Assembly: GCA_028279445.1 (NCBI GenBank)
Contig: JANQNT010000023.1
Location: forward strand, 310,001-374,000
Length of the DNA stretch: 64,000 bases
From: Tepidamorphaceae bacterium
GTDB taxonomy: Bacteria; Pseudomonadota; Alphaproteobacteria; Rhizobiales; Tepidamorphaceae
Direction of reading: 5' to 3'
The translations under genes and the position numbers were made by a program. The first letter of the stretch is position 1. The number at the start of each line of letters is the position of its first letter. Positions 1 to 64,000 of this stretch are shown here, in pieces. The notes beneath the pieces are model-generated. The model did no database searches and was not told the DNA's origin. It saw nothing but the letters and a program-made list of their open reading frames with translations.

Positions 1-475
1 GATGTTGGCGATCCCGCTGTATTCGCTGTTTGTGAAGCTGGGTATCGACGACACGCGGCTGTCGCTGATGGTCTCTCATTGCACGCTGACACTCCCGCTC
101 GGTGTCTGGCTCCTGTGGGGGTTCTTCAAGCAGATTCCCATCGATGTCGAAGAAGCCGCGATGGTCGATGGCTGCTCGCGACTCAAGGCCTTCGTGCTGG
201 TGGTGCTGCCGCTGACCCTGCCAGGCGTGGTCACCGTGGCCATCTTCTCCTTCCTGCTGTCTTGGACGGACTACACCTTCGCGCTGGTGATGATCGGGTC
301 CGACCAGCTCAAGACGCTGCCTGCCGGGCTCGACACAATGGTTGGGCTCTACGAACTGCGCTGGGGCGAACTGATGGCCGGCTCGACGCTCATCGCGCTA
401 CCGCTGCTTGTGATGTTCATGTTCCTCAGCCGGTTCTTCATTCAGGGACTTTCGGCCGGAGCGGTCAAAGGATAG
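1..475 (+). CDS. ABC importer permease, carbohydrate type, C-terminal part
   Basis: This is the last 157 residues of an inner-membrane permease of a binding-protein-dependent importer of the MalG type. The frame is open through the left edge, so the true start lies outside the window. The cytoplasmic EAA loop that docks on the ATPase is visible at about residues 50-75 (VEEAAMVDGC, then LPLTLPG), with hydrophobic helices on both sides and a last one near residues 128-147. It ends 15 bp before the dehydrogenase gene on the same strand, so it is probably the last transport gene of one catabolic operon. The substrate cannot be read from this fragment; sugars, polyols and polyamines are all possible for the family. 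Confidence 0.85.
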   Translation, partial: MLAIPLYSLFVKLGIDDTRLSLMVSHCTLTLPLGVWLLWGFFKQIPIDVEEAAMVDGCSRLKAFVLVVLPLTLPGVVTVAIFSFLLSWTDYTFALVMIGSDQLKTLPAGLDTMVGLYELRWGELMAGSTLIALPLLVMFMFLSRFFIQGLSAGAVKG

Positions 476-490
476 CGAGAGACGACAACA

Positions 491-1396
491 ATGACAGTCA
501 AGACAATCGGCTTCATCGGCCTTGGAGCGATGGGCTCTGGGATGGTCCGGAACCTGATCAAGAACGGGTTCTCGGTAACCGGTTTCGACCTCGCGCCAAA
601 CCTTGTCGAAGCGGCGGTGGCATCCGGCGCTCAGGCGGCGGAAACACCGCGAGATGCGGCTGCAGGCGCTGATCTGGTGATCACGATGCTGCCCAATGCG
701 GTCAATGTCGATGCGGCCATGGATGACCCGGACGGGTTTCTGGCCGGCGCACCGGGTGACGCGCTGTTGATGAATTGCAGCTCAATAAATCCGTTCGAAG
801 CCATGCGCCTGGGCCAGAAGGCGGCAGATGCTGGTTGGCGCTATGTGGACTGCGCGGTCGGACGCACCGCAACCCAAGCAGCCGAAGGCAAATGCCTGTT
901 CATGATCGGTGGCGCTGCGGGCGACAAAGAAACGGTCAAGCCCGCGCTGGAGGCGATGGGCGATACCATCATCGACGGCGGCGAAATCGGCCGGGCCGCC
1001 ACGCTCAAGATCGTCAACAATTATCTGGCTTTGGTCTCCTGCCTTGCGACCGCCGAGGCCTTGGCTATCGGTAAGGCGATGGGGCTGACGACGGATCTTG
1101 CGCTTGAAGTGATCAACGGGACCACCGCGCGCAACGGCAACACCCAGCTGAACTTTCCCAATAAGGTGCTGCGCGGCGACGTCACACCTGGCTTCCCCCT
1201 GATGCACGGGCGCAAGGATCTCTCGATAGCAGTCGAGCTCATCGGCCAAGCGGGAGTTGCGAGCTATCTGGGGCGGCCGGCGCTTGAGGCCTTCGATGCC
1301 GCTGAGGAGCAGGGCCATGGCGGCAATGACTGCTCAGACATTCTCAACATGCTCGAAAACAACCGGTCGCCGGCGACTGAGGAGATCACCCGATGA
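491..1396 (+). CDS. NAD(P)-dependent beta-hydroxyacid dehydrogenase (3-hydroxyisobutyrate dehydrogenase family)
   Basis: This is a 301-residue soluble oxidoreductase of the beta-hydroxyacid dehydrogenase family. The N-terminal Rossmann motif GFIGLGAMGSGM binds the nucleotide. The family's catalytic lysine is K173 in ATLKIVNNYL, and the C-terminal helical domain contains PNKVLRGDVTPGF and RKDLSIA. That last block resembles, from memory, the sulfolactaldehyde reductase (YihU) branch as much as GarR or MmsB, so a three-carbon semialdehyde or hydroxyacid is the likely substrate; the exact one is not known. It follows the permease by 15 bp and its stop overlaps the ATG of the aldehyde dehydrogenase (ATGA), so the two enzymes are translationally coupled and probably act on the same aldehyde. 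Confidence 0.85.
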   Translation: MTVKTIGFIGLGAMGSGMVRNLIKNGFSVTGFDLAPNLVEAAVASGAQAAETPRDAAAGADLVITMLPNAVNVDAAMDDPDGFLAGAPGDALLMNCSSINPFEAMRLGQKAADAGWRYVDCAVGRTATQAAEGKCLFMIGGAAGDKETVKPALEAMGDTIIDGGEIGRAATLKIVNNYLALVSCLATAEALAIGKAMGLTTDLALEVINGTTARNGNTQLNFPNKVLRGDVTPGFPLMHGRKDLSIAVELIGQAGVASYLGRPALEAFDAAEEQGHGGNDCSDILNMLENNRSPATEEITR

Positions 1397-2886
1397 CGGT
1401 CTCTGTTCAGGCGCTCGTCGATCAGGTCCGGGCGCGCAGCACCTTGGAGGACTTGCCGACAGGGCATTTCATCGCAGGCCGTTTCACCTCCGCTGAAACG
1501 GGCAGCGCACTTGAGGTCTATGATCCAGGTGCAGGGACATCCATCGGTGCCTTCGCCGCAGGCGGCGCTGCGGAGATCAATGAGGCCGTTGCGGCGGCGC
1601 GGAAGGCGTTTGAGCATAGCTGGCGGCGGACGACACCGGCCGAGCGCGGTCGCGTCATGAACCGGATCGCCGCACATATCCGAAGCAACGCCGATCTTCT
1701 GACCGTCGCTGAAAGCCTCGACTCGGGGAAGACCCTCTCGGAAGCCCGCGGTGATGTGAACAATGTCATCCGCACGTTTGAGTTCTTCGCCGGCGCCACT
1801 GACAAGGTGCAAGGCGACACCTTCGCCATCGATGACGGGCTTCTGGCCTACACGCTAAACGAACCGGCTGGCGTCACCGCGCATATCGTGCCGTGGAACT
1901 TCCCGATCGCCATGCTGGCCCGAAGCGTTGCTCCGGCTTTGGCTGCGGGTTGCACCATTGTTGCCAAGCCGGCTGAGCAGACCCCCGTGACGGCATTGCT
2001 GCTGGCGCGGCTCTGTCAGGAGGCGGGCTTGCCGGATGGTGTTTTCAACGTGGTTGTCGGAACAGGTGTGGACGCGGGCGCGCCACTGGTCGCGCACACG
2101 GATATCGATCATGTGACCTTCACGGGGTCCGTGCCCACCGGTATCGCGGTGATGCAATCGGCGGCGAACAATGTCACTCCGGTCACGCTCGAGCTTGGCG
2201 GGAAGTCACCGGCGATCGTCTTCGCCGATTGCGATATGGATCGTGCCGTCGACAGCCTTGTCGGGTCGATCTTCATGAATGCGGGGCAGATCTGTTCGGC
2301 GGCCTCGCGGGTTGTGATCGAGCGCCGCGCCCACAACGCGTTTCTGGACAAGTTCTCCAAACGGGCGGACGCCGTTCAGTATGGTCACGGCCTGCGCGAT
2401 CTCGACATGGGCGCCATCATCTCCGAGCGCCAGCTTGGCAAGATCGACGGTTATTTGTCGGCTGCCCAGAAGCGCGGCATATCCGTTGCCGCCGGTGGAT
2501 CGACAACCGTTGACCCCGAAACCGGCAAAGGCTGGTTCGTGCAGCCAACGATCTTCGACGATGTCGCCGCGGATGATCCGCTGGTCAAAGAGGAAATCTT
2601 TGGCCCGGTCCTGACCGTGCAGGTTTTTGATGACGAAGACGAGGCGATCAGCCTCGCCAATGGCACAGAGTATGGCCTCGCATCGGGCATTTTCACCTCC
2701 GACACCGGCAAGGCGCGGCGTCTCACGCGCGAGATTGATGCCGGACACGTCTACATCAACCAGTGGTTTTCGGTCGGTGTCGAGGTGCCCTTCGGCGGCA
2801 ATCGCAAGTCTGGTATTGGCCGCGAGAAGGGACTGGAGGGCATGCGGAACTACATGAAGATCAAGGGTGTGGGCGAGAGGTTCTAG
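1393..2886 (+). CDS. NAD(P)-dependent aldehyde dehydrogenase
   Basis: This is a full-length, 497-residue ALDH-superfamily enzyme that oxidises an aldehyde to its acid with NAD(P). The general base is E267 in TLELGGKSP and the nucleophile is C301 in NAGQICSAASR. The NWNFP-like block appears as PWNFPIA, and the TFTGSVPTG cofactor loop is present. The start overlaps the preceding stop (ATGA), so it is co-translated with the beta-hydroxyacid dehydrogenase. One reading is that both enzymes share one aldehyde, one reducing it (or forming it from the hydroxyacid) and this one oxidising it. The overall sequence is betaine-aldehyde or aminobutyraldehyde dehydrogenase-like, but substrate assignment inside this superfamily is unreliable. 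It is the last gene of the operon, and a transposase remnant lies directly downstream. Confidence 0.9.
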   Translation: MTVSVQALVDQVRARSTLEDLPTGHFIAGRFTSAETGSALEVYDPGAGTSIGAFAAGGAAEINEAVAAARKAFEHSWRRTTPAERGRVMNRIAAHIRSNADLLTVAESLDSGKTLSEARGDVNNVIRTFEFFAGATDKVQGDTFAIDDGLLAYTLNEPAGVTAHIVPWNFPIAMLARSVAPALAAGCTIVAKPAEQTPVTALLLARLCQEAGLPDGVFNVVVGTGVDAGAPLVAHTDIDHVTFTGSVPTGIAVMQSAANNVTPVTLELGGKSPAIVFADCDMDRAVDSLVGSIFMNAGQICSAASRVVIERRAHNAFLDKFSKRADAVQYGHGLRDLDMGAIISERQLGKIDGYLSAAQKRGISVAAGGSTTVDPETGKGWFVQPTIFDDVAADDPLVKEEIFGPVLTVQVFDDEDEAISLANGTEYGLASGIFTSDTGKARRLTREIDAGHVYINQWFSVGVEVPFGGNRKSGIGREKGLEGMRNYMKIKGVGERF

Positions 2887-2934
2887 CAGATTTGCTCGAC
2901 GACACCCCGAAGGTACAGCCAAGGCTTGTGTCAG

Positions 2935-3057
2935 CACCGCGAGAGCATTCTGGCTGATCTTGCCGATCTCATTGTTGGACCGGGCACGCCGGATGGTTTC
3001 CGCTCGTACAATAGCCCTGAGTTCACGCCCCAGACCGTCAGGGACCGGATCACATAG
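2935..3057 (+). pseudogene. IS3-type transposase (OrfB) remnant
   Basis: Read in the frame ending at the TAG at 3055-3057, this stretch encodes ILADLADLIVGPGTPDGF followed by RSYNSPEFTPQTVRDRIT. This matches the DDE core of IS3-family OrfB proteins, where one expects GTP..IRSDNGPEF.A.AVRDWI. The catalytic aspartate of RSDNGPEF is changed (RSYNSPEF), and the frame stops soon after, so the copy is dead. No start, no other DDE blocks and no terminal inverted repeats are visible. It marks an old insertion at the boundary between two operons. Confidence 0.6.
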
Positions 3058-3140
3058 GTCGGTCCGAAGACCCTGTTTCAGCCTTAGGCGGTGTTTACAT
3101 GATGGGTGGCTGGGCCATCGGGGTGTCGCCAAGCCGTCTT

Positions 3141-3725
3141 CTAGCCATGCTTTTGAAGCCAGTTGAACTGCTTGCAGTTTTCGATCGATTCCGGGAAGGC
3201 TCGCCGGACACGCGCAATGGCTTCATCGGGGCTGATGCCACGCTCGATCATCAGATGCGCCGCGATCGTTCCCGAGCGGCCCGCGCCATAGTGGCAGGTG
3301 ATGCCGATCGTGCCGCCGTCATCGAGGGTTGTGTGGTAGCGCGCCATATGGCCCTGCCAGCTCTTGAGGAACCGCGCGTCCGGCACCGAGAAATCCTCGA
3401 TCGGCATGTGGTCGAGCCTCACGCCGCGTTTCGTCAAAGCGTCCGCCAGCTTCTGCCAGTGGTCCTCGGGAAACTCATGCTTCTCGGCAAGGGCGATCAG
3501 CAACGCGGAACCGGAAAGCGACGGATGATCCAGCGTCGCGGCAAGCGCATTCGGATCGAGATAGGAAGCACCATCGAATCCGATCGCCAACCCCGGAAAG
3601 CCCATGGTCACGATCTGTCCTCCGCCGGGGCAATCCAACACTGCCCTTATGCTGGTGTCCGCATCGGCCGGGCGGGTGGCGTCGAAGGCGTCTTTTGGCG
3701 TTTTCATGGTCGGGATGTGTTCCAT
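3141..3725 (-). CDS. dual-specificity-like protein tyrosine phosphatase
   Basis: This is a 194-residue soluble protein with the phosphatase signature CX5R: C144 to R150 in TCHYGAGRSGT. The nucleophile is C144, the phosphate loop is HYGAG, and the following serine is kept. The residue before the cysteine is T instead of the usual H. A candidate general acid is D111 or D116 in PIEDFSVPDAR. It lies 56 bp downstream of aapJ on the same strand, in the place where an importer operon would carry its ATPase, so it may be co-transcribed. The real substrate could be a phosphoprotein, a phosphoinositide or a small phosphate ester; the sequence does not decide. The N-terminus upstream of about residue 25 is not conserved-looking, and the start has only a weak ribosome site. 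Confidence 0.7.
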   Translation of the reverse strand: MEHIPTMKTPKDAFDATRPADADTSIRAVLDCPGGGQIVTMGFPGLAIGFDGASYLDPNALAATLDHPSLSGSALLIALAEKHEFPEDHWQKLADALTKRGVRLDHMPIEDFSVPDARFLKSWQGHMARYHTTLDDGGTIGITCHYGAGRSGTIAAHLMIERGISPDEAIARVRRAFPESIENCKQFNWLQKHG

Positions 3726-3781
3726 GCGAACGGGCCGGCATAGCTCCGGCCCGCCGGTCTTGTCTCGTGCGCGGTCCGGGT

Positions 3782-4819
3782 TCAGCGGATCGGGAAGGCG
3801 TACATCAGGCCGCCCTGGTCGGCGGATGCGTTCTGGGTCTCCGCAAGGGTGATGTTGAACGGCGTGCCCGAACCCAGATGGCGCTCGAACACCTCAGAGT
3901 ACGATCCGACCTGGCGGATGACCTGATAGGCCCAGTCCTGCGGCAGGCCAAGCTTGGCCGCCATGTCGGCCGTTGCGCCATCTTCGGCGAACAGGCGCCG
4001 AACGCTCTTGGGCTGCGCGTCGAGATCGGCGCGGATGGTGTCGATGTTTCCGGAGGTGATGCCAAACTTGTCGGCGTTGAGCATGACCTGAAACGCCCAG
4101 AACACCGCGGCTTCCAGTTCCTGGTCAGGCTGGGTGACCAGAGTTAGCGGTTCGGCCGAAATCACCTCCGGCAGGATGGTGAAATCATCCGGGTTTTCGG
4201 CCAGAAGTCGATCGCTATTGAGTGCCGAGACATCAGAGGCATAGACGTCGCATTTGCCGGAGAAAAACGCTTCGAGCCGCGCGGTCTTGTCGGCGATGTT
4301 CTCGACCCGATAGCTCATGCCGCGATCGCCGAACCAGTCGGCGATGTTCAAGAGTGTCGTCGAGCCGTCTTCGGCGCAGACGGTGGCGCCTTCGAGTTCG
4401 GCGGCGCTGGAAACGCCGAGCGAAGCGGGCACCATGAACCCTTGGCCGTCATAGAAGGTGGTCGCGACAAAGGCCATACCGGTATCGGCATCGCGTGTAC
4501 CCGTGGCCGTGATCGAGCGCGAAGCCATATGGGCGCCGCGCGCAACAAGCGTTTTCATGGAGTCCGAAAAACCAATGCCGCGAATGTCGGCCTTGCCCGC
4601 ATCGCCGAGGATGGCAGCGGCCGCCATCCGGCAGAAATCGGTGTTGAAGCCCTGGAAGACGCCCTGGCTGTCAGGTACCGAAAAGCCCGGCGAGTTGGGG
4701 TTGACCAGACAAACGAGGCTGTCATTGGCCTTGATCTCGTCAAGCACCGGTCCGGCCATGGCCGCGCCGGTGAAAATGGTCGTCACAGCGAATGCCGCTG
4801 TGAGGGTTAGAAGTTTCAT
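3782..4819 (-). CDS. aapJ: periplasmic amino-acid-binding protein, AapJ type
   Basis: This is a 345-residue solute-binding protein of the general L-amino-acid importer family. A Sec signal peptide occupies about residues 1-22 (MKLLTLTAAFAVTTIFTGAA). The mature part starts GPVLDEIKANDSLVC and carries family blocks such as GFSVPDSQGVFQGFNTDFCR and AIGD/ILGDAGKADIR. The frame is open far upstream (to 5857), but the ATG at 4819 follows AAGGA at good spacing and precedes the signal peptide, so it is the start. It is separated from aapM by 71 bp that contain a 20-bp perfect palindrome, so it probably has its own promoter, regulated by the linked GntR protein. Binding protein is usually needed in excess over permease, which fits. 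No AapP-type ATPase gene follows. Confidence 0.88.
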   Translation of the reverse strand: MKLLTLTAAFAVTTIFTGAAMAGPVLDEIKANDSLVCLVNPNSPGFSVPDSQGVFQGFNTDFCRMAAAAILGDAGKADIRGIGFSDSMKTLVARGAHMASRSITATGTRDADTGMAFVATTFYDGQGFMVPASLGVSSAAELEGATVCAEDGSTTLLNIADWFGDRGMSYRVENIADKTARLEAFFSGKCDVYASDVSALNSDRLLAENPDDFTILPEVISAEPLTLVTQPDQELEAAVFWAFQVMLNADKFGITSGNIDTIRADLDAQPKSVRRLFAEDGATADMAAKLGLPQDWAYQVIRQVGSYSEVFERHLGSGTPFNITLAETQNASADQGGLMYAFPIR

Positions 4820-4865
4820 GGGTAGGTTTCCTTGGGTTGCTGGGCTTGGTGATGCCGAGAAGACA

Positions 4866-4885
4866 TATACTTGTATACAAGTATA
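4866..4885. promoter_or_regulatory. 20-bp perfect palindrome, probable GntR operator of aapJ
   Basis: The sequence TATACTTGTATACAAGTATA is a perfect 20-bp inverted repeat with a TTGTATACAA core, in the gap between aapM and aapJ. GntR-family FadR/FCD regulators often bind cores of this form. Its core GTATAC recurs in the intergenic region between the gntR gene and aapQ. It lies 47 bp upstream of the aapJ start, where it could cover a promoter. Confidence 0.7.
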
Positions 4886-4890
4886 GCTTA

Positions 4891-5967
4891 TCATTCTTGT
4901 GACACCCGTCCCCGTTCGGTCTCCCGGTCTTTCTGCAGTTGTCGGCCAATGGCTGAAAGAGCAGCGCAGGATGCAAAGAACCAAAGCCCGACAAGGATGT
5001 AGGCTTCGAGCGCCTGACTGCGCCAACCCGGATCGTTGAACGACATGCGCGCGGTCGAAATCAGGTCGTGAATGCCGACGACGACGACCAGCGAGGTGTC
5101 CTTGTAGGCACCGATGATGCTGTTGACGAGCGATGGAAGGCTGCGCGTGATTGCCTGGGGAAGCATCACCAGCCCCATCGTCTTCCAGTAGCCGAGACCG
5201 AGTGATCTGGCTGCCTCGCGCTGCCCCCTGGACAGGGATTGAAGACCGCCGCGCAGGTCCTCTGCGAAATAGGCGCCATGAAAGAAGATCAGGGCGATGA
5301 GCACAGCAGGCACCGGCGCAATGTATGTCCCCGGCGGCAGCATCAGCGGCAGAACGAAGACGCCGACAAAGATGACCGTAAGCATGGGCACGCCGCGCGC
5401 CACCTCGATATAGAGCGTGGCGAAGCGCCGCAGCACCGGATAGGCGCCTTGATCGCGGGCGAGCGTCAACAGCACGCCGACCGGGAACGCGCCCGCTATG
5501 GCGGCGATGGCCAGAAAGAGGAGAATCGGCAGCCCGTTCCAGAATACCGACGGAACAGGGGACAGACCCAATACGCCGCCGCTGAGCAACAGCACCGCGA
5601 AGCCAAGGCCACTCACCCAAATCACCACGAAGGCCCGCACACGCAATCGCGTGCGGCCGATCATCTGCAACCCGGTTAAGGCGGCCAAGGCCAGCAAGAG
5701 CAGCGACGCCGCAAGTGCCCGCCACTGCAGGTCGAAGGGGTAGGTCCCGAAAAGGATGAGGCGGGTCTTCTCGAAGAGGAATGGCCAGCAAAGCCCAGTG
5801 CGAACCGCGCAAAGCCCTGCCGGCTGCCAGGGCCAGACGGCATGGAACAAGAGCCAAGACAGCGCCAGCCAGCCGAGCCAGGTCATGAACGCGCCGGACA
5901 CCAGGGTCAGAAGTGCCGCCAGCGGCGTCGCAAAGAGCTCCTTCGCCCAGGTGGAGGCGCCGGTCAC
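4891..5967 (-). CDS. aapM: amino-acid ABC importer permease, AapM type
   Basis: This is a 358-residue polytopic membrane protein of the His/Glu/Gln/Arg permease family (AapM-like). Helices occur near residues 20-40 and 75-115 and again through the C-terminal half. The EAA-like loop reads REAARSLGLGYWKTMGLVML, followed by LPQAITRSLPSLVNSIIGAY. The frame is open to 6003, but GTG at 5967 overlaps the aapQ stop as GTGA, the standard coupling arrangement, so GTG is chosen as the start. It pairs with AapQ to form the membrane channel. Downstream comes the aapJ promoter palindrome rather than a tight junction, which is different from the usual aapJQMP order. Confidence 0.85.
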   Translation of the reverse strand: MTGASTWAKELFATPLAALLTLVSGAFMTWLGWLALSWLLFHAVWPWQPAGLCAVRTGLCWPFLFEKTRLILFGTYPFDLQWRALAASLLLLALAALTGLQMIGRTRLRVRAFVVIWVSGLGFAVLLLSGGVLGLSPVPSVFWNGLPILLFLAIAAIAGAFPVGVLLTLARDQGAYPVLRRFATLYIEVARGVPMLTVIFVGVFVLPLMLPPGTYIAPVPAVLIALIFFHGAYFAEDLRGGLQSLSRGQREAARSLGLGYWKTMGLVMLPQAITRSLPSLVNSIIGAYKDTSLVVVVGIHDLISTARMSFNDPGWRSQALEAYILVGLWFFASCAALSAIGRQLQKDRETERGRVSQE

Positions 5968-7124
5968 GATGTCGCCTCCCGCCGGCGCAGGGCCGCGTTC
6001 CACCGGTTGAGCAGCGAGGTCACGGCAAGGCAGAGGATCAGATAGAGCCCCATCGTCACCAGCATCATCTCAAGCGGCCTGAAGGTCTGGTTGATCACCG
6101 TGCCGACAACCGACATCAGGTCGGAATAGCCGACCGCGATGCCGACCGAGGTGTTCTTGATCAGGTTGACATACTGATTGTTCATCGGCGGGATCACGAT
6201 CCGCAGAACTTGCGGCAACACGATCAGACGCATCGTCCGGAGCCGGTCGAGGCCAAGCGCATGTGCAGCCTCGAACTGACCATGCGGGACCGATTGAATG
6301 CCGCCGCGCACCACCTCGGTAATCTGGGCGCCGTGATAGAGGCCAAGCATGGCTGCCATGACGGCGAACTGAAGGGACAGGCGTATTCCGCCCTCGAAGT
6401 CAAAGCCCTGGACTTCGGGCACTGAGGGGATGATGGGAACATCGAAGAGCAATATCGCGATCCCGGGCAACCCGGCGAGAAGGCCAATGGCAACCGGGGC
6501 GATGGGAACAGGCCGCCCGGTCTGCGCGAAACGCGCCATGGCCCATCGCCTCCATGCGAGAGCCAGCACCGCCCCAAGCGGCAGTGACAGGATCGGTATC
6601 CAGAGCATGGGGTGCCATTCGAGCGCCGGCAGATAGAGCGCGCGGTTGGATATCTGAACGGGGCCGAGGCTGACCGCCTCGCGCACGGGCGGCAGGCCGT
6701 TGACGGCGACGACGAAGAAGACGAGCAGGACAAGGATCTTCGGCAGGTTGCGAAAAAGTTCGACATAGCCGGATGCGAGCACGCGACCCGCCGAGCTCGG
6801 CCCGACGCTCACAAGCCCCCCGACGATGCCGAGCACGGTCGCCAGACACAGGCTGACAGCGGCCAAGACGATGGTATTGATGAGACCCGTCAGGATCACC
6901 CGGGCATAGCTGTCATCTGGAGAATACGGGATCAAGGACTCGCTGACATCGAACCCCGCTTCGTCGAAGAGAAATGCGAACCCCGGATGCAGCCCCGCGT
7001 CCTGCATGTTGAGCAGGATGTTCCGCACCAGTAGAGCCGCCAGCCCCAGCAGGATGATCGCCGCCGCCGCATCCCAGACACGAAAACGGCGGCGCTCAGG
7101 CGGCGGGGGGCTTGGAGGGATCAT
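5964..7124 (-). CDS. aapQ: amino-acid ABC importer permease, AapQ type
   Basis: This is a 386-residue inner-membrane permease, the partner of AapM. The first helix follows a proline- and arginine-rich N-terminus (MIPPSPPPPERRRFRVWD). The large insertion typical of AapQ (about residues 60-250) is present, and the EAA loop reads EAAHALGLDRLRTMRLIVLP with QVLRIVIPPMNNQY after it. ATG 7124 is chosen because it directly precedes the conserved N-terminus. No ribosome site is seen before it, only the GTATAC half-sites of the putative GntR operator 7 bp away, so the message may be nearly leaderless. The frame is open upstream to 7274 but would run through the operator. Its stop overlaps the aapM GTG. 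Confidence 0.85.
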   Translation of the reverse strand: MIPPSPPPPERRRFRVWDAAAAIILLGLAALLVRNILLNMQDAGLHPGFAFLFDEAGFDVSESLIPYSPDDSYARVILTGLINTIVLAAVSLCLATVLGIVGGLVSVGPSSAGRVLASGYVELFRNLPKILVLLVFFVVAVNGLPPVREAVSLGPVQISNRALYLPALEWHPMLWIPILSLPLGAVLALAWRRWAMARFAQTGRPVPIAPVAIGLLAGLPGIAILLFDVPIIPSVPEVQGFDFEGGIRLSLQFAVMAAMLGLYHGAQITEVVRGGIQSVPHGQFEAAHALGLDRLRTMRLIVLPQVLRIVIPPMNNQYVNLIKNTSVGIAVGYSDLMSVVGTVINQTFRPLEMMLVTMGLYLILCLAVTSLLNRWNAALRRREATS

Positions 7125-7130
7125 GGCCAA

Positions 7131-7167
7131 TCTGTATACTATGAGTACAAATGTACCTGTATACAGA
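7131..7167. promoter_or_regulatory. GTATAC-core double palindrome in the gntR/aapQ divergent promoter
   Basis: This 85-bp divergent gap holds CTGTATAC at 7132-7139, an interrupted repeat GTACA-AA-TGTAC at 7145-7156 and a perfect CTGTATACAG at 7157-7166. The cores match the palindrome upstream of aapJ (TTGTATACAA). They are best read as operators for the divergent GntR regulator, controlling itself and aapQM. The spacing between the two GTATAC cores is 25 bp. Confidence 0.6.
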
Positions 7168-7209
7168 CAACGTGATCGTTTTGTGAAATGGCGCAAACAG
7201 GGAAGGCCA

Positions 7210-7833
7210 ATGCTGCAGGACGCGTCCGACCAAACCAAGCCTGAGCGGGCGCTCGATGCACTGCGCAAGCGCATCTGTCTTGCAGACCCGGGTGAGGCTC
7301 TGCCTCTTCACGAAGGCATGTTGGCCGAAGAATTCGGCATGTCGCGCACGCCTATCCGTCAGATATTGCAACGGCTCGCCTATGAACGGCTGGTGGAGAT
7401 CAGGACAGGCGTGGGCACGGTGGCCGCGGTCATGGATCAAGCCCACCGCCCTCGCGATCTCATCACGCATCAGGGCCTAGTTCGCACAATTCTGGCGCAT
7501 CCGTTGGGCGAACTCTCTGTCAGTCAGCATGCCGACATCATTGCACTTGGCGCATTGATCGCCAGCGCGGACAAGCTGGATGCGTCTCTGCATTTCGAGA
7601 TACGCGCCCGTCTTCTGGCCGTTCTTGGCGGCCTGATCGCTGACCCGATCCTCAAGGATGCATTTCTGGCTGCCCACTGGCGCGTCATCCGCTGGCACAT
7701 GCACGATGTCGCTCTCGACCAGGCCCAAGCCTTGAAGTCGACGCAGCGCCTGGTCAGCAGTGTCGCGTCCTATGACGCACGCAGCAGCGCTGATCTGTTC
7801 GGCAGAATTCTGGCTGGTGATCTAGCGCCGTAG
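7210..7833 (+). CDS. GntR-family transcriptional regulator, divergent from aapQ
   Basis: This is a 207-residue DNA-binding regulator. The winged-helix domain covers about residues 8-75, with the recognition helix in FGMSRTPIRQILQRLAYE. The rest (about 80-207) has the helical character of the FCD ligand domain, but the usual histidines of the metal site are not evident and the last helix is short. So the effector pocket may be atypical. ATG 7210 is chosen because GGGAAGG precedes it closely. Earlier in-frame starts (7006, 7141) would place the coding region over the operator palindromes. It is transcribed away from aapQMJ and probably represses them until the transported amino acid, or a product, is present. 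Confidence 0.8.
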   Translation: MLQDASDQTKPERALDALRKRICLADPGEALPLHEGMLAEEFGMSRTPIRQILQRLAYERLVEIRTGVGTVAAVMDQAHRPRDLITHQGLVRTILAHPLGELSVSQHADIIALGALIASADKLDASLHFEIRARLLAVLGGLIADPILKDAFLAAHWRVIRWHMHDVALDQAQALKSTQRLVSSVASYDARSSADLFGRILAGDLAP

Positions 7834-7883
7834 AATTCGGCTTTCCCGCCAATCGAAAACCTGGTGCGCTCAATCGGCGAAGG

Positions 7884-8054
7884 TCAGCCGGAAGTGGACA
7901 ACAGAAGATCATGGCGACTGTGCGTCACGTTTGATCCCAGCCCTGCCCCTGAATGGGGCGCGTTGCAACCGAGGCCCAAACGCAGCCTTGCGATGATCAC
8001 GGGAAGAATCTGGTGCCAATGCCCTGACACAGGCCTTGCTTCCAGTTTGCTCAT
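7884..8054 (-). CDS. small ORF of unknown function, doubtful
   Basis: This is a 56-codon frame starting MSKLEARPVSGHWHQILPVI behind a strong AAGGAG ribosome site (spacing about 7). No domain is recognised, and the second half has no clear protein character, so it may be the degraded start of a lost gene. It lies in the 395-bp stretch between the GntR gene and the sigma-54 upstream repeats, where nothing else was recognised. Confidence 0.2.
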   Translation of the reverse strand: MSKLEARPVSGHWHQILPVIIARLRLGLGCNAPHSGAGLGSNVTHSRHDLLLSTSG

Positions 8055-8228
8055 GCGGGGTCTCCTTGGCTCTCTTCGTGCACATATCGTGCATGTGCGA
8101 CCCTTCAAATAACTGATTTCTTTGCTTGCCATCGGCTACCAACCGCGAGCGATGTCCGGGGATTCTCCCTGTCGCGAGGGCGCCGTGCCCCGCGCCGGTA
8201 ACCGGACGGTGACGCTCGGCGTGTTCGC

Positions 8229-8263
8229 GACATTTTGTCCGCGCGGCATGGACATTTTGTCCG
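8229..8263. promoter_or_regulatory. paired GACATTTTGTCCG repeats, likely enhancer (UAS) of the sigma-54 promoter
   Basis: The 13-mer GACATTTTGTCCG occurs at 8229-8241 and again at 8251-8263. Each copy is itself an inverted repeat (GGACA-TTT-TGTCC in the second). The copies start 22 bp apart, two helical turns, so they face the same side of DNA. They sit about 85-110 bp upstream of the predicted start site of a -24/-12 promoter, the normal place for an enhancer-binding protein. The NtrC-family activator encoded at 16048 is the obvious candidate. Confidence 0.7.
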
Positions 8264-8301
8264 AACTGCCCGTCATGACAAAAGCCTGACCATTGATTCT
8301 A

Positions 8302-8315
8302 TTGATGAAAATCAA
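8302..8315. promoter_or_regulatory. FNR/FixK box, perfect consensus, beside the sigma-54 promoter
   Basis: TTGATGAAAATCAA is an exact match to the FNR/Anr consensus TTGAT-N4-ATCAA. It ends one base before the -24 element. From the sigma-54 start site its centre is near -34, so binding could hinder that promoter, or it could serve a separate sigma-70 start near 8350. An FnrN-type regulator is encoded in this window at 61141. Confidence 0.7.
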
Positions 8316-8316
8316 C

Positions 8317-8332
8317 TGGCATCCCCCTTGCT
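8317..8332 (+). promoter_or_regulatory. sigma-54 (-24/-12) promoter
   Basis: TGGCATCCCCCTTGCT fits the RpoN consensus TGGCACG-N4-TTGCW with one change (C to T at the sixth base) and one at the seventh. GG at 8318-8319 and GC at 8330-8331 have the required spacing. Transcription would begin near 8342 and leave a leader of about 260 nt before the ligase gene. The leader contains GC-rich inverted repeats, including GATGCCG/CGGCATC near 8379-8394 and AGGCCGG/CCGGCCT near 8423-8441. Confidence 0.8.
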
Positions 8333-8530
8333 TAAGGATTTGTTTACCGGTCCGTGGGGGGACGGTGACCCACCGAAGATGCCGTCCGGCATCGGGCAAC
8401 CCCGTCAACCCCCACACAAAAGAGGCCGGCGCGTCCGGCCTGCGACCCGGTCTCGGGACAGCAGGCAGCCTTGGCGTTAAAGGGCGCAAACCAAAATCGT
8501 CCCGAGTGACATCGGGCGTGGGAGGAGCAA

Positions 8531-8581
8531 ATGCCGGCAGGACGCGAGGACACGGTCCGCGCGCTCGTGGCCCATGGCTGA
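8531..8581 (+). CDS. 16-codon leader ORF upstream of the ligase gene
   Basis: ATG at 8531 stands 3 bases after GGAGGAG, by far the best ribosome site in this leader. It opens a frame encoding MPAGREDTVRALVAHG and stopping at 8581, 21 bases before the ligase ATG. The ligase has only a G-rich stretch in front. The short frame could couple or limit ligase translation. It has no amino-acid run that would suggest classical attenuation, and it may also be chance. Confidence 0.35.
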   Translation: MPAGREDTVRALVAHG

Positions 8582-8602
8582 AATGGTCGGGGGCACGCGC
8601 AC

Positions 8603-10561
8603 ATGACGGGGCAACAGGCAGGTTCCGAGAGTTTTCCGAAACTGCTTCTTCACAATGCGGCACAGCGCGGCGCACAGCCGGCGATGCGCGAAAAGCGGCG
8701 CGGCATCTGGCGCACGCAGACCTGGCAGGATTACGCCGCCGAGGCCAGTGCGCTGGCGGCGGCACTGTCCGACCACGGCCTGAAGAAGGGCGATCACGTC
8801 GCGTTCGTCTATGACAATCGCCCGCGGCTCCTGATTGCCATCGCCGCGGCCCAGGCGCTCGGCGCGGTCGCCGTTCCGCTCTATCAGGACGCCTCCGGTG
8901 AAGAGCTGGCAGAACCCTTGCGGAGCACGGGCGCCACCCACGTCTTCGCCGAGAACCAGGAGCAGACCGACAAGATCCTGGAGGTGCTGCCCACCTGCCC
9001 GTCCATACGCTGCATCGTCTACGACAACGACCGCGGCATGAGCCAGTACAAGCAGGCGGAGCTGGTCGGCTACGACACCCTGCTGGAACAAGGCCGCAAG
9101 GCATCGGGTGAAGGCAGCGGCTTCCTGAAAGAGGCGGCCGAGCAGGTCGGCAGCGACGACGACGCCTTCGTCTTCTTCAGCTCCGGCCTCAACAAGTCGG
9201 CCAATGGCGCCGTCTTCACCCATGCAGCGCTGATCGAGCGGGCGCGGGTGCTGGCGGCGACCGAAAAGCTCACCGACAAGGACGTGACGCTTGCCTACCT
9301 GCCGCCGGGTTGGGCAAGCCAGACCCTGCTGAGCTACGTGCAGCCGATGGCGACCGGCTTTTGCGTGTGCTGCCCGGAGGCCTCCGACACCTTGCTGTCG
9401 GACCTGCGCGAGATCGCGCCGAGCTATCTGCTTGTCACGCCGCGCATGCTCGATGCGATTGTCTCACAGGTGGACACGCGCATGGAGGAGACCGGCGGTC
9501 TCAACCTGGCGCTCTACGAGCGGGGCGTGAAGGTCGCGCAGCGCGTCAGCGACCTCACCCACGCCGGCAAGAGCGTCCCCTTCGGCGACCGGCTGGCGAA
9601 GACGGCCTGCGAGATCCTGGTCTATGGCCCGCTGCGCGACGCGCTGGGCATGAGCAAGCTCCGCCTGGCCTACACCGCCGGCGATGCCATCGATCCCGAC
9701 ATGCTGATGTTCTTCCGCTCCATCGGCATCAACCTGAAGCAGGCCTATGGCGCGACCGAGACCGGCGTGTTCGTCACCGTCCAGCGCAACGGCGACGTCA
9801 AGCCGGACACGCTCGGCACGCCGCTTGATGGTGTCGAGCTGTCATTCTCGCCCAAGAACGAAATCCTGGTGCGCGCGCCGGGCCTTCTCAAGGCCTATCA
9901 CGGCAACGCGAAGGAGACGGCCAAGGCGCTCGACGCCGATGGCTGGTTCCACACCGGCGACATGGGTCATGTCGGCGACGACGGCCATCTGCGCATCGTC
10001 GACCGGATGAGCGATGTCGGCACGCTCAAGGACGGCACGCTGTTCGCGCCGCGGCCGATCGAGAACAAGATCCGCTTCTCCCCATTCGTGCGCGAGGTGG
10101 TGGTCTATGGCGACGGGCAGGACCATGTCTGTGCCCTCATCGACATCGACACCCTGGCGGTCGGCCGCTGGGCCGACACCCATGAGCTTCCCTACATGGG
10201 TCACACCGATCTCGCCTCGCAGGAGCCCGTCTACGGGCTGATCGGCGACTTCGTTGCCGAGGTCAACGGCGAGATGGCGGGCGATCCGGCGCTGGCCAAG
10301 TGCCAGATCGAGCGCATCCTGCTGCTGCCGCAGGAACTGAGCGCCGACGACGGGCTGCTGTCGCGCACCGGCAAGCTGCGCCGCCATGCCATCGCCAAAC
10401 GCTACAGGGCGCTGATCGACGCGATCTTCGCCGGTGCGGACAACGTCCCCTTCGATATCGGCATCGAGCATGTCGGCGCGGAAGGCGAGGTCCATACCGA
10501 CGGGCTGAAGATACGCAACGTCAAGACCGTCAACGTCAGCCAGATGAGGAAAGCGGCATGA
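8603..10561 (+). CDS. AMP-dependent synthetase/ligase homologue with degenerate P-loop
   Basis: This is a 652-residue member of the ANL (acyl-CoA synthetase) superfamily of the long-chain FadD15-like type. Family blocks are present: QAYGATETG (A5), GWFHTGDMG (A7) and LSRTGKLRR near the C-terminus, which carries the adenylation lysine. The phosphate-binding A3 loop, normally SGTTGxPKG, reads FSSGLNKSANGAVFTH at about residues 191-206 and lacks the TTG and PK residues. The catalytic capacity is therefore uncertain. It may be a slow ligase, a trapping or sensor protein, or an enzyme with a changed loop. It is the first large gene behind the sigma-54 promoter, and its stop overlaps the next ATG (ATGA). 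An acyl or aromatic acid imported by the neighbouring ABC system is the likely ligand. Confidence 0.8.
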   Translation: MTGQQAGSESFPKLLLHNAAQRGAQPAMREKRRGIWRTQTWQDYAAEASALAAALSDHGLKKGDHVAFVYDNRPRLLIAIAAAQALGAVAVPLYQDASGEELAEPLRSTGATHVFAENQEQTDKILEVLPTCPSIRCIVYDNDRGMSQYKQAELVGYDTLLEQGRKASGEGSGFLKEAAEQVGSDDDAFVFFSSGLNKSANGAVFTHAALIERARVLAATEKLTDKDVTLAYLPPGWASQTLLSYVQPMATGFCVCCPEASDTLLSDLREIAPSYLLVTPRMLDAIVSQVDTRMEETGGLNLALYERGVKVAQRVSDLTHAGKSVPFGDRLAKTACEILVYGPLRDALGMSKLRLAYTAGDAIDPDMLMFFRSIGINLKQAYGATETGVFVTVQRNGDVKPDTLGTPLDGVELSFSPKNEILVRAPGLLKAYHGNAKETAKALDADGWFHTGDMGHVGDDGHLRIVDRMSDVGTLKDGTLFAPRPIENKIRFSPFVREVVVYGDGQDHVCALIDIDTLAVGRWADTHELPYMGHTDLASQEPVYGLIGDFVAEVNGEMAGDPALAKCQIERILLLPQELSADDGLLSRTGKLRRHAIAKRYRALIDAIFAGADNVPFDIGIEHVGAEGEVHTDGLKIRNVKTVNVSQMRKAA

Positions 10562-11373
10562 GCGTCAGCGCGCAAGCAGAACCCGCCAGCCGCGCATTTC
10601 CCATCGGCGAGCCGATCCTGGAACTGGACTCCATCTCGCTGCGCTTCGGCGGCGTCAAGGCCATCACCGATGTGTCCTTCGATGTGCGGGAGCATGAAAT
10701 CCGGGCGATCATCGGACCCAACGGCGCCGGCAAGAGCTCGATGCTCAACGTCATCAACGGGCTCTACACGCCGCAGGAGGGCAACATCACCTTCCGTGGC
10801 CAGCGCATCGACAACATGACGCCGGCCAAGGCGGCCTCGCTCGGCATTTCGCGCACCTTCCAGAACATCGCGCTGTTCAAGCGCATGTCGGTGCTCGACA
10901 ACATCATGGCCGGCCGCACGCTGTTCTCCCACGCCACCTTCCTGGAGGTCGCCTTCCAGCTTCCCCGCGCCCGGCGCGAGGAACGCCAGAACCGGGAGAA
11001 GGCCGAAGAGATCATCGAGTTCCTCGAGATCGAGCACATCCGCAAGACCACCGTCTCGCAACTGCCCTACGGGCTGCAGAAGCGGGTCGAGCTCGGCCGG
11101 GCGCTGGCCGCTGAGCCGCAGGTGCTGCTGCTCGACGAGCCGATGGCCGGCATGAACGTGGAGGAGAAGCAGGACATGTGCCGCTTCGTTCTCGACGTCA
11201 ACGACCACTACGGCACCACCTTCGTGCTGATCGAGCACGACATGGGCGTCGTCATGGACATTTCCGACCGCGTCGTGGTGCTCGACTACGGCAAGACCAT
11301 CGGCGACGGAACGCCGGACGAGGTCCGCAACAACCAGGACGTCATCGACGCCTATCTCGGCGTCGCGCACTGA
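10558..11373 (+). CDS. branched-chain-type ABC importer ATPase, LivG type
   Basis: This is a 271-residue nucleotide-binding subunit. The Walker A is GPNGAGKSS, the signature region reads TVSQLPYGLQKRVELGRAL (a YG-L variant of LSGGQ), and the Walker B is LLLDEPMAG followed by the H-loop in LIEHDM. The start overlaps the ligase stop as ATGA. It works on the cytoplasmic face with the LivF-type ATPase encoded at 15016. The operon is of the HAAT type used for branched-chain amino acids, but also for aromatic acids, amides and urea in other bacteria; the linked acyl-ligase homologue argues for a carboxylic acid here. Confidence 0.9.
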   Translation: MSVSAQAEPASRAFPIGEPILELDSISLRFGGVKAITDVSFDVREHEIRAIIGPNGAGKSSMLNVINGLYTPQEGNITFRGQRIDNMTPAKAASLGISRTFQNIALFKRMSVLDNIMAGRTLFSHATFLEVAFQLPRARREERQNREKAEEIIEFLEIEHIRKTTVSQLPYGLQKRVELGRALAAEPQVLLLDEPMAGMNVEEKQDMCRFVLDVNDHYGTTFVLIEHDMGVVMDISDRVVVLDYGKTIGDGTPDEVRNNQDVIDAYLGVAH

Positions 11374-11382
11374 GAGTTCATC

Positions 11383-12285
11383 ATGGCTGATCTTCTGTTT
11401 TTCCTGGAAGTGCTCATCGGCGGCCTGCTTGCCGGCGTGATGTACTCGCTGATCGCGCTGGGCTTCGTGCTGATCTACAAGGCCTCGTCGGTGTTCAACT
11501 TCGCGCAGGGCGCGATGGTGTTCTTCGCGGTGCTCTCCTTCGTGGGCTTCATGGAGCTGGGCATCCCGTTCTGGGCGGCACTGCCGGTCACCGTGGTGCT
11601 GATGATCTTCGTGGGCATGGCCACCGAACGCATGGTGCTGCGCCCGCTGGTCAACCAGAGCGAAGAGACCCTGCTGATGGCCACCATCGGGCTGGCCTTC
11701 GTGCTGGAAGGCATGGCGCAGTTCCTGTGGGGCGTCGAGGTGCGCCGTCTCGATCTCGGCATTCCCGATGTGCCGATGGCGTGGCTGGCCGACACCACCG
11801 GCATCTTCGTCAGCGTGTTCGACGTGGTGGCCGGTGTGGTGGCCGCGATCATGGTGATCGCGCTGGCGCTGCTGTTCTCCAAGACCAAGGTGGGCCTGGG
11901 CCTGCGCGCGGTGGCCGACGGCCATGCCGCGGCCATGTCGATCGGCATTCCGCTGAAGCAGATCTGGATGCTGGTCTGGGCCACCGCGGGCATCGTCGCG
12001 CTGGTCGCCGGCATGCTGTGGGGCGCGCGCAACGGCGTCCAGTTCGCACTGGTCTGGCTGGCGCTCAAGGCGCTGCCGGTGCTGATCATCGGCGGCTTCA
12101 CCTCGGTGCCCGGCGTCATCATCGCCGGCCTGATCGTCGGCGCCTCCGAGAAGCTCGCGGAAGTCTATATCGGCCCCTATTTCGGCGGCGGCATCGAGCT
12201 TTGGTCGCCCTACGTGCTGGCCGTCATCTTCCTGATGTTCCGGCCCGAAGGCCTGTTCGGCGAAAAGCACATCCGAAGAGTCTAG
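11383..12285 (+). CDS. branched-chain-type ABC importer permease, LivH type
   Basis: This is a 300-residue, eight- to nine-helix membrane protein of the LivH family, typical in length. It opens with FFLEVLIGGLLAGVMYSLIA and contains the family block ALGFVLIYKASSVFNFAQGA. The C-terminus has IIGGFTSVPGVIIAGLIVG, which is the usual conserved loop. It begins 9 bp after the LivG-type gene and is followed 49 bp later by the LivM-type gene. Together with LivM it makes the channel of the importer. Confidence 0.92.
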   Translation: MADLLFFLEVLIGGLLAGVMYSLIALGFVLIYKASSVFNFAQGAMVFFAVLSFVGFMELGIPFWAALPVTVVLMIFVGMATERMVLRPLVNQSEETLLMATIGLAFVLEGMAQFLWGVEVRRLDLGIPDVPMAWLADTTGIFVSVFDVVAGVVAAIMVIALALLFSKTKVGLGLRAVADGHAAAMSIGIPLKQIWMLVWATAGIVALVAGMLWGARNGVQFALVWLALKALPVLIIGGFTSVPGVIIAGLIVGASEKLAEVYIGPYFGGGIELWSPYVLAVIFLMFRPEGLFGEKHIRRV

Positions 12286-12334
12286 CGACACGTCCACGGC
12301 GCCCCGCCAAACCGCAGATTGGGAATACGCAGTC

Positions 12335-13402
12335 ATGTACTATCGTCAAGCCGGCCAGTTCTACACGACCTACTCCCAGGACTCGCGCATCATCCCGGTC
12401 CGAGAGGACCGCTGGATCATCTATGTGGTCGTGCTGGCGGGGTTCTGCCTCGTGCCGTTCTTCGCCAGCGACTACTGGCTCAGCGGCATCCTGATCCCGT
12501 GGCTGGCGCTGTCGCTGGTGGCGCTCGGCCAGAACATCCTGATGGGCTACACCGGCCAGCTCTCGCTTGGCTCGGCGGGCTTCATGGCCGCGGGCGCATT
12601 CGCCTGTTACAACATCGAACTCAGGATCGAGTGGATGCCGTTTTTCGGCTCGCTCATCCTCTCTGGCATCATCGCCGCCATGATCGGCATCGTCTTCGGA
12701 CTGCCGAGCCTCAGGGTGCGCGGGCTCTACCTGATGGTGGCGACCCTCGCCTCGCAGTTCTTCATCATCTGGGTCATCGACAAGTTCGGCTGGTTCAAGA
12801 ACTACGACAGCTCCGGCATCATCACCGCCCAGGACATCGTCATCTTCGGCAAGTCGTTCACCACGCCGGCGGAGGAATACCTCGTCTGCCTGTTCGTGTG
12901 CGCGGTGATGACCGTTATTGCGCTCAACATGGTGCGCGGGAGCGTGGGGCGAAACTGGATGGCGGTGCGGGATATGGACGTCGCCGCGGAGGTGATGGGC
13001 ATATCCCTGCTGAAAACCAAGCTGCAGGCCTTCGCCATCAGTTCGTTCTATTGCGGTGTCGGCGGCGCGCTGTTCGCGTTCGCGTTCCTGAAGTCGATGG
13101 AGCCGGTCGCCTTCGACATCCTGCTGTCGTTCCGCATCCTGTTCATGGTGATCATCGGCGGGCTCGGCACCATCATCGGCTGCTATCTGGGCGCCGGCTT
13201 CATCCTGCTGATGCCCGTGTTCCTCAACATCTTCTTCCATGCCGTCTTCGGACAGGCCGTCGACGCGACGCTCACCTCGGCCCTGGAGCAGGTCATCTTC
13301 GGCGTGATGATCATCCTGTTCATGATCTACCAGCCGCTCGGCATGGCGCGAATACTCGAGATCATGCAGGAGCGGCTTCGCAAGTGGCCATTCAAGATCT
13401 GA
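12335..13402 (+). CDS. branched-chain-type ABC importer permease, LivM type
   Basis: This is a 355-residue polytopic membrane protein of the LivM family. The long hydrophilic N-terminus (about 25 residues) is followed by helices. The family block NILMGYTGQLSLGSAGFMAA is seen at about residues 67-86, and the C-terminal IGGLGTIIGCYLGAGF block is present. It is the second half of the membrane channel with the LivH-type protein upstream. A 143-bp gap follows before the binding-protein gene, with a good ribosome site for the latter but no obvious promoter. Confidence 0.92.
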   Translation: MYYRQAGQFYTTYSQDSRIIPVREDRWIIYVVVLAGFCLVPFFASDYWLSGILIPWLALSLVALGQNILMGYTGQLSLGSAGFMAAGAFACYNIELRIEWMPFFGSLILSGIIAAMIGIVFGLPSLRVRGLYLMVATLASQFFIIWVIDKFGWFKNYDSSGIITAQDIVIFGKSFTTPAEEYLVCLFVCAVMTVIALNMVRGSVGRNWMAVRDMDVAAEVMGISLLKTKLQAFAISSFYCGVGGALFAFAFLKSMEPVAFDILLSFRILFMVIIGGLGTIIGCYLGAGFILLMPVFLNIFFHAVFGQAVDATLTSALEQVIFGVMIILFMIYQPLGMARILEIMQERLRKWPFKI

Positions 13403-13545
13403 CGCGGCACTGCCACAGCGGTGCGCGGTGCCTTGCCCATTGAAACGCCATCACACGGAAGGAGACGCGACGCAGGGACACAGGAGAGGACCGCATAACA
13501 ATAAGAACTTCAGACGGAACAACGATCTCAAGGGAGGTTTGACCA

Positions 13546-14904
13546 ATGATGCCAACAAGCTTGTTGCGACGGGTCGCGCCCGTCAGTGCCGCGGCATTCG
13601 CGGCCGCGGCGATGCTCGTGTCGCCGATGGCAATGCCCACCGAGGCACAAGCCGCCGAGCAATACATGGCTGTGCCAAGCAGCCGTGTCGGACCGTTCTC
13701 CGCCATGGGGACCGGCTATTACGGCGGGATCATCGACTACATGACCTATGTGAACATGAACGGCGGCATCAACGGCGTCATGTTCACCTGGCAGGAGTGC
13801 GAGACCGAATACAACGCCAAGCGTACGGTCGAGTGCTTCCAGCGCCTGCTGACCGGGCCGAACGGGCAGAGAACGCTCGTCTTCGACACGCTCGGCACGC
13901 CCGGTGCCTACGCGGTGATCAACCGCATGGCGGAGGAAGAGGTCGTGCTGGCCCAGTACGGCTACGGCCGCACGGATGCCGCTGACGGCACGGTCTGGCC
14001 GTGGGTCTTCAACGCCGCCAGCCACTACTGGTCGCAGATCGGCATGAAGCTGAAGTTCATGGCCGAGCAGGAAGGCGGCGTGGAGAACATGAAAGGCAAG
14101 AAGATTGTCCATCTCCACATTGACTCCGCCTATGGCCGCGAGCCGCTGCCCGCCATGCGCAAGATCACCAGCGACTGGGGCATGGAACTGGTCGAGATCT
14201 CGATTCCCCCGCCCGGTCTGGAGCAGCAGTCGCAGTGGCTGCAGATCCGCCGCGAGCGTCCCGACTGGGTGACGTTCTGGGGCGCGGGCTCCGGCATGAA
14301 CGCCACCGGCATGACCAACGCCGCGCGCATGGGCTTCCCGCGCGAACGGCTGGTCTACGTCACCTTCGGCGGCGCCGAGGAGGACATGGTGCCGGCCGGC
14401 GACGCGGCCAAGGGAACCTTCGTGGTCGCCAACGCGGTGCCGGGTCGTGACTTCCCGCTGGTGAAGAGCATCCTCGACAAGGTCTATGGTGCCGGCAAGG
14501 GCAACATGGAAAACCCCGATCGCGTGGGCCAGGTGTACTGGAACCGCGGGCTTGGGGCGGCCGTGATGTGGGCTGAGGCCATTCGCAACGCCCAGCGGAT
14601 CCACAACAAGGAAGGCCAGCCGGTCACCGGCGCGGAGTTCCGCGATGGCTACGAGGCGATCAACATGACGCCGGAGCGGCTTGAGGAACTCGGCATCACC
14701 GGCATGGTCGCACCCTTCGCGCTGTCCTGCGAGAAGCACGACGGTGCCGGCGAGTTCCGCATGATGCAGTGGAACGGCGAGAAGTTCGATATCGTTTCGG
14801 ACTGGATGGGCCCGCCCGATCCGACCTTCATCCGCCAGCTCGTCGAGGATTCCGCCGGCAAGTTCGCCGGCGAGAATAACATCACGCCGAAGAACTGCTC
14901 GTAG
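13546..14904 (+). CDS. periplasmic substrate-binding protein of the HAAT importer
   Basis: This is a 452-residue type-I periplasmic binding protein (Peripla_BP_6). An export signal spans about residues 1-38, ending in TEAQAA. ATG 13546 follows AGGGAGG at 7-8 bases; a second ATG lies at 13549. The mature domain contains YYGGIIDYMTYVNMNGGING and RRERPDWVTFWGAGSGMNAT. Two short unusual points are the paired cysteines (about C81 near the N-lobe and the C-terminal NCS end). It recognises the imported compound and is probably made in excess, as a strong hairpin follows its stop codon. The ligand cannot be named from sequence. Confidence 0.9.
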   Translation: MMPTSLLRRVAPVSAAAFAAAAMLVSPMAMPTEAQAAEQYMAVPSSRVGPFSAMGTGYYGGIIDYMTYVNMNGGINGVMFTWQECETEYNAKRTVECFQRLLTGPNGQRTLVFDTLGTPGAYAVINRMAEEEVVLAQYGYGRTDAADGTVWPWVFNAASHYWSQIGMKLKFMAEQEGGVENMKGKKIVHLHIDSAYGREPLPAMRKITSDWGMELVEISIPPPGLEQQSQWLQIRRERPDWVTFWGAGSGMNATGMTNAARMGFPRERLVYVTFGGAEEDMVPAGDAAKGTFVVANAVPGRDFPLVKSILDKVYGAGKGNMENPDRVGQVYWNRGLGAAVMWAEAIRNAQRIHNKEGQPVTGAEFRDGYEAINMTPERLEELGITGMVAPFALSCEKHDGAGEFRMMQWNGEKFDIVSDWMGPPDPTFIRQLVEDSAGKFAGENNITPKNCS

Positions 14905-14952
14905 ACGCAGTCAGGCATTGCGTGCCAATCGACCGGGCACGCGATACCAAAC

Positions 14953-14978
14953 GGATGCGGGGACATCTCCCCGCATCC
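14953..14978 (+). terminator. 11-bp perfect hairpin after the binding-protein gene
   Basis: GGATGCGGGGA and TCCCCGCATCC form a perfect 11-bp stem with a 4-base CATC loop. There is no T-run after it, so it is more likely a partial terminator or a 3' mRNA stabiliser than a full stop. It would raise the amount of binding protein relative to the LivF-type ATPase downstream. Confidence 0.6.
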
Positions 14979-15015
14979 ACCCCGGCAAAACACCTGAGGC
15001 TCCTGGAAAGCTGCC

Positions 15016-15873
15016 ATGAACATCGCCGCGACATCCGCCGTTGAAGAACGCGCCCCGGTCACCGACGCCGCCGGGCAGCCGATCCTGGCCGTCAAGAACA
15101 TCGAGGTGATCTACGATCAGGTCATCCTCGTGTTGCGCGGCGTCTCGCTCAACGTCCCCAAGGGCAGGATCATCGCCCTGCTTGGCGGCAATGGCGCGGG
15201 CAAGAGCACGACGCTGAAGTCGATCTCGACGATGCTGGCTTCCGAGCGCGGCAAGGTCACCAAGGGATCGATCGAGTTCGACGGCGAACGCACCGATCAG
15301 CTAACGCCCAACGATATGGTCAACAACGGCATGGTGCAGGTGATGGAAGGGCGCATGTGCTTCGGCCACCTCACCGTCGAGGAGAACCTGATCGCCGGCG
15401 CCTACACGCGCAGCCTCAGCCGCAGTCAGATGCGCGAGGCGCTGGATCAGGTCTATCACTACTTCCCGCGGCTCAAGGAACGCCGTTCCAGCCTGGCCGG
15501 CTACACCTCCGGCGGCGAACAGCAGATGACGGCGATCGGGCGCGCCATGATGGCCACGCCCAAGATGCTGCTGCTCGACGAACCCTCGATGGGGCTGGCA
15601 CCGCAGATCGTCGCCGAGATTTTCGAGATCGTGCGCGACCTCAACCAGAAGGAAGGCGTCAGCATCCTGCTGGCCGAGCAGAACACGTCGGTGGCGCTGA
15701 AATATGCCGACTTCGGCTACATCCTGGAGAGCGGGCGCATCGTGATGGACGGCCCGGCCAAGGCGCTGGCCGAGAACAAGGACGTCAAGGAATTCTACCT
15801 TGGCATGTCGTCGGAGGGCCGCGAGAGCTTCCGCAACCGCAAGTCCTACCGCCGCCGCAAACGCTGGATCTGA
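15016..15873 (+). CDS. branched-chain-type ABC importer ATPase, LivF type
   Basis: This is a 285-residue ATPase subunit. It has Walker A (GGNGAGKST), the signature segment GYTSGGEQQMTAIGRAMM and Walker B (MLLLDEPSMGL), then the H-loop variant LLAEQNTSVALK, where Q replaces H as is usual in LivF proteins. Compared with standard LivF (about 235 residues), it carries an extended N-terminus of about 25 residues and a basic C-terminal tail (SFRNRKSYRRRKRW) of about 20. It completes the importer with the LivG-type subunit. It is the last gene of the transport operon. Confidence 0.9.
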   Translation: MNIAATSAVEERAPVTDAAGQPILAVKNIEVIYDQVILVLRGVSLNVPKGRIIALLGGNGAGKSTTLKSISTMLASERGKVTKGSIEFDGERTDQLTPNDMVNNGMVQVMEGRMCFGHLTVEENLIAGAYTRSLSRSQMREALDQVYHYFPRLKERRSSLAGYTSGGEQQMTAIGRAMMATPKMLLLDEPSMGLAPQIVAEIFEIVRDLNQKEGVSILLAEQNTSVALKYADFGYILESGRIVMDGPAKALAENKDVKEFYLGMSSEGRESFRNRKSYRRRKRWI

Positions 15874-16047
15874 CCGTTGTTAAGGGCGGCATTCCACGGT
15901 CCGAGACACGTTCGGGGCGATAATCTGCCCGAACTGGCGGTTTTCATCCGCATCTTGACCGCGCTGCCGGGCATCGGCACCGTGCCCGCAAGGGAGCCAA
16001 CAACAGGCCCGGGAGCCGCGCGCACGTTGCTGTGCGTGGAGTAAGAA

Positions 16048-17433
16048 ATGCGACCGCAAACAGCGCGCAAGCAGCCGGCACCGAACAACACGACTGAGTT
16101 CGGTCCCTGGCTGGCGCAGGCCTCCATCCTCGCGGTGGACGACGAATTGGGCATGCGCAACTTCCTGGAGCGTACGCTGGGGCCGCGCTGCAAGCATATC
16201 GCCACGGCCGCCGACACCGAAGAGGCGGCGCGCATCCTCGACGAGCACCATTTCGACGTGCTCATTCTCGACAACATCATGCCGGGCAAGAACGGCGTGG
16301 AGTGGCTTTCCGAGCAGCGCGCGGTGGGCTTTTTCGGCGATGTCATCCTGATCACCGCCTATGCCGACCTGGAAACGGCGATCCAGGCGCTGCGCGCCGG
16401 TGCCGCCGATTTTGTGCTGAAGCCGTTCCGCTCCAACCAGATGCTCAACGCCATCGCCCGCTGCCTGGACCGCGGCCGGCTGCAGCGCGAGAACTACGTG
16501 CTGCGCTACGAGCTCAAGTCGAGCTCCGACCAGCGGCTGAGCGACAAGCTGATCGGCGAGTCGGAGGCAATCCGCCGCGTGCGCGACGACATCGCCCGGG
16601 TGGCGCCATTGCCCACCTCGGTGCTCATCACCGGCGAATCCGGCAGCGGCAAGGAGGTCGCCGCGCGTTCGGTTCACGCCCTGTCCGACCGCAACGACAA
16701 GCCGTTCGTACCGGTCAACTGCGCCGCCATTCCCGCCGACATGATCGAGAGCGAGCTGTTTGGCCACGTCAAGGGCGCGTTCACCGGCGCTCAGGCGAGC
16801 CGTGACGGGTTGTTCATGCATGCGCAGGGCGGAACGCTGTTCCTGGACGAGATCGGCGAATTGCCCACACCCATGCAGAGCAAGCTGCTGCGCGTGCTGG
16901 AGGACCGGCGGGTGCGTCCGGTCGGCGCGGAGCGCGAGATACCGGTCGACCTGCGCCTGCTGTTCGCCACCAATGCCGATCTTGGCGAGCACGTGGAGAG
17001 CGGCCGGTTTCGCGCCGATCTGTATTTCCGCATCAACGTCATGCAGATTGACCTGCCGCCGCTCCGGGACCGGCGCGACGACGTGCATGAGTTGGCGACG
17101 CTGTTCATGCACCAGCTTTCGCAGCAGTTCGGTACACCGGCGGTGCCGATCAGCGCCGAGGAGCGGGCGCTGCTGGAACGCTATGACTGGCCGGGAAACG
17201 TCCGCGAGCTGCGCAACCTGGTCGAGCGCACGCTGATCCTGGGTCGGCTTCCCGACGAGTTCGGGCGCGACATATCGATGGCTGCGGGACCAGAGGAGAG
17301 TTTGGCGGACATCGAACGACGCCATATTCTTGCAGTGCTGCGCGAAGTGAACGGAAATCGCGCGGAGGCCGCCCGCAGGCTCGGCGTTTCGAGGAAGACG
17401 ATTGACCGTAAGTGCGCACGTTGGAACATCTGA
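16048..17433 (+). CDS. sigma-54-dependent response regulator (NtrC family)
   Basis: This is a 461-residue activator with three domains. The receiver (about 25-140) has the acidic pair D31/D32 and phospho-acceptor D75 in LILDNIMPG, plus the lysine in VLKPF. The AAA+ domain (about 165-395) has Walker A GESGSGKE and the sigma-54 contact loop GAFTGA at about 244-249. The Fis-type helix-turn-helix ends the protein (NRAEAARRLGVSRKTIDRK). A GGAG site precedes ATG 16048. Its kinase overlaps the 3' end. The sigma-54 promoter with paired upstream repeats at 8229-8332 is the natural target, so it probably switches on the ligase and transporter operon. Confidence 0.9.
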   Translation: MRPQTARKQPAPNNTTEFGPWLAQASILAVDDELGMRNFLERTLGPRCKHIATAADTEEAARILDEHHFDVLILDNIMPGKNGVEWLSEQRAVGFFGDVILITAYADLETAIQALRAGAADFVLKPFRSNQMLNAIARCLDRGRLQRENYVLRYELKSSSDQRLSDKLIGESEAIRRVRDDIARVAPLPTSVLITGESGSGKEVAARSVHALSDRNDKPFVPVNCAAIPADMIESELFGHVKGAFTGAQASRDGLFMHAQGGTLFLDEIGELPTPMQSKLLRVLEDRRVRPVGAEREIPVDLRLLFATNADLGEHVESGRFRADLYFRINVMQIDLPPLRDRRDDVHELATLFMHQLSQQFGTPAVPISAEERALLERYDWPGNVRELRNLVERTLILGRLPDEFGRDISMAAGPEESLADIERRHILAVLREVNGNRAEAARRLGVSRKTIDRKCARWNI

Positions 17434-19444
17434 GGCGTCGGCGGATGACCGCCGGCAACCCACCGGACGTTCGGTGCGCTTCCGGTTGCTCGCCATCGCG
17501 CTGCTGCCGACCCTGGTGATCCTGCCGCTGATGCTGGGCATCTCGATTGCCCGCTGGAGCGCGAAATTCGACGAGGCGCTGATTGCCAAGGTCAATGGCG
17601 ACCTGACCATCGCGCATCAGTATCTCTCACGCATTCTCGAAAGCACCGAGGAGAGCCTGCAGGCGCTCGGTGCCTCGGCGCATTTCCGTGCGTTGGTCGA
17701 TAGCGGCGCGGCGATCGACCTGTTCCTCAACGAGAGCCGCCGCGATCTGGGGCTCGACTTCCTGTATGTGGTGACCGCAGACCAGGACATCTTCGCGGCC
17801 GCCCCGCTGACCGGCTCGGCAACGCGGCGCACCGACTGGCCGATCATCGTCTCCGCACTGCGGGGCATCCCGCGCACCGAAATCGACCTGTTCTCCAACG
17901 AGGAACTGGACCATCTCTCGGACGCCATGGCGGAGCGCTCCCGTCTGGCGCTGGTGCCGACACCGAACGCGGTGCACACCGAACGCACCGAAGAGACCCG
18001 TGGGATGGTGATCCAGTCTGCCGCACCAATCACCTTGCGCAACGGCGCGCGCGGGGTGCTGGTCGGCGGTATCCTGCTGAACCAGAACCTGGTGTTCATC
18101 GATACGATCAACGATCTGGTCTACAAGGAGGCGAGCCTGCCGAAGGGCAGCCGGGGCACGGCGACACTGTTCCTCGACGATGTGCGCATCACCACCAATG
18201 TGCGCCTGTTCGAAGGGCGCCGGGCGCTCGGCACGCGCGTCTCGGCGGTGGTGCGCGAGACCGTGCTCGGCAAAGGGCGGGTCTGGCTCGACAGCGCCTT
18301 CGTCGTCAACGACTGGTACATTTCCGCCTACGAGCCCGTCGTCGACAGCTTCGGCAAGCGCATCGGCATGCTGTATGTCGGCTTCCTGGAAACGCCGTTC
18401 CAGCGCACCAAGTACGAGACGCTGATCACCATCGTACTGGCGTTTCTGCTGATCACCGCCGCCAGCATACCGATCTTCCTGCGCTGGGCGCGCGGCATCT
18501 TCATGCCGCTGGAGCGGATGACCGAGACGATCGCCACCGTGGAGCGGGGCAACCTCAGCGCGCGCACGGGACTGGCCGGCGCGAGCGACGAGATCGGCCG
18601 CGTCGCGGAACATCTCGACCTGCTTTTCGATCGCCTGCAGGAACGCGACAAGCAGTTGCGGGAATGGAACCAGGAACTCAACGACCGAGTCGATGAGCGA
18701 ACCCGGGAACTGCGGCTGGCCAACCGCCAACTCGAGGCAACCACCAAGCAACTGATCATGTCGGAGAAGCTCGCCGCCATCGGCGAGATCACCGCCGGCG
18801 TCGCGCACGAGATCAACAACCCGATTGCGGTGATGCAGGGCAACCTGGAGATCGTGCGCAACGTGATGGGCAAGAAGGCAAAGCTCGCCGAGACCGAGCT
18901 CAGCCTGCTCGACGAGCAGATCCACCGCATCAGCCAGATCATCACCAAGCTGCTGCAGTTCGCCAAGCCCGAGGAGTATGCCGAGCACGTCGAGCAACAC
19001 GCACCGCAGGACGTCGTCGCCGACTGCCTGCCGCTGGTGAAGCACCTGCTGCACAAGGCGGAGATCGAGATCGTGCGCGACGACAAGGCGACGCGCCAGA
19101 TCTTCATGAACCGCACCGAATTGCAGCAGGTGCTGGTCAACCTGATGGTCAACGCGATCCACGCCATGCCCGACGGCGGTACGCTGACGCTCAGCACCTA
19201 TGACATGGCCCAGGACGAGCGGCCGGGCGTCGCCCTCGACGTGGCCGATACCGGCGTTGGCATGTCGCCGGAACTGCTCGACAAGGTGTTTGATCCCTTC
19301 TTCACCACCAAGCGCCAGCAGGGCAATGGTCTCGGCCTGTCGATCAGCCAGACACTGGTGGCGCGTCAGGGGGGCAACATTTCGGTGGAAAGCGAGCCGG
19401 GCGTGGGTACCGTGTTCACGATCTGGCTGCCGGAAGCCACCTGA
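17402..19444 (+). CDS. membrane sensor histidine kinase, partner of the sigma-54 regulator
   Basis: This is a 680-residue kinase. Helix 1 (about 26-48) and helix 2 (about 340-362) enclose a periplasmic Cache-like sensor of about 290 residues. A HAMP segment, a coiled coil and the DHp domain follow; the phospho-accepting histidine is about H469 in VAHEINNPIAVMQGN. The ATPase domain has the N box NLMVNAIHAMPDGG, G1 DVADTGVGM and FFTTK. The proposed start is TTG at 17402, preceded by GAGGAAG at good spacing; it overlaps the regulator gene by 32 bp. GTG near 17474 is the next choice. The sensor domain probably detects the same external compound the importer carries. Confidence 0.88.
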   Translation: MTVSAHVGTSEASADDRRQPTGRSVRFRLLAIALLPTLVILPLMLGISIARWSAKFDEALIAKVNGDLTIAHQYLSRILESTEESLQALGASAHFRALVDSGAAIDLFLNESRRDLGLDFLYVVTADQDIFAAAPLTGSATRRTDWPIIVSALRGIPRTEIDLFSNEELDHLSDAMAERSRLALVPTPNAVHTERTEETRGMVIQSAAPITLRNGARGVLVGGILLNQNLVFIDTINDLVYKEASLPKGSRGTATLFLDDVRITTNVRLFEGRRALGTRVSAVVRETVLGKGRVWLDSAFVVNDWYISAYEPVVDSFGKRIGMLYVGFLETPFQRTKYETLITIVLAFLLITAASIPIFLRWARGIFMPLERMTETIATVERGNLSARTGLAGASDEIGRVAEHLDLLFDRLQERDKQLREWNQELNDRVDERTRELRLANRQLEATTKQLIMSEKLAAIGEITAGVAHEINNPIAVMQGNLEIVRNVMGKKAKLAETELSLLDEQIHRISQIITKLLQFAKPEEYAEHVEQHAPQDVVADCLPLVKHLLHKAEIEIVRDDKATRQIFMNRTELQQVLVNLMVNAIHAMPDGGTLTLSTYDMAQDERPGVALDVADTGVGMSPELLDKVFDPFFTTKRQQGNGLGLSISQTLVARQGGNISVESEPGVGTVFTIWLPEAT

Positions 19445-19544
19445 ACCGCGCGAGAACGCTTCCCGTCCTCCCCTGCCCGGACCAGCACCCGTCAACCAGC
19501 CGCCAGCCGATTGGCGCCCCAAACACACAACAAGGAGACGTGTC

Positions 19545-19925
19545 TTGAGCGTGTTCGATGAAGACCTGTTCGAAGAAGGCCTGCGCCAGCGCAAGGCGAC
19601 GCTGGGCGAGGCTTACGTGGACCAAAACCTCGCCGCCGCCGACGACTTCACCCGCCCCTTTCAGGAGGCCATGACCGCTTGGTGCTGGGGCTTCGGCTGG
19701 GGCGACGAGGCAATCGACCCCAAGACGCGGAGCATGATGAACCTGGCGATGATCGGCGCCCTGGGCAAGATGCACGAGTGGGAACTGCATTGCCGCGGAG
19801 CGGTGAACAACGGGGTCAGGCGGGAGGAAATCCGCGCCATCATCCATGTGATCGGCATCTATTGCGGCGTACCGCAAGCGCTGGAGTGCTTCCGCGCGGC
19901 AAAGAAGGTGCTGGACGACACCTGA
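19545..19925 (+). CDS. carboxymuconolactone decarboxylase / AhpD-like protein
   Basis: This is a 126-residue all-helical protein of the CMD family. Its core reads LAMIGALGKMHEWELHCRGA followed by NNGVRREEIRAIIHVIGIY, the usual family region, with an H at the expected position. The AhpD CxxC redox pair is not seen, so a peroxidase role is unlikely. TTG 19545 lies 7 bases after AGGAG and is the chosen start; GTG 19551 is the alternative. It lies 100 bp after the kinase gene, and its presence suggests a ring-derived or lactone-type intermediate, but no other ring-cleavage enzyme is in the window. Confidence 0.8.
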   Translation: MSVFDEDLFEEGLRQRKATLGEAYVDQNLAAADDFTRPFQEAMTAWCWGFGWGDEAIDPKTRSMMNLAMIGALGKMHEWELHCRGAVNNGVRREEIRAIIHVIGIYCGVPQALECFRAAKKVLDDT

Positions 19926-20078
19926 AAACGCCGACGCGGTGCTGCATCGAACGACAGCCCCTGTCCGGCAAGACGATCGGGTTAACACTTCAAAAAAACA
20001 ACAGCCGCATCATTGTGCAGTGACCTGCTTGCCCCCGGCAATGCTGGGAAACGGGCAAATCAAGGAGGGTGCGGCTTG

Positions 20079-20981
20079 ATGAGCAGCAAGAACAAGAACT
20101 TGTTCAACGCTTTGCTGATCGCGCTCCTCTGCGTTGCGATCACTTTGTTTGTCGTGTCCATGTCGCTCGTCTACATACCGGTATTCGACATCAAGTTCAT
20201 GGATGATGCATTTGTCGCCGCAATGGTCATGTCGGCGGTCATCCCATTCAGCCAGAGCTTCCCGGTCAGCTATGTTCTGCTGCAGCAGAAGACGAAAATC
20301 GCAAGGCTGAACGCGGAACTGAAGGCGTCAAAGGACGAACTCGACCGCAGCAACCGCAAATTGTTCCACCAGTCGTCCCGGGACGACCTGACCGGCCTGC
20401 TCAACCGACGCTATTTCATGAAGGCATTGGCGCAGCAGCGTCGCGACAGCGACCGTGGCGGCCTGCTCTACATCGACATCGACCACTTCAAGACGATCAA
20501 CGACACCTATGGACACGATGCAGGCGATGTGGCGCTGCGGCTGATCGCCAAGTGTATCGAACGCTCGGTGCGTCACGGCGACGTGGCGGCGCGGCTGGGC
20601 GGGGAAGAGTTCGCCGTCTACGTCGTCGGCGCGGGTCAGGGGGATATCGGAGCCGTCGCCGAGAAGCTGCGCGCCAGCATCGCGCGAATCGCGTTTTCAC
20701 CGCACAAGCACAGTGTCCATGCGCTGACCGCGAGCATCGGCGCGGCCGGCCGGCAACCTGGCGAGACCATCGCGCAATTGCTCAAGCGCGCCGATCAGGC
20801 GCTCTATATCGCCAAGAAGGCGGGGCGAAACCAGGTGATCGTCGCACCGCCGCCGATCAGGGCCTCCGCCGTACCCACATCGCACCCCGGCGCTGGCGGC
20901 GACACCATACCTGAGCTGATCGCATCAACGCACGACGAGGCGGTTACTCGGCAGCGACAACCTTCTCATCCACCGGCCTGA
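20079..20981 (+). CDS. membrane-bound diguanylate cyclase (GGDEF)
   Basis: This is a 300-residue protein that should make cyclic di-GMP from two GTP. Two N-terminal helices (about 9-35 and 42-65) anchor it, a short coiled coil (about 70-100) follows, then the GGDEF domain (about 105-270). The active motif is GGEEF (G174-F178), and the inhibitory site R165-H-G-D168 lies exactly five residues before it, so product inhibition is expected. The C-terminal 35 residues are low in complexity. ATG 20079 follows AAGGAGG. The 3' end runs 38 bp into the convergent fdsA gene. There is no sensor domain beyond the membrane segment, so the input is unknown. Confidence 0.88.
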   Translation: MSSKNKNLFNALLIALLCVAITLFVVSMSLVYIPVFDIKFMDDAFVAAMVMSAVIPFSQSFPVSYVLLQQKTKIARLNAELKASKDELDRSNRKLFHQSSRDDLTGLLNRRYFMKALAQQRRDSDRGGLLYIDIDHFKTINDTYGHDAGDVALRLIAKCIERSVRHGDVAARLGGEEFAVYVVGAGQGDIGAVAEKLRASIARIAFSPHKHSVHALTASIGAAGRQPGETIAQLLKRADQALYIAKKAGRNQVIVAPPPIRASAVPTSHPGAGGDTIPELIASTHDEAVTRQRQPSHPPA

Positions 20982-23775
20982 TGCGTGCGGCGGAGTACTT
21001 GAACTCCGGAATCTTGCCGTACGGATCGAGCTGCGGGTTGGTGAGGAAGTTGGCCGGGGCCTCGACGAAGCAGAAGGGGATGAACAGCATGCCCTGCGAT
21101 ACGTCGCGGTCGGCACGCAGCGTCAGCGCGATCTTGCCGCGCCGGGTTTCCACCTCCACCTGCTGACCCCGCGTCAGGCCCTGACGGCCGATGTCGCGGG
21201 GATGCATGCACACGACCGGCTCGGACTCCTGCGCGTTCAGATGCGTCGCCCGCCGGGTCATCGCGCCGGTATGCCAGTGCTCCAGCAGACGGCCCGTGGT
21301 CAGCACCATCGGGAACTCCTCGTCCGGCGTCTCGGCGGGCGGCACCAGATCGGTCGGCACCAGCTTGGCGCGGCCGTCCTCGGTGGGGAAGCCATCGTAG
21401 AAGATGATCTCCTCGCCCGGTCCGTCGGCGGAATTGGCCGGGTAGCACACGGCCTCCTCGCGCAACAGCCGCTCCCAACTGATGTTGTCGAGCGAGGTCA
21501 TGAACGAGGCCATCTCGGTGTAGACCTCGCCGACATCGGTGTAGTTCCAGTCCTGACCGCAGCGCCGGGCCATGTCGACGATCAGTTCCCAGTCCTGACG
21601 CGCCTCGCCGGGCGGATTACGTACCGGCAGCGCCACCTGCACCTGGCGGTTGGAGTTGGTGTAGGTGCCGGGTTTCTCGGGCTGCGCCGAAGACGGCAGG
21701 ATGACGTCGGCGAACCACGCCGTCTCGGTCAGGAAGATGTCCTGCACCACCAGGTGCTCCAGGGTGGTGAGCGCCTTGCGGACGTGGTGCTGGTCGGGAT
21801 CGGACATGGCCGGGTTCTCGCCCTGCACGTACATCGCCTTGATGTTGCCCTTCTCGACCTCGCCCATGATCTCGACCACCGTCAGACCGTTGGCCGGATC
21901 CAGCGTGCGGCCCCATTCGTCCTCGTAGCGGGCCCGCACATTGGGGTCCTCGACGGACTTGTAGTCGGGAAAGACGAACGGGATCAGCCCCGCATCGGAA
22001 GCGCCCTGCACGTTGTTCTGGCCGCGCAGCGGATGGATGCCGGTACCGGGCCGGCCGACCTGGCCGGTGATCAGCGACAGCGCGATCAGGCAGCGCACGT
22101 TGTCGGTGCCGTGGACATGCTGGCTGACGCCCATGCCCCAGAAGATGATGGCGCGCTCGGCCGCGGCAAAGGTACGGGCGAGTTCCTTGAGATACTCCGC
22201 CTCGACACCGCACATCTCCGACATCGCCTCGGGAGAGAAGTCCTTGACCTTCTCCTTGAGCGCCTCGAACCCATCCGTGTTGGCCTGGATGTACTGCAGG
22301 TCGTAGAGCTCTTCCTTGATGATCGTGTGGATCATCGCGTTCAGCATCGGCACGTCGCTGCCCGGCGCAAACACCACCGGGTGGCTGGCGTGGCGCATCA
22401 TTTCCTGCTTGCGCGGATCAAACACCATCACCTTGGCGCCGCGCTTGGCGGCCTGCTTGAAATAGGTCGCCGCGACGGGGTGGTTCTGCTCCGGGCGACA
22501 GCCGATCATCATGATGCAGTCGCTGTCGTCGGCGGCGGTGAACGGCGCCGAAACGGCACCTGACCCAACGCCCTCCATCAGCGCCGCGACGGACGAGGCG
22601 TGGCACAGCCTGGTGCAGTGGTCGACATTGTTGGTGCCGAAGCCCTGCCGGATCAGCTTCTGGAACAGATAGGCCTCTTCGTTGGTACCCTTGGCCGAGC
22701 CGAAGCCGGCGATGGCCTGGCCGCCATCGCGGTCGCGCACATCGGTCAGACCCTTGGCGGCAAAGGTCAGCGCCTCTTCCCAGCTCGCCTCGCGGAAGTA
22801 CTTCGGGATGTCGTCGAACGTCATGTTGGCGTCGACATCCTTGGGCGCGTCGTCGCGGCGGATCAGCGGCTTGGTCAGCCGTTCCGGCGACATCACGTAA
22901 TCCATGCCGAAGCGGCCCTTGACGCAGAGCTTGCCGCGGTTGGCGGGACCCTGGCGGCCATCGACGGCGACGATGTCGTTGCCCTTGACGCTGACCTCGG
23001 TCTGGCAGCCGACGCCGCAGAACGGGCATACGCTCTTCTTCTTGGCGTCGGGATAGACCGTGCGCTTGATGGCGTCGTCGTCAAGCAGCGTCTTCTCCAT
23101 CAGGGCACCGGTCGGGCAGGCCTGGACGCACTCGCCGCAGGCCACGCACGTGCTCATGCCCATGGGATCGTTGATGTCGAAGACCGGCACCGCTCCCATG
23201 CCGCGCGAGGCCATGCCGATCACGTCATTGACCTGAACCTCGCGGCAGGCGCGGTCGCACAGGCCGCAGGAGATGCAGTTGTCCAGGTTGACCGCGATCG
23301 ATGGATGCGAGGCGTCGTGGAAGATGGAGTCGACGGGAATTTCCTTCTGGGCGCCAGGGCGGCCGCCGGGAAAGCGCGGCTCGGCCATCTGGCCGGCCAG
23401 TTCCGACTGGTCCCAGAAATGGCTTTCCGGGTCCGGACTCTCGTCGCGCAGCGGCATGTCGGAGGCAAGCAGCTCGAACACCAGCTTGCGGTTCTTCTCC
23501 ACCCGCTCGCCGCCGGTGTTGACCACCATGCCCTCGGACGGCTTGCGCGCGCAGGAGGCCGCCAGCACCCGCTCGCCCTCGACCTGGACCATGCAGGCGC
23601 GGCAATTGCCGTCAGCCCGGTAGCCGGGCGCATCCTTCCAGCACAGGTGGGGGATGGCCACGCCCTCGCGCTTGGCCACCTGCCAGATGGTTTCGCCCTC
23701 GCGCGCGACGACGTCCTTGCCGTCCAGCGTAAACGTCACCGTCTTCACATCATCGGGCGCAAAATCAATGCTCAT
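20944..23775 (-). CDS. fdsA: NAD-dependent formate dehydrogenase, catalytic alpha subunit
   Basis: This is a 943-residue molybdo/tungstopterin enzyme that oxidises formate to CO2. The N-terminal part carries a NuoG-like [2Fe-2S] set (CWKDAPGYRADGNCRAC) and ferredoxin-type clusters CISCGLCDRAC and CVACGECVQAC. The catalytic domain begins with CPFCGVGC. The active-site residue is cysteine in NVDHCTRLCHASS, not selenocysteine. The C-terminal cofactor-binding part (about 830-930) has RLLEHWHTGAMTRR. The start ATG 23775 overlaps the fdsB stop (ATGA). The two-gene form resembles, in architecture, the tungsten FDH1 of Methylobacterium. No fdsD or fdhD chaperone gene is seen in the adjacent sequence. 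Confidence 0.93.
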   Translation of the reverse strand: MSIDFAPDDVKTVTFTLDGKDVVAREGETIWQVAKREGVAIPHLCWKDAPGYRADGNCRACMVQVEGERVLAASCARKPSEGMVVNTGGERVEKNRKLVFELLASDMPLRDESPDPESHFWDQSELAGQMAEPRFPGGRPGAQKEIPVDSIFHDASHPSIAVNLDNCISCGLCDRACREVQVNDVIGMASRGMGAVPVFDINDPMGMSTCVACGECVQACPTGALMEKTLLDDDAIKRTVYPDAKKKSVCPFCGVGCQTEVSVKGNDIVAVDGRQGPANRGKLCVKGRFGMDYVMSPERLTKPLIRRDDAPKDVDANMTFDDIPKYFREASWEEALTFAAKGLTDVRDRDGGQAIAGFGSAKGTNEEAYLFQKLIRQGFGTNNVDHCTRLCHASSVAALMEGVGSGAVSAPFTAADDSDCIMMIGCRPEQNHPVAATYFKQAAKRGAKVMVFDPRKQEMMRHASHPVVFAPGSDVPMLNAMIHTIIKEELYDLQYIQANTDGFEALKEKVKDFSPEAMSEMCGVEAEYLKELARTFAAAERAIIFWGMGVSQHVHGTDNVRCLIALSLITGQVGRPGTGIHPLRGQNNVQGASDAGLIPFVFPDYKSVEDPNVRARYEDEWGRTLDPANGLTVVEIMGEVEKGNIKAMYVQGENPAMSDPDQHHVRKALTTLEHLVVQDIFLTETAWFADVILPSSAQPEKPGTYTNSNRQVQVALPVRNPPGEARQDWELIVDMARRCGQDWNYTDVGEVYTEMASFMTSLDNISWERLLREEAVCYPANSADGPGEEIIFYDGFPTEDGRAKLVPTDLVPPAETPDEEFPMVLTTGRLLEHWHTGAMTRRATHLNAQESEPVVCMHPRDIGRQGLTRGQQVEVETRRGKIALTLRADRDVSQGMLFIPFCFVEAPANFLTNPQLDPYGKIPEFKYSAARIRPVDEKVVAAE

Positions 23776-25487
23776 TCCGAAAACTCCGCCTTCGTCTGGG
23801 CTGGTTGTTCGAATTCTTCCGGGAAGTGCTTCATCAGATGCTCGACACAATTCCCGGCGGCCTGTCCAAGGCCGCAGATAGAGCTGTCGCGCATGACCAG
23901 CAACAGATCATTATAGAGATCGCTGTCGTTATCGTGCGACGAGAGCATCCGGACCATCTTGTCGGTGCCGGAGCGGCACGGGGTGCACTGGCCACAGCTC
24001 TCGTGCTGGAAGAAGCGCATGGTGTTCAGCGCCGCATCGCGCACGCTGTCCTTGTCCGACAGCACGACAACGGCGTGGGAGCCAATGAATCCGCCCTCTT
24101 TCTCCCATGTGCCGAAGTCCATCGGACGGTCGGCCATATGGGCGGGAAAGATGCCGCCGGAGGCTCCGCCGGGGAAAAATGCCTTCAGACGGTGCCCCTC
24201 GGCCATGCCGCCGCAATAATCGTCAATCAGTTTGTTCAGCGGAATGCCCGCCGGGGCGATCTTAACGCCGGGTTCCCTGACCCGTCCCGACACCGAGAAC
24301 GAACGCACGCCATTGTTCTCGTCGGCCCAGCCCTGGGAGGCGAACCACTCCGCTCCGTGCTCCAGGATCTGCGGCACCCAGAGCAGCGTCTCGACGTTGT
24401 GATTGAGGGTCGGGCGACCGAACAGACCGACCTCGGCGATATAGGGCGGACGCAGCCTCGGCAGCCCGCGCTTGCCCTCGATCGACTCGATCATCGCGGA
24501 CTCTTCGCCACAGATGTAGGCGCCGGCGCCGCGGCGCAGCTCCATCGGCGTGTTCAGCAAGCCGGCCTGCGCCATCGCATCGATCTCGAGCCGCAAGACC
24601 TCGTGCAGGTGCGGGTACTCGTCGCGCAGGTAGATGTAGATGCGCTCGCAGCCGACCACATGGGCGGCGATCTGCGCGCCCTCCAGCATCCGATGGGGAT
24701 GGTGTTCCAGCCACCAGCGATCCTTGAACGTGCCGGGCTCGCCCTCGTCGCCGTTGATGGTCATCAGCCGCGGACCGGCATAGCCGCGCACGAAACCCCA
24801 TTTCCGGCCAGCCGGGAAGCCGGCGCCGCCCAGGCCGCGCAGACCGGCGTCCGACATCGCGGCGATGGCGTCGTCGGAACTGATCTCGCCGGAAATCACC
24901 TTTTCCAGGACGCCATAGCCGCCCTCGGCGCGGTACGCCGACAAGGTCTCGTAGTCGGGCAACTGCGGCTTGGAATTGTCTTCCCCGATCGCCTCCAGCA
25001 GCATGTCCACGGTGGCATGGCGGAAGACCCGCTTGCCGATCCAGGCGGCAGGCGCGCCGTCGCACTGTCCGATGCAAGGCGCCTCGACGATACGCACCTG
25101 TTCGGGGTCGATAACCTTCTTGAGGTCCTCGATCAGTTCAAAGGCTCCGAGCATCTCTTCCGTCACGCCGGTGGCAACCCGGATCGTGATAGGCGGGGGC
25201 GACGTCTCGCCTTCCTTCACGATATCGAAATGGTGATAGAAGCTGGCGACTTCGTACACCTCGACCTGGGACAAGCGGAACAGTTCCGCCAGCGCGGCCA
25301 TGTTCGCGGCGCTGATGTAGCCGATCTTGTCCTGGATGACGTGCAGCGCCTCGATAACGAGGTCACGCCGACGCGGCATGTCCCCGAGCAGGGCGGCGAG
25401 CGCATCGAGATCGGCCTCATTGACCTGCCGGCCCTTGGGCAGAGAGGGATCGCGTCGCTTGAATTTGTCAGGTGCGATGAGTTCCAC
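23772..25487 (-). CDS. fdsB: NAD-dependent formate dehydrogenase beta subunit (fused NuoE- and NuoF-like)
   Basis: This is a 571-residue protein that passes electrons from the alpha subunit to NAD+. Residues about 20-165 are NuoE-like and 180-545 NuoF-like. The NuoF half shows the NAD site GLGGAGFPAGRKWG, the flavin loop NGDEGEPGTFKDRW and the [4Fe-4S] ligands ESCGQCTPC with SSICG. The NuoE half keeps only C138 and C142 (PCIGQC); the first pair of [2Fe-2S] ligands is A105 and E110. So that cluster is probably absent or altered. GTG 25487 is the start. fdsA follows with a 4-bp overlap. The fusion replaces the separate fdsG and fdsB genes found in, for example, Cupriavidus. Confidence 0.9.
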   Translation of the reverse strand: MELIAPDKFKRRDPSLPKGRQVNEADLDALAALLGDMPRRRDLVIEALHVIQDKIGYISAANMAALAELFRLSQVEVYEVASFYHHFDIVKEGETSPPPITIRVATGVTEEMLGAFELIEDLKKVIDPEQVRIVEAPCIGQCDGAPAAWIGKRVFRHATVDMLLEAIGEDNSKPQLPDYETLSAYRAEGGYGVLEKVISGEISSDDAIAAMSDAGLRGLGGAGFPAGRKWGFVRGYAGPRLMTINGDEGEPGTFKDRWWLEHHPHRMLEGAQIAAHVVGCERIYIYLRDEYPHLHEVLRLEIDAMAQAGLLNTPMELRRGAGAYICGEESAMIESIEGKRGLPRLRPPYIAEVGLFGRPTLNHNVETLLWVPQILEHGAEWFASQGWADENNGVRSFSVSGRVREPGVKIAPAGIPLNKLIDDYCGGMAEGHRLKAFFPGGASGGIFPAHMADRPMDFGTWEKEGGFIGSHAVVVLSDKDSVRDAALNTMRFFQHESCGQCTPCRSGTDKMVRMLSSHDNDSDLYNDLLLVMRDSSICGLGQAAGNCVEHLMKHFPEEFEQPAQTKAEFSE

Positions 25488-25717
25488 GGTCTTCTTTGCC
25501 TTGATTCACTTGGAAACGCGCGCACCCCTACCAGAAAGCGCGACGCCAGAAAATGCGGAGAGCGGTGTTAATCGAAGCCGAATTTGCCAGCGTTTCGTTA
25601 ACAGGCACCGCGCCCATGGCCGGCCAGGCACAGGTGCCTGCACCGCAACCGTAGGCGGGCCGTATTGAAGATTGGTATTTTTATAGTTCTAACGGATGCC
25701 GGAACGGGCGTTCGGGA

Positions 25718-26239
25718 CTACCCGACGATCATCTGCTTGAGCTGCAGCGCCTCGTGCTCAAGTTCCTTGAGCCGGAAGTTGACCACGTCGCCGATTGTCA
25801 CAATACCGACCAACTGGCCATCCGCGACAACCGGCATGTGCCGGAACCGCCCCTCCGTCATGCGCTGCAGAATGGTGACCAGCGGATCGCCCGGGGCGCA
25901 GGTGACCACTTCGCGCGTCATGTTCTCGGATACGGTCTGCGGCAGGGTCTGCCCCGGCGTTTCCGCCAGTTTGCGCACAATGTCGCGCTCCGAGAGGATG
26001 CCCTGCATCGCGCCGGTCTCGTCGGCGACCACAAGCGCGCCGATGCGCTTGTCGCGCAGGATCACGACCGCCTCGGCGATGGTGTCCTCCGGACGGACGG
26101 TGAAGACACCCCCGCCCTTCATGTCCATCAGTTTCTGGACCGTGGCGGTGTCCTTGGCGAGATTTGTGTCCGCCGACTGGCTGACGGTGGTCTCGCGGAT
26201 GAAGTCCCCTCGTTTGGGCGCTTGATATGAACTTGGCAT
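25718..26239 (-). CDS. CBS-pair protein
   Basis: This is a 173-residue cytoplasmic protein that is almost entirely two CBS motifs (about 35-90 and 100-155). The pair is seen as FTVRPEDTIAEAVVIL with IGALVVADETG, and VVTCAPGDPLVTILQRM with FRHMPVVADGQLVGIV. Such pairs bind AMP, ATP or SAM and report energy state. The N-terminal 30 residues are serine-rich and without a domain. It is transcribed toward fdsB's start, 230 bp away, and it has no visible partner. Its function is unknown. Confidence 0.85.
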   Translation of the reverse strand: MPSSYQAPKRGDFIRETTVSQSADTNLAKDTATVQKLMDMKGGGVFTVRPEDTIAEAVVILRDKRIGALVVADETGAMQGILSERDIVRKLAETPGQTLPQTVSENMTREVVTCAPGDPLVTILQRMTEGRFRHMPVVADGQLVGIVTIGDVVNFRLKELEHEALQLKQMIVG

Positions 26240-26257
26240 GGTCCAGTTCTTCCGGCT

Positions 26258-26509
26258 GTGCGAACAATTTGTAATGTGTCAAAACAGCCTAAACGAAGAA
26301 CCGCCCGCGAGGAAACTCCCCTGTTTCCAGCCGACCTGTATCTCACCCCCCTCCCCGCCACGATCCTGTTCGTCGCAGGGGTCCTTGCCGGATACCGCTA
26401 TCGGCGCGTCTGGAAGACGCACGGGCCGACCTGGCAGCTATGGCTGTTCGGGAGCATCGCCGCTGTATGCCTGCTGGCGCTGGGCTTTCTGCCGCTGAGA
26501 ATCAGCTAG
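26258..26509 (+). CDS. small membrane protein, unknown function
   Basis: This 83-codon frame encodes two hydrophobic segments (TPLPATILFVAGVLAGYRY and WLFGSIAAVCLLALGFLPL) separated by a basic loop. No domain is recognised. The start is uncertain: GTG 26258, GTG 26276 or an internal non-ATG start. It is divergent from the CBS gene, with only 18 bp between the listed starts, so a later start is more likely. A GC-rich hairpin (26516-26535) follows 7 bp after the stop, which supports real expression. Confidence 0.5.
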   Translation: MRTICNVSKQPKRRTAREETPLFPADLYLTPLPATILFVAGVLAGYRYRRVWKTHGPTWQLWLFGSIAAVCLLALGFLPLRIS

Positions 26510-26515
26510 CGCAAC

Positions 26516-26535
26516 CTGCGCCGGAACCGGCGCAG
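26516..26535 (+). terminator. 9-bp GC hairpin after the small membrane-protein gene
   Basis: CTGCGCCGG and CCGGCGCAG form a perfect 9-bp stem with an AA loop, 7 bp after the stop codon. ATTAGTTTCTCT follows, which is only mildly T-rich, so termination may be partial. Confidence 0.55.
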
Positions 26536-26572
26536 ATTAGTTTCTCTAACCTATTATAATCGATCATCTTTT

Positions 26573-26603
26573 CTGTGTTTGGGCTGAGTCAGCCCAAACA
26601 CAG
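26573..26603. repeat. 31-bp perfect inverted repeat between convergent genes
   Basis: Two 15-bp arms (CTGTGTTTGGGCTGA and its complement) flank a single central G. Outer arms GATCATC (26562-26568) and GATGATC (26604-26610) extend it past a four-T bulge. It lies between the convergent small membrane-protein gene and nqrM, so it may work as a two-way terminator, though no T-run follows on either strand. Confidence 0.6.
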
Positions 26604-26615
26604 GATGATCCAGGC

Positions 26616-26825
26616 TCAGCTCTGGCGCGGGCAATCGGCGAGACGGTCGCGCAAGGGGCTGTCGGGATCGATTTCCTTGTTGCAGACGACGCACCGGTCC
26701 GTGCCTTCGATGGCGTTCAGCCCGCCGCAACTGCCCTTGATTCGCTTGCCCATGAAAATCACGCCGACCGACATGCCCAGCATGATCAGGCTCAGGAACA
26801 CGAAGGCGAGTATGAATGTCGACAC
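26616..26825 (-). CDS. nqrM: Na+-NQR maturation protein NqrM (DUF539)
   Basis: This is a 69-residue membrane protein needed to assemble the iron site of Na+-NQR. Residues 1-27 are one hydrophobic helix. The soluble tail has the four conserved cysteines in KGSCGGLNAIEGTDRCVVC and LADCPRQS. GTG 26825 is chosen because AGAGG lies 8 bases before it and the helix begins there; a much longer open frame continues upstream but overlaps apbE. It is transcribed with apbE, 37 bp downstream of it, and divergently from nqrABCDEF. This grouping with both NQR maturation factors is typical. Confidence 0.85.
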   Translation of the reverse strand: MSTFILAFVFLSLIMLGMSVGVIFMGKRIKGSCGGLNAIEGTDRCVVCNKEIDPDSPLRDRLADCPRQS

Positions 26826-26862
26826 GACGATTGCCTCTTTGCGACCGGGCGGTTTTCGCCGG

Positions 26863-27945
26863 TCATTTCTCCGAGTCGCCGGGTGTCGCCCTTGATTCGC
26901 CCCTCTGCAGCGCCCGGAAGCGCGTGCTGGCGGTGACGACGAACCGTGTCTCGTCGGAGGATATATCGCGCGCGATGAACAAAGTGGCAAGGTTGAGCCG
27001 CTCGGCAAGCTCCAGCCCCTTTTCCTGACCGAGTACCAGCAGCGCGGTGGCCCAGGCATCGGCCAGCATGGCCGTTTCGGCCACAACCGTGACCGACGCG
27101 GTGGTGTGGGTGACCGGGCGACCGGTCTGCGGATCGATGATGTGCGAGTAGCGTACCCCGCCCTGCTCGAAGTAATTGCGGTAGTCGCCGGATGTCGCCA
27201 TGCCAAGGCCGGTGAGATCGATGATCTGCTCCACCCGCCGGCTGCCTTCGTGCGGGCGCTCGATGCCGATGCGCCAGCGGTTGCCGTCGGGGTTGGTGCC
27301 GGAGGTGATCAGATCGCCGCCGATCTCGACCATGAAGTCGTTGAGCCCGAGCCGGTTGAGCGTCGCGGCGACCTCGTCGACGCCGTAACCTTTGGCGATG
27401 GCCGCGAGATAGACGGTTGCTTCGGGCTCACGCTTGGTCAGCGAGAACGGGTCGGTGGCCAGCGACAGCAGCCGGCTTTGGCCGACAAGGGTCTGGGCTT
27501 GTGCAATCGCTTCATCGGAGGGAACCGGACTGTCGGGCCGCCGCGCGCCGAAACCCCAGAGCTCGATCAGCGGCGCAACCGTCACATCGAACCGCCCAAG
27601 GCTGTCGGCGTGCACCTCGCCCGCCGTGCGCATCACCGCCGCCAGCTCGGCGGAAATCTCGAACGGCCCGGTGCCGGCATAGGCATTGAAGCGCGACACT
27701 TCTGAACGCTCGTCCCAGTTCGACATCCTGGCGTTGACCTCGGCAAGCGTCGCTTCGACGGCGGCGCGCACCTCCCCTGCGTCCAGACGCCCCTGGCGGT
27801 CAAAGGCGACGATGTTGTAGGTGGTGCCCATCGTCTCGCCGCTGATCCGCAGCGCATCGCTTTGCGAACCGCATGCGACGAGGAGCAGCACCAGGCCAAC
27901 AACGAGAAAGCGCATCATCCCTGCCCGCCGGTTCAATCGGCCCAT
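26863..27945 (-). CDS. apbE: FAD:protein FMN transferase, lipoprotein
   Basis: This is a 360-residue periplasmic enzyme that attaches FMN covalently to threonines of NqrB and NqrC. A lipoprotein signal ends in LLLVAC, so it is anchored to a membrane. The family blocks SGETMGTTYNIV, AIAKGYGVDEVA and YSHIIDPQTGRPV are present. ATG 27945 gives a basic N-terminus; ATG 27918 or 27915 (MMRFLVVGLV) are possible alternatives, and none has a strong ribosome site. It is divergent from nqrA, with a 198-bp gap holding a perfect palindrome. Confidence 0.9.
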   Translation of the reverse strand: MGRLNRRAGMMRFLVVGLVLLLVACGSQSDALRISGETMGTTYNIVAFDRQGRLDAGEVRAAVEATLAEVNARMSNWDERSEVSRFNAYAGTGPFEISAELAAVMRTAGEVHADSLGRFDVTVAPLIELWGFGARRPDSPVPSDEAIAQAQTLVGQSRLLSLATDPFSLTKREPEATVYLAAIAKGYGVDEVAATLNRLGLNDFMVEIGGDLITSGTNPDGNRWRIGIERPHEGSRRVEQIIDLTGLGMATSGDYRNYFEQGGVRYSHIIDPQTGRPVTHTTASVTVVAETAMLADAWATALLVLGQEKGLELAERLNLATLFIARDISSDETRFVVTASTRFRALQRGESRATPGDSEK

Positions 27946-28062
27946 GTGCGAAGGTAGATCAACAGCCCGTCATTCATGGTACAAATCGTCGGTTCACGGG
28001 AAAAAATGACAAAATGCGTCGGCCATATGGGTTGTAAGTCGCATTGGAATTAGTAGAAGACG

Positions 28063-28086
28063 AATCTAGGGTCGTGACCCTAGATT
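28063..28086. promoter_or_regulatory. 24-bp palindrome between apbE and nqrA
   Basis: AATCTAGGGTC-GT-GACCCTAGATT has perfect 11-bp arms and a 2-base spacer. It lies 57 bp before the nqrA start and 117 bp from the apbE start, in a divergent promoter region. It may be an operator for the NQR module, or a dispersed palindrome; similar TAGGGTCATGACCC-type sequences are recalled from other rhizobial genomes. Confidence 0.5.
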
Positions 28087-28143
28087 GGCCGATGCGAATC
28101 CGCGCTGAAGGCGATCCAAAAAAGACAAAGCGACGAGAACCGC

Positions 28144-29487
28144 GTGCAACGCTTTCAACTCCGCAAGGGGCTGGACCTGCCCGTCGAAGGTGCGCCAGCC
28201 CAGGAAATCCATCCCGGCCCCGACGTCAAGACCGTGGCGCTGCTGGGAGCCGATTATCTCGGCCTGAAGCCGCGCCTGTCCGTTGAGGAAGGCGATATCG
28301 TCGCCGCCGGAGCGCCGGTGTTCGTCCACAAGGACACGCCCGAAGTGCAGGTGGTCTCGCCGGTGTGCGGCCGGGTCAAGGCGATCAACCGCGGTCAACG
28401 CCGGGTCCTGATCAGCGTCGAGATCGAGGTCGACGACGGCGCCGCCCAGCCTTTCGATTTCACCGAAGTGGGCGATATCAACACCGTCGAGGGACTGGTC
28501 GAACGCCTGTGCGCGGCCGGTCTGTGGACATCGTTTCGCACCCGGCCCTACTCCAAGGTTCCCGACACCGAAACACGGCCGGCGGCGATCTACGTCACCG
28601 CCATGGATACCGAACCGCTGGCGCCCGATCCCGGCATCGTGATCGCGCAAGCCCCGGAGGCATTCCGGCGGGGCCTGCAGGCGGTCGCGCAGCTCGGCGG
28701 CGGCCGGACCTATCTTTGTCACGAGGCCGACGCGCAGATTCCAGGCGCCGACGTCAGCGGTGTCGAGGTCGCCGGCTTTGCCGGTCCCCACCCGGCCGGC
28801 CTGCCGGGCACCCACATGCACTTCCTCGATCCGCCGAGCGCGGCAAAGACGGTTTGGACGATCTGGTATCAGGATGTCATCGCGATCGGGCGGCTGCTCG
28901 CCGACGGCGTCATCGACGCCTCCCGGATCATTGCGCTGTCGGGGCCGCTGTGCCGGCAACCGCGCCTGGTGCGCACGATCACGGGCGCGTCGATGGACGA
29001 CCTGACCCGCGACCAGATCGACAGTTCCGTACCGGTGCGGCTGATTTCCGGCTCGATCCTGAGCGGGCGCGCCGGCGAGGGACCAAGCGCCTATCTCGGC
29101 CGCTACGCGCGCCAGATCACGGCCATCGAGGAAGACCACAAGCAGATCGTGCTGGGCTGGATCCGTCCGATGCCCGGCAAGTTCGCGTGCCAGCCGGTGC
29201 TGGGCTCGGCCCTGTCGAAGAAGCTCTACACCCTGACCTCCAACCTCAACGGCGGACGGCGGGCGATGGTGCCGCTTGGCACGTTTGAGGAGCTTATGCC
29301 GCAGGATTTTCTCCCCACCCAACTCTTGCGGGCCCTTCTCGTCATGGATACGGACTCCGCCCAGGCACTGGGCGCTCTGGAACTCGATGAAGAGGATCTT
29401 GGTCTGGTGGGCTTCGCCTGTCCGGCCAAGTACGAATACGGCATTGCCCTGCGCGATTGCCTGACGAAGATCGAGAAAGAGGGTTAG
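28144..29487 (+). CDS. nqrA: Na+-translocating NADH:quinone reductase subunit A
   Basis: This is a 447-residue peripheral subunit of Na+-NQR, normal in length. It begins QRFQLRKGLDLPVEG, the usual start of NqrA, with the SLBB-like and C-terminal domains after it, including VSPVCGRVKAINRGQRR and TRPYSKVPD. NqrA contacts ubiquinone at the cytoplasmic side. The GTG at 28144 is the start. NqrB follows 4 bp after the stop. This operon (A to F in order) sits beside its flavin transferase and NqrM, so the module is complete. Confidence 0.93.
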   Translation: MQRFQLRKGLDLPVEGAPAQEIHPGPDVKTVALLGADYLGLKPRLSVEEGDIVAAGAPVFVHKDTPEVQVVSPVCGRVKAINRGQRRVLISVEIEVDDGAAQPFDFTEVGDINTVEGLVERLCAAGLWTSFRTRPYSKVPDTETRPAAIYVTAMDTEPLAPDPGIVIAQAPEAFRRGLQAVAQLGGGRTYLCHEADAQIPGADVSGVEVAGFAGPHPAGLPGTHMHFLDPPSAAKTVWTIWYQDVIAIGRLLADGVIDASRIIALSGPLCRQPRLVRTITGASMDDLTRDQIDSSVPVRLISGSILSGRAGEGPSAYLGRYARQITAIEEDHKQIVLGWIRPMPGKFACQPVLGSALSKKLYTLTSNLNGGRRAMVPLGTFEELMPQDFLPTQLLRALLVMDTDSAQALGALELDEEDLGLVGFACPAKYEYGIALRDCLTKIEKEG

Positions 29488-29491
29488 TCCC

Positions 29492-30700
29492 TTGGGCCTG
29501 CGCAGCTACTTCGACCGTATCGAACCGAACTTCCTGAAGGGCGGGCGCTGGGAACGCTACTTCCCGCTCTACGAGATGGTGGAGAGCTTCCTCTACACCC
29601 CCAAGACGGTGACCACCGTCGCGCCCCACGCGCGCTCCTACATCGACATGAAGCGGGTGATGACCTACGTGGTCATCGCCACGATCCCCTGCATCCTGTT
29701 CGGCTGGTACAACACCGGACTTCAGGTCAACACCGCGCTGGCCAGCCTCGGTACGCCGGGATGGCGCGCCTCGATCATGCAGTTCCTCGGGATCGGCCTT
29801 GATCCCGACAGCGTCTTCGCCAACATGGCGCATGGGGCGCTGTATTTCTTCCCGATCTACATCACCACGCTGGTGGCCGGCGGCCTGTGGGAAGTGCTGT
29901 TCGCCACCGTGCGCCGGCACGAGGTGAACGAGGGATTCCTCGTCACCTCGATGCTCTACACGCTGATCCTGCCGCCCGACATTCCGCTGTGGCAGGTGGC
30001 GGTCGGCATCTCCTTCGGCGTGGTGATCGGCAAGGAGATTTTCGGCGGCACCGGCAAGAACTTCCTCAATCCGGCACTGACCGGACGCGCCTTCCTGTAT
30101 TTCGCCTATCCCGCCCAGATGTCCGGCGACACCGTCTGGACGCCGGTCGACGGGTTTTCCGGCGCCACCACGCTGTCGGTCGGCGCCTCGTCGGGCTATC
30201 AGGAACTGGCCGCCCAGGGCATCACCTGGATGGATGCGTTCATCGGCACCATCCAGGGCTCGCTGGGCGAAACCTCAACGCTTGCCTGCCTCATCGGTCT
30301 GGCGTTCCTGCTCGCCACCAGGATCGCGAACTGGCGCCTGGTGGTCGGCTGCCTCGGCGGCATGATCGGGTTTTCGCTGCTGCTGAACCTCATCGGCTCC
30401 GACGACAACCCGATGTTCGCGATGCCGTGGTACTGGCATCTCGTCGTGGGTGGCTACGCCTTCGGTCTGGCATTCATGGTGACCGAGCCGGTGTCGGCAT
30501 CGCACACCAATCTGGGGCGCTTCATCTACGGGGCACTGATCGGCTTCATGGTTGTGATGATCCGCGTCATAAACCCGGCATTTCCGGAAGGAATGATGCT
30601 GGCGATCCTGTTCGGAAACGTTTTTGCGCCGTTGATTGACTACTTCGTGGTTCAGGCCAATATCAAGCGAAGAGCGAGGCGCCATGCCCCAACAGCCTGA
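29492..30700 (+). CDS. nqrB: Na+-NQR subunit B
   Basis: This is a 402-residue membrane subunit with about ten helices. The FMN attachment motif DGFSGATTLS is at about residues 222-231, where the threonine of SGAT receives FMN from ApbE. NqrB also binds riboflavin and provides part of the sodium path. The start is TTG 29492, with AGAGGG about 8 bases before it. The 3' end overlaps nqrC by 17 bp. Confidence 0.93.
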   Translation: MGLRSYFDRIEPNFLKGGRWERYFPLYEMVESFLYTPKTVTTVAPHARSYIDMKRVMTYVVIATIPCILFGWYNTGLQVNTALASLGTPGWRASIMQFLGIGLDPDSVFANMAHGALYFFPIYITTLVAGGLWEVLFATVRRHEVNEGFLVTSMLYTLILPPDIPLWQVAVGISFGVVIGKEIFGGTGKNFLNPALTGRAFLYFAYPAQMSGDTVWTPVDGFSGATTLSVGASSGYQELAAQGITWMDAFIGTIQGSLGETSTLACLIGLAFLLATRIANWRLVVGCLGGMIGFSLLLNLIGSDDNPMFAMPWYWHLVVGGYAFGLAFMVTEPVSASHTNLGRFIYGALIGFMVVMIRVINPAFPEGMMLAILFGNVFAPLIDYFVVQANIKRRARRHAPTA

Positions 30701-31496
30701 GCAGCGCAGAGGATTGATCCGCCGCTTCCTCGAGATGTCGCCGGACTCGGTGCCAAAGACGATTTTCGTCGCGGTGGCGGTCTGCCTGTGCGCCTCGATG
30801 GTGGTGTCGGCGACGGCGGTGGCCCTGAGGCCGCTGCAGGCGACGAACGCGCTGCGCGACAAGCAGGTCAACATTCTCCAGGTCGCCGGCATCTATCAGC
30901 CCGGCATCGACGTGTCGGAAGCCTTCCAGGCGTTCGAGGCGCATGTGCTCGAACTGGCCACCGGCGAGTTCGCCGACGACCGCTTCGACGCCGCCACGTT
31001 CGACGATCTCGCCGCCGCAGACGACCCGGAGCTGTCGGTCGCGCTGACCGACGATCCGGCCTCCATCGGGCGGCAATCGCGCTACATGACCGTCTACCTC
31101 CTGCGCGACGAGAACGGCGCGCTCGACAAGGTCATCCTGCCGCTACACGGCTACGGGCTGTGGTCGACGCTGTACGGCTTCATCGCGCTGGAAGAAAACG
31201 GCAACGATATCTACGGGCTGCAGTTCTACGAGCATGCCGAGACGCCGGGACTGGGCGGGGAGGTCGACAACCCGCGCTGGCGCGCGCTGTGGCAGGGCAA
31301 GAACCTGTTCGACGCGGACGGCGAACTGCAGATCACCGTTGCCAAGACGCCGCCGCCGGCCGGCGAAGAGTTCTTCATCGACGGCCTTGCGGGCGCGACG
31401 CTGACCGCGCGCGGCGTCGACAACCTGGTTCGTTTCTGGATGGGTGAGACCGGCTATCAGCCCTTCCTCGCCAACCTCAAGGAGGGGAACATCTGA
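30684..31496 (+). CDS. nqrC: Na+-NQR subunit C
   Basis: This is a 270-residue subunit with one N-terminal helix (about residues 24-45) and a periplasmic FMN-binding domain. The covalent FMN motif is [14 protein letters not shown] near residues 235-248, with the threonine after AGA as acceptor. The block [15 protein letters not shown] is family-typical. ATG 30684 is chosen; it overlaps nqrB. Its stop overlaps the nqrD ATG as TGATG. It receives electrons from NqrD/E and passes them to the FMN of NqrB. Confidence 0.93.
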
Positions 31497-32149
31497 TGGC
31501 GCAGACACGCAGGAAACTGTTGATCGACCCGATGGTCGACAACAACCCGATCACCTTGCAGGTGCTCGGGATCTGCTCGGCGCTGGCGGTGACGTCTTCG
31601 CTCAAGGTGTCCTTCGTCATGGCCATCGCCGTGGTCGTCGTCACCGGTTTCTCGTCGATGTTCATCTCGATGCTGCGCAACCAGATTCCGGGATCGATCC
31701 GCATCATCGTCCAGATGGTGATCATCGCCTCGATGGTGATCATGGTCGACCAGGTGCTCAAGGCCTACGCCTTCGAAATCTCCAAGACGCTGTCGGTGTT
31801 CGTCGGGCTGATCATCACCAACTGCATCGTCATGGGCCGCGCCGAGGCCTTCGCCATGAAGAACCCGCCGGTCGCCTCCTTCATCGACGGCGTGGGCAAC
31901 GGGCTGGGCTACGGGCTGATCCTGATGCTGGTCGCCTTCGTGCGCGAACTGTTCGGCTCCGGCAGCCTGTTCGGGGTGACGGTGCTCGAGACCGTCAACA
32001 ACGGCGGCTGGTACGTGCCCAACGGCATGCTGCTGCTGCCGCCCTCGGCGTTCTTCATCATCGGGCTGATCATCTGGTTCTTCCGCTCCTGGAAGCCCGA
32101 TCAGGTCGAAGAGCGCGAGTACAAGATCCAGACCATCGGAGCGCACTGA
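31496..32149 (+). CDS. nqrD: Na+-NQR subunit D
   Basis: This is a 217-residue membrane protein, six helices, of the NqrDE/RnfAE family. It has a conserved cysteine in [15 protein letters not shown], which ligates the iron center shared with NqrE. It is coupled to nqrC and nqrE by one-base stop/start overlaps (TGATG both times). Together with NqrE it forms the intramembrane iron cluster pathway of the pump. Confidence 0.93.
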
Positions 32150-32757
32150 TGGAGGCTCTCCTCTCCCTCGCCGTCAAGGCGATCTTCGTCGAGAACCTGG
32201 CGCTCGCCTTCTTCCTGGGCATGTGCACCTTCCTGGCCGTGTCGAAGAAGATTTCAACGGCCATCGGCCTGGGCATCTCGGTGATGATCGTCCAGACCAT
32301 CACAGTGCCGGCCAACAACATCATCCTGAACTACCTGCTGAAGCCGGGCGCCCTGTCCTGGGCCGGCTTCACCGACGTGGACCTGACCTTCCTGGGCCTG
32401 ATCTCCTATATCGGCGTCATCGCGGCGCTGGTGCAGATCCTCGAAATGACCCTGGATAAGTACTTTCCGCCGCTCTACAACGCGCTGGGCGTGTTTCTGC
32501 CGCTGATCACGGTGAACTGCGCCATTCTCGGCGGCTCGCTGTTCATGGTCGAGCGCGACTACAACTTCGTGGAATCGGTGACCTATGGCGCGTCGTCCGG
32601 CTTCGGCTGGGCGCTGGCCATCGCGGCCATGGCCGGGGTCCGCGAGAAGCTCAAGTATTCCGATATTCCCGACGGCCTTCAGGGCCTCGGCATCACCTTC
32701 ATCTCCGCCGGGCTGATGGCCCTGGCGTTCATGTCGTTCAGCGGCGTCAACCTCTGA
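32149..32757 (+). CDS. nqrE: Na+-NQR subunit E
   Basis: This is a 202-residue membrane protein, the pseudo-twofold partner of NqrD, with six helices. Cysteines in [13 protein letters not shown] and TVNCAILGG fit the iron ligands. The family block [14 protein letters not shown] is present. ATG 32149 overlaps the nqrD stop. nqrF follows after 15 bp. Confidence 0.93.
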
Positions 32758-32772
32758 GGAAACACACTCCCG

Positions 32773-33993
32773 ATGGCGACCTTTGGACTGGGCATCTTCC
32801 TGTTTACGGTGATCGTCCTCATTCTGGTGACGATCATCCTGATCGCGCGCTCGCGGCTCGTCGCGACCGGCAACGTCGACATCACGATCAACGGCGAGAA
32901 GACCATATCGGTACCCGCCGGCGGCAAGCTGCTGCAGACGCTGGCCGAGGCGAAGCTGTTCGTGCCGTCGGCCTGCGGCGGCGGCGGAACCTGCGCCCAG
33001 TGCCGGGTGAAGATCCACTCCGGCGGCGGTTCCATCCTGCCCACCGAGGAAAGCCATATCACCAAACGCGAGGCCGCCTGCGGCGACCGCCTGTCGTGCC
33101 AGGTTTCGGTCAAGCAGGACATGCAGGTGGAGGTGCCCGAGGAGGTCTTCGGCGTCAAGAAGTGGGAATGCGAGGTCGTCTCCAACGACAACGTGGCGAC
33201 CTTCATCAAGGCGCTCGTCCTCAAGCTGCCCGAAGGCGAGAACGTGAACTTCCGGGCCGGTGGCTACATCCAGATCGAGGCCCCGCCGCACAAGCTCAGC
33301 TACGACGAATTCGACGTCGAGGAGGAGTATCGCGACGACTGGGACAAGTTCAATCTGTGGAAGTACGAGTCCGCTATCGACGAACCCGTCGAGCGGGCCT
33401 ACTCGATGGCCAACTATCCCGAGGAGAAGGGCATCATCATGCTCAACGTCCGCGTGGCCTCGCCACCGCCAGGCAGCGACGGCATCCCGCCGGGCAAGAT
33501 GTCATCCTACATCTTCAACCTGAAACCCGGCGACAAGGTCACCATCTCCGGCCCGTTCGGCGAGTTCTTCGCCCGCGACACGGACAAGGAAATGATCTTC
33601 GTGGGCGGTGGCGCCGGCATGGCGCCGATGCGCAGCCACATCTTCGATCAGCTCAAGCGCATCAAGACCGACCGCAAGATCACCTTCTGGTACGGCGCGC
33701 GCTCAAAGCGCGAGATGTTCTTTGTCGAGGACTTCGACGGACTCGACGAAGACAATTCCAATTTCGATTGGCACGTGGCGCTGTCGGACGCGCTGCCGGA
33801 GGACGACTGGGACGGCTATACCGGCTTCATCCACAATGTCCTGTATGATGAGTACCTCAAGGACCACCCGGCACCGGAGGACTGTGAGTACTACCTGTGC
33901 GGCCCGCCGATCATGAACTCGTCGGTCATCAACATGCTGCTCGATCTGGGCGTCGACCGCGAAGACATCATGCTCGACGACTTCGGCGGATAG
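32773..33993 (+). CDS. nqrF: Na+-NQR subunit F, NADH-oxidising
   Basis: This is a 406-residue subunit that accepts hydride from NADH. One N-terminal helix (about 5-27) anchors it. The [2Fe-2S] ligands are in [15 protein letters not shown] and ACGDRLSC. The flavin site shows RAYSMANYP, the NADH site shows [13 protein letters not shown], and the C-terminus has [13 protein letters not shown]. It is the entry point of the pump, taking NADH that formate dehydrogenase or central metabolism supplies. It is convergent with the mnh operon 54 bp away. Confidence 0.95.
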
Positions 33994-34047
33994 CGTCGCG
34001 GTCCCTGCGCACCCTCGAGAACACCGCCTAGGGCATGTCTTGTTGCT

Positions 34048-34425
34048 CTAGCCGATCCCGTCGCGGGCCTGCGGCGCGCCCTTGAGTTCCTTGGTCTCCG
34101 GGTCGTACTTGTCGGCGAGCTCGTCCATGCAGCTTTGCGACCACAGCGGCACGCCGGCGAGATAGCCGGCGCGGCCGAGCAGGTGCGCGGCGATCGGCGC
34201 GGTGAAGAACAGGAAGATCAGCCCGGCGATGGCGCGGGCCGCCACTTCCAGCTCCTGCGCCTCCAGCGCCAGCGCCAGCAGCACCAGACCCGCCCCCAGC
34301 GTGCCGGCCTTGGTGGCCGCGTGCATGCGCACGTAGAGATCGGGCAATCGCGCCAGACCGATACCGGCGATCAGCGAGAACGCCCCGCCGATCAGGATGA
34401 TGACGCCGCCGATGAACTCGATCAT
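34048..34425 (-). CDS. mnhG: Mrp-type cation/proton antiporter subunit G
   Basis: This is a 125-residue membrane protein of three helices, typical for MnhG/MrpG. It starts MIEFIGGVIILIGGAFSLIA and has the family block RLPDLYVRMHAATKAGTLG. The hydrophilic C-terminal tail of about 30 residues is longer than usual. Its start overlaps the mnhF stop by 4 bp. It is the last gene of the mnhABCDEFG operon. Confidence 0.9.
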   Translation of the reverse strand: MIEFIGGVIILIGGAFSLIAGIGLARLPDLYVRMHAATKAGTLGAGLVLLALALEAQELEVAARAIAGLIFLFFTAPIAAHLLGRAGYLAGVPLWSQSCMDELADKYDPETKELKGAPQARDGIG

Positions 34426-34766
34426 GCGTCATCCCCCCGGCCTTGCGGATTGGACTGATGCACCGGCGCCCCATCCGGTTCGCCGCGCGCGCCGCGGTCG
34501 ATGTAGCGGGCGAAGGCCACCGTCGCCAGGAAGCCGACCAGCGCCAGCGCGATGGCGACGTCGAGATAGGCGTAGTCTCCGGTCTTGACCGCGATGACGC
34601 CGATGAAGCCGATGCCGAGCAGCGCCAGCATGTCGAGCGCCACCACGCGGTCGGCGAAGCTGGGGCCGCGCAGCAGGCGATAGACCGTCAGGGCGAACGA
34701 GACCAGCATCGCGCCGAGTGCGATGTTGGCCGACCAGATCAGGAACATGCGTCCGAATTCGTCCAT
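34422..34766 (-). CDS. mnhF: Mrp-type antiporter subunit F
   Basis: This is a 114-residue membrane protein with three helices. The family block RGPSFADRVVALDML is present, followed by a helix with the conserved D in VKTGDYAYLDVAIALALVGF. ATG 34766 is chosen; a TTG at 34778 in the same frame would overlap mnhE, and neither has a clear ribosome site. The C-terminal tail (GARGEPDGAPVHQSNPQG) is unusually polar. Confidence 0.88.
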   Translation of the reverse strand: MDEFGRMFLIWSANIALGAMLVSFALTVYRLLRGPSFADRVVALDMLALLGIGFIGVIAVKTGDYAYLDVAIALALVGFLATVAFARYIDRGARGEPDGAPVHQSNPQGRGDDA

Positions 34767-34770
34767 GCGC

Positions 34771-35241
34771 TTACCCAAGAGCCTCCATGATGCGGCGCTC
34801 GAAACCCTGCTTGATGTCGCGGCGCAGATCGTCGGGATCGTCCACGTCCATGGCGTGAAGATAGAGCGTGGTGCGATCCTGCGAGATATCGACGCTCAGC
34901 GTGCCCGGCGTCAGACTGATCAGATTGGCCAGCAGCATGATGCCGATGTCCTCCTCGACATCGAGCGGGATGGCGATGATCGCCGGTCGGAACTCCATGC
35001 GCGGGCTCAGCGTGTCGCGGGCGACCTTTATCGATGACAGCACCAGCTCGTAGATGAACAGCCAGGCGAGCCGCGCGATGCGGGCAGGGCGCTTGACGTC
35101 GTTGATGGCGAAGCGGTCGCGCACCATCCACAGGGCCGTGAAACCAAGCGCGAAGCCGAACAGCAGGTTGGCCGGGGCGAAACTGCCGGTCACCGCGCCC
35201 CAGACCAGCGCCAGGATGAGGTTGAGCAGGAACAGGTTCAT
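34771..35241 (-). CDS. mnhE: Mrp-type antiporter subunit E
   Basis: This is a 156-residue subunit with two or three N-terminal helices and a cytoplasmic domain. The family block SLTPGTLSVDISQDRTTLYL is seen, followed by HAMDVDDPDD. The start overlaps the mnhD stop. MrpE is an accessory subunit of the Mrp complex. Confidence 0.9.
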   Translation of the reverse strand: MNLFLLNLILALVWGAVTGSFAPANLLFGFALGFTALWMVRDRFAINDVKRPARIARLAWLFIYELVLSSIKVARDTLSPRMEFRPAIIAIPLDVEEDIGIMLLANLISLTPGTLSVDISQDRTTLYLHAMDVDDPDDLRRDIKQGFERRIMEALG

Positions 35242-36803
35242 TCGCCGCCCTCCCCGGTCTCGACCCTGATGGCGGTATCGGCGGGAAGCGCGCCCTCGCC
35301 CAGCACCGCCTCGATATAGGGGCCAGGCGCCAGCAGTTCACCCGCCGCGCGGGTCGATGCCTCCACCACGGGTGCCGAGTAGAGCCCGATGGCGAAGGTC
35401 AGGATCGCCAGCGCACCGAGCGACGCGTACAGCAACCGCCCCTCACCCTGCAGTGCCTCGGTCAGGCGGGCGGGTGCGGCATCGCCCGGCGCGGCGCGCC
35501 AGAAGGCTATGGCGAAGGTGCGCCCGACCGCGAGCAGCGTGAGGAAGCCCGACAGCAGGATGCCCGCGACCAGCATGTAGGACTGCTCCGCCAGCCCGGC
35601 CTGGACGAGATAGACCTTGGGCCAGAAACCGGCAAACGGCGGCACGCCGGCCAGCGACAGTCCGACCAGCAGGAAACCGATCGCCAGCAGGGGCGAGCCC
35701 TTGTAGAGGCCGGCCAGATCCTCCACCTGCGCGGTCCTGCCAGCGCGCACCACCAGTCCTGCGGCCATGAACAGCGCCGCGGAGATGATGATCGAGTGGA
35801 CGATGTAGAAGATGGCGCCGATGAGCGCGGTCTCACTGCCGATCGCCAGGCCGGCGATCATCACGCCGACCCCGCTGACCACGGTGAAGGAGACGAAGCG
35901 GCGGATATCGGCTTCGGCCAGCGCGCCCAGTGCGCCCAGCACCATGGTCGCCACCGCCGCCCAGATCATCGCCTCGCGGGCCAGTTCGCCGCTTTCGGGG
36001 AACACGGTCAGGAAGACCCGGATCAGCGCGTAGACGCCGACCTTGGTGAGCAGCGCGGCGAAGATCGCCGAGACCGTCGGCAGTGGCGTGTGATAGGCCG
36101 CCGGCAGCCAGAAATAGAGCGGGAACAGCGCCGCCTTCATGCCAAGCGACACCAGGAACAGCAGCGCGATGGTCTCCAGCACCGCGTCCTGCGGGAGGTC
36201 TGCCACCTTGAGCGACAGATCGGCCATGTTGAGCGTGCCGGTCAGCCCATACAGCAGGCCGATGGCGATCAGCAGGAAGGTTGTGGCGATCAGGTTGAGG
36301 ATGGCGTACTTGACCGCGCCGTCGATCTGCTCGCGCCGGCCGCCGAGCACGATCAGCCCGAAGGAGGAGATCAGCGTCACCTCGAACCAGACATAGAGAT
36401 TGAACACGTCGCTGGTCAGGAACGCGCCGGCCACCCCGGTCATCAACGCCAGGACAAGCGGGTAGAAGCCGGCGCGGTGATGATCGGCGTTGGTGTCGGC
36501 AAGGCCGAAGGCGAGGATCGCAAGGGCCGCCACGCAGGCAACCACCGTCAGTCCGGCGCCCAGCGTATCGGCGGCCAGCGCGATGCCGAAAGGCGCTGGC
36601 CAGCCCCCCATGGACATGGCCAGCGCGCCGTTCTGCCAGACATGGGCGAACAGCACGATGGCGCTGACGAGCTGCCCCAGCACGCCGGCGAGCCCGATTG
36701 CCCCTTGTGCGCGCGCATTGCCCCAGAAGGCGGCCGCAAGCGCTGCCGCCATCACCGGGATCAGCACCGGCCAGACCACCAGCCATGCAGATGCGTCAGA
36801 CAT
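35238..36803 (-). CDS. mnhD: Mrp-type antiporter subunit D
   Basis: This is a 521-residue, 14-helix protein related to complex-I proton channels (NuoN/NuoM type). The discontinuous-helix lysine and histidine region is seen as KAALFPLYFWLPAAYHTPLP and SAIFAALLTKVGVYAL. It overlaps mnhC by 8 bp and mnhE by 4 bp. It is a proton path of the complex. Confidence 0.93.
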   Translation of the reverse strand: MSDASAWLVVWPVLIPVMAAALAAAFWGNARAQGAIGLAGVLGQLVSAIVLFAHVWQNGALAMSMGGWPAPFGIALAADTLGAGLTVVACVAALAILAFGLADTNADHHRAGFYPLVLALMTGVAGAFLTSDVFNLYVWFEVTLISSFGLIVLGGRREQIDGAVKYAILNLIATTFLLIAIGLLYGLTGTLNMADLSLKVADLPQDAVLETIALLFLVSLGMKAALFPLYFWLPAAYHTPLPTVSAIFAALLTKVGVYALIRVFLTVFPESGELAREAMIWAAVATMVLGALGALAEADIRRFVSFTVVSGVGVMIAGLAIGSETALIGAIFYIVHSIIISAALFMAAGLVVRAGRTAQVEDLAGLYKGSPLLAIGFLLVGLSLAGVPPFAGFWPKVYLVQAGLAEQSYMLVAGILLSGFLTLLAVGRTFAIAFWRAAPGDAAPARLTEALQGEGRLLYASLGALAILTFAIGLYSAPVVEASTRAAGELLAPGPYIEAVLGEGALPADTAIRVETGEGGE

Positions 36804-37179
36804 CGCGGCCCCGCAGTTTCGGCGCGGCGCGCACCGGTTCGGCCTCGCGCATCTCGTCGGTGTTGACGGTGCCCAGCGCCTGATAGGCGCGGTAGGCGAG
36901 CACCAGCAGGAAAGCGAACAGCGAGAAGCTGATGACGATGGCCGTCAGGATCAGCGCCTGGGGCAGCGGATTGGCGAAGCCGGCCTCGGCGAATTTCATC
37001 CCGGCGGGGATCAGCGGCGGCTCCTCGCGCGTCAGCCGGCCGGCCACGAAAATCAGCAGATGCGTGGCGTTGCCGAGCACGAAAATGCCCAGCACCAGAC
37101 GGATCAGCGATCCCGACAGCAGCAGGTAGATGCTGATGGCGAATAGCGCGCCGACGAGGATGGCGAAGGCTCCTTCCAT
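36796..37179 (-). CDS. mnhC: Mrp-type antiporter subunit C
   Basis: This is a 127-residue, three-helix protein related to NuoK. It contains LGIFVLGNATHLLIFVAG, then ALILTAIVISFSLFAFLLVL, in the usual order. Its ATG overlaps the mnhB stop by one base (TGATG). The C-terminus is hydrophilic. Confidence 0.92.
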   Translation of the reverse strand: MEGAFAILVGALFAISIYLLLSGSLIRLVLGIFVLGNATHLLIFVAGRLTREEPPLIPAGMKFAEAGFANPLPQALILTAIVISFSLFAFLLVLAYRAYQALGTVNTDEMREAEPVRAAPKLRGRDV

Positions 37180-37592
37180 CAGCGGTCCTCCTCCAGCGCG
37201 ATGGCGATGGCCACGATGGTGCCGACCACCACCATGTAGACGCCGATATCGAACAGCACGACGGTGGAGAGGTACTTGAAGTCCGGCGCGAAGGCGGGAA
37301 ACCACCACTGACCGGTCAGGAAGGCATCGCCGAAGACCAGCGAGGCGACACCGCTGGCACCGGCGAGGAACAGGCCGATGCCGGCGATGGCGATCGGATG
37401 CAGGATCAGTGCGCGGCGGGCGGCCCTGATCCCTTCCGCGATGGTGTAGGTGGCGAAGGCCGACGCGCCGATCAGCCCGCCGATGAAACCGCCACCCGGC
37501 TCGTTGTGGCCACGCAGCAGGACGTAGATCGAGAACAGCACCGTCAGCGCGACGAGAAACGGCGTGGCGGTGCGCAGGACCAGGGAGTTCAT
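37179..37592 (-). CDS. mnhB: Mrp-type antiporter subunit B
   Basis: This is a 137-residue, four-helix protein of the MnhB family. The family block [20 protein letters not shown] is present after the first helix, and [20 protein letters not shown] near the end. It overlaps mnhA by 4 bp. It is part of the coupled mnh operon. Confidence 0.92.
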
Positions 37593-39913
37593 CGACCCTC
37601 CTCCGCCTGCCGCCCGCGCCGCTCCGGCCGGCCGTCCGAGAACGCCAGCAGCGACAGCACCGCGACGCCGGCGATCACCACCACGGCGATCTCGCCGAAG
37701 GTGTCGAGCGCGCGGAAGTCGACCAGGATGACGTTGACGATGTTGCGGCCGAAGGCTTCCGTATAGCTCTTCGCCGCGAAGTACTCGCTCAGGCCCAGAT
37801 CGAGCGGTCGGCTGGTGATCGACAGCAGCAGCACGGTCATGCAGGTGCCGATGGCGATACCGATGATGCCGTCACGCGTGGCGCGCGGAGCCCCGCGCCA
37901 GTCCCTGCCATAGACCGGCAGGCGGGCAATCACCAGCGCCAGGATGACGACCGACAGCGTTTCCACCATGAGCTGGGTAAATGCGAGATCGGGCGCGCCG
38001 AACAGCAGGAAGACAAAGGCAACGCCCAGGCCGAGCACACCCATGGCGAGGATGGCGATGAAGCGCGAGCGGGTCAGGATGATGGCCACGCCACCGGCCA
38101 GCGTGAATGCCGCGACGCCCCAGACGTAGAAGTTGGCCGCCGGGATCGTCAACGTCGCGGAGAAGCCGCCGACGAACCACAACGGCACGACCAGAGCTGC
38201 CGCCATGGCGAGGAAGCTGATCAGCAGGTAGTTGCGCAGGGTGCCGGTCTGCAGCCGCGCGGTGACCAGCCGCGCAAGCCCCACGACCGCGTCCATGAAC
38301 TGGTCGTAGCCCTTGTCGGGACCCCACAGGGGATCGAGCACGCGGGCGACGCCCGCGCGCAGCGCCTGCGATTGCCAGAAGATCAACGCGCCAAGCGCGA
38401 TCGTCGCGATGCTGAGATAAAGCGGTGACTTGAACCCGCCCCACAGATAGAGATCGACGGCAATCTCCCGCCCGCCGACCGCGGCCGCCGCCGGTCCAAT
38501 GAAGAGCTGCTCGGGAAGCATGTTCAGCACCCCGGCGGCCAGCCCGCACACGGCCAGCACGACGGGACCGAGCCACAGGCCCGGCGTGCCCTCGTGCGGG
38601 GCATGCGGCGTATCGCTTTGCGGACCAAGGAACGGCTTCGCGCCGACCAGGAAGGCCACCGCGAACATCAACGCGTTACCAAGGACGGCGATGGCCGTGA
38701 TCGCCAGCGGCCACAGCCCGTCGAGCGTTGCCTTGTAGGCGAATTCCTTGGCGATGAAGCCGAAGAAGGGCGGCAGCCCGGCCATCGACAGCGCCGCGAG
38801 GAGTGCGGCGGAGAAGGTGATGGGCATGGCGCGGCCAAGCCCCGACAGCCGCGTCACCTCGCGGGTGCCGGTCTCGTGGTCGATGCAGCCGGCGGCCATG
38901 AACAGCGCCCCCTTGAACAGCGAGTGGGCCAGCAGGTAGCCCATCGCCGCCTGGATCGCGATGTCGTGGCCAAGGCCGATCAGGAACACCAGCAGGCCGA
39001 GGCTGGCCACCGTGGTCTGCGCCAGCATCAGCTTGAGATCGGTGTTGCGCAGCGCCAGCACCGCGCCGACGAAGAAGGTCGCCGCGCCGAAGCTGACCAG
39101 CAGCACCTGCCAGATATCGGTGCCGCCGAGGCCGGGATTCATGCGCGCCAGCAGATAGACGCCTGCCTTCACCATGGTGGCCGAGTGCAGATAGGCACTG
39201 ACCGGTGTGGGCGCCTCCATGGCGTTGGGCAGCCAGAAGCTGAACGGCACCTGGGCGGACTTGGTGAAGGCGCCGGCCAGCACCAGCAGCAGCATGCCCA
39301 GATACCAGGGATGATTGCGCAGCAGTTCGCCCTGGACCAGCAGTTCGGAGAGTTCCATCGACCCGCCAACCTGCGCCATCAGCAGCAGACCGGCGAGCAG
39401 CAGCAGACCACCACCGCCGGTGACCACCAGCGCCTGCAGGGCAGCGCGGCGCGAACGCGCGTTCTCGTGGTTGAAGCCGATCAGCAGGAAGGAGGTGATC
39501 GAGGTCAACTCCCAGAACACGAACAGCGTCACCACGTTGTCGGCGAGCACCAGGCCCAGCATCGATCCCATGAACATCAGGATGAACATGAGGAAGCGGC
39601 CGAGATCGGCGTGGCCTTTGAGGTAAGCGCCGGCATAGAGCACGATGAAGGTGCCGATGAAGCTGATCAGCAGCGCGAACAGCAGGCTCAGGCCGTCGAC
39701 GTAAAACGACAGCGCGATGCCCGCCGAAGGAACCCAAGGTGTTGAAAAGACAAGTGTTTCGCCGGAGGCGACGGCGCCGATGAACTGCGCGAAGTAAAGC
39801 GTCAGCGCGGCTGGCAGCAGCGCCAGCACAAGGCCGACGCGATCGCCCGCGATGCCGCGCACCGTAGGCGCAAACACAGCGACAACAAACGGTGCAAGCA
39901 AAGCGGCAAGCAT
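37589..39913 (-). CDS. mnhA: Mrp-type antiporter subunit A (with MbhD/E-like C-terminus)
   Basis: This is a 774-residue protein, the largest Mrp subunit. Residues about 1-520 are NuoL-like, with [16 protein letters not shown] and [20 protein letters not shown], the channel block. Residues about 620-760 add the MbhD-like ([18 protein letters not shown]) and MbhE-like ([17 protein letters not shown]) segments. It exchanges Na+ for H+ together with the other subunits. It is the first gene of the operon, reading away from 40 kb. Confidence 0.94.
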
Positions 39914-40272
39914 CGGCTGTCGACCCCTTCGATGTCGGCGGGCCTGGTTCGCCAGGACAGGCGAACAACGAAACGCCCCGGGCAGGACCGTGCGGTCTTG
40001 GTTTTAGAAAAGGCCGCCTCCCCGCAAGGGACAGCAGCCTCGTCACGTTTGTTTTTGTCCGCAAGGCCCGAGGTCGCGCCCCCGTGCGCCTGCACCCTTC
40101 CATCTAGTTCCCACTCCGGAACGAGGCAAGCCTCAGGGCAGCCGATTTTGCCGATTCGGGCAACAGTGCGCCATGTGTCGCGCCCGAACGGAAAAGCCGG
40201 CCGTGGTGTCAGAAACGAAATGACCCGCCGGCCAATGGGTGACATTAATGGGGACCGGACGGGGGACGACCG
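39914..40272. other. intergenic region between mnhA and the monooxygenase gene
   Basis: This is a 359-bp divergent gap. A hairpin GTTCGCC-AGGACA-GGCGAAC lies at 39947-39966, in the leader of mnhA. A promoter for each side must lie here, but no consensus box or operator was recognised. Weak ribosome sites precede both genes. Confidence 0.5.
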
Positions 40273-41559
40273 ATGGCGATTGAGGACGTGGACACGCTGG
40301 TTGTCGGGGGCGGTCAGGCCGGCCTCGCCATGAGCGAGCATCTGAGTGGCTGCGGTGTGCCGCATCTGGTGCTGGAGCGCCACCGCATCGCCGAACGCTG
40401 GCGCTCGGAGCGATGGGATTCGCTCGTCGCCAACGGTCCGGCCTGGCACGACCGCTTTCCGGGTGCGACATTCGACATGGACCCCGAGGCGTTCCCGCCC
40501 AAAGAGACCATCGCCGACTACTTCGAGGCCTACGCGGCGAAGATCGCCGCCCCCGTCCGCTGCGGCGTGGAGGTGATCCGCGTGCGCCAGCACGACGGCC
40601 GGCCGGGCTTTCGCGTCGAGACATCCGATGGCGCCATCGACGCCACCAACGTGGTCGCCGCGACGGGACCGTTCCAGCGTCCCGTCATCCCGCCGCTGGT
40701 GCCCGAGGATGCCGGGCTTTTGCAGATCCACTCGAACGGCTACCGCAACCCCCGGCAGTTGCCGGAGGGTGCCGTGCTGGTGGTGGGCGCGGGATCTTCG
40801 GGAACGCAGATCGCCGAGGAAATCCTCCAGTCGGGACGGCAAGTCTACCTGTCGGTCGGCAAGCACGGCCGCCCGCCGCGGCGCTATCGCGGACGCGATT
40901 TCGTCTGGTGGCTCGGCGTATTGGGCAAATGGGAGGCGGCCGCGATCGAACCGGGCCTGGAGCACGTCACCATCGCGGTGAGCGGGGCCAATGGCGGGCG
41001 CACCGTCGACTTCCGGCGGCTGGCCGCGCAGGGCATGACGCTTGTGGGGGTGACGCAGTCCTTCGACGACGGCGTGGCGCGCTTCGCGCCGGGCCTTGCC
41101 GACAATCTCGCGCAGGGCGACGCCGACTACCTCTCGGTGCTCGACGAGGCCGACGCCCATGTCGCGCGTAACGGCCTCGACCTGCCCGAAGAGCCCGAAG
41201 CGCGCGAGATCATGGCCGACCCGCCTTGCGTCAGCGATCCGATCCTCGAACTGGACCTGGCGGACGCCGGTATCTCCTCGATCATCTGGGCGACGGGCTA
41301 TGCGCTCGACTTCGGCTGGCTGGAGGTCGACGTCTTCGACGAGGCCGGCCAGCCGAAACACCATCGCGGCGTTTCCGCGCAGCCCGGCATCTACTTCCTG
41401 GGCCTGCCGTGGCTGTCGCGGCGCGGGTCCTCGTTCATCTGGGGTGTGTGGCACGACGCCAAGTACATCGCCGACCACATCGCCATCCAGCGCAACTACC
41501 TCAGCTATCGCCCCGGCGCCCACGGCACGGCGAAACCGCACGAAACACTCGGGGCCTGA
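40273..41559 (+). CDS. flavin-containing monooxygenase-like NAD(P)/FAD oxidoreductase
   Basis: This is a 428-residue protein with two Rossmann motifs: VGGGQAGLAMSEHL at about residue 12 (FAD) and VVGAGSSGTQIAEEI at about residue 177 (NADPH). The ATGPFQRP and the C-terminal YFLGLPWLSRRGSSFIWG blocks fit the CzcO/YUCCA-like group. It would hydroxylate or oxidise a nitrogen- or carbon-bearing substrate. It opens a four-gene run with a Rid protein, a DUF1028 protein and an M20 deacylase, so an amino or N-acyl compound is the likely substrate. Confidence 0.8.
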   Translation: MAIEDVDTLVVGGGQAGLAMSEHLSGCGVPHLVLERHRIAERWRSERWDSLVANGPAWHDRFPGATFDMDPEAFPPKETIADYFEAYAAKIAAPVRCGVEVIRVRQHDGRPGFRVETSDGAIDATNVVAATGPFQRPVIPPLVPEDAGLLQIHSNGYRNPRQLPEGAVLVVGAGSSGTQIAEEILQSGRQVYLSVGKHGRPPRRYRGRDFVWWLGVLGKWEAAAIEPGLEHVTIAVSGANGGRTVDFRRLAAQGMTLVGVTQSFDDGVARFAPGLADNLAQGDADYLSVLDEADAHVARNGLDLPEEPEAREIMADPPCVSDPILELDLADAGISSIIWATGYALDFGWLEVDVFDEAGQPKHHRGVSAQPGIYFLGLPWLSRRGSSFIWGVWHDAKYIADHIAIQRNYLSYRPGAHGTAKPHETLGA

Positions 41560-41583
41560 CCCCGCCCTGCATGGAGCCGCCCG

Positions 41584-42003
41584 ATGGCGCATCAACGCAT
41601 CCGCACCTTCAACACCAAGGACACCTATCCCGAGCAGAAGCTCGACAACGACCTGTGTCAGGCGGTGGTGGCGCGCGGGCGCACGGTGTTCCTGCGCGGA
41701 CAGGTCGCCCAGGACCTGGACACCGGCGAGAACGTCGCCCAGGGCGATGCGGGGGTGCAGGCCGCCAAGGCCATGGCCAACATCAAGCTGTTGATGGAGG
41801 AAGCCGGCGGCGGCATGGAGCATATCTGTCGCGTGGTGGTCTACCTGACCGATATCCGCTACCGGGAGGCGGTCTACCGGGAGATGGGTCGCTGGCTGAA
41901 GGGCGTCCATCCGGTATCGACCGGTCTCGTCGTGCCGGCGCTGGCGCGGCCCGAGTGGCTGGTAGAGATTGAAGCGACCGCCGTGATACCCGATGACGCA
42001 TGA
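41584..42003 (+). CDS. Rid-family protein (YjgF/YER057c/UK114), arginine-lacking
   Basis: This is a 139-residue protein of the Rid fold. The family C-terminus is LARPEWLVEIEATAVIP with the glutamate E130. The conserved PAR motif that carries the imine-hydrolysing arginine is PVS (residues 110-112). The arginine is missing, so it is not a RidA-type 2-aminoacrylate deaminase. Several Rid subfamilies lack the arginine and act in catabolic operons. It starts 24 bp after the monooxygenase gene, so it is co-transcribed. Confidence 0.8.
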   Translation: MAHQRIRTFNTKDTYPEQKLDNDLCQAVVARGRTVFLRGQVAQDLDTGENVAQGDAGVQAAKAMANIKLLMEEAGGGMEHICRVVVYLTDIRYREAVYREMGRWLKGVHPVSTGLVVPALARPEWLVEIEATAVIPDDA

Positions 42004-42005
42004 TC

Positions 42006-42036
42006 CCGAAAAGTGGGAACCGGTTTTCGGACAAGA
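42006..42036. repeat. dispersed palindromic repeat, copy 1
   Basis: CCGAAAA and TTTTCGG (42006-42012 and 42024-42030) bracket GTGGGAACCGG. The 24 bases at 42013-42036 are identical, in reverse orientation, to 49713-49736. This copy starts three bases after the Rid stop, where it could end transcription. Elements of this sequence are common in rhizobial genomes from memory. Confidence 0.65.
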
Positions 42037-42106
42037 TCATGCGCAAGCAAGAAAGCAGGCGCGCCGCTATGCAAATTGAATTGGCAGAACAGAAGATGGC
42101 CCGCCC

Positions 42107-42781
42107 ATGACCTTTTCGCTTGTCGCCCGCTGTCCGCAGACCGGCATGTTCGGTCTCGCCATATCATCGTCCTCGCCGGCCGTCGCGGCGCGCTGCGCGT
42201 TCGCACGCGCCGGCGTCGGAGCGGTTTCCAGCCAGAACATCACCGACCCGTCGCTCGGCCCGAAGATGCTCGACGCGATGCAGGCGGGAAAGAGCGCGGC
42301 GGACGCGATCGCTAACGCCACGGACGGTTATCCGCACACCGAATACCGCCAGCTTCTGGCCGTCGACAGGCATGGCGGCACCGCCATCCGTTCCGGCGAG
42401 CACGCGCTCGGCATCTGGGGCGAGGCCTTTGGCGAGAACGTCGCCTCGGCGGGAAATCTGCTGGAGAGCACCTCCATCCCGCAGGCCATCGTCGACGGTT
42501 TCCTGTCGGCCACCGGGCATCTCGGCGACCGGCTGATCGCGGCCATGCAGGCGGGTCTTGCCGCAGGCGGAGAGGCCGGACCAGTACGCTCCGCTGGCCT
42601 GATGATGGTCGACAAGCTGGACTGGCCGGTGACCGACCTGCGCTGCGACTGGTCGGACGAGTGCCCCATCGCGGAGCTGGCTAAGCTCTGGGACATCTAC
42701 AAGCCCGAGCTTGAGCCCTATGTGCGCCGCGCGCTCGATCCGGGAAACGCGCCGGCCTTCGGCGTTGCCGGCGACGCATAG
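42107..42781 (+). CDS. DUF1028 family protein
   Basis: This is a 224-residue protein of the DUF1028 family, an Ntn-hydrolase-like fold without proven chemistry. Family blocks are TFSLVARCPQTGMFGLAISS, GAVSSQNITDPSLG and YRQLLAVDRHGG, and the mid part reads GNLLESTSIPQAIVDGF. ATG 42107 begins the conserved start. It lies between the Rid and M20 genes and probably belongs to the same pathway. Some family members are fused to peptidoglycan-binding modules; this one is not. Confidence 0.85.
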   Translation: MTFSLVARCPQTGMFGLAISSSSPAVAARCAFARAGVGAVSSQNITDPSLGPKMLDAMQAGKSAADAIANATDGYPHTEYRQLLAVDRHGGTAIRSGEHALGIWGEAFGENVASAGNLLESTSIPQAIVDGFLSATGHLGDRLIAAMQAGLAAGGEAGPVRSAGLMMVDKLDWPVTDLRCDWSDECPIAELAKLWDIYKPELEPYVRRALDPGNAPAFGVAGDA

Positions 42782-42824
42782 GATCGCGCTTGCCGCCGAC
42801 CGAGGGCCGCGATAGGTGGGGGAC

Positions 42825-43988
42825 ATGACCCGCTCCATCGAGATTCTCGAACGGCTGATCGCGTTTCCCACCGTGAGCGCCGACAGCAATCTTGCACTGA
42901 TCGACTACGCGCAGGAGCTGTTGAACGCGGCAGGCTTCGCCACCCATCGCCTGCCCGACGAGACCGGCGAGAAGGCTGGCCTGTTCGCAAGCCTTGGTCC
43001 CGAGGGCCTCGGCCCCGATGGTCCCGGCGGCGTCATGCTGTCGGGCCACACAGACGTGGTGCCGGTCACCGGCCAGGCCTGGACGCGCGAACCCTTCACG
43101 CTGACCGATGGCGGCGACAGGCTCTACGGGCGCGGCACCACCGACATGAAGGGGTTCGTGGCCTGCGCGTTGGCCGCAGCGGAACGCGCGGCGAGCGCTC
43201 CGCTCAACCGACCATTGAAGCTGGCGCTGTCCTATGACGAGGAGGTTGGCTGCATCGGCATCCCGAAGATGCTCGAACGCCTCGACGGGACGGTGGGCCG
43301 GCCGGACCTCTGCATCGTCGGCGAGCCGACCTCGATGGCGATCGCGCTGGGGCACAAGGGCAAGGCGGCGCTGCGCGCCATCTGCCGCGGCACCGCGGGC
43401 CACTCGGCGATGGCGCCGCTGTTCGTCAACGCGCTCCATCTGGCCTGCGACTTCGTCGCCGAGCTGCGCAAGCTGCAGGGGAGAATCGTCGAAACCGGCC
43501 TGCGCGACGAGGCTTACGACGTGCCCTACACGACGCTGCATGTGGGCCGGCTCGAGGGCGGACGGGCACTCAACATCGTGCCGGATACGGCAATCGTGGA
43601 TTTCGAGTTCCGCCATCTGGCCGGCGACAGCGCCGATGTGCTGCGCGCGAAAATCGAGGCAGCGGCGGAGCGGATCGCCGCAGGCTATCGCGACCGCTTC
43701 GCGGGTGCAGCCATCGAGATCAGCGACATCTTCGCCTATCCCGGCCTCGACGTAACCGAAGACGACCGGTCCGTCGCGGACATGCTCGCGCTGCTGCCGG
43801 AGGCGGGACTCACCAAGGTCGCCTTCGGCACGGAGGCCGGCTGTTTCGCCGATGTTGGCGTGCCGGCGCTGGTCTGCGGCCCCGGCAACATGGACCAGGG
43901 CCACAAGCCCGACGAGTTCGTGGCAAAAGACCAGCTCGCCCAGTGCGATACGCTGCTGGACCGGGTGATTGAGGGGCTGCGGGACTGA
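42825..43988 (+). CDS. argE: M20 deacylase, ArgE type
   Basis: This is a 387-residue zinc-dependent amidohydrolase of the acetylornithine deacetylase family. Metal ligands are in GHTDVVP (H, D) and YDEEVGCIG; GRGTTDMKG is the second metal block, and FGTEAGCF is near the end. ATG 42825 follows AGGTGGGGG; an earlier GTG at 42816 is less likely. In this context it may cleave an N-acyl amino acid from a catabolic pathway rather than serve arginine synthesis. The operon does not contain other arg genes. The symbol follows the family name and not a proven reaction. Confidence 0.85.
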   Translation: MTRSIEILERLIAFPTVSADSNLALIDYAQELLNAAGFATHRLPDETGEKAGLFASLGPEGLGPDGPGGVMLSGHTDVVPVTGQAWTREPFTLTDGGDRLYGRGTTDMKGFVACALAAAERAASAPLNRPLKLALSYDEEVGCIGIPKMLERLDGTVGRPDLCIVGEPTSMAIALGHKGKAALRAICRGTAGHSAMAPLFVNALHLACDFVAELRKLQGRIVETGLRDEAYDVPYTTLHVGRLEGGRALNIVPDTAIVDFEFRHLAGDSADVLRAKIEAAAERIAAGYRDRFAGAAIEISDIFAYPGLDVTEDDRSVADMLALLPEAGLTKVAFGTEAGCFADVGVPALVCGPGNMDQGHKPDEFVAKDQLAQCDTLLDRVIEGLRD

Positions 43989-44066
43989 GCGACGCGGCGC
44001 GGCGTTGCGCGCACCTGCTACATGCTAGGGTTGCGCAACCTGCAACCAGCCCGGAACCGATCCGCC

Positions 44067-44951
44067 ATGCTGAGACCGCTCGCCATCATTGCCGCGCTGT
44101 GCTTGCCGCTGGCCTGGGCTGGCGCGGATGAGTCCAAGACCGAGCAGGAAGAAACCTACGACCTGACGATCCGCGACAGCGATCCCGAGCGCTGGGCGGA
44201 AATCCGCAGCCAGCGGCTGGGTCATCTGTTCAGACCCAGTCCAAGCCTGTCGCCGGATCTGGTGGATGCCTACATCGCGGAGATGAAAAGTGGCCGCTTC
44301 ACGGCCCTAACGGCGCTTTGGACCATCGATCAGCGGCTTCAGTACAACGCGGCGATCCTGAGCGGGAACTGCGCGACTGCGGAGAGGATGCTGATCGAGG
44401 AATACATCGCTCATGGCGCGGAACTGGAGCCGCTGCGGCGCGACGCCTCCCTGAAAGCGAGATGGCGGCGCCAGATCGCCAAGGACCTGTTCCCCGAGGC
44501 AATCACCTGCGTGCTGGCGGATGAAATCCGCATGATCGACGAGATGATCACCTGGGCCGGACTTCCACCGCACCCCTTCAAGGTGCGCTCAAACGACGAC
44601 GAATTTGACGTGCCCGGCGGGCATACCGGCAGCATCTATTTCGAGCGCGACTGGCGGCTGGGACTGCTGTACGACATCGGCTCACCGCTCGACACGCACT
44701 ACGTGCCGGCGCAGGTGGTGCTGGCGGAGCTGTCCCTGTCGCTGCCAACCGTCGGACTCGACACCGATCTGGTCTACCTGATGCTGTGGGAGGCGAAACG
44801 GACCTGGCCGGAGTCGTTCCGCGTTGCGCCGCCGGTCCGCAAGGAGCGGATCGACGAACTGATGGCCATCGTCGAGCCAATGCTGACACCGGAGCAGCGG
44901 GCGTTCGTGGACAAGGCCACGGCTGAAGCCGTAGGCCTGGGCGATCAATAG
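44067..44951 (+). CDS. secreted protein of unknown function
   Basis: This is a 294-residue protein with an export signal (MLRPLAIIAALCLPLAWAGA) and a hydrophilic, acidic and tryptophan-containing mature part. No domain is recognised. ATG 44067 is chosen because the signal starts there; an ATG at 44022 in frame is less likely. The 3' end overlaps the convergent gene by 7 bp. A periplasmic place is inferred, not shown. Confidence 0.6.
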   Translation: MLRPLAIIAALCLPLAWAGADESKTEQEETYDLTIRDSDPERWAEIRSQRLGHLFRPSPSLSPDLVDAYIAEMKSGRFTALTALWTIDQRLQYNAAILSGNCATAERMLIEEYIAHGAELEPLRRDASLKARWRRQIAKDLFPEAITCVLADEIRMIDEMITWAGLPPHPFKVRSNDDEFDVPGGHTGSIYFERDWRLGLLYDIGSPLDTHYVPAQVVLAELSLSLPTVGLDTDLVYLMLWEAKRTWPESFRVAPPVRKERIDELMAIVEPMLTPEQRAFVDKATAEAVGLGDQ

Positions 44952-45355
44952 CACCGCTCGTCGCAGCCGTGCCGGCGCAGAACAGCACGAGAACGGGCGA
45001 TGTCCATTTCATCCAGTTGGATATTCTTCTCCTTGTCGGCGATTTTCGCTTGTTCGGCGTCGATCTCTCGATCGATCTGCCGCATCTGAGATTTGATATA
45101 CGCACGCGCCGCTTCAACCGTCGCCTGGCCGGTTGACCGGGCGATTGATGCGGCACGCCCACCCAGCGACAACAGGCTGGCACCCAAATCGAATTTGAAC
45201 AGTGTATCGAGCATGTCCTGCCAAGCATCATGCTTGGGGCGCAATCGATCCTGTATCCTGTCCATCATTCGGCGGATGGCCAAGCGTGACTTGTCGATCC
45301 TGCGCTTGCGGTTCCTGATGTTCTCGTTGGCGCGGGCGCATATCTCCGGGTCCAT
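44945..45355 (-). CDS. coiled-coil protein of unknown function
   Basis: This is a 136-residue protein rich in basic and acidic residues, with helical heptad-like stretches at about residues 10-40 and 90-125 and a glycine- and alanine-rich part (LGGRAASIARSTG) between. It ends RRHGCDERCY. No domain is recognised. ATG 45355 is chosen since GGAGAG precedes it by 6 bases; in-frame starts at 45361 and 45478 exist. Its codon use is less GC-biased than its neighbours. It overlaps the convergent upstream gene by 7 bp. Its role is unknown. Confidence 0.5.
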   Translation of the reverse strand: MDPEICARANENIRNRKRRIDKSRLAIRRMMDRIQDRLRPKHDAWQDMLDTLFKFDLGASLLSLGGRAASIARSTGQATVEAARAYIKSQMRQIDREIDAEQAKIADKEKNIQLDEMDIARSRAVLRRHGCDERCY

Positions 45356-45499
45356 GGCCATCTCTCCGATATACGAATAAATTCCTATGATGACACGACC
45401 TTCATCACCCTCGGATAAGTTCCCGCGATTTCTGATTTCACATGGCTTTCGAGCCAAAACCCGCGCAATTCGCCGCACTCAAGCGTCACCAAATCGCCC

Positions 45500-45513
45500 T
45501 TGACTCAGGTCAA
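45500..45513. promoter_or_regulatory. FNR/FixK-type box upstream of the acyl-CoA synthetase gene
   Basis: TTGACTCAGGTCAA matches TTGA-N6-TCAA and the weaker FNR consensus (TTGAC-N4-GTCAA). It lies 181 bp before the gene at 45694, and a class-II start would be near 45548. The rest of the 338-bp gap between 45356 and 45693 shows no other box and no small gene. Confidence 0.55.
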
Positions 45514-45693
45514 GGTACGGTGCGTCCGGAAGTCCGTAGACATCGACATCCCGGTTACCTGTCTTGCGTGCGATCCGGGCGGAAAACCGGTGCCACGACA
45601 CATATCGTGTGTTTCCTGATCACGCGTCGCACGGCTGTGACACACCTGCGCTTGATCGGCGCCAGCACATTTCTAAAATAGAAGGCTCTCTCA

Positions 45694-48375
45694 ATGGGAC
45701 CGCATCAGCTCGAAGGGCTGTTCAATCCGCAATCGATCGCCGTTTTCGGGGCGAGTGAATCCGAAACCTCCGTGGGCGGGCGGGTGCTCGTCAACATCCT
45801 CGCGGCGGGTTTCGAGGGCGAGGTCGTCGCCGTCAATCCCAAATACGACAAGGTCTTTCAGACGCCCTGCCTGAAATCCATCGGCGATCACGGCAAGCCG
45901 GTCGATCTTGCCTTCATCGCGACCCCGGCACCGACCGTGCCAGCCATCTTCGAGGATCTGGCGGAGGCCGGCATCCGCAATGCCGTGGTGTTGTCGGCGG
46001 GTTTCGGCGAGATGGGCGATCAGGGCCGCAGGCTGCAGAAGAAGCTGACCGAGATCGCCGCGCGCAACGGCATCCGCTTCATCGGGCCTAACTGCGTCGG
46101 GCTGGTGCGCCCGTTGATCGGCATGAACGGTTCGTTCCTGCGTGGCAGCGCGCCGGAAGGCAAGCTGGCGCTTATCTCCCAGTCCGGCGCGCTTATCTCG
46201 GCCATCGCCGACTGGGCGGAGCCGAACCATCTGGGGCTGTCGGCGCTGGTTTCGCTGGGCAACGCCGCCGATATCAGCTTCGGCGACACGCTCAACTTCC
46301 TCGCCACCGACCCGAAGACCGAAGCAATCCTGCTTTACGTGGAGGGCATCAAGGACGCACGGCTGTTTCTCAGCGAATTGCGGGCTGCCGCACGCGTCAA
46401 GCCGGTGATTGTGCTGAAGGCCGGCCGCCACGCCAAGAGTGCGCATGCCGCCAACACCCATACCGGCGCGCTGGTCGGCTCCAACGCGGCCTTCGAGGCG
46501 GCGATGGAGCGCGCCGGCGCGGTGCGCGCCATGACCTTCGGCCAGCTCTTCGCGGCCGCCGAGATGCTCTCGGCGCACCGGCGCGCGGGCGGCAACCGGT
46601 TGTGCATCATCACGAATGGCGGCGGCGCGGGCGTGCTCGCCGCCGACCGCGCCGAGGACCTGCGCCTGGAGTTGCCGGCACCATCGGACAAGACCATTGA
46701 AGCGCTGTCGGCGTTCCTTCCCGCCCATTGGTCGCACGGCAATCCGGTCGACATCCTGGGCGACGCGAAACCGGAGACCTTCGGCAGGGCGCTGAGCGCG
46801 TGTCTGGCCGACAAGAGCTTCGACGGGGTGCTGGTGATGCTGGTGCCCCAGGCCATCGCCGATGCCGCCGAGGCTGCGGCAAGCGTCATCGAGGCGGCCA
46901 GGGGCAACAAGCACAAACCGGTGCTCGCCTGCTGGATGGGGCAATCCTCGGTGGAGGACGCCCGCGAGTTGATGTCGCAGAACGGCCTGCCGGAGTTCAC
47001 CACGCCGGAGCGCGCGGTGGAGGCCTTCTCCTATCTGGCGCGGCACGAGCTGAACCAGCGCCTGGCGCTGGAGACGCCCGGTCCGCAGATCTCGTCGGGC
47101 GGCCATGACGTGACCGGCGCGCGCATGATCATCGAGGCGGCACTCAGCGAGGGCCGCACCATGCTGGCGGATATCGAATCCAAGGCGGTGCTGTCGGCCT
47201 TCGGCATTCCCACCGGCACGACGCTGGAAGCCGACAGCCCGGCTAAAGCGTTGATCGCGGCGGAAACGCTCGGGTTTCCGGTCGCCATGAAGATCGATTC
47301 ACGCCAGATCAGCCACAAGTCCGATGTCGGCGGCGTGCGCACCAACATCGCCACCGCAGGCGAGGTCCGCGAGGCGTTCCTGGAGATCACCGAGGCCGCA
47401 AAGGCCGCCCGGCCGGACGCGGAAATTCGTGGCGTCACCGTGGAGCGCATGGCCGACATCGCCGACGCGCGCGAGTTGCTGGTCGGCGTCAGCCGCGATC
47501 CCGTCTTCGGCCCGACCATCGTGTTCGGCGCCGGCGGCACCATGGTCGAGGTGCTGCGCGACAGCGCCGTCGCCCTGCCCCCGCTGACCACCGTGCTGGC
47601 TGAGCGGCTCATCGCCAAGACGCGCGTGTCGCATCTGCTCGACGCGTTCCGCAACCGCGACGCGGCCAACCGGGACGCCATCGTCGATGTGCTGCTGCGG
47701 GTCTCCGACATGGTCACCGAGCTGCCGCACATCACCGGGCTCGACATCAACCCGCTGTTCGCCGGCCCCGAAGGTGTCATGGCGGTCGACGCGCGCATCG
47801 AGGTCGCCCGCCCGGCCAGCAGCGAGACCGGCGGCGGGCATCTGGCCATCGCCCCCTACCCCAAGCACCTGGAGGAGCGCGGCCACCTGCCGGACGGCAC
47901 GCCGGTGACGATCCGGCCGATCCGCCCGGAGGATGCCGAACGCGAGCAGGCGTTCGTACGCGCGCTCTCGCCGCAGGCCAAGCACTATCGCTTCATGCAG
48001 GCGCTGAACGAACTGTCGCCGCAGATGCTCGCCCGCTTCACCCAGATCGACTACGCCCGCGAGATGGCCATCGTCGCCACCATCGAGGACAACGGCACGC
48101 CCAAGCAGCTCGGCGTGGCGCGCTACGTCATCAACCCGGACGGGCGCTCCTGCGAGTTCGCCGTCGTGGTCAGCGACGAAAAGCAGAACCTGGGGCTCGG
48201 CTCGCGGCTGATGAACGCGCTGTTCGCGGCGGCGCGCGACCACGGCCTCGACGTCATGGAAGGTCTGGTGCTCGCCGAAAACAAGCCGATGCTGGTGCTG
48301 ATGGAGGAACTGGGCTTCTCCACACGGCCCTATCCGGACGACACGAGCTGTGTGCTGGTGGAGAAGCGGTTGTAG
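45694..48375 (+). CDS. NDP-forming acyl-CoA synthetase fused to GNAT acetyltransferase (PatZ-like)
   Basis: This is an 893-residue protein with the layout of E. coli PatZ and Salmonella Pat: a CoA-binding domain (about 5-140), ligase-CoA domains (about 150-460), an ATP-grasp domain (about 480-700) and a GNAT domain (about 725-893). The ligase half keeps a histidine, H256 in NTHTGALVGS, at the place of the phospho-histidine of Acd enzymes. The GNAT half has the acetyl-CoA loop QNLGLGSRL near residues 829-837. It could make acetyl- or acyl-CoA, acetylate lysines of metabolic enzymes, or both. An FNR-like box lies upstream. Lysine acetylation often follows energy state, so anaerobic control is reasonable. 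Confidence 0.85.
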   Translation: MGPHQLEGLFNPQSIAVFGASESETSVGGRVLVNILAAGFEGEVVAVNPKYDKVFQTPCLKSIGDHGKPVDLAFIATPAPTVPAIFEDLAEAGIRNAVVLSAGFGEMGDQGRRLQKKLTEIAARNGIRFIGPNCVGLVRPLIGMNGSFLRGSAPEGKLALISQSGALISAIADWAEPNHLGLSALVSLGNAADISFGDTLNFLATDPKTEAILLYVEGIKDARLFLSELRAAARVKPVIVLKAGRHAKSAHAANTHTGALVGSNAAFEAAMERAGAVRAMTFGQLFAAAEMLSAHRRAGGNRLCIITNGGGAGVLAADRAEDLRLELPAPSDKTIEALSAFLPAHWSHGNPVDILGDAKPETFGRALSACLADKSFDGVLVMLVPQAIADAAEAAASVIEAARGNKHKPVLACWMGQSSVEDARELMSQNGLPEFTTPERAVEAFSYLARHELNQRLALETPGPQISSGGHDVTGARMIIEAALSEGRTMLADIESKAVLSAFGIPTGTTLEADSPAKALIAAETLGFPVAMKIDSRQISHKSDVGGVRTNIATAGEVREAFLEITEAAKAARPDAEIRGVTVERMADIADARELLVGVSRDPVFGPTIVFGAGGTMVEVLRDSAVALPPLTTVLAERLIAKTRVSHLLDAFRNRDAANRDAIVDVLLRVSDMVTELPHITGLDINPLFAGPEGVMAVDARIEVARPASSETGGGHLAIAPYPKHLEERGHLPDGTPVTIRPIRPEDAEREQAFVRALSPQAKHYRFMQALNELSPQMLARFTQIDYAREMAIVATIEDNGTPKQLGVARYVINPDGRSCEFAVVVSDEKQNLGLGSRLMNALFAAARDHGLDVMEGLVLAENKPMLVLMEELGFSTRPYPDDTSCVLVEKRL

Positions 48376-48378
48376 CCC

Positions 48379-49656
48379 TCACGCCCCCTGCGGCAGCAGG
48401 CCGGCGGGAAGCCCCGCCCGCACCGGCCGGGGTCCATGCATCTGCTGCGCAACGCTCTCGGCGACCATCTCCGCGGTTGCCGCCGACAGGGTCCAGCCGA
48501 GATGGCCGTGGCCGGTGTTGTAGAACACCCGCGCGCGGCGGCCCGGTCCGACCTTCGGCATCATGTTCGGCATCATCGGGCGTAGGCCCGCCCAGGGTGT
48601 CACGTCGCGCGTGTCGACGCCGGGGAAGCGCTGGCGGCACCACGCGACCAACGGGCGGATGCGGTCTTCGCGGATGTCGCGGTTGTAACCGTTGAACTCC
48701 GCCGTGCCGGCGATGCGGAAGCGGCCGTCGCCGAGCCGGCTGGTGACCACCTTGGCGCGCTCGTCGAGCAAGCTGACGTATGGGGCAGCCTGCTGGCTTG
48801 CCGTATCGGTCATGTTGACGGTGATCGAGTATCCCTTGACCGGATAGATGTTGACCCGGTCGCCCAGCCGCGCGGCGATGTCGCGGCTGCCGCAGCCGGC
48901 ACACACCACAACGCCATCGTAGATCTCCGCGTCCGGCGTGCCGCTCACCGACAGCGTCTCGATACGCACTCCGTCGGGCAGCACCTTGGCGTCCCGCAGG
49001 CCGACACCGAAGCGCAGGGTCGCACCACGCCGGCGGGCGTCCTCGGCGAGTTGGTTGGTGAAGGCGTGAATGTCGCCGGTGAAGTCGGACGCGGTCATGA
49101 AGCCGCCGACGAAGTCGCCGTGCATGGTGGGCGCGTGAGCGCGCACCTCATCGGGCGAAAGCTCGGTGCGCTCTAGCCCTGCTTCGGCAAGCAACTTCGT
49201 GGCCCACCGGCCGGCCTCGAACTCGGCCCAGTCGTCATAGACATGCACGATGCCGCGGCGCTGCATGTCGAAGTCGATGCCCGCCCGCTCGGCCATGTCG
49301 AGCAGGTGCTCGCGCGACAGCATGGCGAGCTTTGCCGTCGCAATCGTGTTGCGGTCGTGCTGGGGGATGGCGGCGACGAATTCAGCCAGCCAGGAGTACT
49401 TGTGCCAGGACGGCGTCAGGTTCATGGCCAGCGGCGCGTCCTTGCGCAGCAGCCATTTCAGGCCCTTGAACACCGTGCCCCAGGCGTTCCAGACTTCCGC
49501 GTTGGAGGCCGACAACTGGCCGCCATTGGCGAAGGACGTTTCCATCGCGGCGTAATGGTTGCGCTCAATGACGGTGACGCTGAAGCCACGGTCGAGCAGC
49601 TTGTAGGCGGTGGTGATGCCGGTGATCCCGGCGCCGATGACAGCGATATGCGGCAT
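48379..49656 (-). CDS. dadA: D-amino-acid dehydrogenase-like FAD oxidoreductase, under a glycine riboswitch
   Basis: This is a 425-residue FAD-dependent enzyme of the DadA/DAO family. The FAD motif GAGITGITTAYKL is at residues 8-20, and the C-terminus has YNTGHGHLGWTLSAAT. It would oxidise an amino acid to the imino acid and pass electrons to quinone. ATG 49656 has GGAGGAG at 7 bases. A tandem glycine riboswitch (49788-49975) in its leader indicates that glycine, and not a D-amino acid as such, controls it. It may therefore oxidise glycine, sarcosine or D-alanine, and the family name is only approximate. Its stop lies 3 bp from the end of the acyl-CoA synthetase gene, convergent. Confidence 0.8.
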   Translation of the reverse strand: MPHIAVIGAGITGITTAYKLLDRGFSVTVIERNHYAAMETSFANGGQLSASNAEVWNAWGTVFKGLKWLLRKDAPLAMNLTPSWHKYSWLAEFVAAIPQHDRNTIATAKLAMLSREHLLDMAERAGIDFDMQRRGIVHVYDDWAEFEAGRWATKLLAEAGLERTELSPDEVRAHAPTMHGDFVGGFMTASDFTGDIHAFTNQLAEDARRRGATLRFGVGLRDAKVLPDGVRIETLSVSGTPDAEIYDGVVVCAGCGSRDIAARLGDRVNIYPVKGYSITVNMTDTASQQAAPYVSLLDERAKVVTSRLGDGRFRIAGTAEFNGYNRDIREDRIRPLVAWCRQRFPGVDTRDVTPWAGLRPMMPNMMPKVGPGRRARVFYNTGHGHLGWTLSAATAEMVAESVAQQMHGPRPVRAGLPAGLLPQGA

Positions 49657-49670
49657 GCTCGTCTCCTCCC

Positions 49671-49689
49671 TTCACGCCTCCGGCGTGAA
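49671..49689 (-). promoter_or_regulatory. 8-bp hairpin next to the dadA ribosome site
   Basis: TTCACGCC and GGCGTGAA form a perfect stem with a three-base GGA loop. On the mRNA it ends directly before GGGAGGAG, the ribosome site of dadA. It may take part in the riboswitch's control of translation. Confidence 0.45.
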
Positions 49690-49705
49690 ATGGCTTTTTT
49701 GACGA

Positions 49706-49766
49706 CGCGTATTCTTGTCCGAAAACCGGTTCCCACGGCACACAGCGTGTGTTTCGGGAATACGCG
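49706..49766. repeat. dispersed palindromic repeat, copy 2, in the dadA leader
   Basis: CGCGTATTC and GAATACGCG (49706-49714 and 49758-49766) are perfect arms. The interior contains the 24 bases shared with 42013-42036 and CCGAAAAC with GTTTCGG. The element lies between the second aptamer and the coding start, inside the expression platform. Either it was inserted there or it was recruited as a switch stem. Confidence 0.6.
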
Positions 49767-49787
49767 CTCAGCATGCCCCTCCCGTTC

Positions 49788-49975
49788 GCTGGCCTGAGAG
49801 TTTGACGCCCTGCATCCTACGCTGGCGCTTGCTCCGTCGGCGGGTGCGTCCGGCGCACCGCTCTTCGGGATGATCAAGGATCGAAACGGTCCATCTGCCT
49901 GAGAGTTTCCGGGGCGGTTGCTCCTTCGGCCCTGGCGGTTGCGCCACATGGCGCCTGCCAGCGTCTCCCGTCTTC
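49788..49975 (-). promoter_or_regulatory. tandem glycine riboswitch
   Basis: On the minus strand two glycine aptamers follow each other. The first (about 49895-49972) reads GGGAGACG, then GCCGAAGGAGCAACC and GGAAACTCTCAGGCA. The second (about 49788-49870) has CCGACGGAGCAAGCG and AAACTCTCAGGCC. Both carry the family signatures GGAGCAA and CTCTCAGGC, joined by the typical linker ATGGACCG. The leader belongs to the dadA-like gene. Glycine binding usually turns the gene on. The expression platform, at 49671-49787, has two inverted repeats. Confidence 0.9.
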
Positions 49976-50093
49976 GTCCATTGCCCTCCTTGGTCTACAC
50001 GGATGGCAGAATACGCGAGCCTAGCAGCTTGTTTGCTCGATTATCCGGCCAGTGATAGGTTTATTGCCTGATCATATCTACGATACCAGGTAA

Positions 50094-50561
50094 ATGACCC
50101 ATTCTCTCGATGAGATCGACCGCAAACTGCTCACATTGCTGCAGCAGGACGCGCGGCTGTCGGCGGAGGAACTGGGGGCGCGTGCGGGCGTCTCGCGCTC
50201 GGCCGCCCAGCGCCGGGTGCAAAAGCTGCGCGAGGCGAAAGTCATCGAGCGCGACATTGCCGTCGTGTCGCCGAAGGCCGTCGGCCAGCCGATGATGGTC
50301 ATCGTGGAGGTGGAACTGGAGCACAAGCGCATCGACCTGCAGGACGAGTTCCGCCGCTCCATGGCGGCGCTGGAGGAGGTGCAGCAGTGCTATTACGTCA
50401 CCGGCCACACCGACTTCGTCGCCATCGTGCTGGTGGAGGACATGGAGCGCTACCAGGAGTTCACCCGGCAGGTGTTCGCCCAGAACCCGAACATCCGCCG
50501 CTTTCATACCAATGTGGTGGTGGACCGGGTGAAGGTCGGGCTGCACACGCCGATCCTGTGA
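50094..50561 (+). CDS. Lrp/AsnC-family transcriptional regulator
   Basis: This is a 155-residue regulator with an N-terminal helix-turn-helix (about 5-60; VSRSAAQRRVQKLREAKVI) and a C-terminal RAM domain (about 70-150) that binds an amino acid. Family block CYYVTGHTDFVAIVLVEDM is present. ATG 50094 follows CCAGG. It is divergent from the dadA leader, whose transcription probably starts near 50000, so it may regulate dadA as well as itself. dadA is thus possibly controlled by both a protein and a riboswitch. Confidence 0.88.
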   Translation: MTHSLDEIDRKLLTLLQQDARLSAEELGARAGVSRSAAQRRVQKLREAKVIERDIAVVSPKAVGQPMMVIVEVELEHKRIDLQDEFRRSMAALEEVQQCYYVTGHTDFVAIVLVEDMERYQEFTRQVFAQNPNIRRFHTNVVVDRVKVGLHTPIL

Positions 50562-50678
50562 GGGGCCGCTCGCCGGCCTCGCCTCTTGGTTCTCCAATCC
50601 GGCGAAGCCGGCAAGCGCGACTGCGCGTCGCCCGGTCAGCTATCCAGCCCTCGGCTTGGGCCTCGGGTGTTCGGCCCT

Positions 50679-50703
50679 ACGATTGGTCCACTGGACCAAT
50701 CGT
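50679..50703. repeat. 25-bp perfect inverted repeat between lrp and ccoS
   Basis: Two 12-bp arms (ACGATTGGTCCA and complement) flank one central C. The surrounding 263-bp gap also has smaller inverted repeats (CCGGCGAAGCCGG) but no gene or box. It lies between convergent genes, so a two-way terminator or a mobile palindrome is possible. Confidence 0.55.
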
Positions 50704-50824
50704 CGAGGCGGGCCTCACCCCTCGCAGAGCCGTGAGCGCCGACATTGTCGGGGCGAACTGGCGTGAGCGGAATCAAGCGAAGCGAACGCGTCGTCAGGCT
50801 ACGTCGATTTGTAAATCAAGAGAT

Positions 50825-50974
50825 CTATTCCGGATCGCTATCGTCTTCGAGAATGCGCTCCGCGGCGCCGTCGAGGTCCTCGTACTGACCGCTTTTCAGC
50901 GACCAGATGAAGGCCATCAACCCAAGCGCGCCGAGCCCCAGCGCCACGGGGATCAGGAAGATGAGGCTGCTCAC
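50825..50974 (-). CDS. ccoS: cbb3 oxidase maturation protein CcoS/FixS
   Basis: This is a 49-residue membrane protein. It starts VSSLIFLIPVALGLGALGLM and has the family block AFIWSLKSGQYEDLDGAAER, then DDSDPE. The start GTG 50974 overlaps the ccoI stop as GTGA. It is needed to build active cbb3 oxidase, probably for copper or heme delivery. It is too short to be found by most gene searches. Confidence 0.92.
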   Translation of the reverse strand: MSSLIFLIPVALGLGALGLMAFIWSLKSGQYEDLDGAAERILEDDSDPE

Positions 50975-53280
50975 GCGTGCGCCTCGCGGGGTTTGCCGGT
51001 GCGGCTCGCCGGTGCCTTGCCCGGCACCGCGGCAGCGCTTCCCTCCCGCCGGACCGCCAGGCGCATGGAGTTGGCGACCACGATGATGGAGGATGCCGAC
51101 ATGGCGATCGCGGCGATGAGCGGTGTCACGTAGCCGGCCATCGCCAGCGGCACGGCAATGACGTTGTAGGCGGCGGCCAGCGCGAAATTCTGGCGCACCA
51201 GCGAACCTGCCTTGAGCGCGATGGTGCGGGCGAACGCCACCGCGGCCAGGCTGTCGCGGGTGAAGACGAAATCGGCGGCCATGCGGCCGACGTCGGAGGC
51301 GCTGGCCGGCGCCATGGAGACGTGGCCGGCGGCCAGTGCCGGGGCGTCGTTGAGCCCGTCGCCCACCATCAGGACCCGCCGACCGGCCTCCTGCAGGGCG
51401 GTGACATGGGCGATCTTCGACTGCGGCGTCTGCTCCGCCCTGGTGTCGGCGATGCCAAGGTCATCCGCGACACGGGCAACCGCCTCGACGCTGTCGCCGG
51501 AGACGATGCCAACCTGCTGGCCAGCCGCCCGCAGCGCCTCGATTGCCTGCGCCGCGCCGGGGCGCAGGGTCTCGATCAGCGGAAACAGGGTCGCGGCACG
51601 GCCCTCGATTGCGAAGACCGGCCCCGTCGCGCCGGCGTCAACGTCACGCGGCGCGGCTGCGGCGATTTCGGCCACCCAGTCGCGGCGGCCGAGACGGGCG
51701 CGCTTGCCGTTGACCCGCCCTTCGATGCCGTAGCCCGGTTCCTCGCGCACCGCATCCAGCGGACGCTCCACGCGCCGTGCCAGGAAGGCATGGATCGCCT
51801 TGGAGGCCGGGTGCACGGACCGCGCCGCGAGCGCCTTGGCGATGCCCGCATCGGCATCGGATATGTCCACCTCGCCGACGCTCGGCGTTCCGGTGGTCAG
51901 CGTGCCGGTCTTGTCGAACACGGCGGTGTCGGTCTCCGCCAGGCGTTCCAGCGCCGAGCCGTCCTTCATCAGGATGCCGGCCTCGAACAGCCGTACCGCG
52001 CCGACCACATGCACCACCGGCACCGCGAGCGCCAGCGCGCAGGGACAGGTGATGATGAGCAGCGAGATGGCGATGTAGAGCGCCGTGTGCCAGTCGCCGC
52101 CGGTCAGATAAAGCCACAGCACGAAGGCGACCGCGGCGAGCGAATGGACGACGGGCGCATAGAGACGCGCCATGCGGTCGGCGATGCGCACGTAGCGCCC
52201 GCGCCCGTTCTCGGCCGCCTCCATCATCTGGATGACCTCGGCCAGGAAGGACTCCGAAGCCCCGCGCAGCGCCTCGATATCGATGGCGCCGGTCAGATTC
52301 GCCGTGCCGGCCTCCAGCACATCGCCGGGCCGCGCGGCGACGGGCACGCTCTCGCCGGTGACCAGCGAACGGTCGATATCGCTCGACCCCTCGATGACGC
52401 GCGCGTCGATCGGCAGCCGCTCGCCCGGGGCCACGCGCAGCCGCATGCCGGCGGCGATCTCGTCGAGCGGCACGTAGGAGAGCGTTCCGTCCCCGGCGAT
52501 GGCCATACCCCCCTTGGCCGACAGCCGGCTGAGGCGCACCACGGCGCTGGCCGCGCGCTCGCGCATCAGATGGTCGAGATAACGGCCGATCAGCAGGAAG
52601 AACAGCAGCATGGTGGCGGCTTCGAAATAGGTCTTCGGCCCGCCGGTCAGAGCCTCGAACAGGCTCATGGCCGTCGCCAGCGTGATGGCCAGCGAGATCG
52701 GCACGTCCATGTTGACGCGACCCTGGGCGAGCGCACCGTAGGCGGAGCGGAAGAACACGCGGCCCGCGTAAGCAACGGCGGGAATGGCGATCGCCGCGGA
52801 GATCAGATGGAACAGGTCGCGCGTTGCCCCGTCGGCGCCCGACCACACCGAGATCGACAACAGCATGATGTTGGCGGAGGCAAAGCCGGCGACCGCGAGC
52901 GACTTCAGCAGTTCGCCGCCCTTGCGTTCGCGCTGCAGCTCGTCGAGATCGCCGAGATCGACCGGCGTCGCCGCAAAGCCGAGCACGTCCAGTTCATCGA
53001 GCAGGAAGCCGGGATTGCGCCGCGGACCGTCGAGCACGACCGTGACCCGGCGCAGCGAGAGATTGACGCGCACCGAGACGACGCCGTCCAGCTTCGCCAG
53101 TTCGCGCTCGACGGTGACGATGCACTGACCGCAGTGGATGTCGGGTGCGGAGAGCACGTAGCGCACGGTGCCGTCGCGCTCGGGATGGCCGGCGCGCAGC
53201 AGCTCTTCCTTGCGCTGGAAATCCGGCGCGGCAATCGCCACGCCGTCCTGGATCACATCCGGGCCGCAGCATCCGGCCAT
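50971..53280 (-). CDS. ccoI: copper-transporting P-type ATPase CcoI/FixI
   Basis: This is a 769-residue P1B ATPase that delivers copper for cbb3 oxidase. The N-terminal metal-binding domain has DIHCGQCIVTVERE, and the membrane metal site is CPC in ITCPCALALAVPVV. The phosphorylation site is DKTGTLTTG, and GDGLNDAPAL is the hinge. The first residues MAGCCGPD contain a further CC pair. It lies 4 bp after ccoH and overlaps ccoS. Confidence 0.94.
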   Translation of the reverse strand: MAGCCGPDVIQDGVAIAAPDFQRKEELLRAGHPERDGTVRYVLSAPDIHCGQCIVTVERELAKLDGVVSVRVNLSLRRVTVVLDGPRRNPGFLLDELDVLGFAATPVDLGDLDELQRERKGGELLKSLAVAGFASANIMLLSISVWSGADGATRDLFHLISAAIAIPAVAYAGRVFFRSAYGALAQGRVNMDVPISLAITLATAMSLFEALTGGPKTYFEAATMLLFFLLIGRYLDHLMRERAASAVVRLSRLSAKGGMAIAGDGTLSYVPLDEIAAGMRLRVAPGERLPIDARVIEGSSDIDRSLVTGESVPVAARPGDVLEAGTANLTGAIDIEALRGASESFLAEVIQMMEAAENGRGRYVRIADRMARLYAPVVHSLAAVAFVLWLYLTGGDWHTALYIAISLLIITCPCALALAVPVVHVVGAVRLFEAGILMKDGSALERLAETDTAVFDKTGTLTTGTPSVGEVDISDADAGIAKALAARSVHPASKAIHAFLARRVERPLDAVREEPGYGIEGRVNGKRARLGRRDWVAEIAAAAPRDVDAGATGPVFAIEGRAATLFPLIETLRPGAAQAIEALRAAGQQVGIVSGDSVEAVARVADDLGIADTRAEQTPQSKIAHVTALQEAGRRVLMVGDGLNDAPALAAGHVSMAPASASDVGRMAADFVFTRDSLAAVAFARTIALKAGSLVRQNFALAAAYNVIAVPLAMAGYVTPLIAAIAMSASSIIVVANSMRLAVRREGSAAAVPGKAPASRTGKPREAHA

Positions 53281-53284
53281 TGGT

Positions 53285-53770
53285 TCAGTCCTTCACGTGG
53301 AACCGGACGGACCTGCGCCATTGCTCGCCGCGCGGACCGGCCACCGTGATGTCAGCCTGCCACAGGCCCGGCGCGAGCTGGGTGGCGGCGTCGTAGGCAC
53401 CGTTGCCGTCGCGGGTGAATTCGAGCTGGCGATCGTCGTTCTCGTGCGCCGGACGGCCAACCTTGGCCCGGACCTGCGCGCCATGGACCGGATTGCCCTC
53501 GGCGTCGTGCAGATCGACCTTCAGCATCTCCTCGCCATAACCCAGCCGCGCTTTCCAACCCAGTGCCGCTTCCTGTTCGCGCGCCTCGGTCACGGCGTTG
53601 AACTTCTGGCTTTCGACATAGGAGTTCTGCACCACCAGCCCGGTCCAGGTCTTCGCCGCGAAGACGGCGAGCGTCATGTTGACCGTGATGATGGTGCCGA
53701 AGAACAGGCCGAGCACGCCGAGCATGTGCCAGCCGGTGAATTTCGGGGGATTGAAGATCCTGCCCAGCAT
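53285..53770 (-). CDS. ccoH: cbb3 oxidase assembly protein CcoH/FixH
   Basis: This is a 161-residue protein with one helix at about residues 15-40 (HMLGVLGLFFGTIITVNMTL) and a periplasmic domain containing YVESQKFN, the family block. The C-terminal GLWQADITVAGPRGEQWRR is typical. ATG 53770 is chosen; a longer frame extends into ccoG. It assists assembly of the oxidase. It starts 1 bp after the ccoG stop. Confidence 0.92.
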   Translation of the reverse strand: MLGRIFNPPKFTGWHMLGVLGLFFGTIITVNMTLAVFAAKTWTGLVVQNSYVESQKFNAVTEAREQEAALGWKARLGYGEEMLKVDLHDAEGNPVHGAQVRAKVGRPAHENDDRQLEFTRDGNGAYDAATQLAPGLWQADITVAGPRGEQWRRSVRFHVKD

Positions 53771-53771
53771 G

Positions 53772-55328
53772 TCAGTTCTCCGGTGCGTTGAAGTTGGCGT
53801 CGTAGACGTCGAGTTCGAAGGACTGCTTGTCCTCGACCACGAAACTGAAGTCGGCTGAACCGGGCTCGACGTAGCCGGGCGGCTGGCTGACGAAGACGCG
53901 CAGCGCGCGCAGCTTGTCGGGTTCGACGGGGATGGCGAAGCTGCGGCCGGCCGGCTGGTCGATACCATCGACCACCATGGTGGCGCCGGGCAGCCCTTCC
54001 AGCGACAGGAAGATGACCCGCGGCTCCGGGATCATGTTGAGCACCTTGACCGTGTAGCCGTTGCGGATGCCGCCGTCGGAGAGCTGCACGAAGACCGGGT
54101 TGCGGTCGTGCTGCACATTGACCTCCAGGCGGTCGCGCGCCAGCAGCGCCACCAGCAGTCCGACGCCGATCATCGACCACATGAAGGTGTAGATCAGCGT
54201 GCGCGGCCGGGCCATGATCTTCCAGTCGAAGTGGCGTACGTGATCGTCGAACTTGCCATCGGCTCCGCGCATGCGGCCGGGATCGATGGCGCCGGTGTCG
54301 GGATCGGTCGCCTCGCGCATGTTGTGGCTGTAGTCGCTCAGCGTGGCGTACGAGATCAGCCCGCGTTCGCGGCCCAGCTTGTCCATGATGTTGTCGCAGG
54401 CATCGATGCACAGCGCGCAGGTGATGCACTCCATCTGCTGGCCGTCGCGGATATCGATCCCGGTCGGGCAGACGGCCACGCAGGCGTTGCAGTCGACGCA
54501 ATCGCCGGCGATCCGACCGTCGGCGGCGGCTTTCTTGGTACCGCGTGTGCGCGGTTCGCCGCGCCAGTCGTTGTAGGTGACGACGAGCGAGCTCTCATCC
54601 AGCATCGCTGCCTGGATGCGCGGCCAGGGGCACATGTAGATGCACACCTGCTCGCGCAGGATGGCGCCGAGGAAGTAGGTCGTGCCGGTCAGCACCGCGA
54701 CGGTGCCATAGGCCACGAACGGCGCCTGCAAGGTGGCGAACTCGTAGGCCAGCGTCGGCGCATCGGCGAAGTAGAAGATCCAGGCGCCGCCGGTGGCCAC
54801 CGAAATCAGGATGAAGAGGATGTGCTTGGAGACCCGCTTGCGGAGCTTGTCGAATGTCCACGGCCCTTTGTCGAGCCTGATGCGCGCATTGCGATCGCCC
54901 TCGATGAAACGCTCCACCACCAGGAACAGGTCGGTCCACACTGTCTGCGGACAGGTGTAGCCGCACCAGGCGCGCCCGACGACCGAGGTGATCAGGAACA
55001 GCCCGACGCCGGCCATCACCAGCAACCCGGCGACGAAGAAGAACTCCTGCGGCCAGATTTCGATGAAAAAGACGTAGAAGCGGCGGTTGGCGATATCGAT
55101 GAGGATCGCCTGGTCGGGGGCGTGCTCGCCACGGTCCCAGCGCAGCCACGGGGTCAGATAGTAGATGCCCAGCGTGATCGCCATGACGATCCACTTGAAG
55201 CGCCGGAAGTTGCCCTCGGTGCGCTTCGGGAACACCTTCTTGCGCGCGGCATAAAGCGGCAACTCGCCGCTGGCGCGCGCGCCCGAATTCACCGCCGCAA
55301 CGCCGGCATGTTCGATTTCCTGCTGCAT
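53772..55328 (-). CDS. ccoG: cbb3 oxidase accessory ferredoxin-like protein CcoG/FixG
   Basis: This is a 518-residue membrane protein with two ferredoxin-type cluster sets, CVDCNACVAVCPTG and CITCALCIDACD, and the helical block GRAWCGYTCPQTVW. It reduces copper for the oxidase. ATG 55328 is chosen; the frame is open to 55406, past the promoter box's expected start site. The FNR-type box at 55436 lies upstream and gives a leader of about 70 nt. It heads the ccoGHIS operon. Confidence 0.93.
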   Translation of the reverse strand: MQQEIEHAGVAAVNSGARASGELPLYAARKKVFPKRTEGNFRRFKWIVMAITLGIYYLTPWLRWDRGEHAPDQAILIDIANRRFYVFFIEIWPQEFFFVAGLLVMAGVGLFLITSVVGRAWCGYTCPQTVWTDLFLVVERFIEGDRNARIRLDKGPWTFDKLRKRVSKHILFILISVATGGAWIFYFADAPTLAYEFATLQAPFVAYGTVAVLTGTTYFLGAILREQVCIYMCPWPRIQAAMLDESSLVVTYNDWRGEPRTRGTKKAAADGRIAGDCVDCNACVAVCPTGIDIRDGQQMECITCALCIDACDNIMDKLGRERGLISYATLSDYSHNMREATDPDTGAIDPGRMRGADGKFDDHVRHFDWKIMARPRTLIYTFMWSMIGVGLLVALLARDRLEVNVQHDRNPVFVQLSDGGIRNGYTVKVLNMIPEPRVIFLSLEGLPGATMVVDGIDQPAGRSFAIPVEPDKLRALRVFVSQPPGYVEPGSADFSFVVEDKQSFELDVYDANFNAPEN

Positions 55329-55435
55329 CGCCTCGCCTGCGAATGCTCCCGTGCCGATCCCGCCGACATGCGCGCAGAATCTCAAGGCCTCGATCAGTCC
55401 AAGCAATCAGTCTATGCAATCGGTCGCCAAAGGCG

Positions 55436-55449
55436 TTGACCTGCGTCAA
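55436..55449. promoter_or_regulatory. FNR/FixK box of the ccoGHIS operon
   Basis: TTGACCTGCGTCAA lies 108 bp before ccoG in the ccoP-ccoG gap. A class-II start would fall near 55401 on the minus strand. FnrN or a FixK protein should bind it under low oxygen. Confidence 0.8.
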
Positions 55450-55611
55450 GGCCGACCTGCGGCAAAATGGACCGCTTTGCAGGTTAACACTGCGCGCCGC
55501 GCGCGCCCAAAAACCGGCAGTTCTCGCGCCACCGGCATCCGCAACAGGAAAACGCACAGCCCGCATCGCGGGCCGTGCAGTCCTTGCCGTGCGAACCTGG
55601 ATCGGCGAGCG

Positions 55612-56487
55612 TTACTCGCCGCCGCCCAGTGCGTGCACGTAGACGGCGAGCGCCTTGACGGTTTCGTCGGCCAGGCGACCCTGCCAGCCCGGCATGACGC
55701 CGTGGCTCGGCGCGTTGATCTGGCTGACGATCTGCGTGTGATCGCCACCATAGAGCCAGATGGCATCGTTGAGCGCCGGAGCGCCAAGATCGCGGACGCC
55801 TTCGCCGGCTTCGCCGTGGCAGGCGGCGCAGTTGTCCACATAGAGGGTCTCGCCGCGCCCGGCGGCGGCTGCATCGGCGTCCTGACCGGACAGGCTCAGC
55901 ACGTACCAGGCGGTGTCGCTGATCTCGTCGGGCGCCAGCAGTTCGTCGGCGCCGAAGGCCGGCATATCGGAAATCCGCGAGTCGTCGTCGTTGACGTAGC
56001 GGATGCCGTGCACGATCGTCAGATGGATCGCCTCAAGGTCGCCGCCCCAGATCCATTCGTCGTCGTTGAGATTGGGATAGCCCGGACTGCCGGCGGCACC
56101 CGCCCCGTGGCACTGCACGCAATTGACCTTGAAGGCCGCGTTGCCGGCGTTGATGGCGAACTGGCGCAGCTCCGCGTCCGCGGCGATCTCGGAGAGCTCC
56201 AGCGTGCGCATCGCTTCCAGCTTGTCGGCGTTGGCGGCCTCGGCCTCGGCGATTTCCTCGCGCAAGAGCGCCCGGCTCGACCAGCCCAGCACACCCTGCG
56301 TGGCGCCGTTGATCAGCGGAATCGCCGGATACAGCACGACATAGACCAGCGAGAAGATGATCGTCGCGTAGAAGGTCCACAGCCACCAGCGCGGCAGCGG
56401 CGTGTTGAGTTCCTTGATGCCGTCCCATTCGTGGCCGGTCGTCTCGGTGCCCGAGATTTGATCGATTTCGTTTTCGTGCCCGGCCAT
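55612..56487 (-). CDS. ccoP: cbb3 oxidase diheme subunit CcoP/FixP
   Basis: This is a 291-residue membrane-anchored cytochrome c with two CXXCH heme sites: CVQCHGAG and CAACHGEAG. One helix lies near residues 33-55 (WWLWTFYATIIFSLVYVVLY). It has AGGAGG before ATG 56487. It passes electrons to the CcoO/CcoN core. Confidence 0.95.
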   Translation of the reverse strand: MAGHENEIDQISGTETTGHEWDGIKELNTPLPRWWLWTFYATIIFSLVYVVLYPAIPLINGATQGVLGWSSRALLREEIAEAEAANADKLEAMRTLELSEIAADAELRQFAINAGNAAFKVNCVQCHGAGAAGSPGYPNLNDDEWIWGGDLEAIHLTIVHGIRYVNDDDSRISDMPAFGADELLAPDEISDTAWYVLSLSGQDADAAAAGRGETLYVDNCAACHGEAGEGVRDLGAPALNDAIWLYGGDHTQIVSQINAPSHGVMPGWQGRLADETVKALAVYVHALGGGE

Positions 56488-56489
56488 CG

Positions 56490-56645
56490 TCAGTCCTCCT
56501 TGAAGGGGATGTTGGCCGCGTCATCGCTGTGTTTCTTTCCGCCGGGGCGGAACACCCACAGGACGACGAAGATGAAAATCCCCATCATGTAGAGCAGACC
56601 CCAGCTATCCGCGAAGGTACGCATGCTCTGATAATCGAAATCCAT
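56490..56645 (-). CDS. ccoQ: cbb3 oxidase subunit CcoQ/FixQ
   Basis: This is a 51-residue single-helix protein (GLLYMMGIFIFVVLWVFRPG) with a polar tail ending PFKED. It begins MDFDYQSMRTFADSWG, typical of CcoQ. It stabilises the oxidase complex. It starts 11 bp after ccoO and ends 2 bp before ccoP. It is too short for most automatic calls. Confidence 0.92.
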   Translation of the reverse strand: MDFDYQSMRTFADSWGLLYMMGIFIFVVLWVFRPGGKKHSDDAANIPFKED

Positions 56646-56656
56646 GTCAGCCTCCC

Positions 56657-57406
56657 TCAGCGGTCGTTTTCTTCAGGTTTGTAGACCGAGAAATCGACCA
56701 ACGTGCCGAGCATCTGGAGGTAGGCGACGAGTGCGTCCATCTCCGTCAGTCTGGCGGGGTCTCCATCGAAGTCGCCGAGCACTGCCTTGGGGTAGCGCTC
56801 CTCGATCCCCGACCAGTCGGCGTCGGGATCCGCCTGGTCGGCAAGATCGGCGGCGGCATTGGCGATCATGTCGTCGGTATACGGCACGCCGACGATGCGG
56901 TTGGTGCGCAGGTGGCCGGCCGGGTCCTCGACGACCAGGTCGGTCTCGGCGAGGAAGGCGTAGGACGGCATCACCGTCTCGGGCACCACCGATTCAGGCG
57001 CGATCAGGTGCTGTACGTGCCACTCGTTGGAGTAGCGCCCCCCGACGCGCGCCAGATCGGGACCGGTTCGCTTGGAGCCCCACTGGAAGGGGTGATCGTA
57101 CATCGATTCAGCGGCCAGACTGTAATGCCCGTAGCGCTCCACCTCGTCGCGGAACGGGCGGATCATCTGGCTGTGGCAGACGTAGCAGCCCTCGCGGATG
57201 TAGATGTTGCGCCCGGCCAGCTCCAGCGGCGAGTAGGGCCGCATGCCCTTCACCTTCTCGATGGTGTTCTCCAGGTAGAACAGCGGAACGATCTCGACGA
57301 TGCCGCCGACCGTCACCGCCAGGAAGGACAACACCATCAGCAGCGTGACGTTGCGCTCGATCTTGGCGTGGAAGCCGAAAGGCGTTTTCTTCTGTGGAAC
57401 AGCCAT
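56657..57406 (-). CDS. ccoO: cbb3 oxidase monoheme subunit CcoO/FixO
   Basis: This is a 249-residue cytochrome c with one N-terminal helix and the heme site [12 protein letters not shown]. The heme's axial methionine region is near [10 protein letters not shown]. It overlaps nothing and is 12 bp after ccoN. It is part of the ccoNOQP set. Confidence 0.95.
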
Positions 57407-57418
57407 GATCGAAATTCC

Positions 57419-59044
57419 TTATTCGGCCGGCTGCATGGCTGGTTCCTCGGCTCCGATCGGAGTCTCGGGACGCAGCTTGCCGCGGATCGTTTGAACCAGA
57501 TTGAACACCATGACCAGCGCGCCGAGCAGGAACAGCAGCCCGCCGAACATGCGCATCACATAGTAGGGATGCATCGCCTCGATCGATTCCGCGAAGGAGT
57601 AGACGAGGTAGCCCTGGTCATCGTACTCGCGCCACATCAGGCCCTGCTGGATGCCGGAAACCCACATCACCGCCGCGTAGACCACGATGCCCAGCGTGGC
57701 GAGCCAGAAGTGCCAGTTGACCAGCCGCATGCTGTACAGCCGCTCGCGGCCCCACAGTTTCGGCACCAGGTAGTAGATCGCGCCGAAGGACACCATGCCG
57801 ACCCAGCCGAGCGCGCCGGAGTGCACGTGGCCGATGGTCCAGTCGGTGTAGTGCGACAGCGCGTTGACCGTCTTGATGGACATCATCGGGCCTTCGAAGG
57901 TCGACATGCCGTAGAAGGCGATCGAGATGACCAGCATGCGCAGGACCGGGTCGGTCCTGAGCTTGTCCCAGGCACCCGACAGGGTCATCAGGCCGTTGAT
58001 CATGCCGCCCCATGAGGGCATCCACAGCATCACCGAGAACACCATGCCCAGCGTCTGCGCCCAGTCGGGCAGCGCGGTGTAGTGCAGGTGGTGGGGGCCG
58101 GCCCAGATGTAGAGGAAGATCAGCGCCCAGAAGTGCACGATCGACAGGCGGTAGGAATAGACCGGCCGTTCGGCCTGCTTGGGCACGAAGTAGTACATCA
58201 TGCCCAGGAAGCCGGCGGTGAGGAAGAAGCCGACCGCGTTGTGGCCGTACCACCATTGCGTCAGCGCGTCCTGCACGCCGGCGAAGGCGGAGTAGCTCTT
58301 GGCGCCGAGGAACGACACCGGAACCGACAGCCCGTTGACCACGTGCAGCATGGCGATGGTGACGATGAAGGACAGGTAGAACCAGTTGGCCACGTAGATG
58401 TGCGGTTCCTTGCGCTTCACGATGGTGCCAAGGAAGACCAGCAGATAGCAGACCCAGACCGCGGTGAGCCACAGATCGACGTACCACTCGGGCTCGGCAT
58501 ATTCCTTACCCTGGGTGATGCCCAGCAGGTAGCCGGTGGCGGCCATCACGATGAAGAACTGGTAGCCCCAGAAAACGAACCAGACGAGCTTGCCGCCGAA
58601 CAGGGAGGCGCGGCAGGTGCGCTGGACAACGTAGAACGAGGTGGCCAGCAGGGCATTGCCGCCAAAGGCGAAAATGACCGCGGAGGTGTGCAGCGGGCGC
58701 AGACGGCCGAAATTGAGCCAAGGCTCGATATTGAGTACCGGCCAAGCCAGTTGGGCCGCCACGACGACGCCGACAAGAAAGCCGGCGATGCCCCAGAACA
58801 TGGTGGCGATGGCGCCGTAGCGCACCACACCGTCATTATAGACCGGCTGACCGTCGGTGGTGGCGACGGCCGGCTCGCCAGCGCCGAACTTGATGCGCCG
58901 GAACAAGATCACGGTGGCGATGACCAGCACCGCAAAGGCCACCCAGGCGTGCATGGCAAACGCTGCGTCACGCGCGAACGCCGCCCCCAGCAAGACAAGG
59001 AACGCCGCAAGCCCGACCAACACGGCTTCGGGTGCATTTTTCAT
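57419..59044 (-). CDS. ccoN: cbb3 oxidase catalytic subunit CcoN/FixN
   Basis: This is a 541-residue, 12-helix heme-copper subunit that reduces oxygen to water. The family blocks include [18 protein letters not shown] (copper-B histidine region) and [23 protein letters not shown] 59044 is chosen, as GGAGAAG lies 7 bases upstream; the frame is open to 59110. A divergent FNR-type box lies 120 bp upstream. High oxygen affinity suits microaerobic life. Confidence 0.96.
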
Positions 59045-59163
59045 GATTGCTTCTCCAGGCGCTGGTGCAAACGCAGCCGACTGCGCCACCCCCCGCGACG
59101 TGACGGGCACGCCGCTAAATCAGAATCTATCCAGACAATGCACCGGACGCCGGGTGGGTCGCC

Positions 59164-59177
59164 TTGACACAGATCAA
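59164..59177. promoter_or_regulatory. FNR/FixK box between ccoN and the hemerythrin-like gene
   Basis: TTGACACAGATCAA lies in the divergent gap and can serve both directions. Class-II start sites would be near 59129 (ccoN side) and 59212 (hemerythrin side). The latter lies just before the chosen ATG at 59236, which helps fix that start. Confidence 0.82.
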
Positions 59178-59235
59178 GGCGCCGGACGCCGGGGTCCCCA
59201 GAATGGCCGGTGGGATCAGCAAAGAAACTGCAGCC

Positions 59236-59784
59236 ATGACAACCGCCATGACACTTGCAAGCAATGACACCGAATTTCACGGACTGAGCGCCGACACAGC
59301 CGCTCGCTCCTCCGACATCCGCCCGATATCGCTTCAGCCGCCGGCCCACGTCTCGCACACGATGACGGGACATCACGGCGTGCAAAGCGACCTCTGCGCA
59401 CAGCTAGAGGAACTCGCCGACAGCCTGCCGGACCACGTCGACACACAGATGTGCGTCTATATCTCGCGCCGGTTGTGCAAGATCATCCGCCAGTCGCACG
59501 AGTTTGAGGAATCGGTGCTGTTCCCGCTGCTGGAATCGCACTCGCGGGGCAACGGAAAGCTCGAGGCGACGCTGGAGCGGTTGCGCTTCGAGCACTGGGA
59601 AGACGAGGCCTTCGCCCATGAGGTCGCCGACGGCTTGAACGGCTTCGTCACCCAGCCGGAGAGCGCCAACGTCGAATCGCTCGCCTACATGCTGCGCGGT
59701 TTCTTCGAGGGCCTGCGCCGGCATATCGCCTTCGAGCGCGAGCACATCCTGCCGATGCTGCTGCGGCTCGACGGAGTGCGGTGA
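59236..59784 (+). CDS. hemerythrin-like HHE-domain protein
   Basis: This is a 182-residue helical protein with metal-ligand motifs: TGHHGVQSDLC, HEFEESVLFPLLE, RFEHWEDEAFAHEV and RRHIAFEREHILPM. Such proteins bind oxygen or NO at a di-iron site or repair iron-sulfur clusters. The first 55 residues lack a clear structure. ATG 59236 is chosen because transcription from the FNR box should begin near 59212; ATGs at 59203 and upstream are less likely. It ends 1 bp before hemN, so the two form one operon. Confidence 0.8.
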   Translation: MTTAMTLASNDTEFHGLSADTAARSSDIRPISLQPPAHVSHTMTGHHGVQSDLCAQLEELADSLPDHVDTQMCVYISRRLCKIIRQSHEFEESVLFPLLESHSRGNGKLEATLERLRFEHWEDEAFAHEVADGLNGFVTQPESANVESLAYMLRGFFEGLRRHIAFEREHILPMLLRLDGVR

Positions 59785-59785
59785 G

Positions 59786-61144
59786 GTGATCGATCCGGCC
59801 CGGATTTTCGAGGTTCATTCCCGGCCGGTTCCCCGCTACACGAGCTATCCGACCGCGCCGATGTTCGCCGATGTCGGCGAAAGCGGCATGACGCAGGACT
59901 TCCTGGATACGGTCGATCCGCGCCAGCCCGTCTCGCTCTACATCCACATTCCCTTCTGCGACCGGTTGTGCTGGTTCTGCGGCTGCCACTCCAAGCAGAC
60001 CCGCAAGTACGCGCCCGTGGCCGCTTATGTCGACACGCTGGTGGCGGAACTGGAACTGGTCGGGCGCGCGCTTGGCATGCGCCCCAGGCTCGGACACGTA
60101 CATTTCGGCGGCGGCTCGCCCAGCCTGCTGCGCGAAGCGGAATGCGCCAAGCTCCACACCGCGATCGCCCGGCACATGGTCATCGATACGCAGACCGAGA
60201 TCAGCGTCGAGATCGATCCAAGCGACGTCAACGAGGACACACTTGCCGGACTGCTGGCGATGGGCGTGACACGGGCGAGCATCGGCGTGCAGGATTTCGA
60301 TCCGCTGGTGCAGGACGCGATCAACCGGCCGCAGACCTTCGCGCAAACCCGCGCCGTGGTCAGCCAGTTGCGCAAGGCCGGTATCGCCTCGGTGAACATC
60401 GACGCGCTCTACGGGCTGCCGTTGCAGAGCGCCGACCGGCTGATGCGCACCATCAATCAGGTCATCGCGCTGGAGCCGGACCGCGTCGCGCTGTTCGGCT
60501 ACGCCCATGTTCCGTGGCTGAAACCCCACCAGCGGCTGATCCGCGAGCAGGACCTGCCGGGCACGCTGGAGCGTTTCGAGCACGCTTGCGCGGCCGGCGA
60601 CCGGCTGGCCGATGCGGGTTACGTGCGGATCGGTATCGATCACTTTGCCCGGCCCGATGACGCCCTGGCGCGCGCCCAGGCATCCGGTGAGCTGCATCGC
60701 AACTTCCAGGGCTACACCACCGACGCCTGCGAGGTGCTGATCGGCATCGGCGCCTCGTCCATCAGCCGCTTTCCCGGCGGCTACTTGCAGAACATCGTGC
60801 CGACCGGTCGCTACAAGGCGGCCATCGAAGCCGGCGAGCTACCGGCCAGCCGGGGACTGCGGCTCAGCGACGACGATCATGTGCGCGGCTTCATGATCGA
60901 ACGGCTGATGTGCGATTTCGAGATTTCCTACGCCGTCCTGCGCAAGCGCTTCGGCAGCAGTGCCACGCCCTACATCACCGAATGCCGCAAGGTCGCGGCC
61001 CTCGAGCGCGAAGGCCTGTGCGAGAGCGATGACGCGGCATTCCGCATACCTTTCCAGGCGCGGCCCTTCGCGCGGATCGTCGCGGCGCGCTTCGATGCCT
61101 ATCTCGCCGCCGACAGCACGGTGAAATTCTCCAAGGCCGTTTAG
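59786..61144 (+). CDS. hemN: oxygen-independent coproporphyrinogen III oxidase
   Basis: This is a 452-residue radical-SAM enzyme of heme synthesis. The cluster ligands are C58, C62 and C65 in HIPFCDRLCWFCGCHSKQ. Family blocks HFGGGSPSLL and SIGVQDFDPLVQ follow. The GTG at 59786 is preceded by GGAG. It works without oxygen, which fits its place under an FNR box with the oxidase genes that need heme. It overlaps the convergent fnrN gene by 4 bp. Confidence 0.95.
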   Translation: MIDPARIFEVHSRPVPRYTSYPTAPMFADVGESGMTQDFLDTVDPRQPVSLYIHIPFCDRLCWFCGCHSKQTRKYAPVAAYVDTLVAELELVGRALGMRPRLGHVHFGGGSPSLLREAECAKLHTAIARHMVIDTQTEISVEIDPSDVNEDTLAGLLAMGVTRASIGVQDFDPLVQDAINRPQTFAQTRAVVSQLRKAGIASVNIDALYGLPLQSADRLMRTINQVIALEPDRVALFGYAHVPWLKPHQRLIREQDLPGTLERFEHACAAGDRLADAGYVRIGIDHFARPDDALARAQASGELHRNFQGYTTDACEVLIGIGASSISRFPGGYLQNIVPTGRYKAAIEAGELPASRGLRLSDDDHVRGFMIERLMCDFEISYAVLRKRFGSSATPYITECRKVAALEREGLCESDDAAFRIPFQARPFARIVAARFDAYLAADSTVKFSKAV

Positions 61145-61869
61145 GCTTTCTCGCAGGCGTCGAGCAGGCGGTCGAGGTTCGGCACGACGACCGTGCGGTT
61201 GTTCTCGACCTGGATGATGCCGGCCTTGCGCAACCTGGTGATCTGGCGGCTGACCGTCTCGATAGTGAGCCCCAGGAAGTCGGCGATATCGGCGCGCTTG
61301 AGCGGCAGCTCGAAACGGATCGAGTCGGTGTCGAAGTCGAACTCGGGATTGATGTGGGTGGCGATCAGGTAGAGGAAGCTTGCCACCTTCTCGCTGGCCG
61401 ACTTGCGGCCCAGCGTCAGCATCCACTCGCGCGCCTCGTCGAGTTCCTTCAGCGCCTGCTCGTGCAAGCGGTGCTGCATCTCCGGCGATTCGTCGATCAG
61501 CTCCTCGATCGCCGAGCGCGGGAAGGAGCACACATTGACCGACGTCGCCGCTTCGGCGGAGATGTCGCTCTGACGCTTGAATGGACGGCCGAGAAAGTCC
61601 GGCGCGAACTGCAACCCGACGATCTGCTGGCGCCCGTCGGCCATCAGCTTGGTCAGCTTGACGACACCATTCATGATGTTGGCGTAGCTGTGCACCTCCT
61701 CGCCCGCGGGGACCAATTCCTCCTCGGGCCGGAAGTCCTGGCGGCTGGTGTGCTTGCTCAGGCGCAGCAGTTGATTGGCATCGAGCGCGCCGCACACACC
61801 CTTGTGGCGCGCCTCACAGGCGCGGCAAACAGCCGGCACGTCCGAGTTATGGATGTCCTTGCGTCGCAT
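61141..61869 (-). CDS. fnrN: oxygen-sensing CRP/FNR regulator, FnrN/FnrL type
   Basis: This is a 242-residue regulator. Cysteines C15, C18 and C26 (VCRACEARHKGVC) and C114 (VNVCSFPR) can hold the [4Fe-4S] cluster that senses oxygen. The helix-turn-helix reads ADIADFLGLTIETVSRQITR with the ETVSR recognition residues of the FNR class. The ATG at 61869 is chosen; the frame is open to 62022. It should bind TTGAT-N4-ATCAA boxes, four of which are found in this window. No perfect FNR box was seen in its own leader. Confidence 0.93.
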   Translation of the reverse strand: MRRKDIHNSDVPAVCRACEARHKGVCGALDANQLLRLSKHTSRQDFRPEEELVPAGEEVHSYANIMNGVVKLTKLMADGRQQIVGLQFAPDFLGRPFKRQSDISAEAATSVNVCSFPRSAIEELIDESPEMQHRLHEQALKELDEAREWMLTLGRKSASEKVASFLYLIATHINPEFDFDTDSIRFELPLKRADIADFLGLTIETVSRQITRLRKAGIIQVENNRTVVVPNLDRLLDACEKA

Positions 61870-62125
61870 CGTCCGCACGCCTTGACCAGAAAACTCGCCA
61901 CCTTGCGTCAGGATAGGCAACAGTCCTTGTCCCCACAATGCACGCGTCGGAAAAACATCGGCCGAAATACCTCTGTACCGGAAAGCCACTCTGACACGCC
62001 GAACGTCACCGGCACTGGACACATGTCCGTCGTCGGGACTCTGGATGTGGTAAGGACTCTAGCATCTGGCCAGGCCACCGTGATGTGAACCTTCGTCGCA
62101 GTCGACCAAAATCCGGGGTCGTCGC

Positions 62126-63079
62126 CTATACGGCCAGCCCGCAGTTTCCGAAGACCTCACGCGTGGCAGCCTTTTCCGCATCGGTGAGCGACAGCAGCGG
62201 CGGGCGTACAGATCCGCCGGCCTGGCCAAGCAGTTCCTGCCAGTACTTCTGGTGCGCTTGCGGCTTGCCGCCCGGGCGCGAGCCGTACAGCGCCCGGCGC
62301 ACCGGCTCGAGGCTGTCGAAGACCCTGCGCGCCTCCTCGATCTCGCCGCGCATGGCAAGCTCGGTGTAGCGGTTCATGCGCCGGTCGGACTTCGACTGCA
62401 GGAGGTATGGCGGTGTCGAGCAAAGATAGAGCTGCCAGCCGAGTTCGACGATGTTGTCGAGCCACTCTTCCTCCGACGCGGTGGAGACGATCAGCTTGTC
62501 GCCGGCCATGCGGCTCAGCGCGCTGTACATGGGCCGGGGCACCGAATACTTGATGGCCACGATATTGGGCAGGTCGGCGATCCGGGTGCACAGTTCCGGA
62601 CTCATCACGTAGCCGCTGTCGGGATGGCTCCACAGCGCGATGCCGATGTCGAGCTGATCGCAGAGATACTTGTAGTAGGAAAACAGCGTCTCGCAGCGGT
62701 CGGTGACGAAATGCAGCACCGGGGCGTGCACCACGACGAAGTCGGCGCCGACCGCCTGCGCGTGGCGGGCAAGCTCGATGACCGTGGCCAGATTCTGATC
62801 CGAGCAGGACATCACCGTGCCGGCCTTGCCGTCGGCCTCCTCGACGACCACCTCGAAGTTGCGCTTGCGTTCTTCAATACTGAGGGAGAAATACTCGCCC
62901 TGCTTGCCGCAGGCAAAAAGCCCGGCGATCTCCAGGTCATCGATCCAGTGACGGATGTTCCGGCGCAGTCCATCCTCGTCGATGGCAAGCGTTTCCGTCA
63001 TTGGATTGAGAACGGCGGCCCAGATACCGCGCATGTTGGCGCGCGCGTATTCCTTGGCGTCCAGCTTCGAATACAGCAT
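62126..63079 (-). CDS. DapA-superfamily aldolase/synthase-like protein, tyrosine-lacking
   Basis: This is a 317-residue protein of the dihydrodipicolinate synthase family. The Schiff-base lysine is K177 in NIVAIKYSVPRP, and GKQGEYFSLSIEE matches the GTTGE block. The usual YN.P motif that carries the catalytic tyrosine reads LWSHPDSGY, so W150 and S151 replace Y and N. It is therefore unlikely to be DapA itself; an aldolase, lyase or hydratase of another keto-acid is more likely. No clear operon partner is seen. Confidence 0.8.
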   Translation of the reverse strand: MLYSKLDAKEYARANMRGIWAAVLNPMTETLAIDEDGLRRNIRHWIDDLEIAGLFACGKQGEYFSLSIEERKRNFEVVVEEADGKAGTVMSCSDQNLATVIELARHAQAVGADFVVVHAPVLHFVTDRCETLFSYYKYLCDQLDIGIALWSHPDSGYVMSPELCTRIADLPNIVAIKYSVPRPMYSALSRMAGDKLIVSTASEEEWLDNIVELGWQLYLCSTPPYLLQSKSDRRMNRYTELAMRGEIEEARRVFDSLEPVRRALYGSRPGGKPQAHQKYWQELLGQAGGSVRPPLLSLTDAEKAATREVFGNCGLAV

Positions 63080-63307
63080 CCCGCTACCGGTTATTGTTTC
63101 GGGCTGCCGCCATCGCCCGCCTTATGTTGGCTCGATTTACTGGCATACCACCGACCAAATTGCCATAGGGCGCGTGCGTATCTGTCACAGAATTCACAGT
63201 CGCAAACCGCAAGCGCCAGCACGCCCGAACAGCCATCGGAGCAGCCGGTCGGCACGGCGGTCCATTCGCGCTGGATGCCGCCGCGCAACCGGTGTACAGG
63301 GACACCC

Positions 63308-64000
63308 ATGCGTACCGAAGCCCCGCCCCTTATCCGCCTTCAGGATTACACGCCGCCGGCCTATCTGATCGATACGGTCGCACTCAACGTCCGCCTTGCC
63401 TCGACCGCGACCCGTGTCGAGGCGGTTCTTCAGGTGCGTCCCAATCCAGACGTTGCCGCACCACATGGCGCACTGAAGCTCGATGGCGAGGCATTGCAGC
63501 TTGAGGGACTGGAACTCAACGGCCTGCCCCTGGAGCATGGCGACTTCGCCGTGGACGAGGACGGGCTGACCCTGAACGACCCGCCGCAGGCTGCGTTCAG
63601 CCTGAAGACGATCGTGTGCATCAACCCCTCCGCCAACACCAAGCTGATGGGCCTGTATCGCTCAAATGGCGTCTACACGACCCAGTGCGAGGCGGAAGGG
63701 TTCCGGCGCATCACCTATTTCCTGGACCGTCCGGACGTGCTGTCGGTGTTCACCACACGCATCGAGGCGCGTGAGTCCGACGCGCCCGTGCTGCTTGGCA
63801 ACGGCAACCCCGTCGACGCCGGCAAGGTCCCCGGCACCGACCGCCACTACGCCGTCTGGCACGATCCCCATCCCAAGCCGTCCTACCTGTTCGCGCTGGT
63901 GGGCGGCGAGCTTGGCCTGGTGCAGGACAGCTTCACGACGATGTCGGGCCGCAAGGTCGATCTGCGGGTCTATGTGGAGCCCGCCAAGGTTGACCAGGCC
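63308..64000 (+). CDS. pepN: aminopeptidase N, N-terminal part
   Basis: This is the first 231 codons of a gluzincin aminopeptidase cut by the window edge. The block CEAEGFRRITYFLDRPDVL is typical for PepN of the proteobacterial type, and the opening RLQDYTPPAYLIDTVAL is its usual start. The zinc-binding HEXXH and GAMEN motifs lie beyond the edge. ATG 63308 is the start. It would cut N-terminal residues from cytoplasmic peptides. Confidence 0.9.
   Translation, partial: MRTEAPPLIRLQDYTPPAYLIDTVALNVRLASTATRVEAVLQVRPNPDVAAPHGALKLDGEALQLEGLELNGLPLEHGDFAVDEDGLTLNDPPQAAFSLKTIVCINPSANTKLMGLYRSNGVYTTQCEAEGFRRITYFLDRPDVLSVFTTRIEARESDAPVLLGNGNPVDAGKVPGTDRHYAVWHDPHPKPSYLFALVGGELGLVQDSFTTMSGRKVDLRVYVEPAKVDQA

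Follow-up and report, generated by a model that had tools for sequence, protein, structure and literature searches.

Within the 64,000-nucleotide window of the Tepidamorphaceae bacterium genome analysed here, a forward-strand operon encodes an acyl-CoA ligase, Liv-type ABC transporter components, an NtrC-family response regulator and a sensor histidine kinase (Table 1). The annotation thereby supports the original prediction that the operon carries a sigma-54 activator together with its kinase. Among eight genomes examined from the same family, the kinase is present in this one only, so the operon was probably acquired, and by its sequence it looks like a horizontally acquired mosaic. No sigma-70-like promoter was found inside the operon, which fits a single transcript and hence suggests autoregulation of the regulator and kinase genes.

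Several further observations concern the operon and its surroundings. LivG, LivH and LivM (window 10558-13402) are 69-80% identical to sequences on Comamonas sp. MAG contigs (L033, L039), the corresponding figure for the ligase being ~42%. The family's canonical Liv/ligase operons (L113-L119, including the paralogue C1 in the present genome) share an upstream CTGTCTGTCAA motif ~150-250 bp 5′ of the ligase start, and in several of them this motif directly follows the end of a CRP-type regulator gene; CTGTCTGTCAA may represent a separate conserved regulatory site. Elsewhere, at window 26863-41910, genes for Rnf/Nqr-type subunits and ApbE precede an antiporter cluster that has domains of the MbhD/MbhE type.

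Table 1. Regulatory elements and genes discussed in the text, in window coordinates.
Feature	Position	Strand	Remarks
Enhancer site 1 (distal), CGACATTTTGTCC	8228..8240		Equivalent at -85 to -90 from TGG in 11/12 tabulated homologous promoters
Enhancer site 2 (proximal), GGACATTTTGTCC	8250..8262		Equivalent at -65 to -68 in 11/12 tabulated homologous promoters
IHF-type element CTGACCATTGATT	8286..8298	-	2 mismatches to YAANNNNTTGATW; at -31 from TGG
Perfect FNR/FixK-type box TTGATGAAAATCAA	8302..8315		Centre -34.5 from predicted +1; lineage-specific
Sigma-54 -24/-12 element TGGCATCCCCCTTGCT	8317..8332	+	
Predicted sigma-54 transcription start	8343	+	From promoter spacing, 12 bp after -12 C
AMP-binding acyl-CoA ligase	8603..10561	+	
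LivG-type ABC ATPase	10558..11373	+	Approximate start, ORF open from 10300
LivH-type permease	11383..12285	+	
LivM-type permease	12335..13402	+	
Substrate-binding protein (Peripla_BP_6)	13546..14904	+	78% identity to its counterpart in the G112 operon
LivF-type ABC ATPase	15016..15873	+	
NtrC-family response regulator (REC, sigma-54 AAA+, Fis HTH)	16048..17433	+	Proposed binder of the twin sites
Sensor histidine kinase, sCache_3_3 domain	17402..19444	+	R-x2-T-x12-T triad at residues 262-278
FnrN-like regulator	61141..62022	-	Presumed binder of the FNR box

Promoter and enhancer sequences

The -24/-12 element proposed earlier is present and matches TGGCAY-N5-TTGCW perfectly, with GG and GC 10 bp apart; it is one of three perfect occurrences of TGGCAYNNNNNTTGCW genome-wide. 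The genome encodes one RpoN, and the element is almost certainly a sigma-54 promoter. From the predicted start, a leader of 260 nt would extend to the ligase ATG. An Rfam search of 7800-8700 gave no match.

The two repeat copies described 22 bp apart upstream of this promoter were confirmed in the sequence: GACATTTTGTCCG occurs at 8229-8241 and 8251-8263 (22 bp from start to start), and as GACATTTTGTCC the copies form twin palindromes 67-89 bp 5′ of the perfect -24/-12 element. Their core, the 11-mer GACATTTTGTC, has only these two copies in the 3.41 Mb genome. A better repeat unit is GGACA-N3-TGTCC, which occurs with one mismatch in the distal site and perfectly in the proximal one. The 22 bp spacing corresponds to two helical turns and therefore places the twin sites on the same face of the DNA. 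In addition, a 10-bp direct repeat, GGACGGTGAC, at window 8204-8213 and 8360-8369 (156 bp apart) brackets the enhancer-promoter region, probably by chance.

Between the enhancer sites and the promoter lies an IHF-type element that the original prediction had overlooked. It departs from the consensus WATCAANNNNTTR at two positions and so falls short of an IHF site by that measure; nine homologous promoters deviate at one position or none. In those nine, the consensus begins at -30 or -31 from the TGG, and in Rhizobium SL42, three Shinella records and genome G112 a perfect element stands at -30.

Comparison with homologous promoters

Ligase homologues were rejected as a comparison set, being at most 44% identical and, where inspected, located on Liv operons that lack the regulator and the promoter, and were replaced by the kinase. 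The regulators and kinases most closely related to those of the operon (67-70% identity) occur in Shinella, Rhizobium, Sinorhizobium and other Alphaproteobacteria; for the kinase, proteins of Rhizobium sp. SL42, Shinella and Sinorhizobium sojae fall within this range, and seven genomes in a 385-genome sample of the class encode proteins 54-72% identical to it. Orthologous pairs share 75-80% identity in the REC domain and 79-87% in the sCache domain. Promoters of these relatives display two GGACA-N3-TGTCC sites 20-23 bp apart, a -24/-12 element ~65 bp downstream and, mostly, an IHF-type site at -30. When homologous promoters were tabulated with the TGG of the -24 element as anchor, allowing one or two mismatches per GGACA-N3-TGTCC site, both sites stood at the standard positions in 11 of 12, the exception being G274 (locus L181) with 42-bp spacing. 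Across the sample, the paired-site pattern occurred in five of 385 genomes, four of them among the eight with the kinase (Fisher p 4e-7).

The genes behind this arrangement vary. An OFA-family carboxylate transporter gene follows it in Rhizobium SL42, four Shinella records, Sinorhizobium sojae and three other genomes. In G112 it precedes a related Liv ABC operon, then the regulator, the kinase and an NAD-linked formate dehydrogenase, and in Azospirillum ramasamyi, where the regulator/kinase pair is more distant (46%), it precedes the fdnG formate dehydrogenase-N operon (fdnGHI). In Alloyangia (L165) and Sagittula (L166), both Rhodobacterales, formate dehydrogenase genes also lie nearby, but the repeats there are no more than degenerate, which we count against our preferred explanation.

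One check proposed with the original prediction was whether the repeats are conserved upstream of orthologous ligase genes. They are absent at ligase homologues and present beside regulator orthologues, where they precede other target genes; conservation of these sequences tracks the regulator pair, not the ligase. Comparative sequence shows the twin sites, the -24/-12 element and the IHF-type position to form one putatively functional module that accompanies this pair. Because both the architecture and the paired sites recur beside orthologous regulators, we have high confidence that the twin repeats are the enhancer of the operon's own response regulator, encoded from 16048, as first proposed; the sites are conserved with the regulator at a fixed distance from -24/-12. 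It is very improbable that they belong to an unrelated regulator and lie near the operon by accident. The paired pattern also turns up in G334, a genome that lacks the kinase, and nothing else specific favours an accident, whereas the sites co-occur with the regulator pair across Alphaproteobacteria and keep their spacing to -24/-12 before different targets.

Two side observations come from the Rhodobacterales. In L165 and L166 the orthologous kinase closes a formate dehydrogenase cluster (fdh3B, DUF3305/3306, DUF6505) and has no adjacent regulator gene. In Paracoccus sp. MA, the stretch between the OFA and regulator genes (L220 7434-7507) holds three sites of the GGACA-N3-TGTCC type, of which two are spaced by 22 bp; this is consistent with the same module in this order.

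Probable ligand of the sensor kinase

The sensor region of the kinase matches sCache_3_3; measurements on a chemoreceptor with a domain of this type have shown that it binds formate (PMC12415202). Its residues R262, T265 and T278 match in spacing the formate-binding residues R142, T145 and T158 of PacF, as reported in PMC12501870. This R-x2-T-x12-T triad in a Cache_3-type domain, the combination we took as the sequence mark of a formate receptor, is invariant in 20 of 20 kinase orthologues, for which reason the ligand is probably formate; the formate dehydrogenases and OFA transporters among the neighbouring genes add to this argument. The chemoreceptor structures PDB 8py1 and 8py0, which we take to stem from the work on PacF, match the sensor stretch weakly (E about 0.004) and contain the same triad. 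A single-sequence structure prediction of the sensor was discarded (pLDDT 34). Overall, we regard formate as probably the signal, whereas oxalate or another small carboxylate may be the ligand instead; the acyl-CoA ligase and Liv transporter as targets are not accounted for by formate.

The FNR box and relation to known systems

The perfect FNR box originally described was recovered, as was an FnrN-like protein in the same window. The box is one of four perfect occurrences of TTGATNNNNATCAA genome-wide, spans -41 to -28 relative to the predicted start and ends one base from the -24 element. The FnrN-like protein has a C-x2-C...C motif and an ETVSR recognition helix, so that both sequence marks sought for an FNR site, namely TTGATNNNNATCAA and an FNR-type protein with an E..SR helix and clustered cysteines, occur in the genome. 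Of the three remaining perfect boxes, two lie 5′ of ompW and of a universal-stress gene, typical FNR/Anr targets; this box type is therefore probably in use in the genome, and we consider it likely that the box is bound by FNR in vivo. Separately, an FNR-like box, TTGACACAGATCAA (complement TTGATCTGTGTCAA), was noted at window 59164-59177 near a hemN-like gene and fnrN, and a perfect box, TTGATGATCATCAA, at G000 C24:65830 (L184 1831), where the adjoining ORFs have no Pfam match.

Under the refuting condition set with the original prediction, namely lack of conservation of the repeats and box in close relatives, the repeats pass but the FNR box fails. None of 13 homologous promoters contains one with fewer than two mismatches, and their best FNR-like matches have two mismatches, stand at another position and coincide with the IHF core. 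The box is therefore lineage-specific, possibly a product of chance, and phylogenetic support for it is lacking. A functionless box generated by chance from the AT-rich IHF/spacer region would also fit two other observations: (i) IHF-type sites there already provide TTGAT, and (ii) when the criteria are relaxed, nine of 385 genomes contain FNR-like boxes no more than 20 bp from a -24/-12 element, including the present one, some of them within genes. The reversed-pattern control for that scan gave 0 hits but was unfair, since the reversed halves contain stop-codon words, and we claim no enrichment from it. On the other side, a perfect box arose in only 29 of 40,000 dinucleotide shuffles of the 53-bp spacer (8264-8316) and in two of 4,000 shuffles of the entire intergenic stretch (7835-8602), and the rarity of the box in the genome and the targets behind two of its counterparts likewise speak against chance. 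A chance origin, and with it lack of function, is thus unlikely.

If the box is functional, FNR could in principle activate a second, sigma-70-type class II (-41.5) promoter, with sigma-54 and formate acting in the presence of oxygen and FNR in its absence. The box is perfect, the resulting start would lie near 8350, at a distance of 7 bp from the one predicted for sigma-54, and overlapping promoters of different sigma type have a precedent in Bradyrhizobium fixR-nifA. However, a sigma-70-like promoter scan of the + strand of 7800-8620, which takes in the place ~22-25 bp downstream of the box where a class II -10 element would be expected, was empty, and hexamers around 8334-8345, compared by eye, match TATAAT at no more than three of six positions. 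Alphaproteobacterial -10 elements are loose and one may have escaped such a scan; we find this reading unlikely. FNR might otherwise serve as a DNA bender that replaces IHF, making the loop oxygen-dependent and activating sigma-54 transcription anaerobically. CRP-family proteins bend DNA strongly, and the IHF-type element, perfect in five homologous promoters, has two mismatches here with the FNR box immediately downstream. Nevertheless, the promoters of L180, L181 and L221 have weak or no IHF matches yet lack an FNR box, and the box reaches to one base from -24, within the usual E-sigma-54 footprint, which makes bending quite improbable.

We instead favour a blocking role. With the box centred at -34.5 and no convincing -10 found, blocking fits better than replacement of sigma-54 transcription; the box also touches the expected E-sigma-54 footprint at its upstream edge, which further favours interference. 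Most likely, then, the FNR box represents a lineage-specific anaerobic block on sigma-54, with repression as the effect of binding a finely balanced call. Inhibition of the sigma-54 promoters dctA and glnAp2 by a CRP-family protein provides a precedent (PMC3900584). The broader proposal of an oxygen gate, whereby an FNR site was added in one lineage to a formate-type module, between the IHF position and -24, and FNR acts on E-sigma-54 itself and not on a sigma-70 promoter, by blocking it or replacing IHF as bender, is tentative, and we rate it slightly below an even chance.

Taking these elements together, we think it reasonably probable from the sequence that the operon is an autoregulated sigma-54 operon under a two-component system, most likely one that senses periplasmic formate, with the FNR box as an added anaerobic hold. 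Specifically, formate would bind the sCache domain of the kinase, the phosphorylated regulator would occupy both sites cooperatively, and DNA bending would carry it to E-sigma-54, switching on the ligase-ABC transporter-regulator-kinase operon with positive feedback. At low oxygen, FNR seated on the box would most probably keep the promoter off, either by getting in the way of E-sigma-54 at its upstream edge or by deforming the loop. The originally suggested integration of a ligand signal with oxygen status accordingly stands in part: the enhancer-promoter arrangement is conserved and formate is the likely ligand, while the FNR component is plausible and confined to this lineage.

Our literature search, of incomplete coverage, found no formate two-component sigma-54 system, no overlapping FNR and sigma-54 sites and no such pair or geometry; an NtrC-type two-component system with formate-sensor residues in several alphaproteobacterial families is apparently undescribed. 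The present analysis uses sequence to predict where this regulator pair binds and which class of targets it controls, so that sigma-54 formate sensing becomes directly testable in laboratory strains of Shinella or Sinorhizobium. If the box works, it would be a clear example from nature of FNR action on E-sigma-54 and would show how an oxygen input joins a conserved enhancer module. Escherichia coli FhlA and HyfR are one-component cytoplasmic formate sensors and sigma-54 activators, alike in signal and output, whereas here a periplasmic sensor and a two-component relay would be used. NtrC-family promoters of the XylR-Pu type share two activator sites, an IHF-type element in the spacer and -24/-12, but the promoter described here has another palindrome, compact spacing (65-90 bp 5′ of -24) and an FNR box abutting -24. 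The R-x2-T-x12-T triad and Cache_3-type sensor are common to PacF, McpF and an sCache_3_3 gut receptor (PMC12501870, PMC12415202); those proteins are chemoreceptors, whereas here the domain belongs to a histidine kinase whose partner is of the NtrC type. Finally, CRP at dctA, glnAp2 and Pu is likewise a CRP/FNR-family protein with a negative effect on E-sigma-54, acting there (PMC3900584 and references therein) through remote sites, through recruitment or with no recognisable site. In the present promoter, by contrast, a perfect FNR box lies directly at -24, and the signal would be oxygen.

What the first reader, a model, noticed from the sequence alone, without database searches (positions are those of the whole stretch)
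40273..43988. Monooxygenase, arginine-less Rid, DUF1028 and M20 deacylase: unexplained four-gene group
The four families together suggest oxidation and deacylation of an N-bearing compound. The Rid protein has PVS in place of PAR, so it is not a 2-aminoacrylate deaminase, and DUF1028 has no proven reaction. The group may be a small undescribed pathway.
Basis: inference. Interest (0 to 1): 0.5.

Follow-up and report, generated by a model that had tools for sequence, protein, structure and literature searches.

The report
Histamine breakdown genes, lower half (hinFLHG)
These four genes look like the known set that bacteria use to turn imidazoleacetate, a breakdown product of histamine, into the amino acid aspartate, so the group is largely explained, although two of its enzymes still seem to lack a proven reaction.

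Summary
In detail: four co-directional ORFs at 40273-43988 encode an FAD monooxygenase, an arginine-less Rid protein, a DUF1028 protein and an M20 (ArgE-like) deacylase. The reading as an undescribed pathway does not hold. The set matches, by family and gene order, hinF-hinL-hinH-hinG of Pseudomonas putida U and P. aeruginosa (PA5393-PA5390), which a review credits with converting imidazole-4-acetate to aspartate (labels). Independent context agrees: relatives carry nearby a histamine dehydrogenase homologue (1197.6 bits to 6DE6), aldehyde dehydrogenase and LysR genes. An Arthrobacter plasmid adds a copper amine oxidase, aldehyde dehydrogenase and aspartase. The row of four also occurs in Actinomycetota, Beta- and Gammaproteobacteria. 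The window's genome shows no recognisable histamine-specific upper pathway, so it may use imidazoleacetate itself. Still open is which of HinL (Rid, Ser for Arg) and HinH (DUF1028, Thr2 at the Ntn nucleophile position) opens the imidazolone ring and which removes the imino nitrogen. No Pseudomonas Hin sequence was available for direct comparison. New member of a known kind; modest interest.

The parts
40273..41559 (+). hinF-like FAD/NAD(P)H monooxygenase (proposed imidazole-4-acetate monooxygenase, EC 1.14.13.5)
   Evidence: families; homologues at 55-73% in related genomes; HinF label from PMC6467879 Table 3
41584..42003 (+). hinL-like Rid protein, Ser112 in place of the RidA arginine, Glu128 kept
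   Evidence: alignment to solved Rid proteins; S112, T113 and E128 invariant in 87 of 87
42107..42781 (+). hinH-like DUF1028 protein, N-terminal-Thr (Ntn) hydrolase fold
   Evidence: Met1, Thr2 and Ser4 invariant in 91 of 91; model and fold matches
42816..43988 (+). hinG-like M20/ArgE-family deacylase (proposed N-formyl-L-aspartate deformylase, EC 3.5.1.8)
   Evidence: H78, E142, E143 and H363 invariant, D80 and D110 69 of 70, in the M20 alignment of 71 rows

Best explanation
The group is a hinFLHG-type operon, the lower half of histamine catabolism. HinF oxidises imidazole-4-acetate with O2 and NAD(P)H to imidazoloneacetate; three hydrolytic steps follow: ring opening to N-formimino-L-aspartate, deimination to N-formyl-L-aspartate plus ammonia, and deformylation by HinG (M20) to L-aspartate plus formate. 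I assign ring opening, an amide hydrolysis, to HinH (DUF1028, Thr2 as nucleophile) and deimination, hydrolysis of a C=N bond with release of ammonia, to HinL (Rid); this split is inferred, about 60:40 over the reverse. In this genome no histamine-specific upper pathway was recognised, so the substrate is probably imidazoleacetate itself, taken up or made by generic amine and aldehyde enzymes. Shown here: the families, the order, the clustering, the residues and the predicted fold. Taken from papers: the link to histamine and the EC numbers of HinF and HinG. Recalled: the chemical intermediates and the deiminase step. Inferred: that the window's genes do this.
For: Same four families in the same order as hinF, hinL, hinH, hinG = PA5393, PA5392, PA5391, PA5390, 'enzymes for the conversion of ImAA to aspartic acid'; labels FAD-monooxygenase EC 1.14.13.5, enamine deaminase, amidase, EC 3.5.1.8 amidase. 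Six steps from histamine to aspartate, two of them for an aminotransferase/oxidase and an aldehyde dehydrogenase, leave four steps for these four proteins. Genes found within the stretches of 84 related loci: OYE-type flavoprotein in 45, which scores 1197.6 bits to histamine dehydrogenase 6DE6; LysR 70, ALDH 34, class III aminotransferase 14, PotA-type ABC gene 36. Arthrobacter plasmid: ALDH, primary-amine oxidase, TetR, LysR, FMO, Rid, DUF1028, M20, aspartate ammonia-lyase. FMO, Rid, DUF1028, M20 in a row also in Ideonella (50), Mycolicibacterium (51) and Pantoea (55). DUF1028 model: in HslV 1m4y and several proteasome beta chains the structural alignment starts with model residue 2 on chain residue 1.
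Against: No Pseudomonas Hin protein sequence was available, so the identity rests on family, order and context, and HinH = DUF1028 is inferred by position. The window's genome has no histamine dehydrogenase (best 29%, partial), no copper amine oxidase, class III aminotransferases at 39% or less, aldehyde dehydrogenases at 54% or less, and no close homologue of the linked LysR (best 28% over 241 residues; shorter matches up to 41%); no LysR or transporter gene was seen next to the group. M20 also passes an acetylornithine deacetylase cut-off. In the DUF1028-selected loci M20 is often further away or inverted: FMO, Rid, DUF1028, M20 contiguous in 3 of 80, although M20 is in the stretch in 62 of 80. 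2 of 17 HinF-bearing genomes lack Rid and DUF1028 in the fetched stretch. Four DUF1028-bearing genomes have no HinF-type FMO match above 41%.
Confidence: 0.88

Rival explanations
1. Homarine (N-methylpicolinate) catabolism: FMO opens the pyridinium ring, ALDH and a reductase follow, and M20 or DUF1028 deformylates N-formyl-N-methylglutamate (my own sketch).
For: [quoted passage not shown] Ruegeria pomeroyi draws homarine down (PMC12817926 passage), and several Ruegeria genomes carry the cluster.
Against: The OYE-type neighbour is a histamine dehydrogenase homologue; amine oxidase and aspartase neighbours on the Arthrobacter plasmid fit histamine and aspartate; the hin operon already has this gene order. 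The homarine paper itself is not held, so its genes were not compared.
Confidence: 0.04
2. A related imidazole or N-heterocyclic acid other than imidazole-4-acetate (for example a methylated imidazoleacetate or imidazolelactate) is the true substrate in this clade, with the same four-step logic.
For: The window's genome lacks a recognisable upper histamine pathway; some relatives hold GbcA-like Rieske oxygenase genes before Rid or after DUF1028 (RieskeA in 23, RieskeB in 12 of 84 loci), which may mean other substrates.
Against: HinF-type FMOs are conserved at 55-73% with mostly the same partners, and 45 of 84 loci hold the histamine dehydrogenase homologue.
Confidence: 0.07
3. A chance run of unrelated genes: M20 is the biosynthetic ArgE and the rest are general repair enzymes.
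For: M20 is over the TIGR01892 cut-off.
Against: The genome has a second, better-scoring TIGR01892 match at G000:C27:54747 (379.1 against 357.1 bits); FMO, Rid and DUF1028 stand together in 62 of 80 and 14 of 17 loci of two samples.
Confidence: 0.01

Closest known systems
hinFLHG operon (hin2 of Pseudomonas putida U; PA5393-PA5390 of P. aeruginosa PAO1)
   Same: Four genes, same order; monooxygenase, enamine deaminase, amidase and EC 3.5.1.8 amidase / peptidic bond hydrolase labels
Histamine loci of Brevibacterium (PMC6467879) and of an Arthrobacter plasmid (NZ_CP012478.1)
   Same: HinF, HinL and HinH homologues with neighbouring locus tags in Brevibacterium; FMO, Rid, DUF1028, M20 in a row on the Arthrobacter plasmid
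   Different: Those carry an amine oxidase for the first step, not found in the window's genome; Brevibacterium HinG lies elsewhere by its locus tag
TIGR04046 (MSMEG_0569 family flavin-dependent oxidoreductase)
   Same: Best-scoring NCBIfam model of the FMO, 373 bits over nearly its whole length
   Different: Below its cut-off of 498.35
2IMH (SPO2555, a DUF1028 protein of Silicibacter pomeroyi)
   Same: Same fold: VIA-align Z 28.2, 208 residues, rmsd 2.9
   Different: 26-27% identity; titled only as a DUF1028 protein
PA3499 (2IG8), a solved Rid protein of unnamed function
   Same: Also has Ser in place of the arginine and keeps the Glu, so the Ser-for-Arg change is not unique to HinL
   Different: 37.8 bits only; 'Hypothetical protein' by its title

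Membership tests
hinFLHG operon | Four genes on one strand in the order monooxygenase, Rid, third hydrolase, peptidase-type deacylase | tested here: met
   against the order PA5393 to PA5390
hinFLHG operon | HinH is a DUF1028 protein | tested here: inconclusive
   No Hin sequence at hand; inferred from gene order and from the Rid-DUF1028-M20 order in annotated records
hinFLHG operon | Upper pathway HinC (aminotransferase) and HinD (aldehyde dehydrogenase) in the genome | tested here: inconclusive
   Only generic homologues: ALDH 54%, aminotransferase 39%, both measured against proteins of related loci, not of Pseudomonas; no histamine dehydrogenase or copper amine oxidase
hinFLHG operon | Controlled by a LysR regulator responding to imidazoleacetate (HinK) | tested here: inconclusive
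   A LysR gene in the stretch in 70 of 84 related loci, none of the linked type in the window's genome; in PAO1 hinK (PA0218) is not beside hinFLHG either
hinFLHG operon | Conversion of imidazole-4-acetate to aspartate | not testable with these tools
   needs growth tests and enzymes
RidA imine deaminase subfamily | Conserved arginine essential for imine hydrolysis | tested here: not met
   Ser112 in 87 of 87, aligned with the arginine of 3R0P, 2B33 and 3K0T; requirement from PMC4433059 passages
TIGR04046 flavin oxidoreductase | Score over the curated cut-off | tested here: not met
   373 against 498.35 bits
N-terminal-nucleophile (Ntn) hydrolase fold for DUF1028 | Ntn fold with Thr, Ser or Cys at the mature N terminus | tested here: met
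   Model mean pLDDT 85.9 from 16 rows; permuted taspase-1 Z 15.6, HslV Z about 11.5, model residue 2 paired with chain residue 1 in 1m4y and several proteasome rows; T2 invariant 91 of 91. Removal of Met1 and catalysis are not shown
ArgE (acetylornithine deacetylase) | Score over the curated cut-off | tested here: met
   NF005710 485.7 over 412; TIGR01892 357.4 over 297.7. The substrate is not settled by this

The most novel reading that the evidence does not exclude
The operon supplies the sequences of the two steps between imidazoloneacetate and N-formylaspartate: DUF1028 is an N-terminal-threonine imidazoloneacetate amidohydrolase and the arginine-less Rid is a formiminoaspartate deiminase, giving a reaction to a DUF family and to a Rid type thought not to hydrolyse imines; and some bacteria, like this one, use imidazoleacetate without a dedicated histamine pathway.
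Probability: 0.4. Interest if true: 0.45.

Novelty: new member of a known kind. Interest (0 to 1): 0.25.

Why it matters
It removes a supposed unknown pathway from the list and ties one clade of a domain of unknown function, and one clade of Rid proteins without the catalytic arginine, to a defined catabolic route with named substrates, which makes both directly testable. It also shows the hinF-L-H core in many genomes beyond Pseudomonas, among them numerous Rhodobacteraceae, Mesorhizobium and Bosea records and plasmids of Actinomycetota.

Tried and rejected
Homarine was my first hypothesis, from the ALDH, OYE-type and LysR neighbours in marine Rhodobacterales. It was dropped when the OYE-type protein proved to be a histamine dehydrogenase homologue. 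The homarine paper is not held; nothing of it was seen beyond a citing sentence and reference. A cluster of the TIGR04046 kind was considered for the FMO and dropped because the score is under the cut-off. Polyamine catabolism was considered because of the PuuC-like ALDH and the Pot-type transporter and dropped for the same reason as homarine. Searches for own-genome upper-pathway genes gave only generic enzymes; the two best ALDH neighbourhoods were only read by eye and showed no obvious hin genes. A sigma-70-type promoter scan of 39900-44100 found none (expected 0.3).

Limits before counts: one search keeps the best 80 of 121 related stretches, all chosen for DUF1028 similarity, so its counts describe DUF1028 neighbourhoods. 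Several loci end at contig edges. The FMO of L174 has a stop inside. Identity thresholds were set by me per gene (for example LysR 38%, PotA 40%, ALDH 55%), so LysR and PotA counts may include unrelated members. In two Actinomycetota plasmids the window's M20 query found no match over 70 bits although an M20 protein is annotated there. The conservation counts use best matches of at least 40% identity to the window proteins among 91 loci, so they describe this clade only. In the family sample (4 genomes) all 4 hold Rid, DUF1028 and M20, but only 2 have FMO, Rid, DUF1028 contiguous in that order.
Full report
Observation. Four + strand ORFs fill 40273-43988 with gaps of 24, 103 and 34 bases. They are a flavoprotein monooxygenase (428 aa), a Rid protein (139 aa), a DUF1028 protein (224 aa) and an M20 deacylase (390 aa). 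Upstream, divergently, lies a long ORF (37589-39913, - strand) that reads by eye like an Mrp-type antiporter subunit; it was not searched. Downstream follow two convergent ORFs without a Pfam or NCBIfam match at E <= 0.001 (44022-44951 +, 44945-45478 -), then an acetyl-CoA synthetase (ADP-forming)-type/GNAT fusion.

Clustering. A scan of one genome for each of 84,980 species with the DUF1028 protein gave 121 related stretches, of which the best 80 were kept. Of these 80 loci, 76 hold the Rid, 72 the FMO and 62 the M20 homologue; FMO, Rid and DUF1028 stand in that order on one strand in 62 and contiguously in 53; the M20 gene follows directly in 3. A sample not chosen through DUF1028: 249 genomes of the phylum searched with the FMO gave 18 with a match at E <= 1e-150, the window's own included. 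Stretches around the other 17 were fetched: 15 of 17 hold Rid and DUF1028, 14 of 17 have FMO, Rid, DUF1028 contiguous in order, 13 of 17 hold an M20 homologue, and 6 of 17 have the full row of four. The two without are L164, where the FMO stands near an OYE-type (histamine dehydrogenase-type) gene and LysR, and L175, a short contig with the most distant FMO (55%). In the window's own family 5 of 8 genomes, itself included, have an FMO at 63% or more, and the 4 others hold Rid, DUF1028 and M20 in the fetched stretch, 2 of 4 with the first three contiguous in this order.

The partners name the pathway. In 84 loci (the 80 plus the 4 of the family) the commonest further genes within the stretches are LysR (70), an OYE-type flavoprotein (45), a PotA-type ABC gene (36), a PuuC-like aldehyde dehydrogenase (34) and a class III aminotransferase (14). 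A representative of the OYE-type protein matches histamine dehydrogenase 6DE6 over its whole length with 1197.6 bits, then histamine dehydrogenase 3K30 with 842 and trimethylamine dehydrogenase with 526. On a plasmid of Arthrobacter sp. ERGS1:01 the row is aldehyde dehydrogenase, primary-amine oxidase, TetR, LysR, FMO, Rid, DUF1028, M20, aspartate ammonia-lyase (the amine oxidase scores best against phenylethylamine oxidase structures, so its substrate is not settled). Ideonella, Mycolicibacterium and Pantoea plasmids show FMO, Rid, DUF1028, M20 in a row, in Mycolicibacterium with aspartase matches just behind; Paracoccus seriniphilus has an aldehyde dehydrogenase and the OYE-type protein inserted before M20.

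Literature. A review (PMC8231116, passages seen) says that in P. putida U eleven Hin proteins degrade histamine through imidazole-4-acetate and, in six steps, to aspartate; that cluster hin2 is hinFLHG; and that in P. aeruginosa PAO1 hinF, hinL, hinH, hinG are PA5393, PA5392, PA5391, PA5390, controlled by HinK and named as the enzymes for conversion of imidazoleacetate to aspartate. PMC6467879 (passages with Table 3 seen) labels HinF EC 1.14.13.5 FAD-monooxygenase, HinL enamine deaminase, HinH amidase, HinG EC 3.5.1.8 amidase and HinI aspartate ammonia-lyase, and finds homologues in Brevibacterium. The primary papers (de la Torre 2018 and the P. aeruginosa study) were not seen. None of the passages names DUF1028, and no held paper contains the word. 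The review reports that hin genes were absent from sequenced Gram-positive bacteria at the time; the later paper and the plasmids above show them there.

Mechanism. The intermediates are recalled, not taken from a call: imidazole-4-acetate, imidazoloneacetate, N-formimino-L-aspartate, N-formyl-L-aspartate, L-aspartate. From imidazoloneacetate to aspartate three waters are added, with loss of ammonia and formate, and three proteins remain after HinF. HinG takes the last step by its label. Of the two middle steps, ring opening is the hydrolysis of a cyclic amide and suits an amidohydrolase; deimination hydrolyses a C=N bond and releases ammonia, which suits a Rid protein. I therefore assign ring opening to HinH and deimination to HinL, with about 60:40 confidence.

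Residues and fold. In 91 DUF1028 sequences Met1, Thr2 and Ser4 never vary. A model of the window protein (16 sequences, mean pLDDT 85.9, the five models ranging from 64.6 to 85.9) matches 2IMH, a solved DUF1028 protein, then proteasome-type chains (Foldseek); VIA-align gives 2IMH Z 28.2, permuted taspase-1 Z 15.6 and HslV Z about 11.5, and in HslV of Thermotoga (1m4y) and several proteasome beta chains the alignment begins with model residue 2 on chain residue 1. So Thr2, if exposed by removal of Met1, sits where the catalytic threonine of these hydrolases sits (the role of Thr1 there is recalled). In 87 Rid sequences Ser112 stands where 3R0P, 2B33 and 3K0T have the arginine, and Glu128 is kept (that Glu128 is the RidA catalytic glutamate rests on recalled numbering). 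PA3499 (2IG8) also has Ser there, so the change is not unique to this clade. PMC4433059 (passages) states that the arginine is essential for imine hydrolysis in RidA, and that Rid4 to Rid7 lack it, keep the glutamate and have unknown functions; on that view HinL would not hydrolyse imines, which speaks against my assignment unless formimino groups are handled differently. The M20 protein keeps the H, D, E-E and C-terminal H positions named under parts.

The window's genome. It has one DUF1028 match, no histamine dehydrogenase (best 29%, partial), no copper amine oxidase, aldehyde dehydrogenases at 54% or less and class III aminotransferases at 39% or less, all measured with proteins of related loci. 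A second ArgE-type protein scores higher than the window's (379.1 against 357.1 bits), so the window's M20 need not be the biosynthetic ArgE. The best aspartase-model match is under the cut-off (469.6 against 681.2 bits). The simplest reading is use of imidazoleacetate from outside or from generic amine oxidation.

Verdict. The group is, with high probability, the lower histamine pathway, whose genes were reported in 2018 according to the papers cited, in a new carrier; interest is modest and rests on the two middle enzymes. The main weakness is that no authentic Pseudomonas Hin sequence could be compared.

Noticed in passing
L037, L038, L073 (and L025): Four DUF1028-bearing genomes (metagenome-assembled) have no HinF-type FMO (no match, or best 41%, 35% and 31%); in three of them an HpaB-type monooxygenase gene lies upstream of DUF1028 on the same strand. 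It may replace HinF; three of the four (L025, L037, L038) also show no Rid in the stretch. The genomes may be incomplete.
   Followed up: partly
for example L080:6325-7560 and L080:8539-9789: GbcA-like Rieske oxygenase genes stand before Rid or after DUF1028 in many loci (RieskeA in 23, RieskeB in 12 of 84); the four such genomes without an FMO in the stretch (L021, L075, L079, L080) have one elsewhere at 62-71%. Role unknown.
   Followed up: partly
plasmid records, for example L136: 105 Klebsiella and 7 Escherichia plasmid records have a DUF1028 match (50.7-51.6% in the rows listed); in the one E. coli plasmid fetched, Rid, DUF1028 and ArgE stand in a row behind an IS481-type transposase, with no FMO match in the 16.7 kb.
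   Followed up: partly
window 44022-44951 and 44945-45478: Two convergent ORFs (309 and 177 aa) downstream of the group have no Pfam or NCBIfam match at E <= 0.001.
   Followed up: no
L056:2975-3943: An arginase-family protein in the stretch, over the agmatinase cut-off and with 132 bits (under the cut-off) to formimidoylglutamase; a possible alternative for the formimino step.
   Followed up: no
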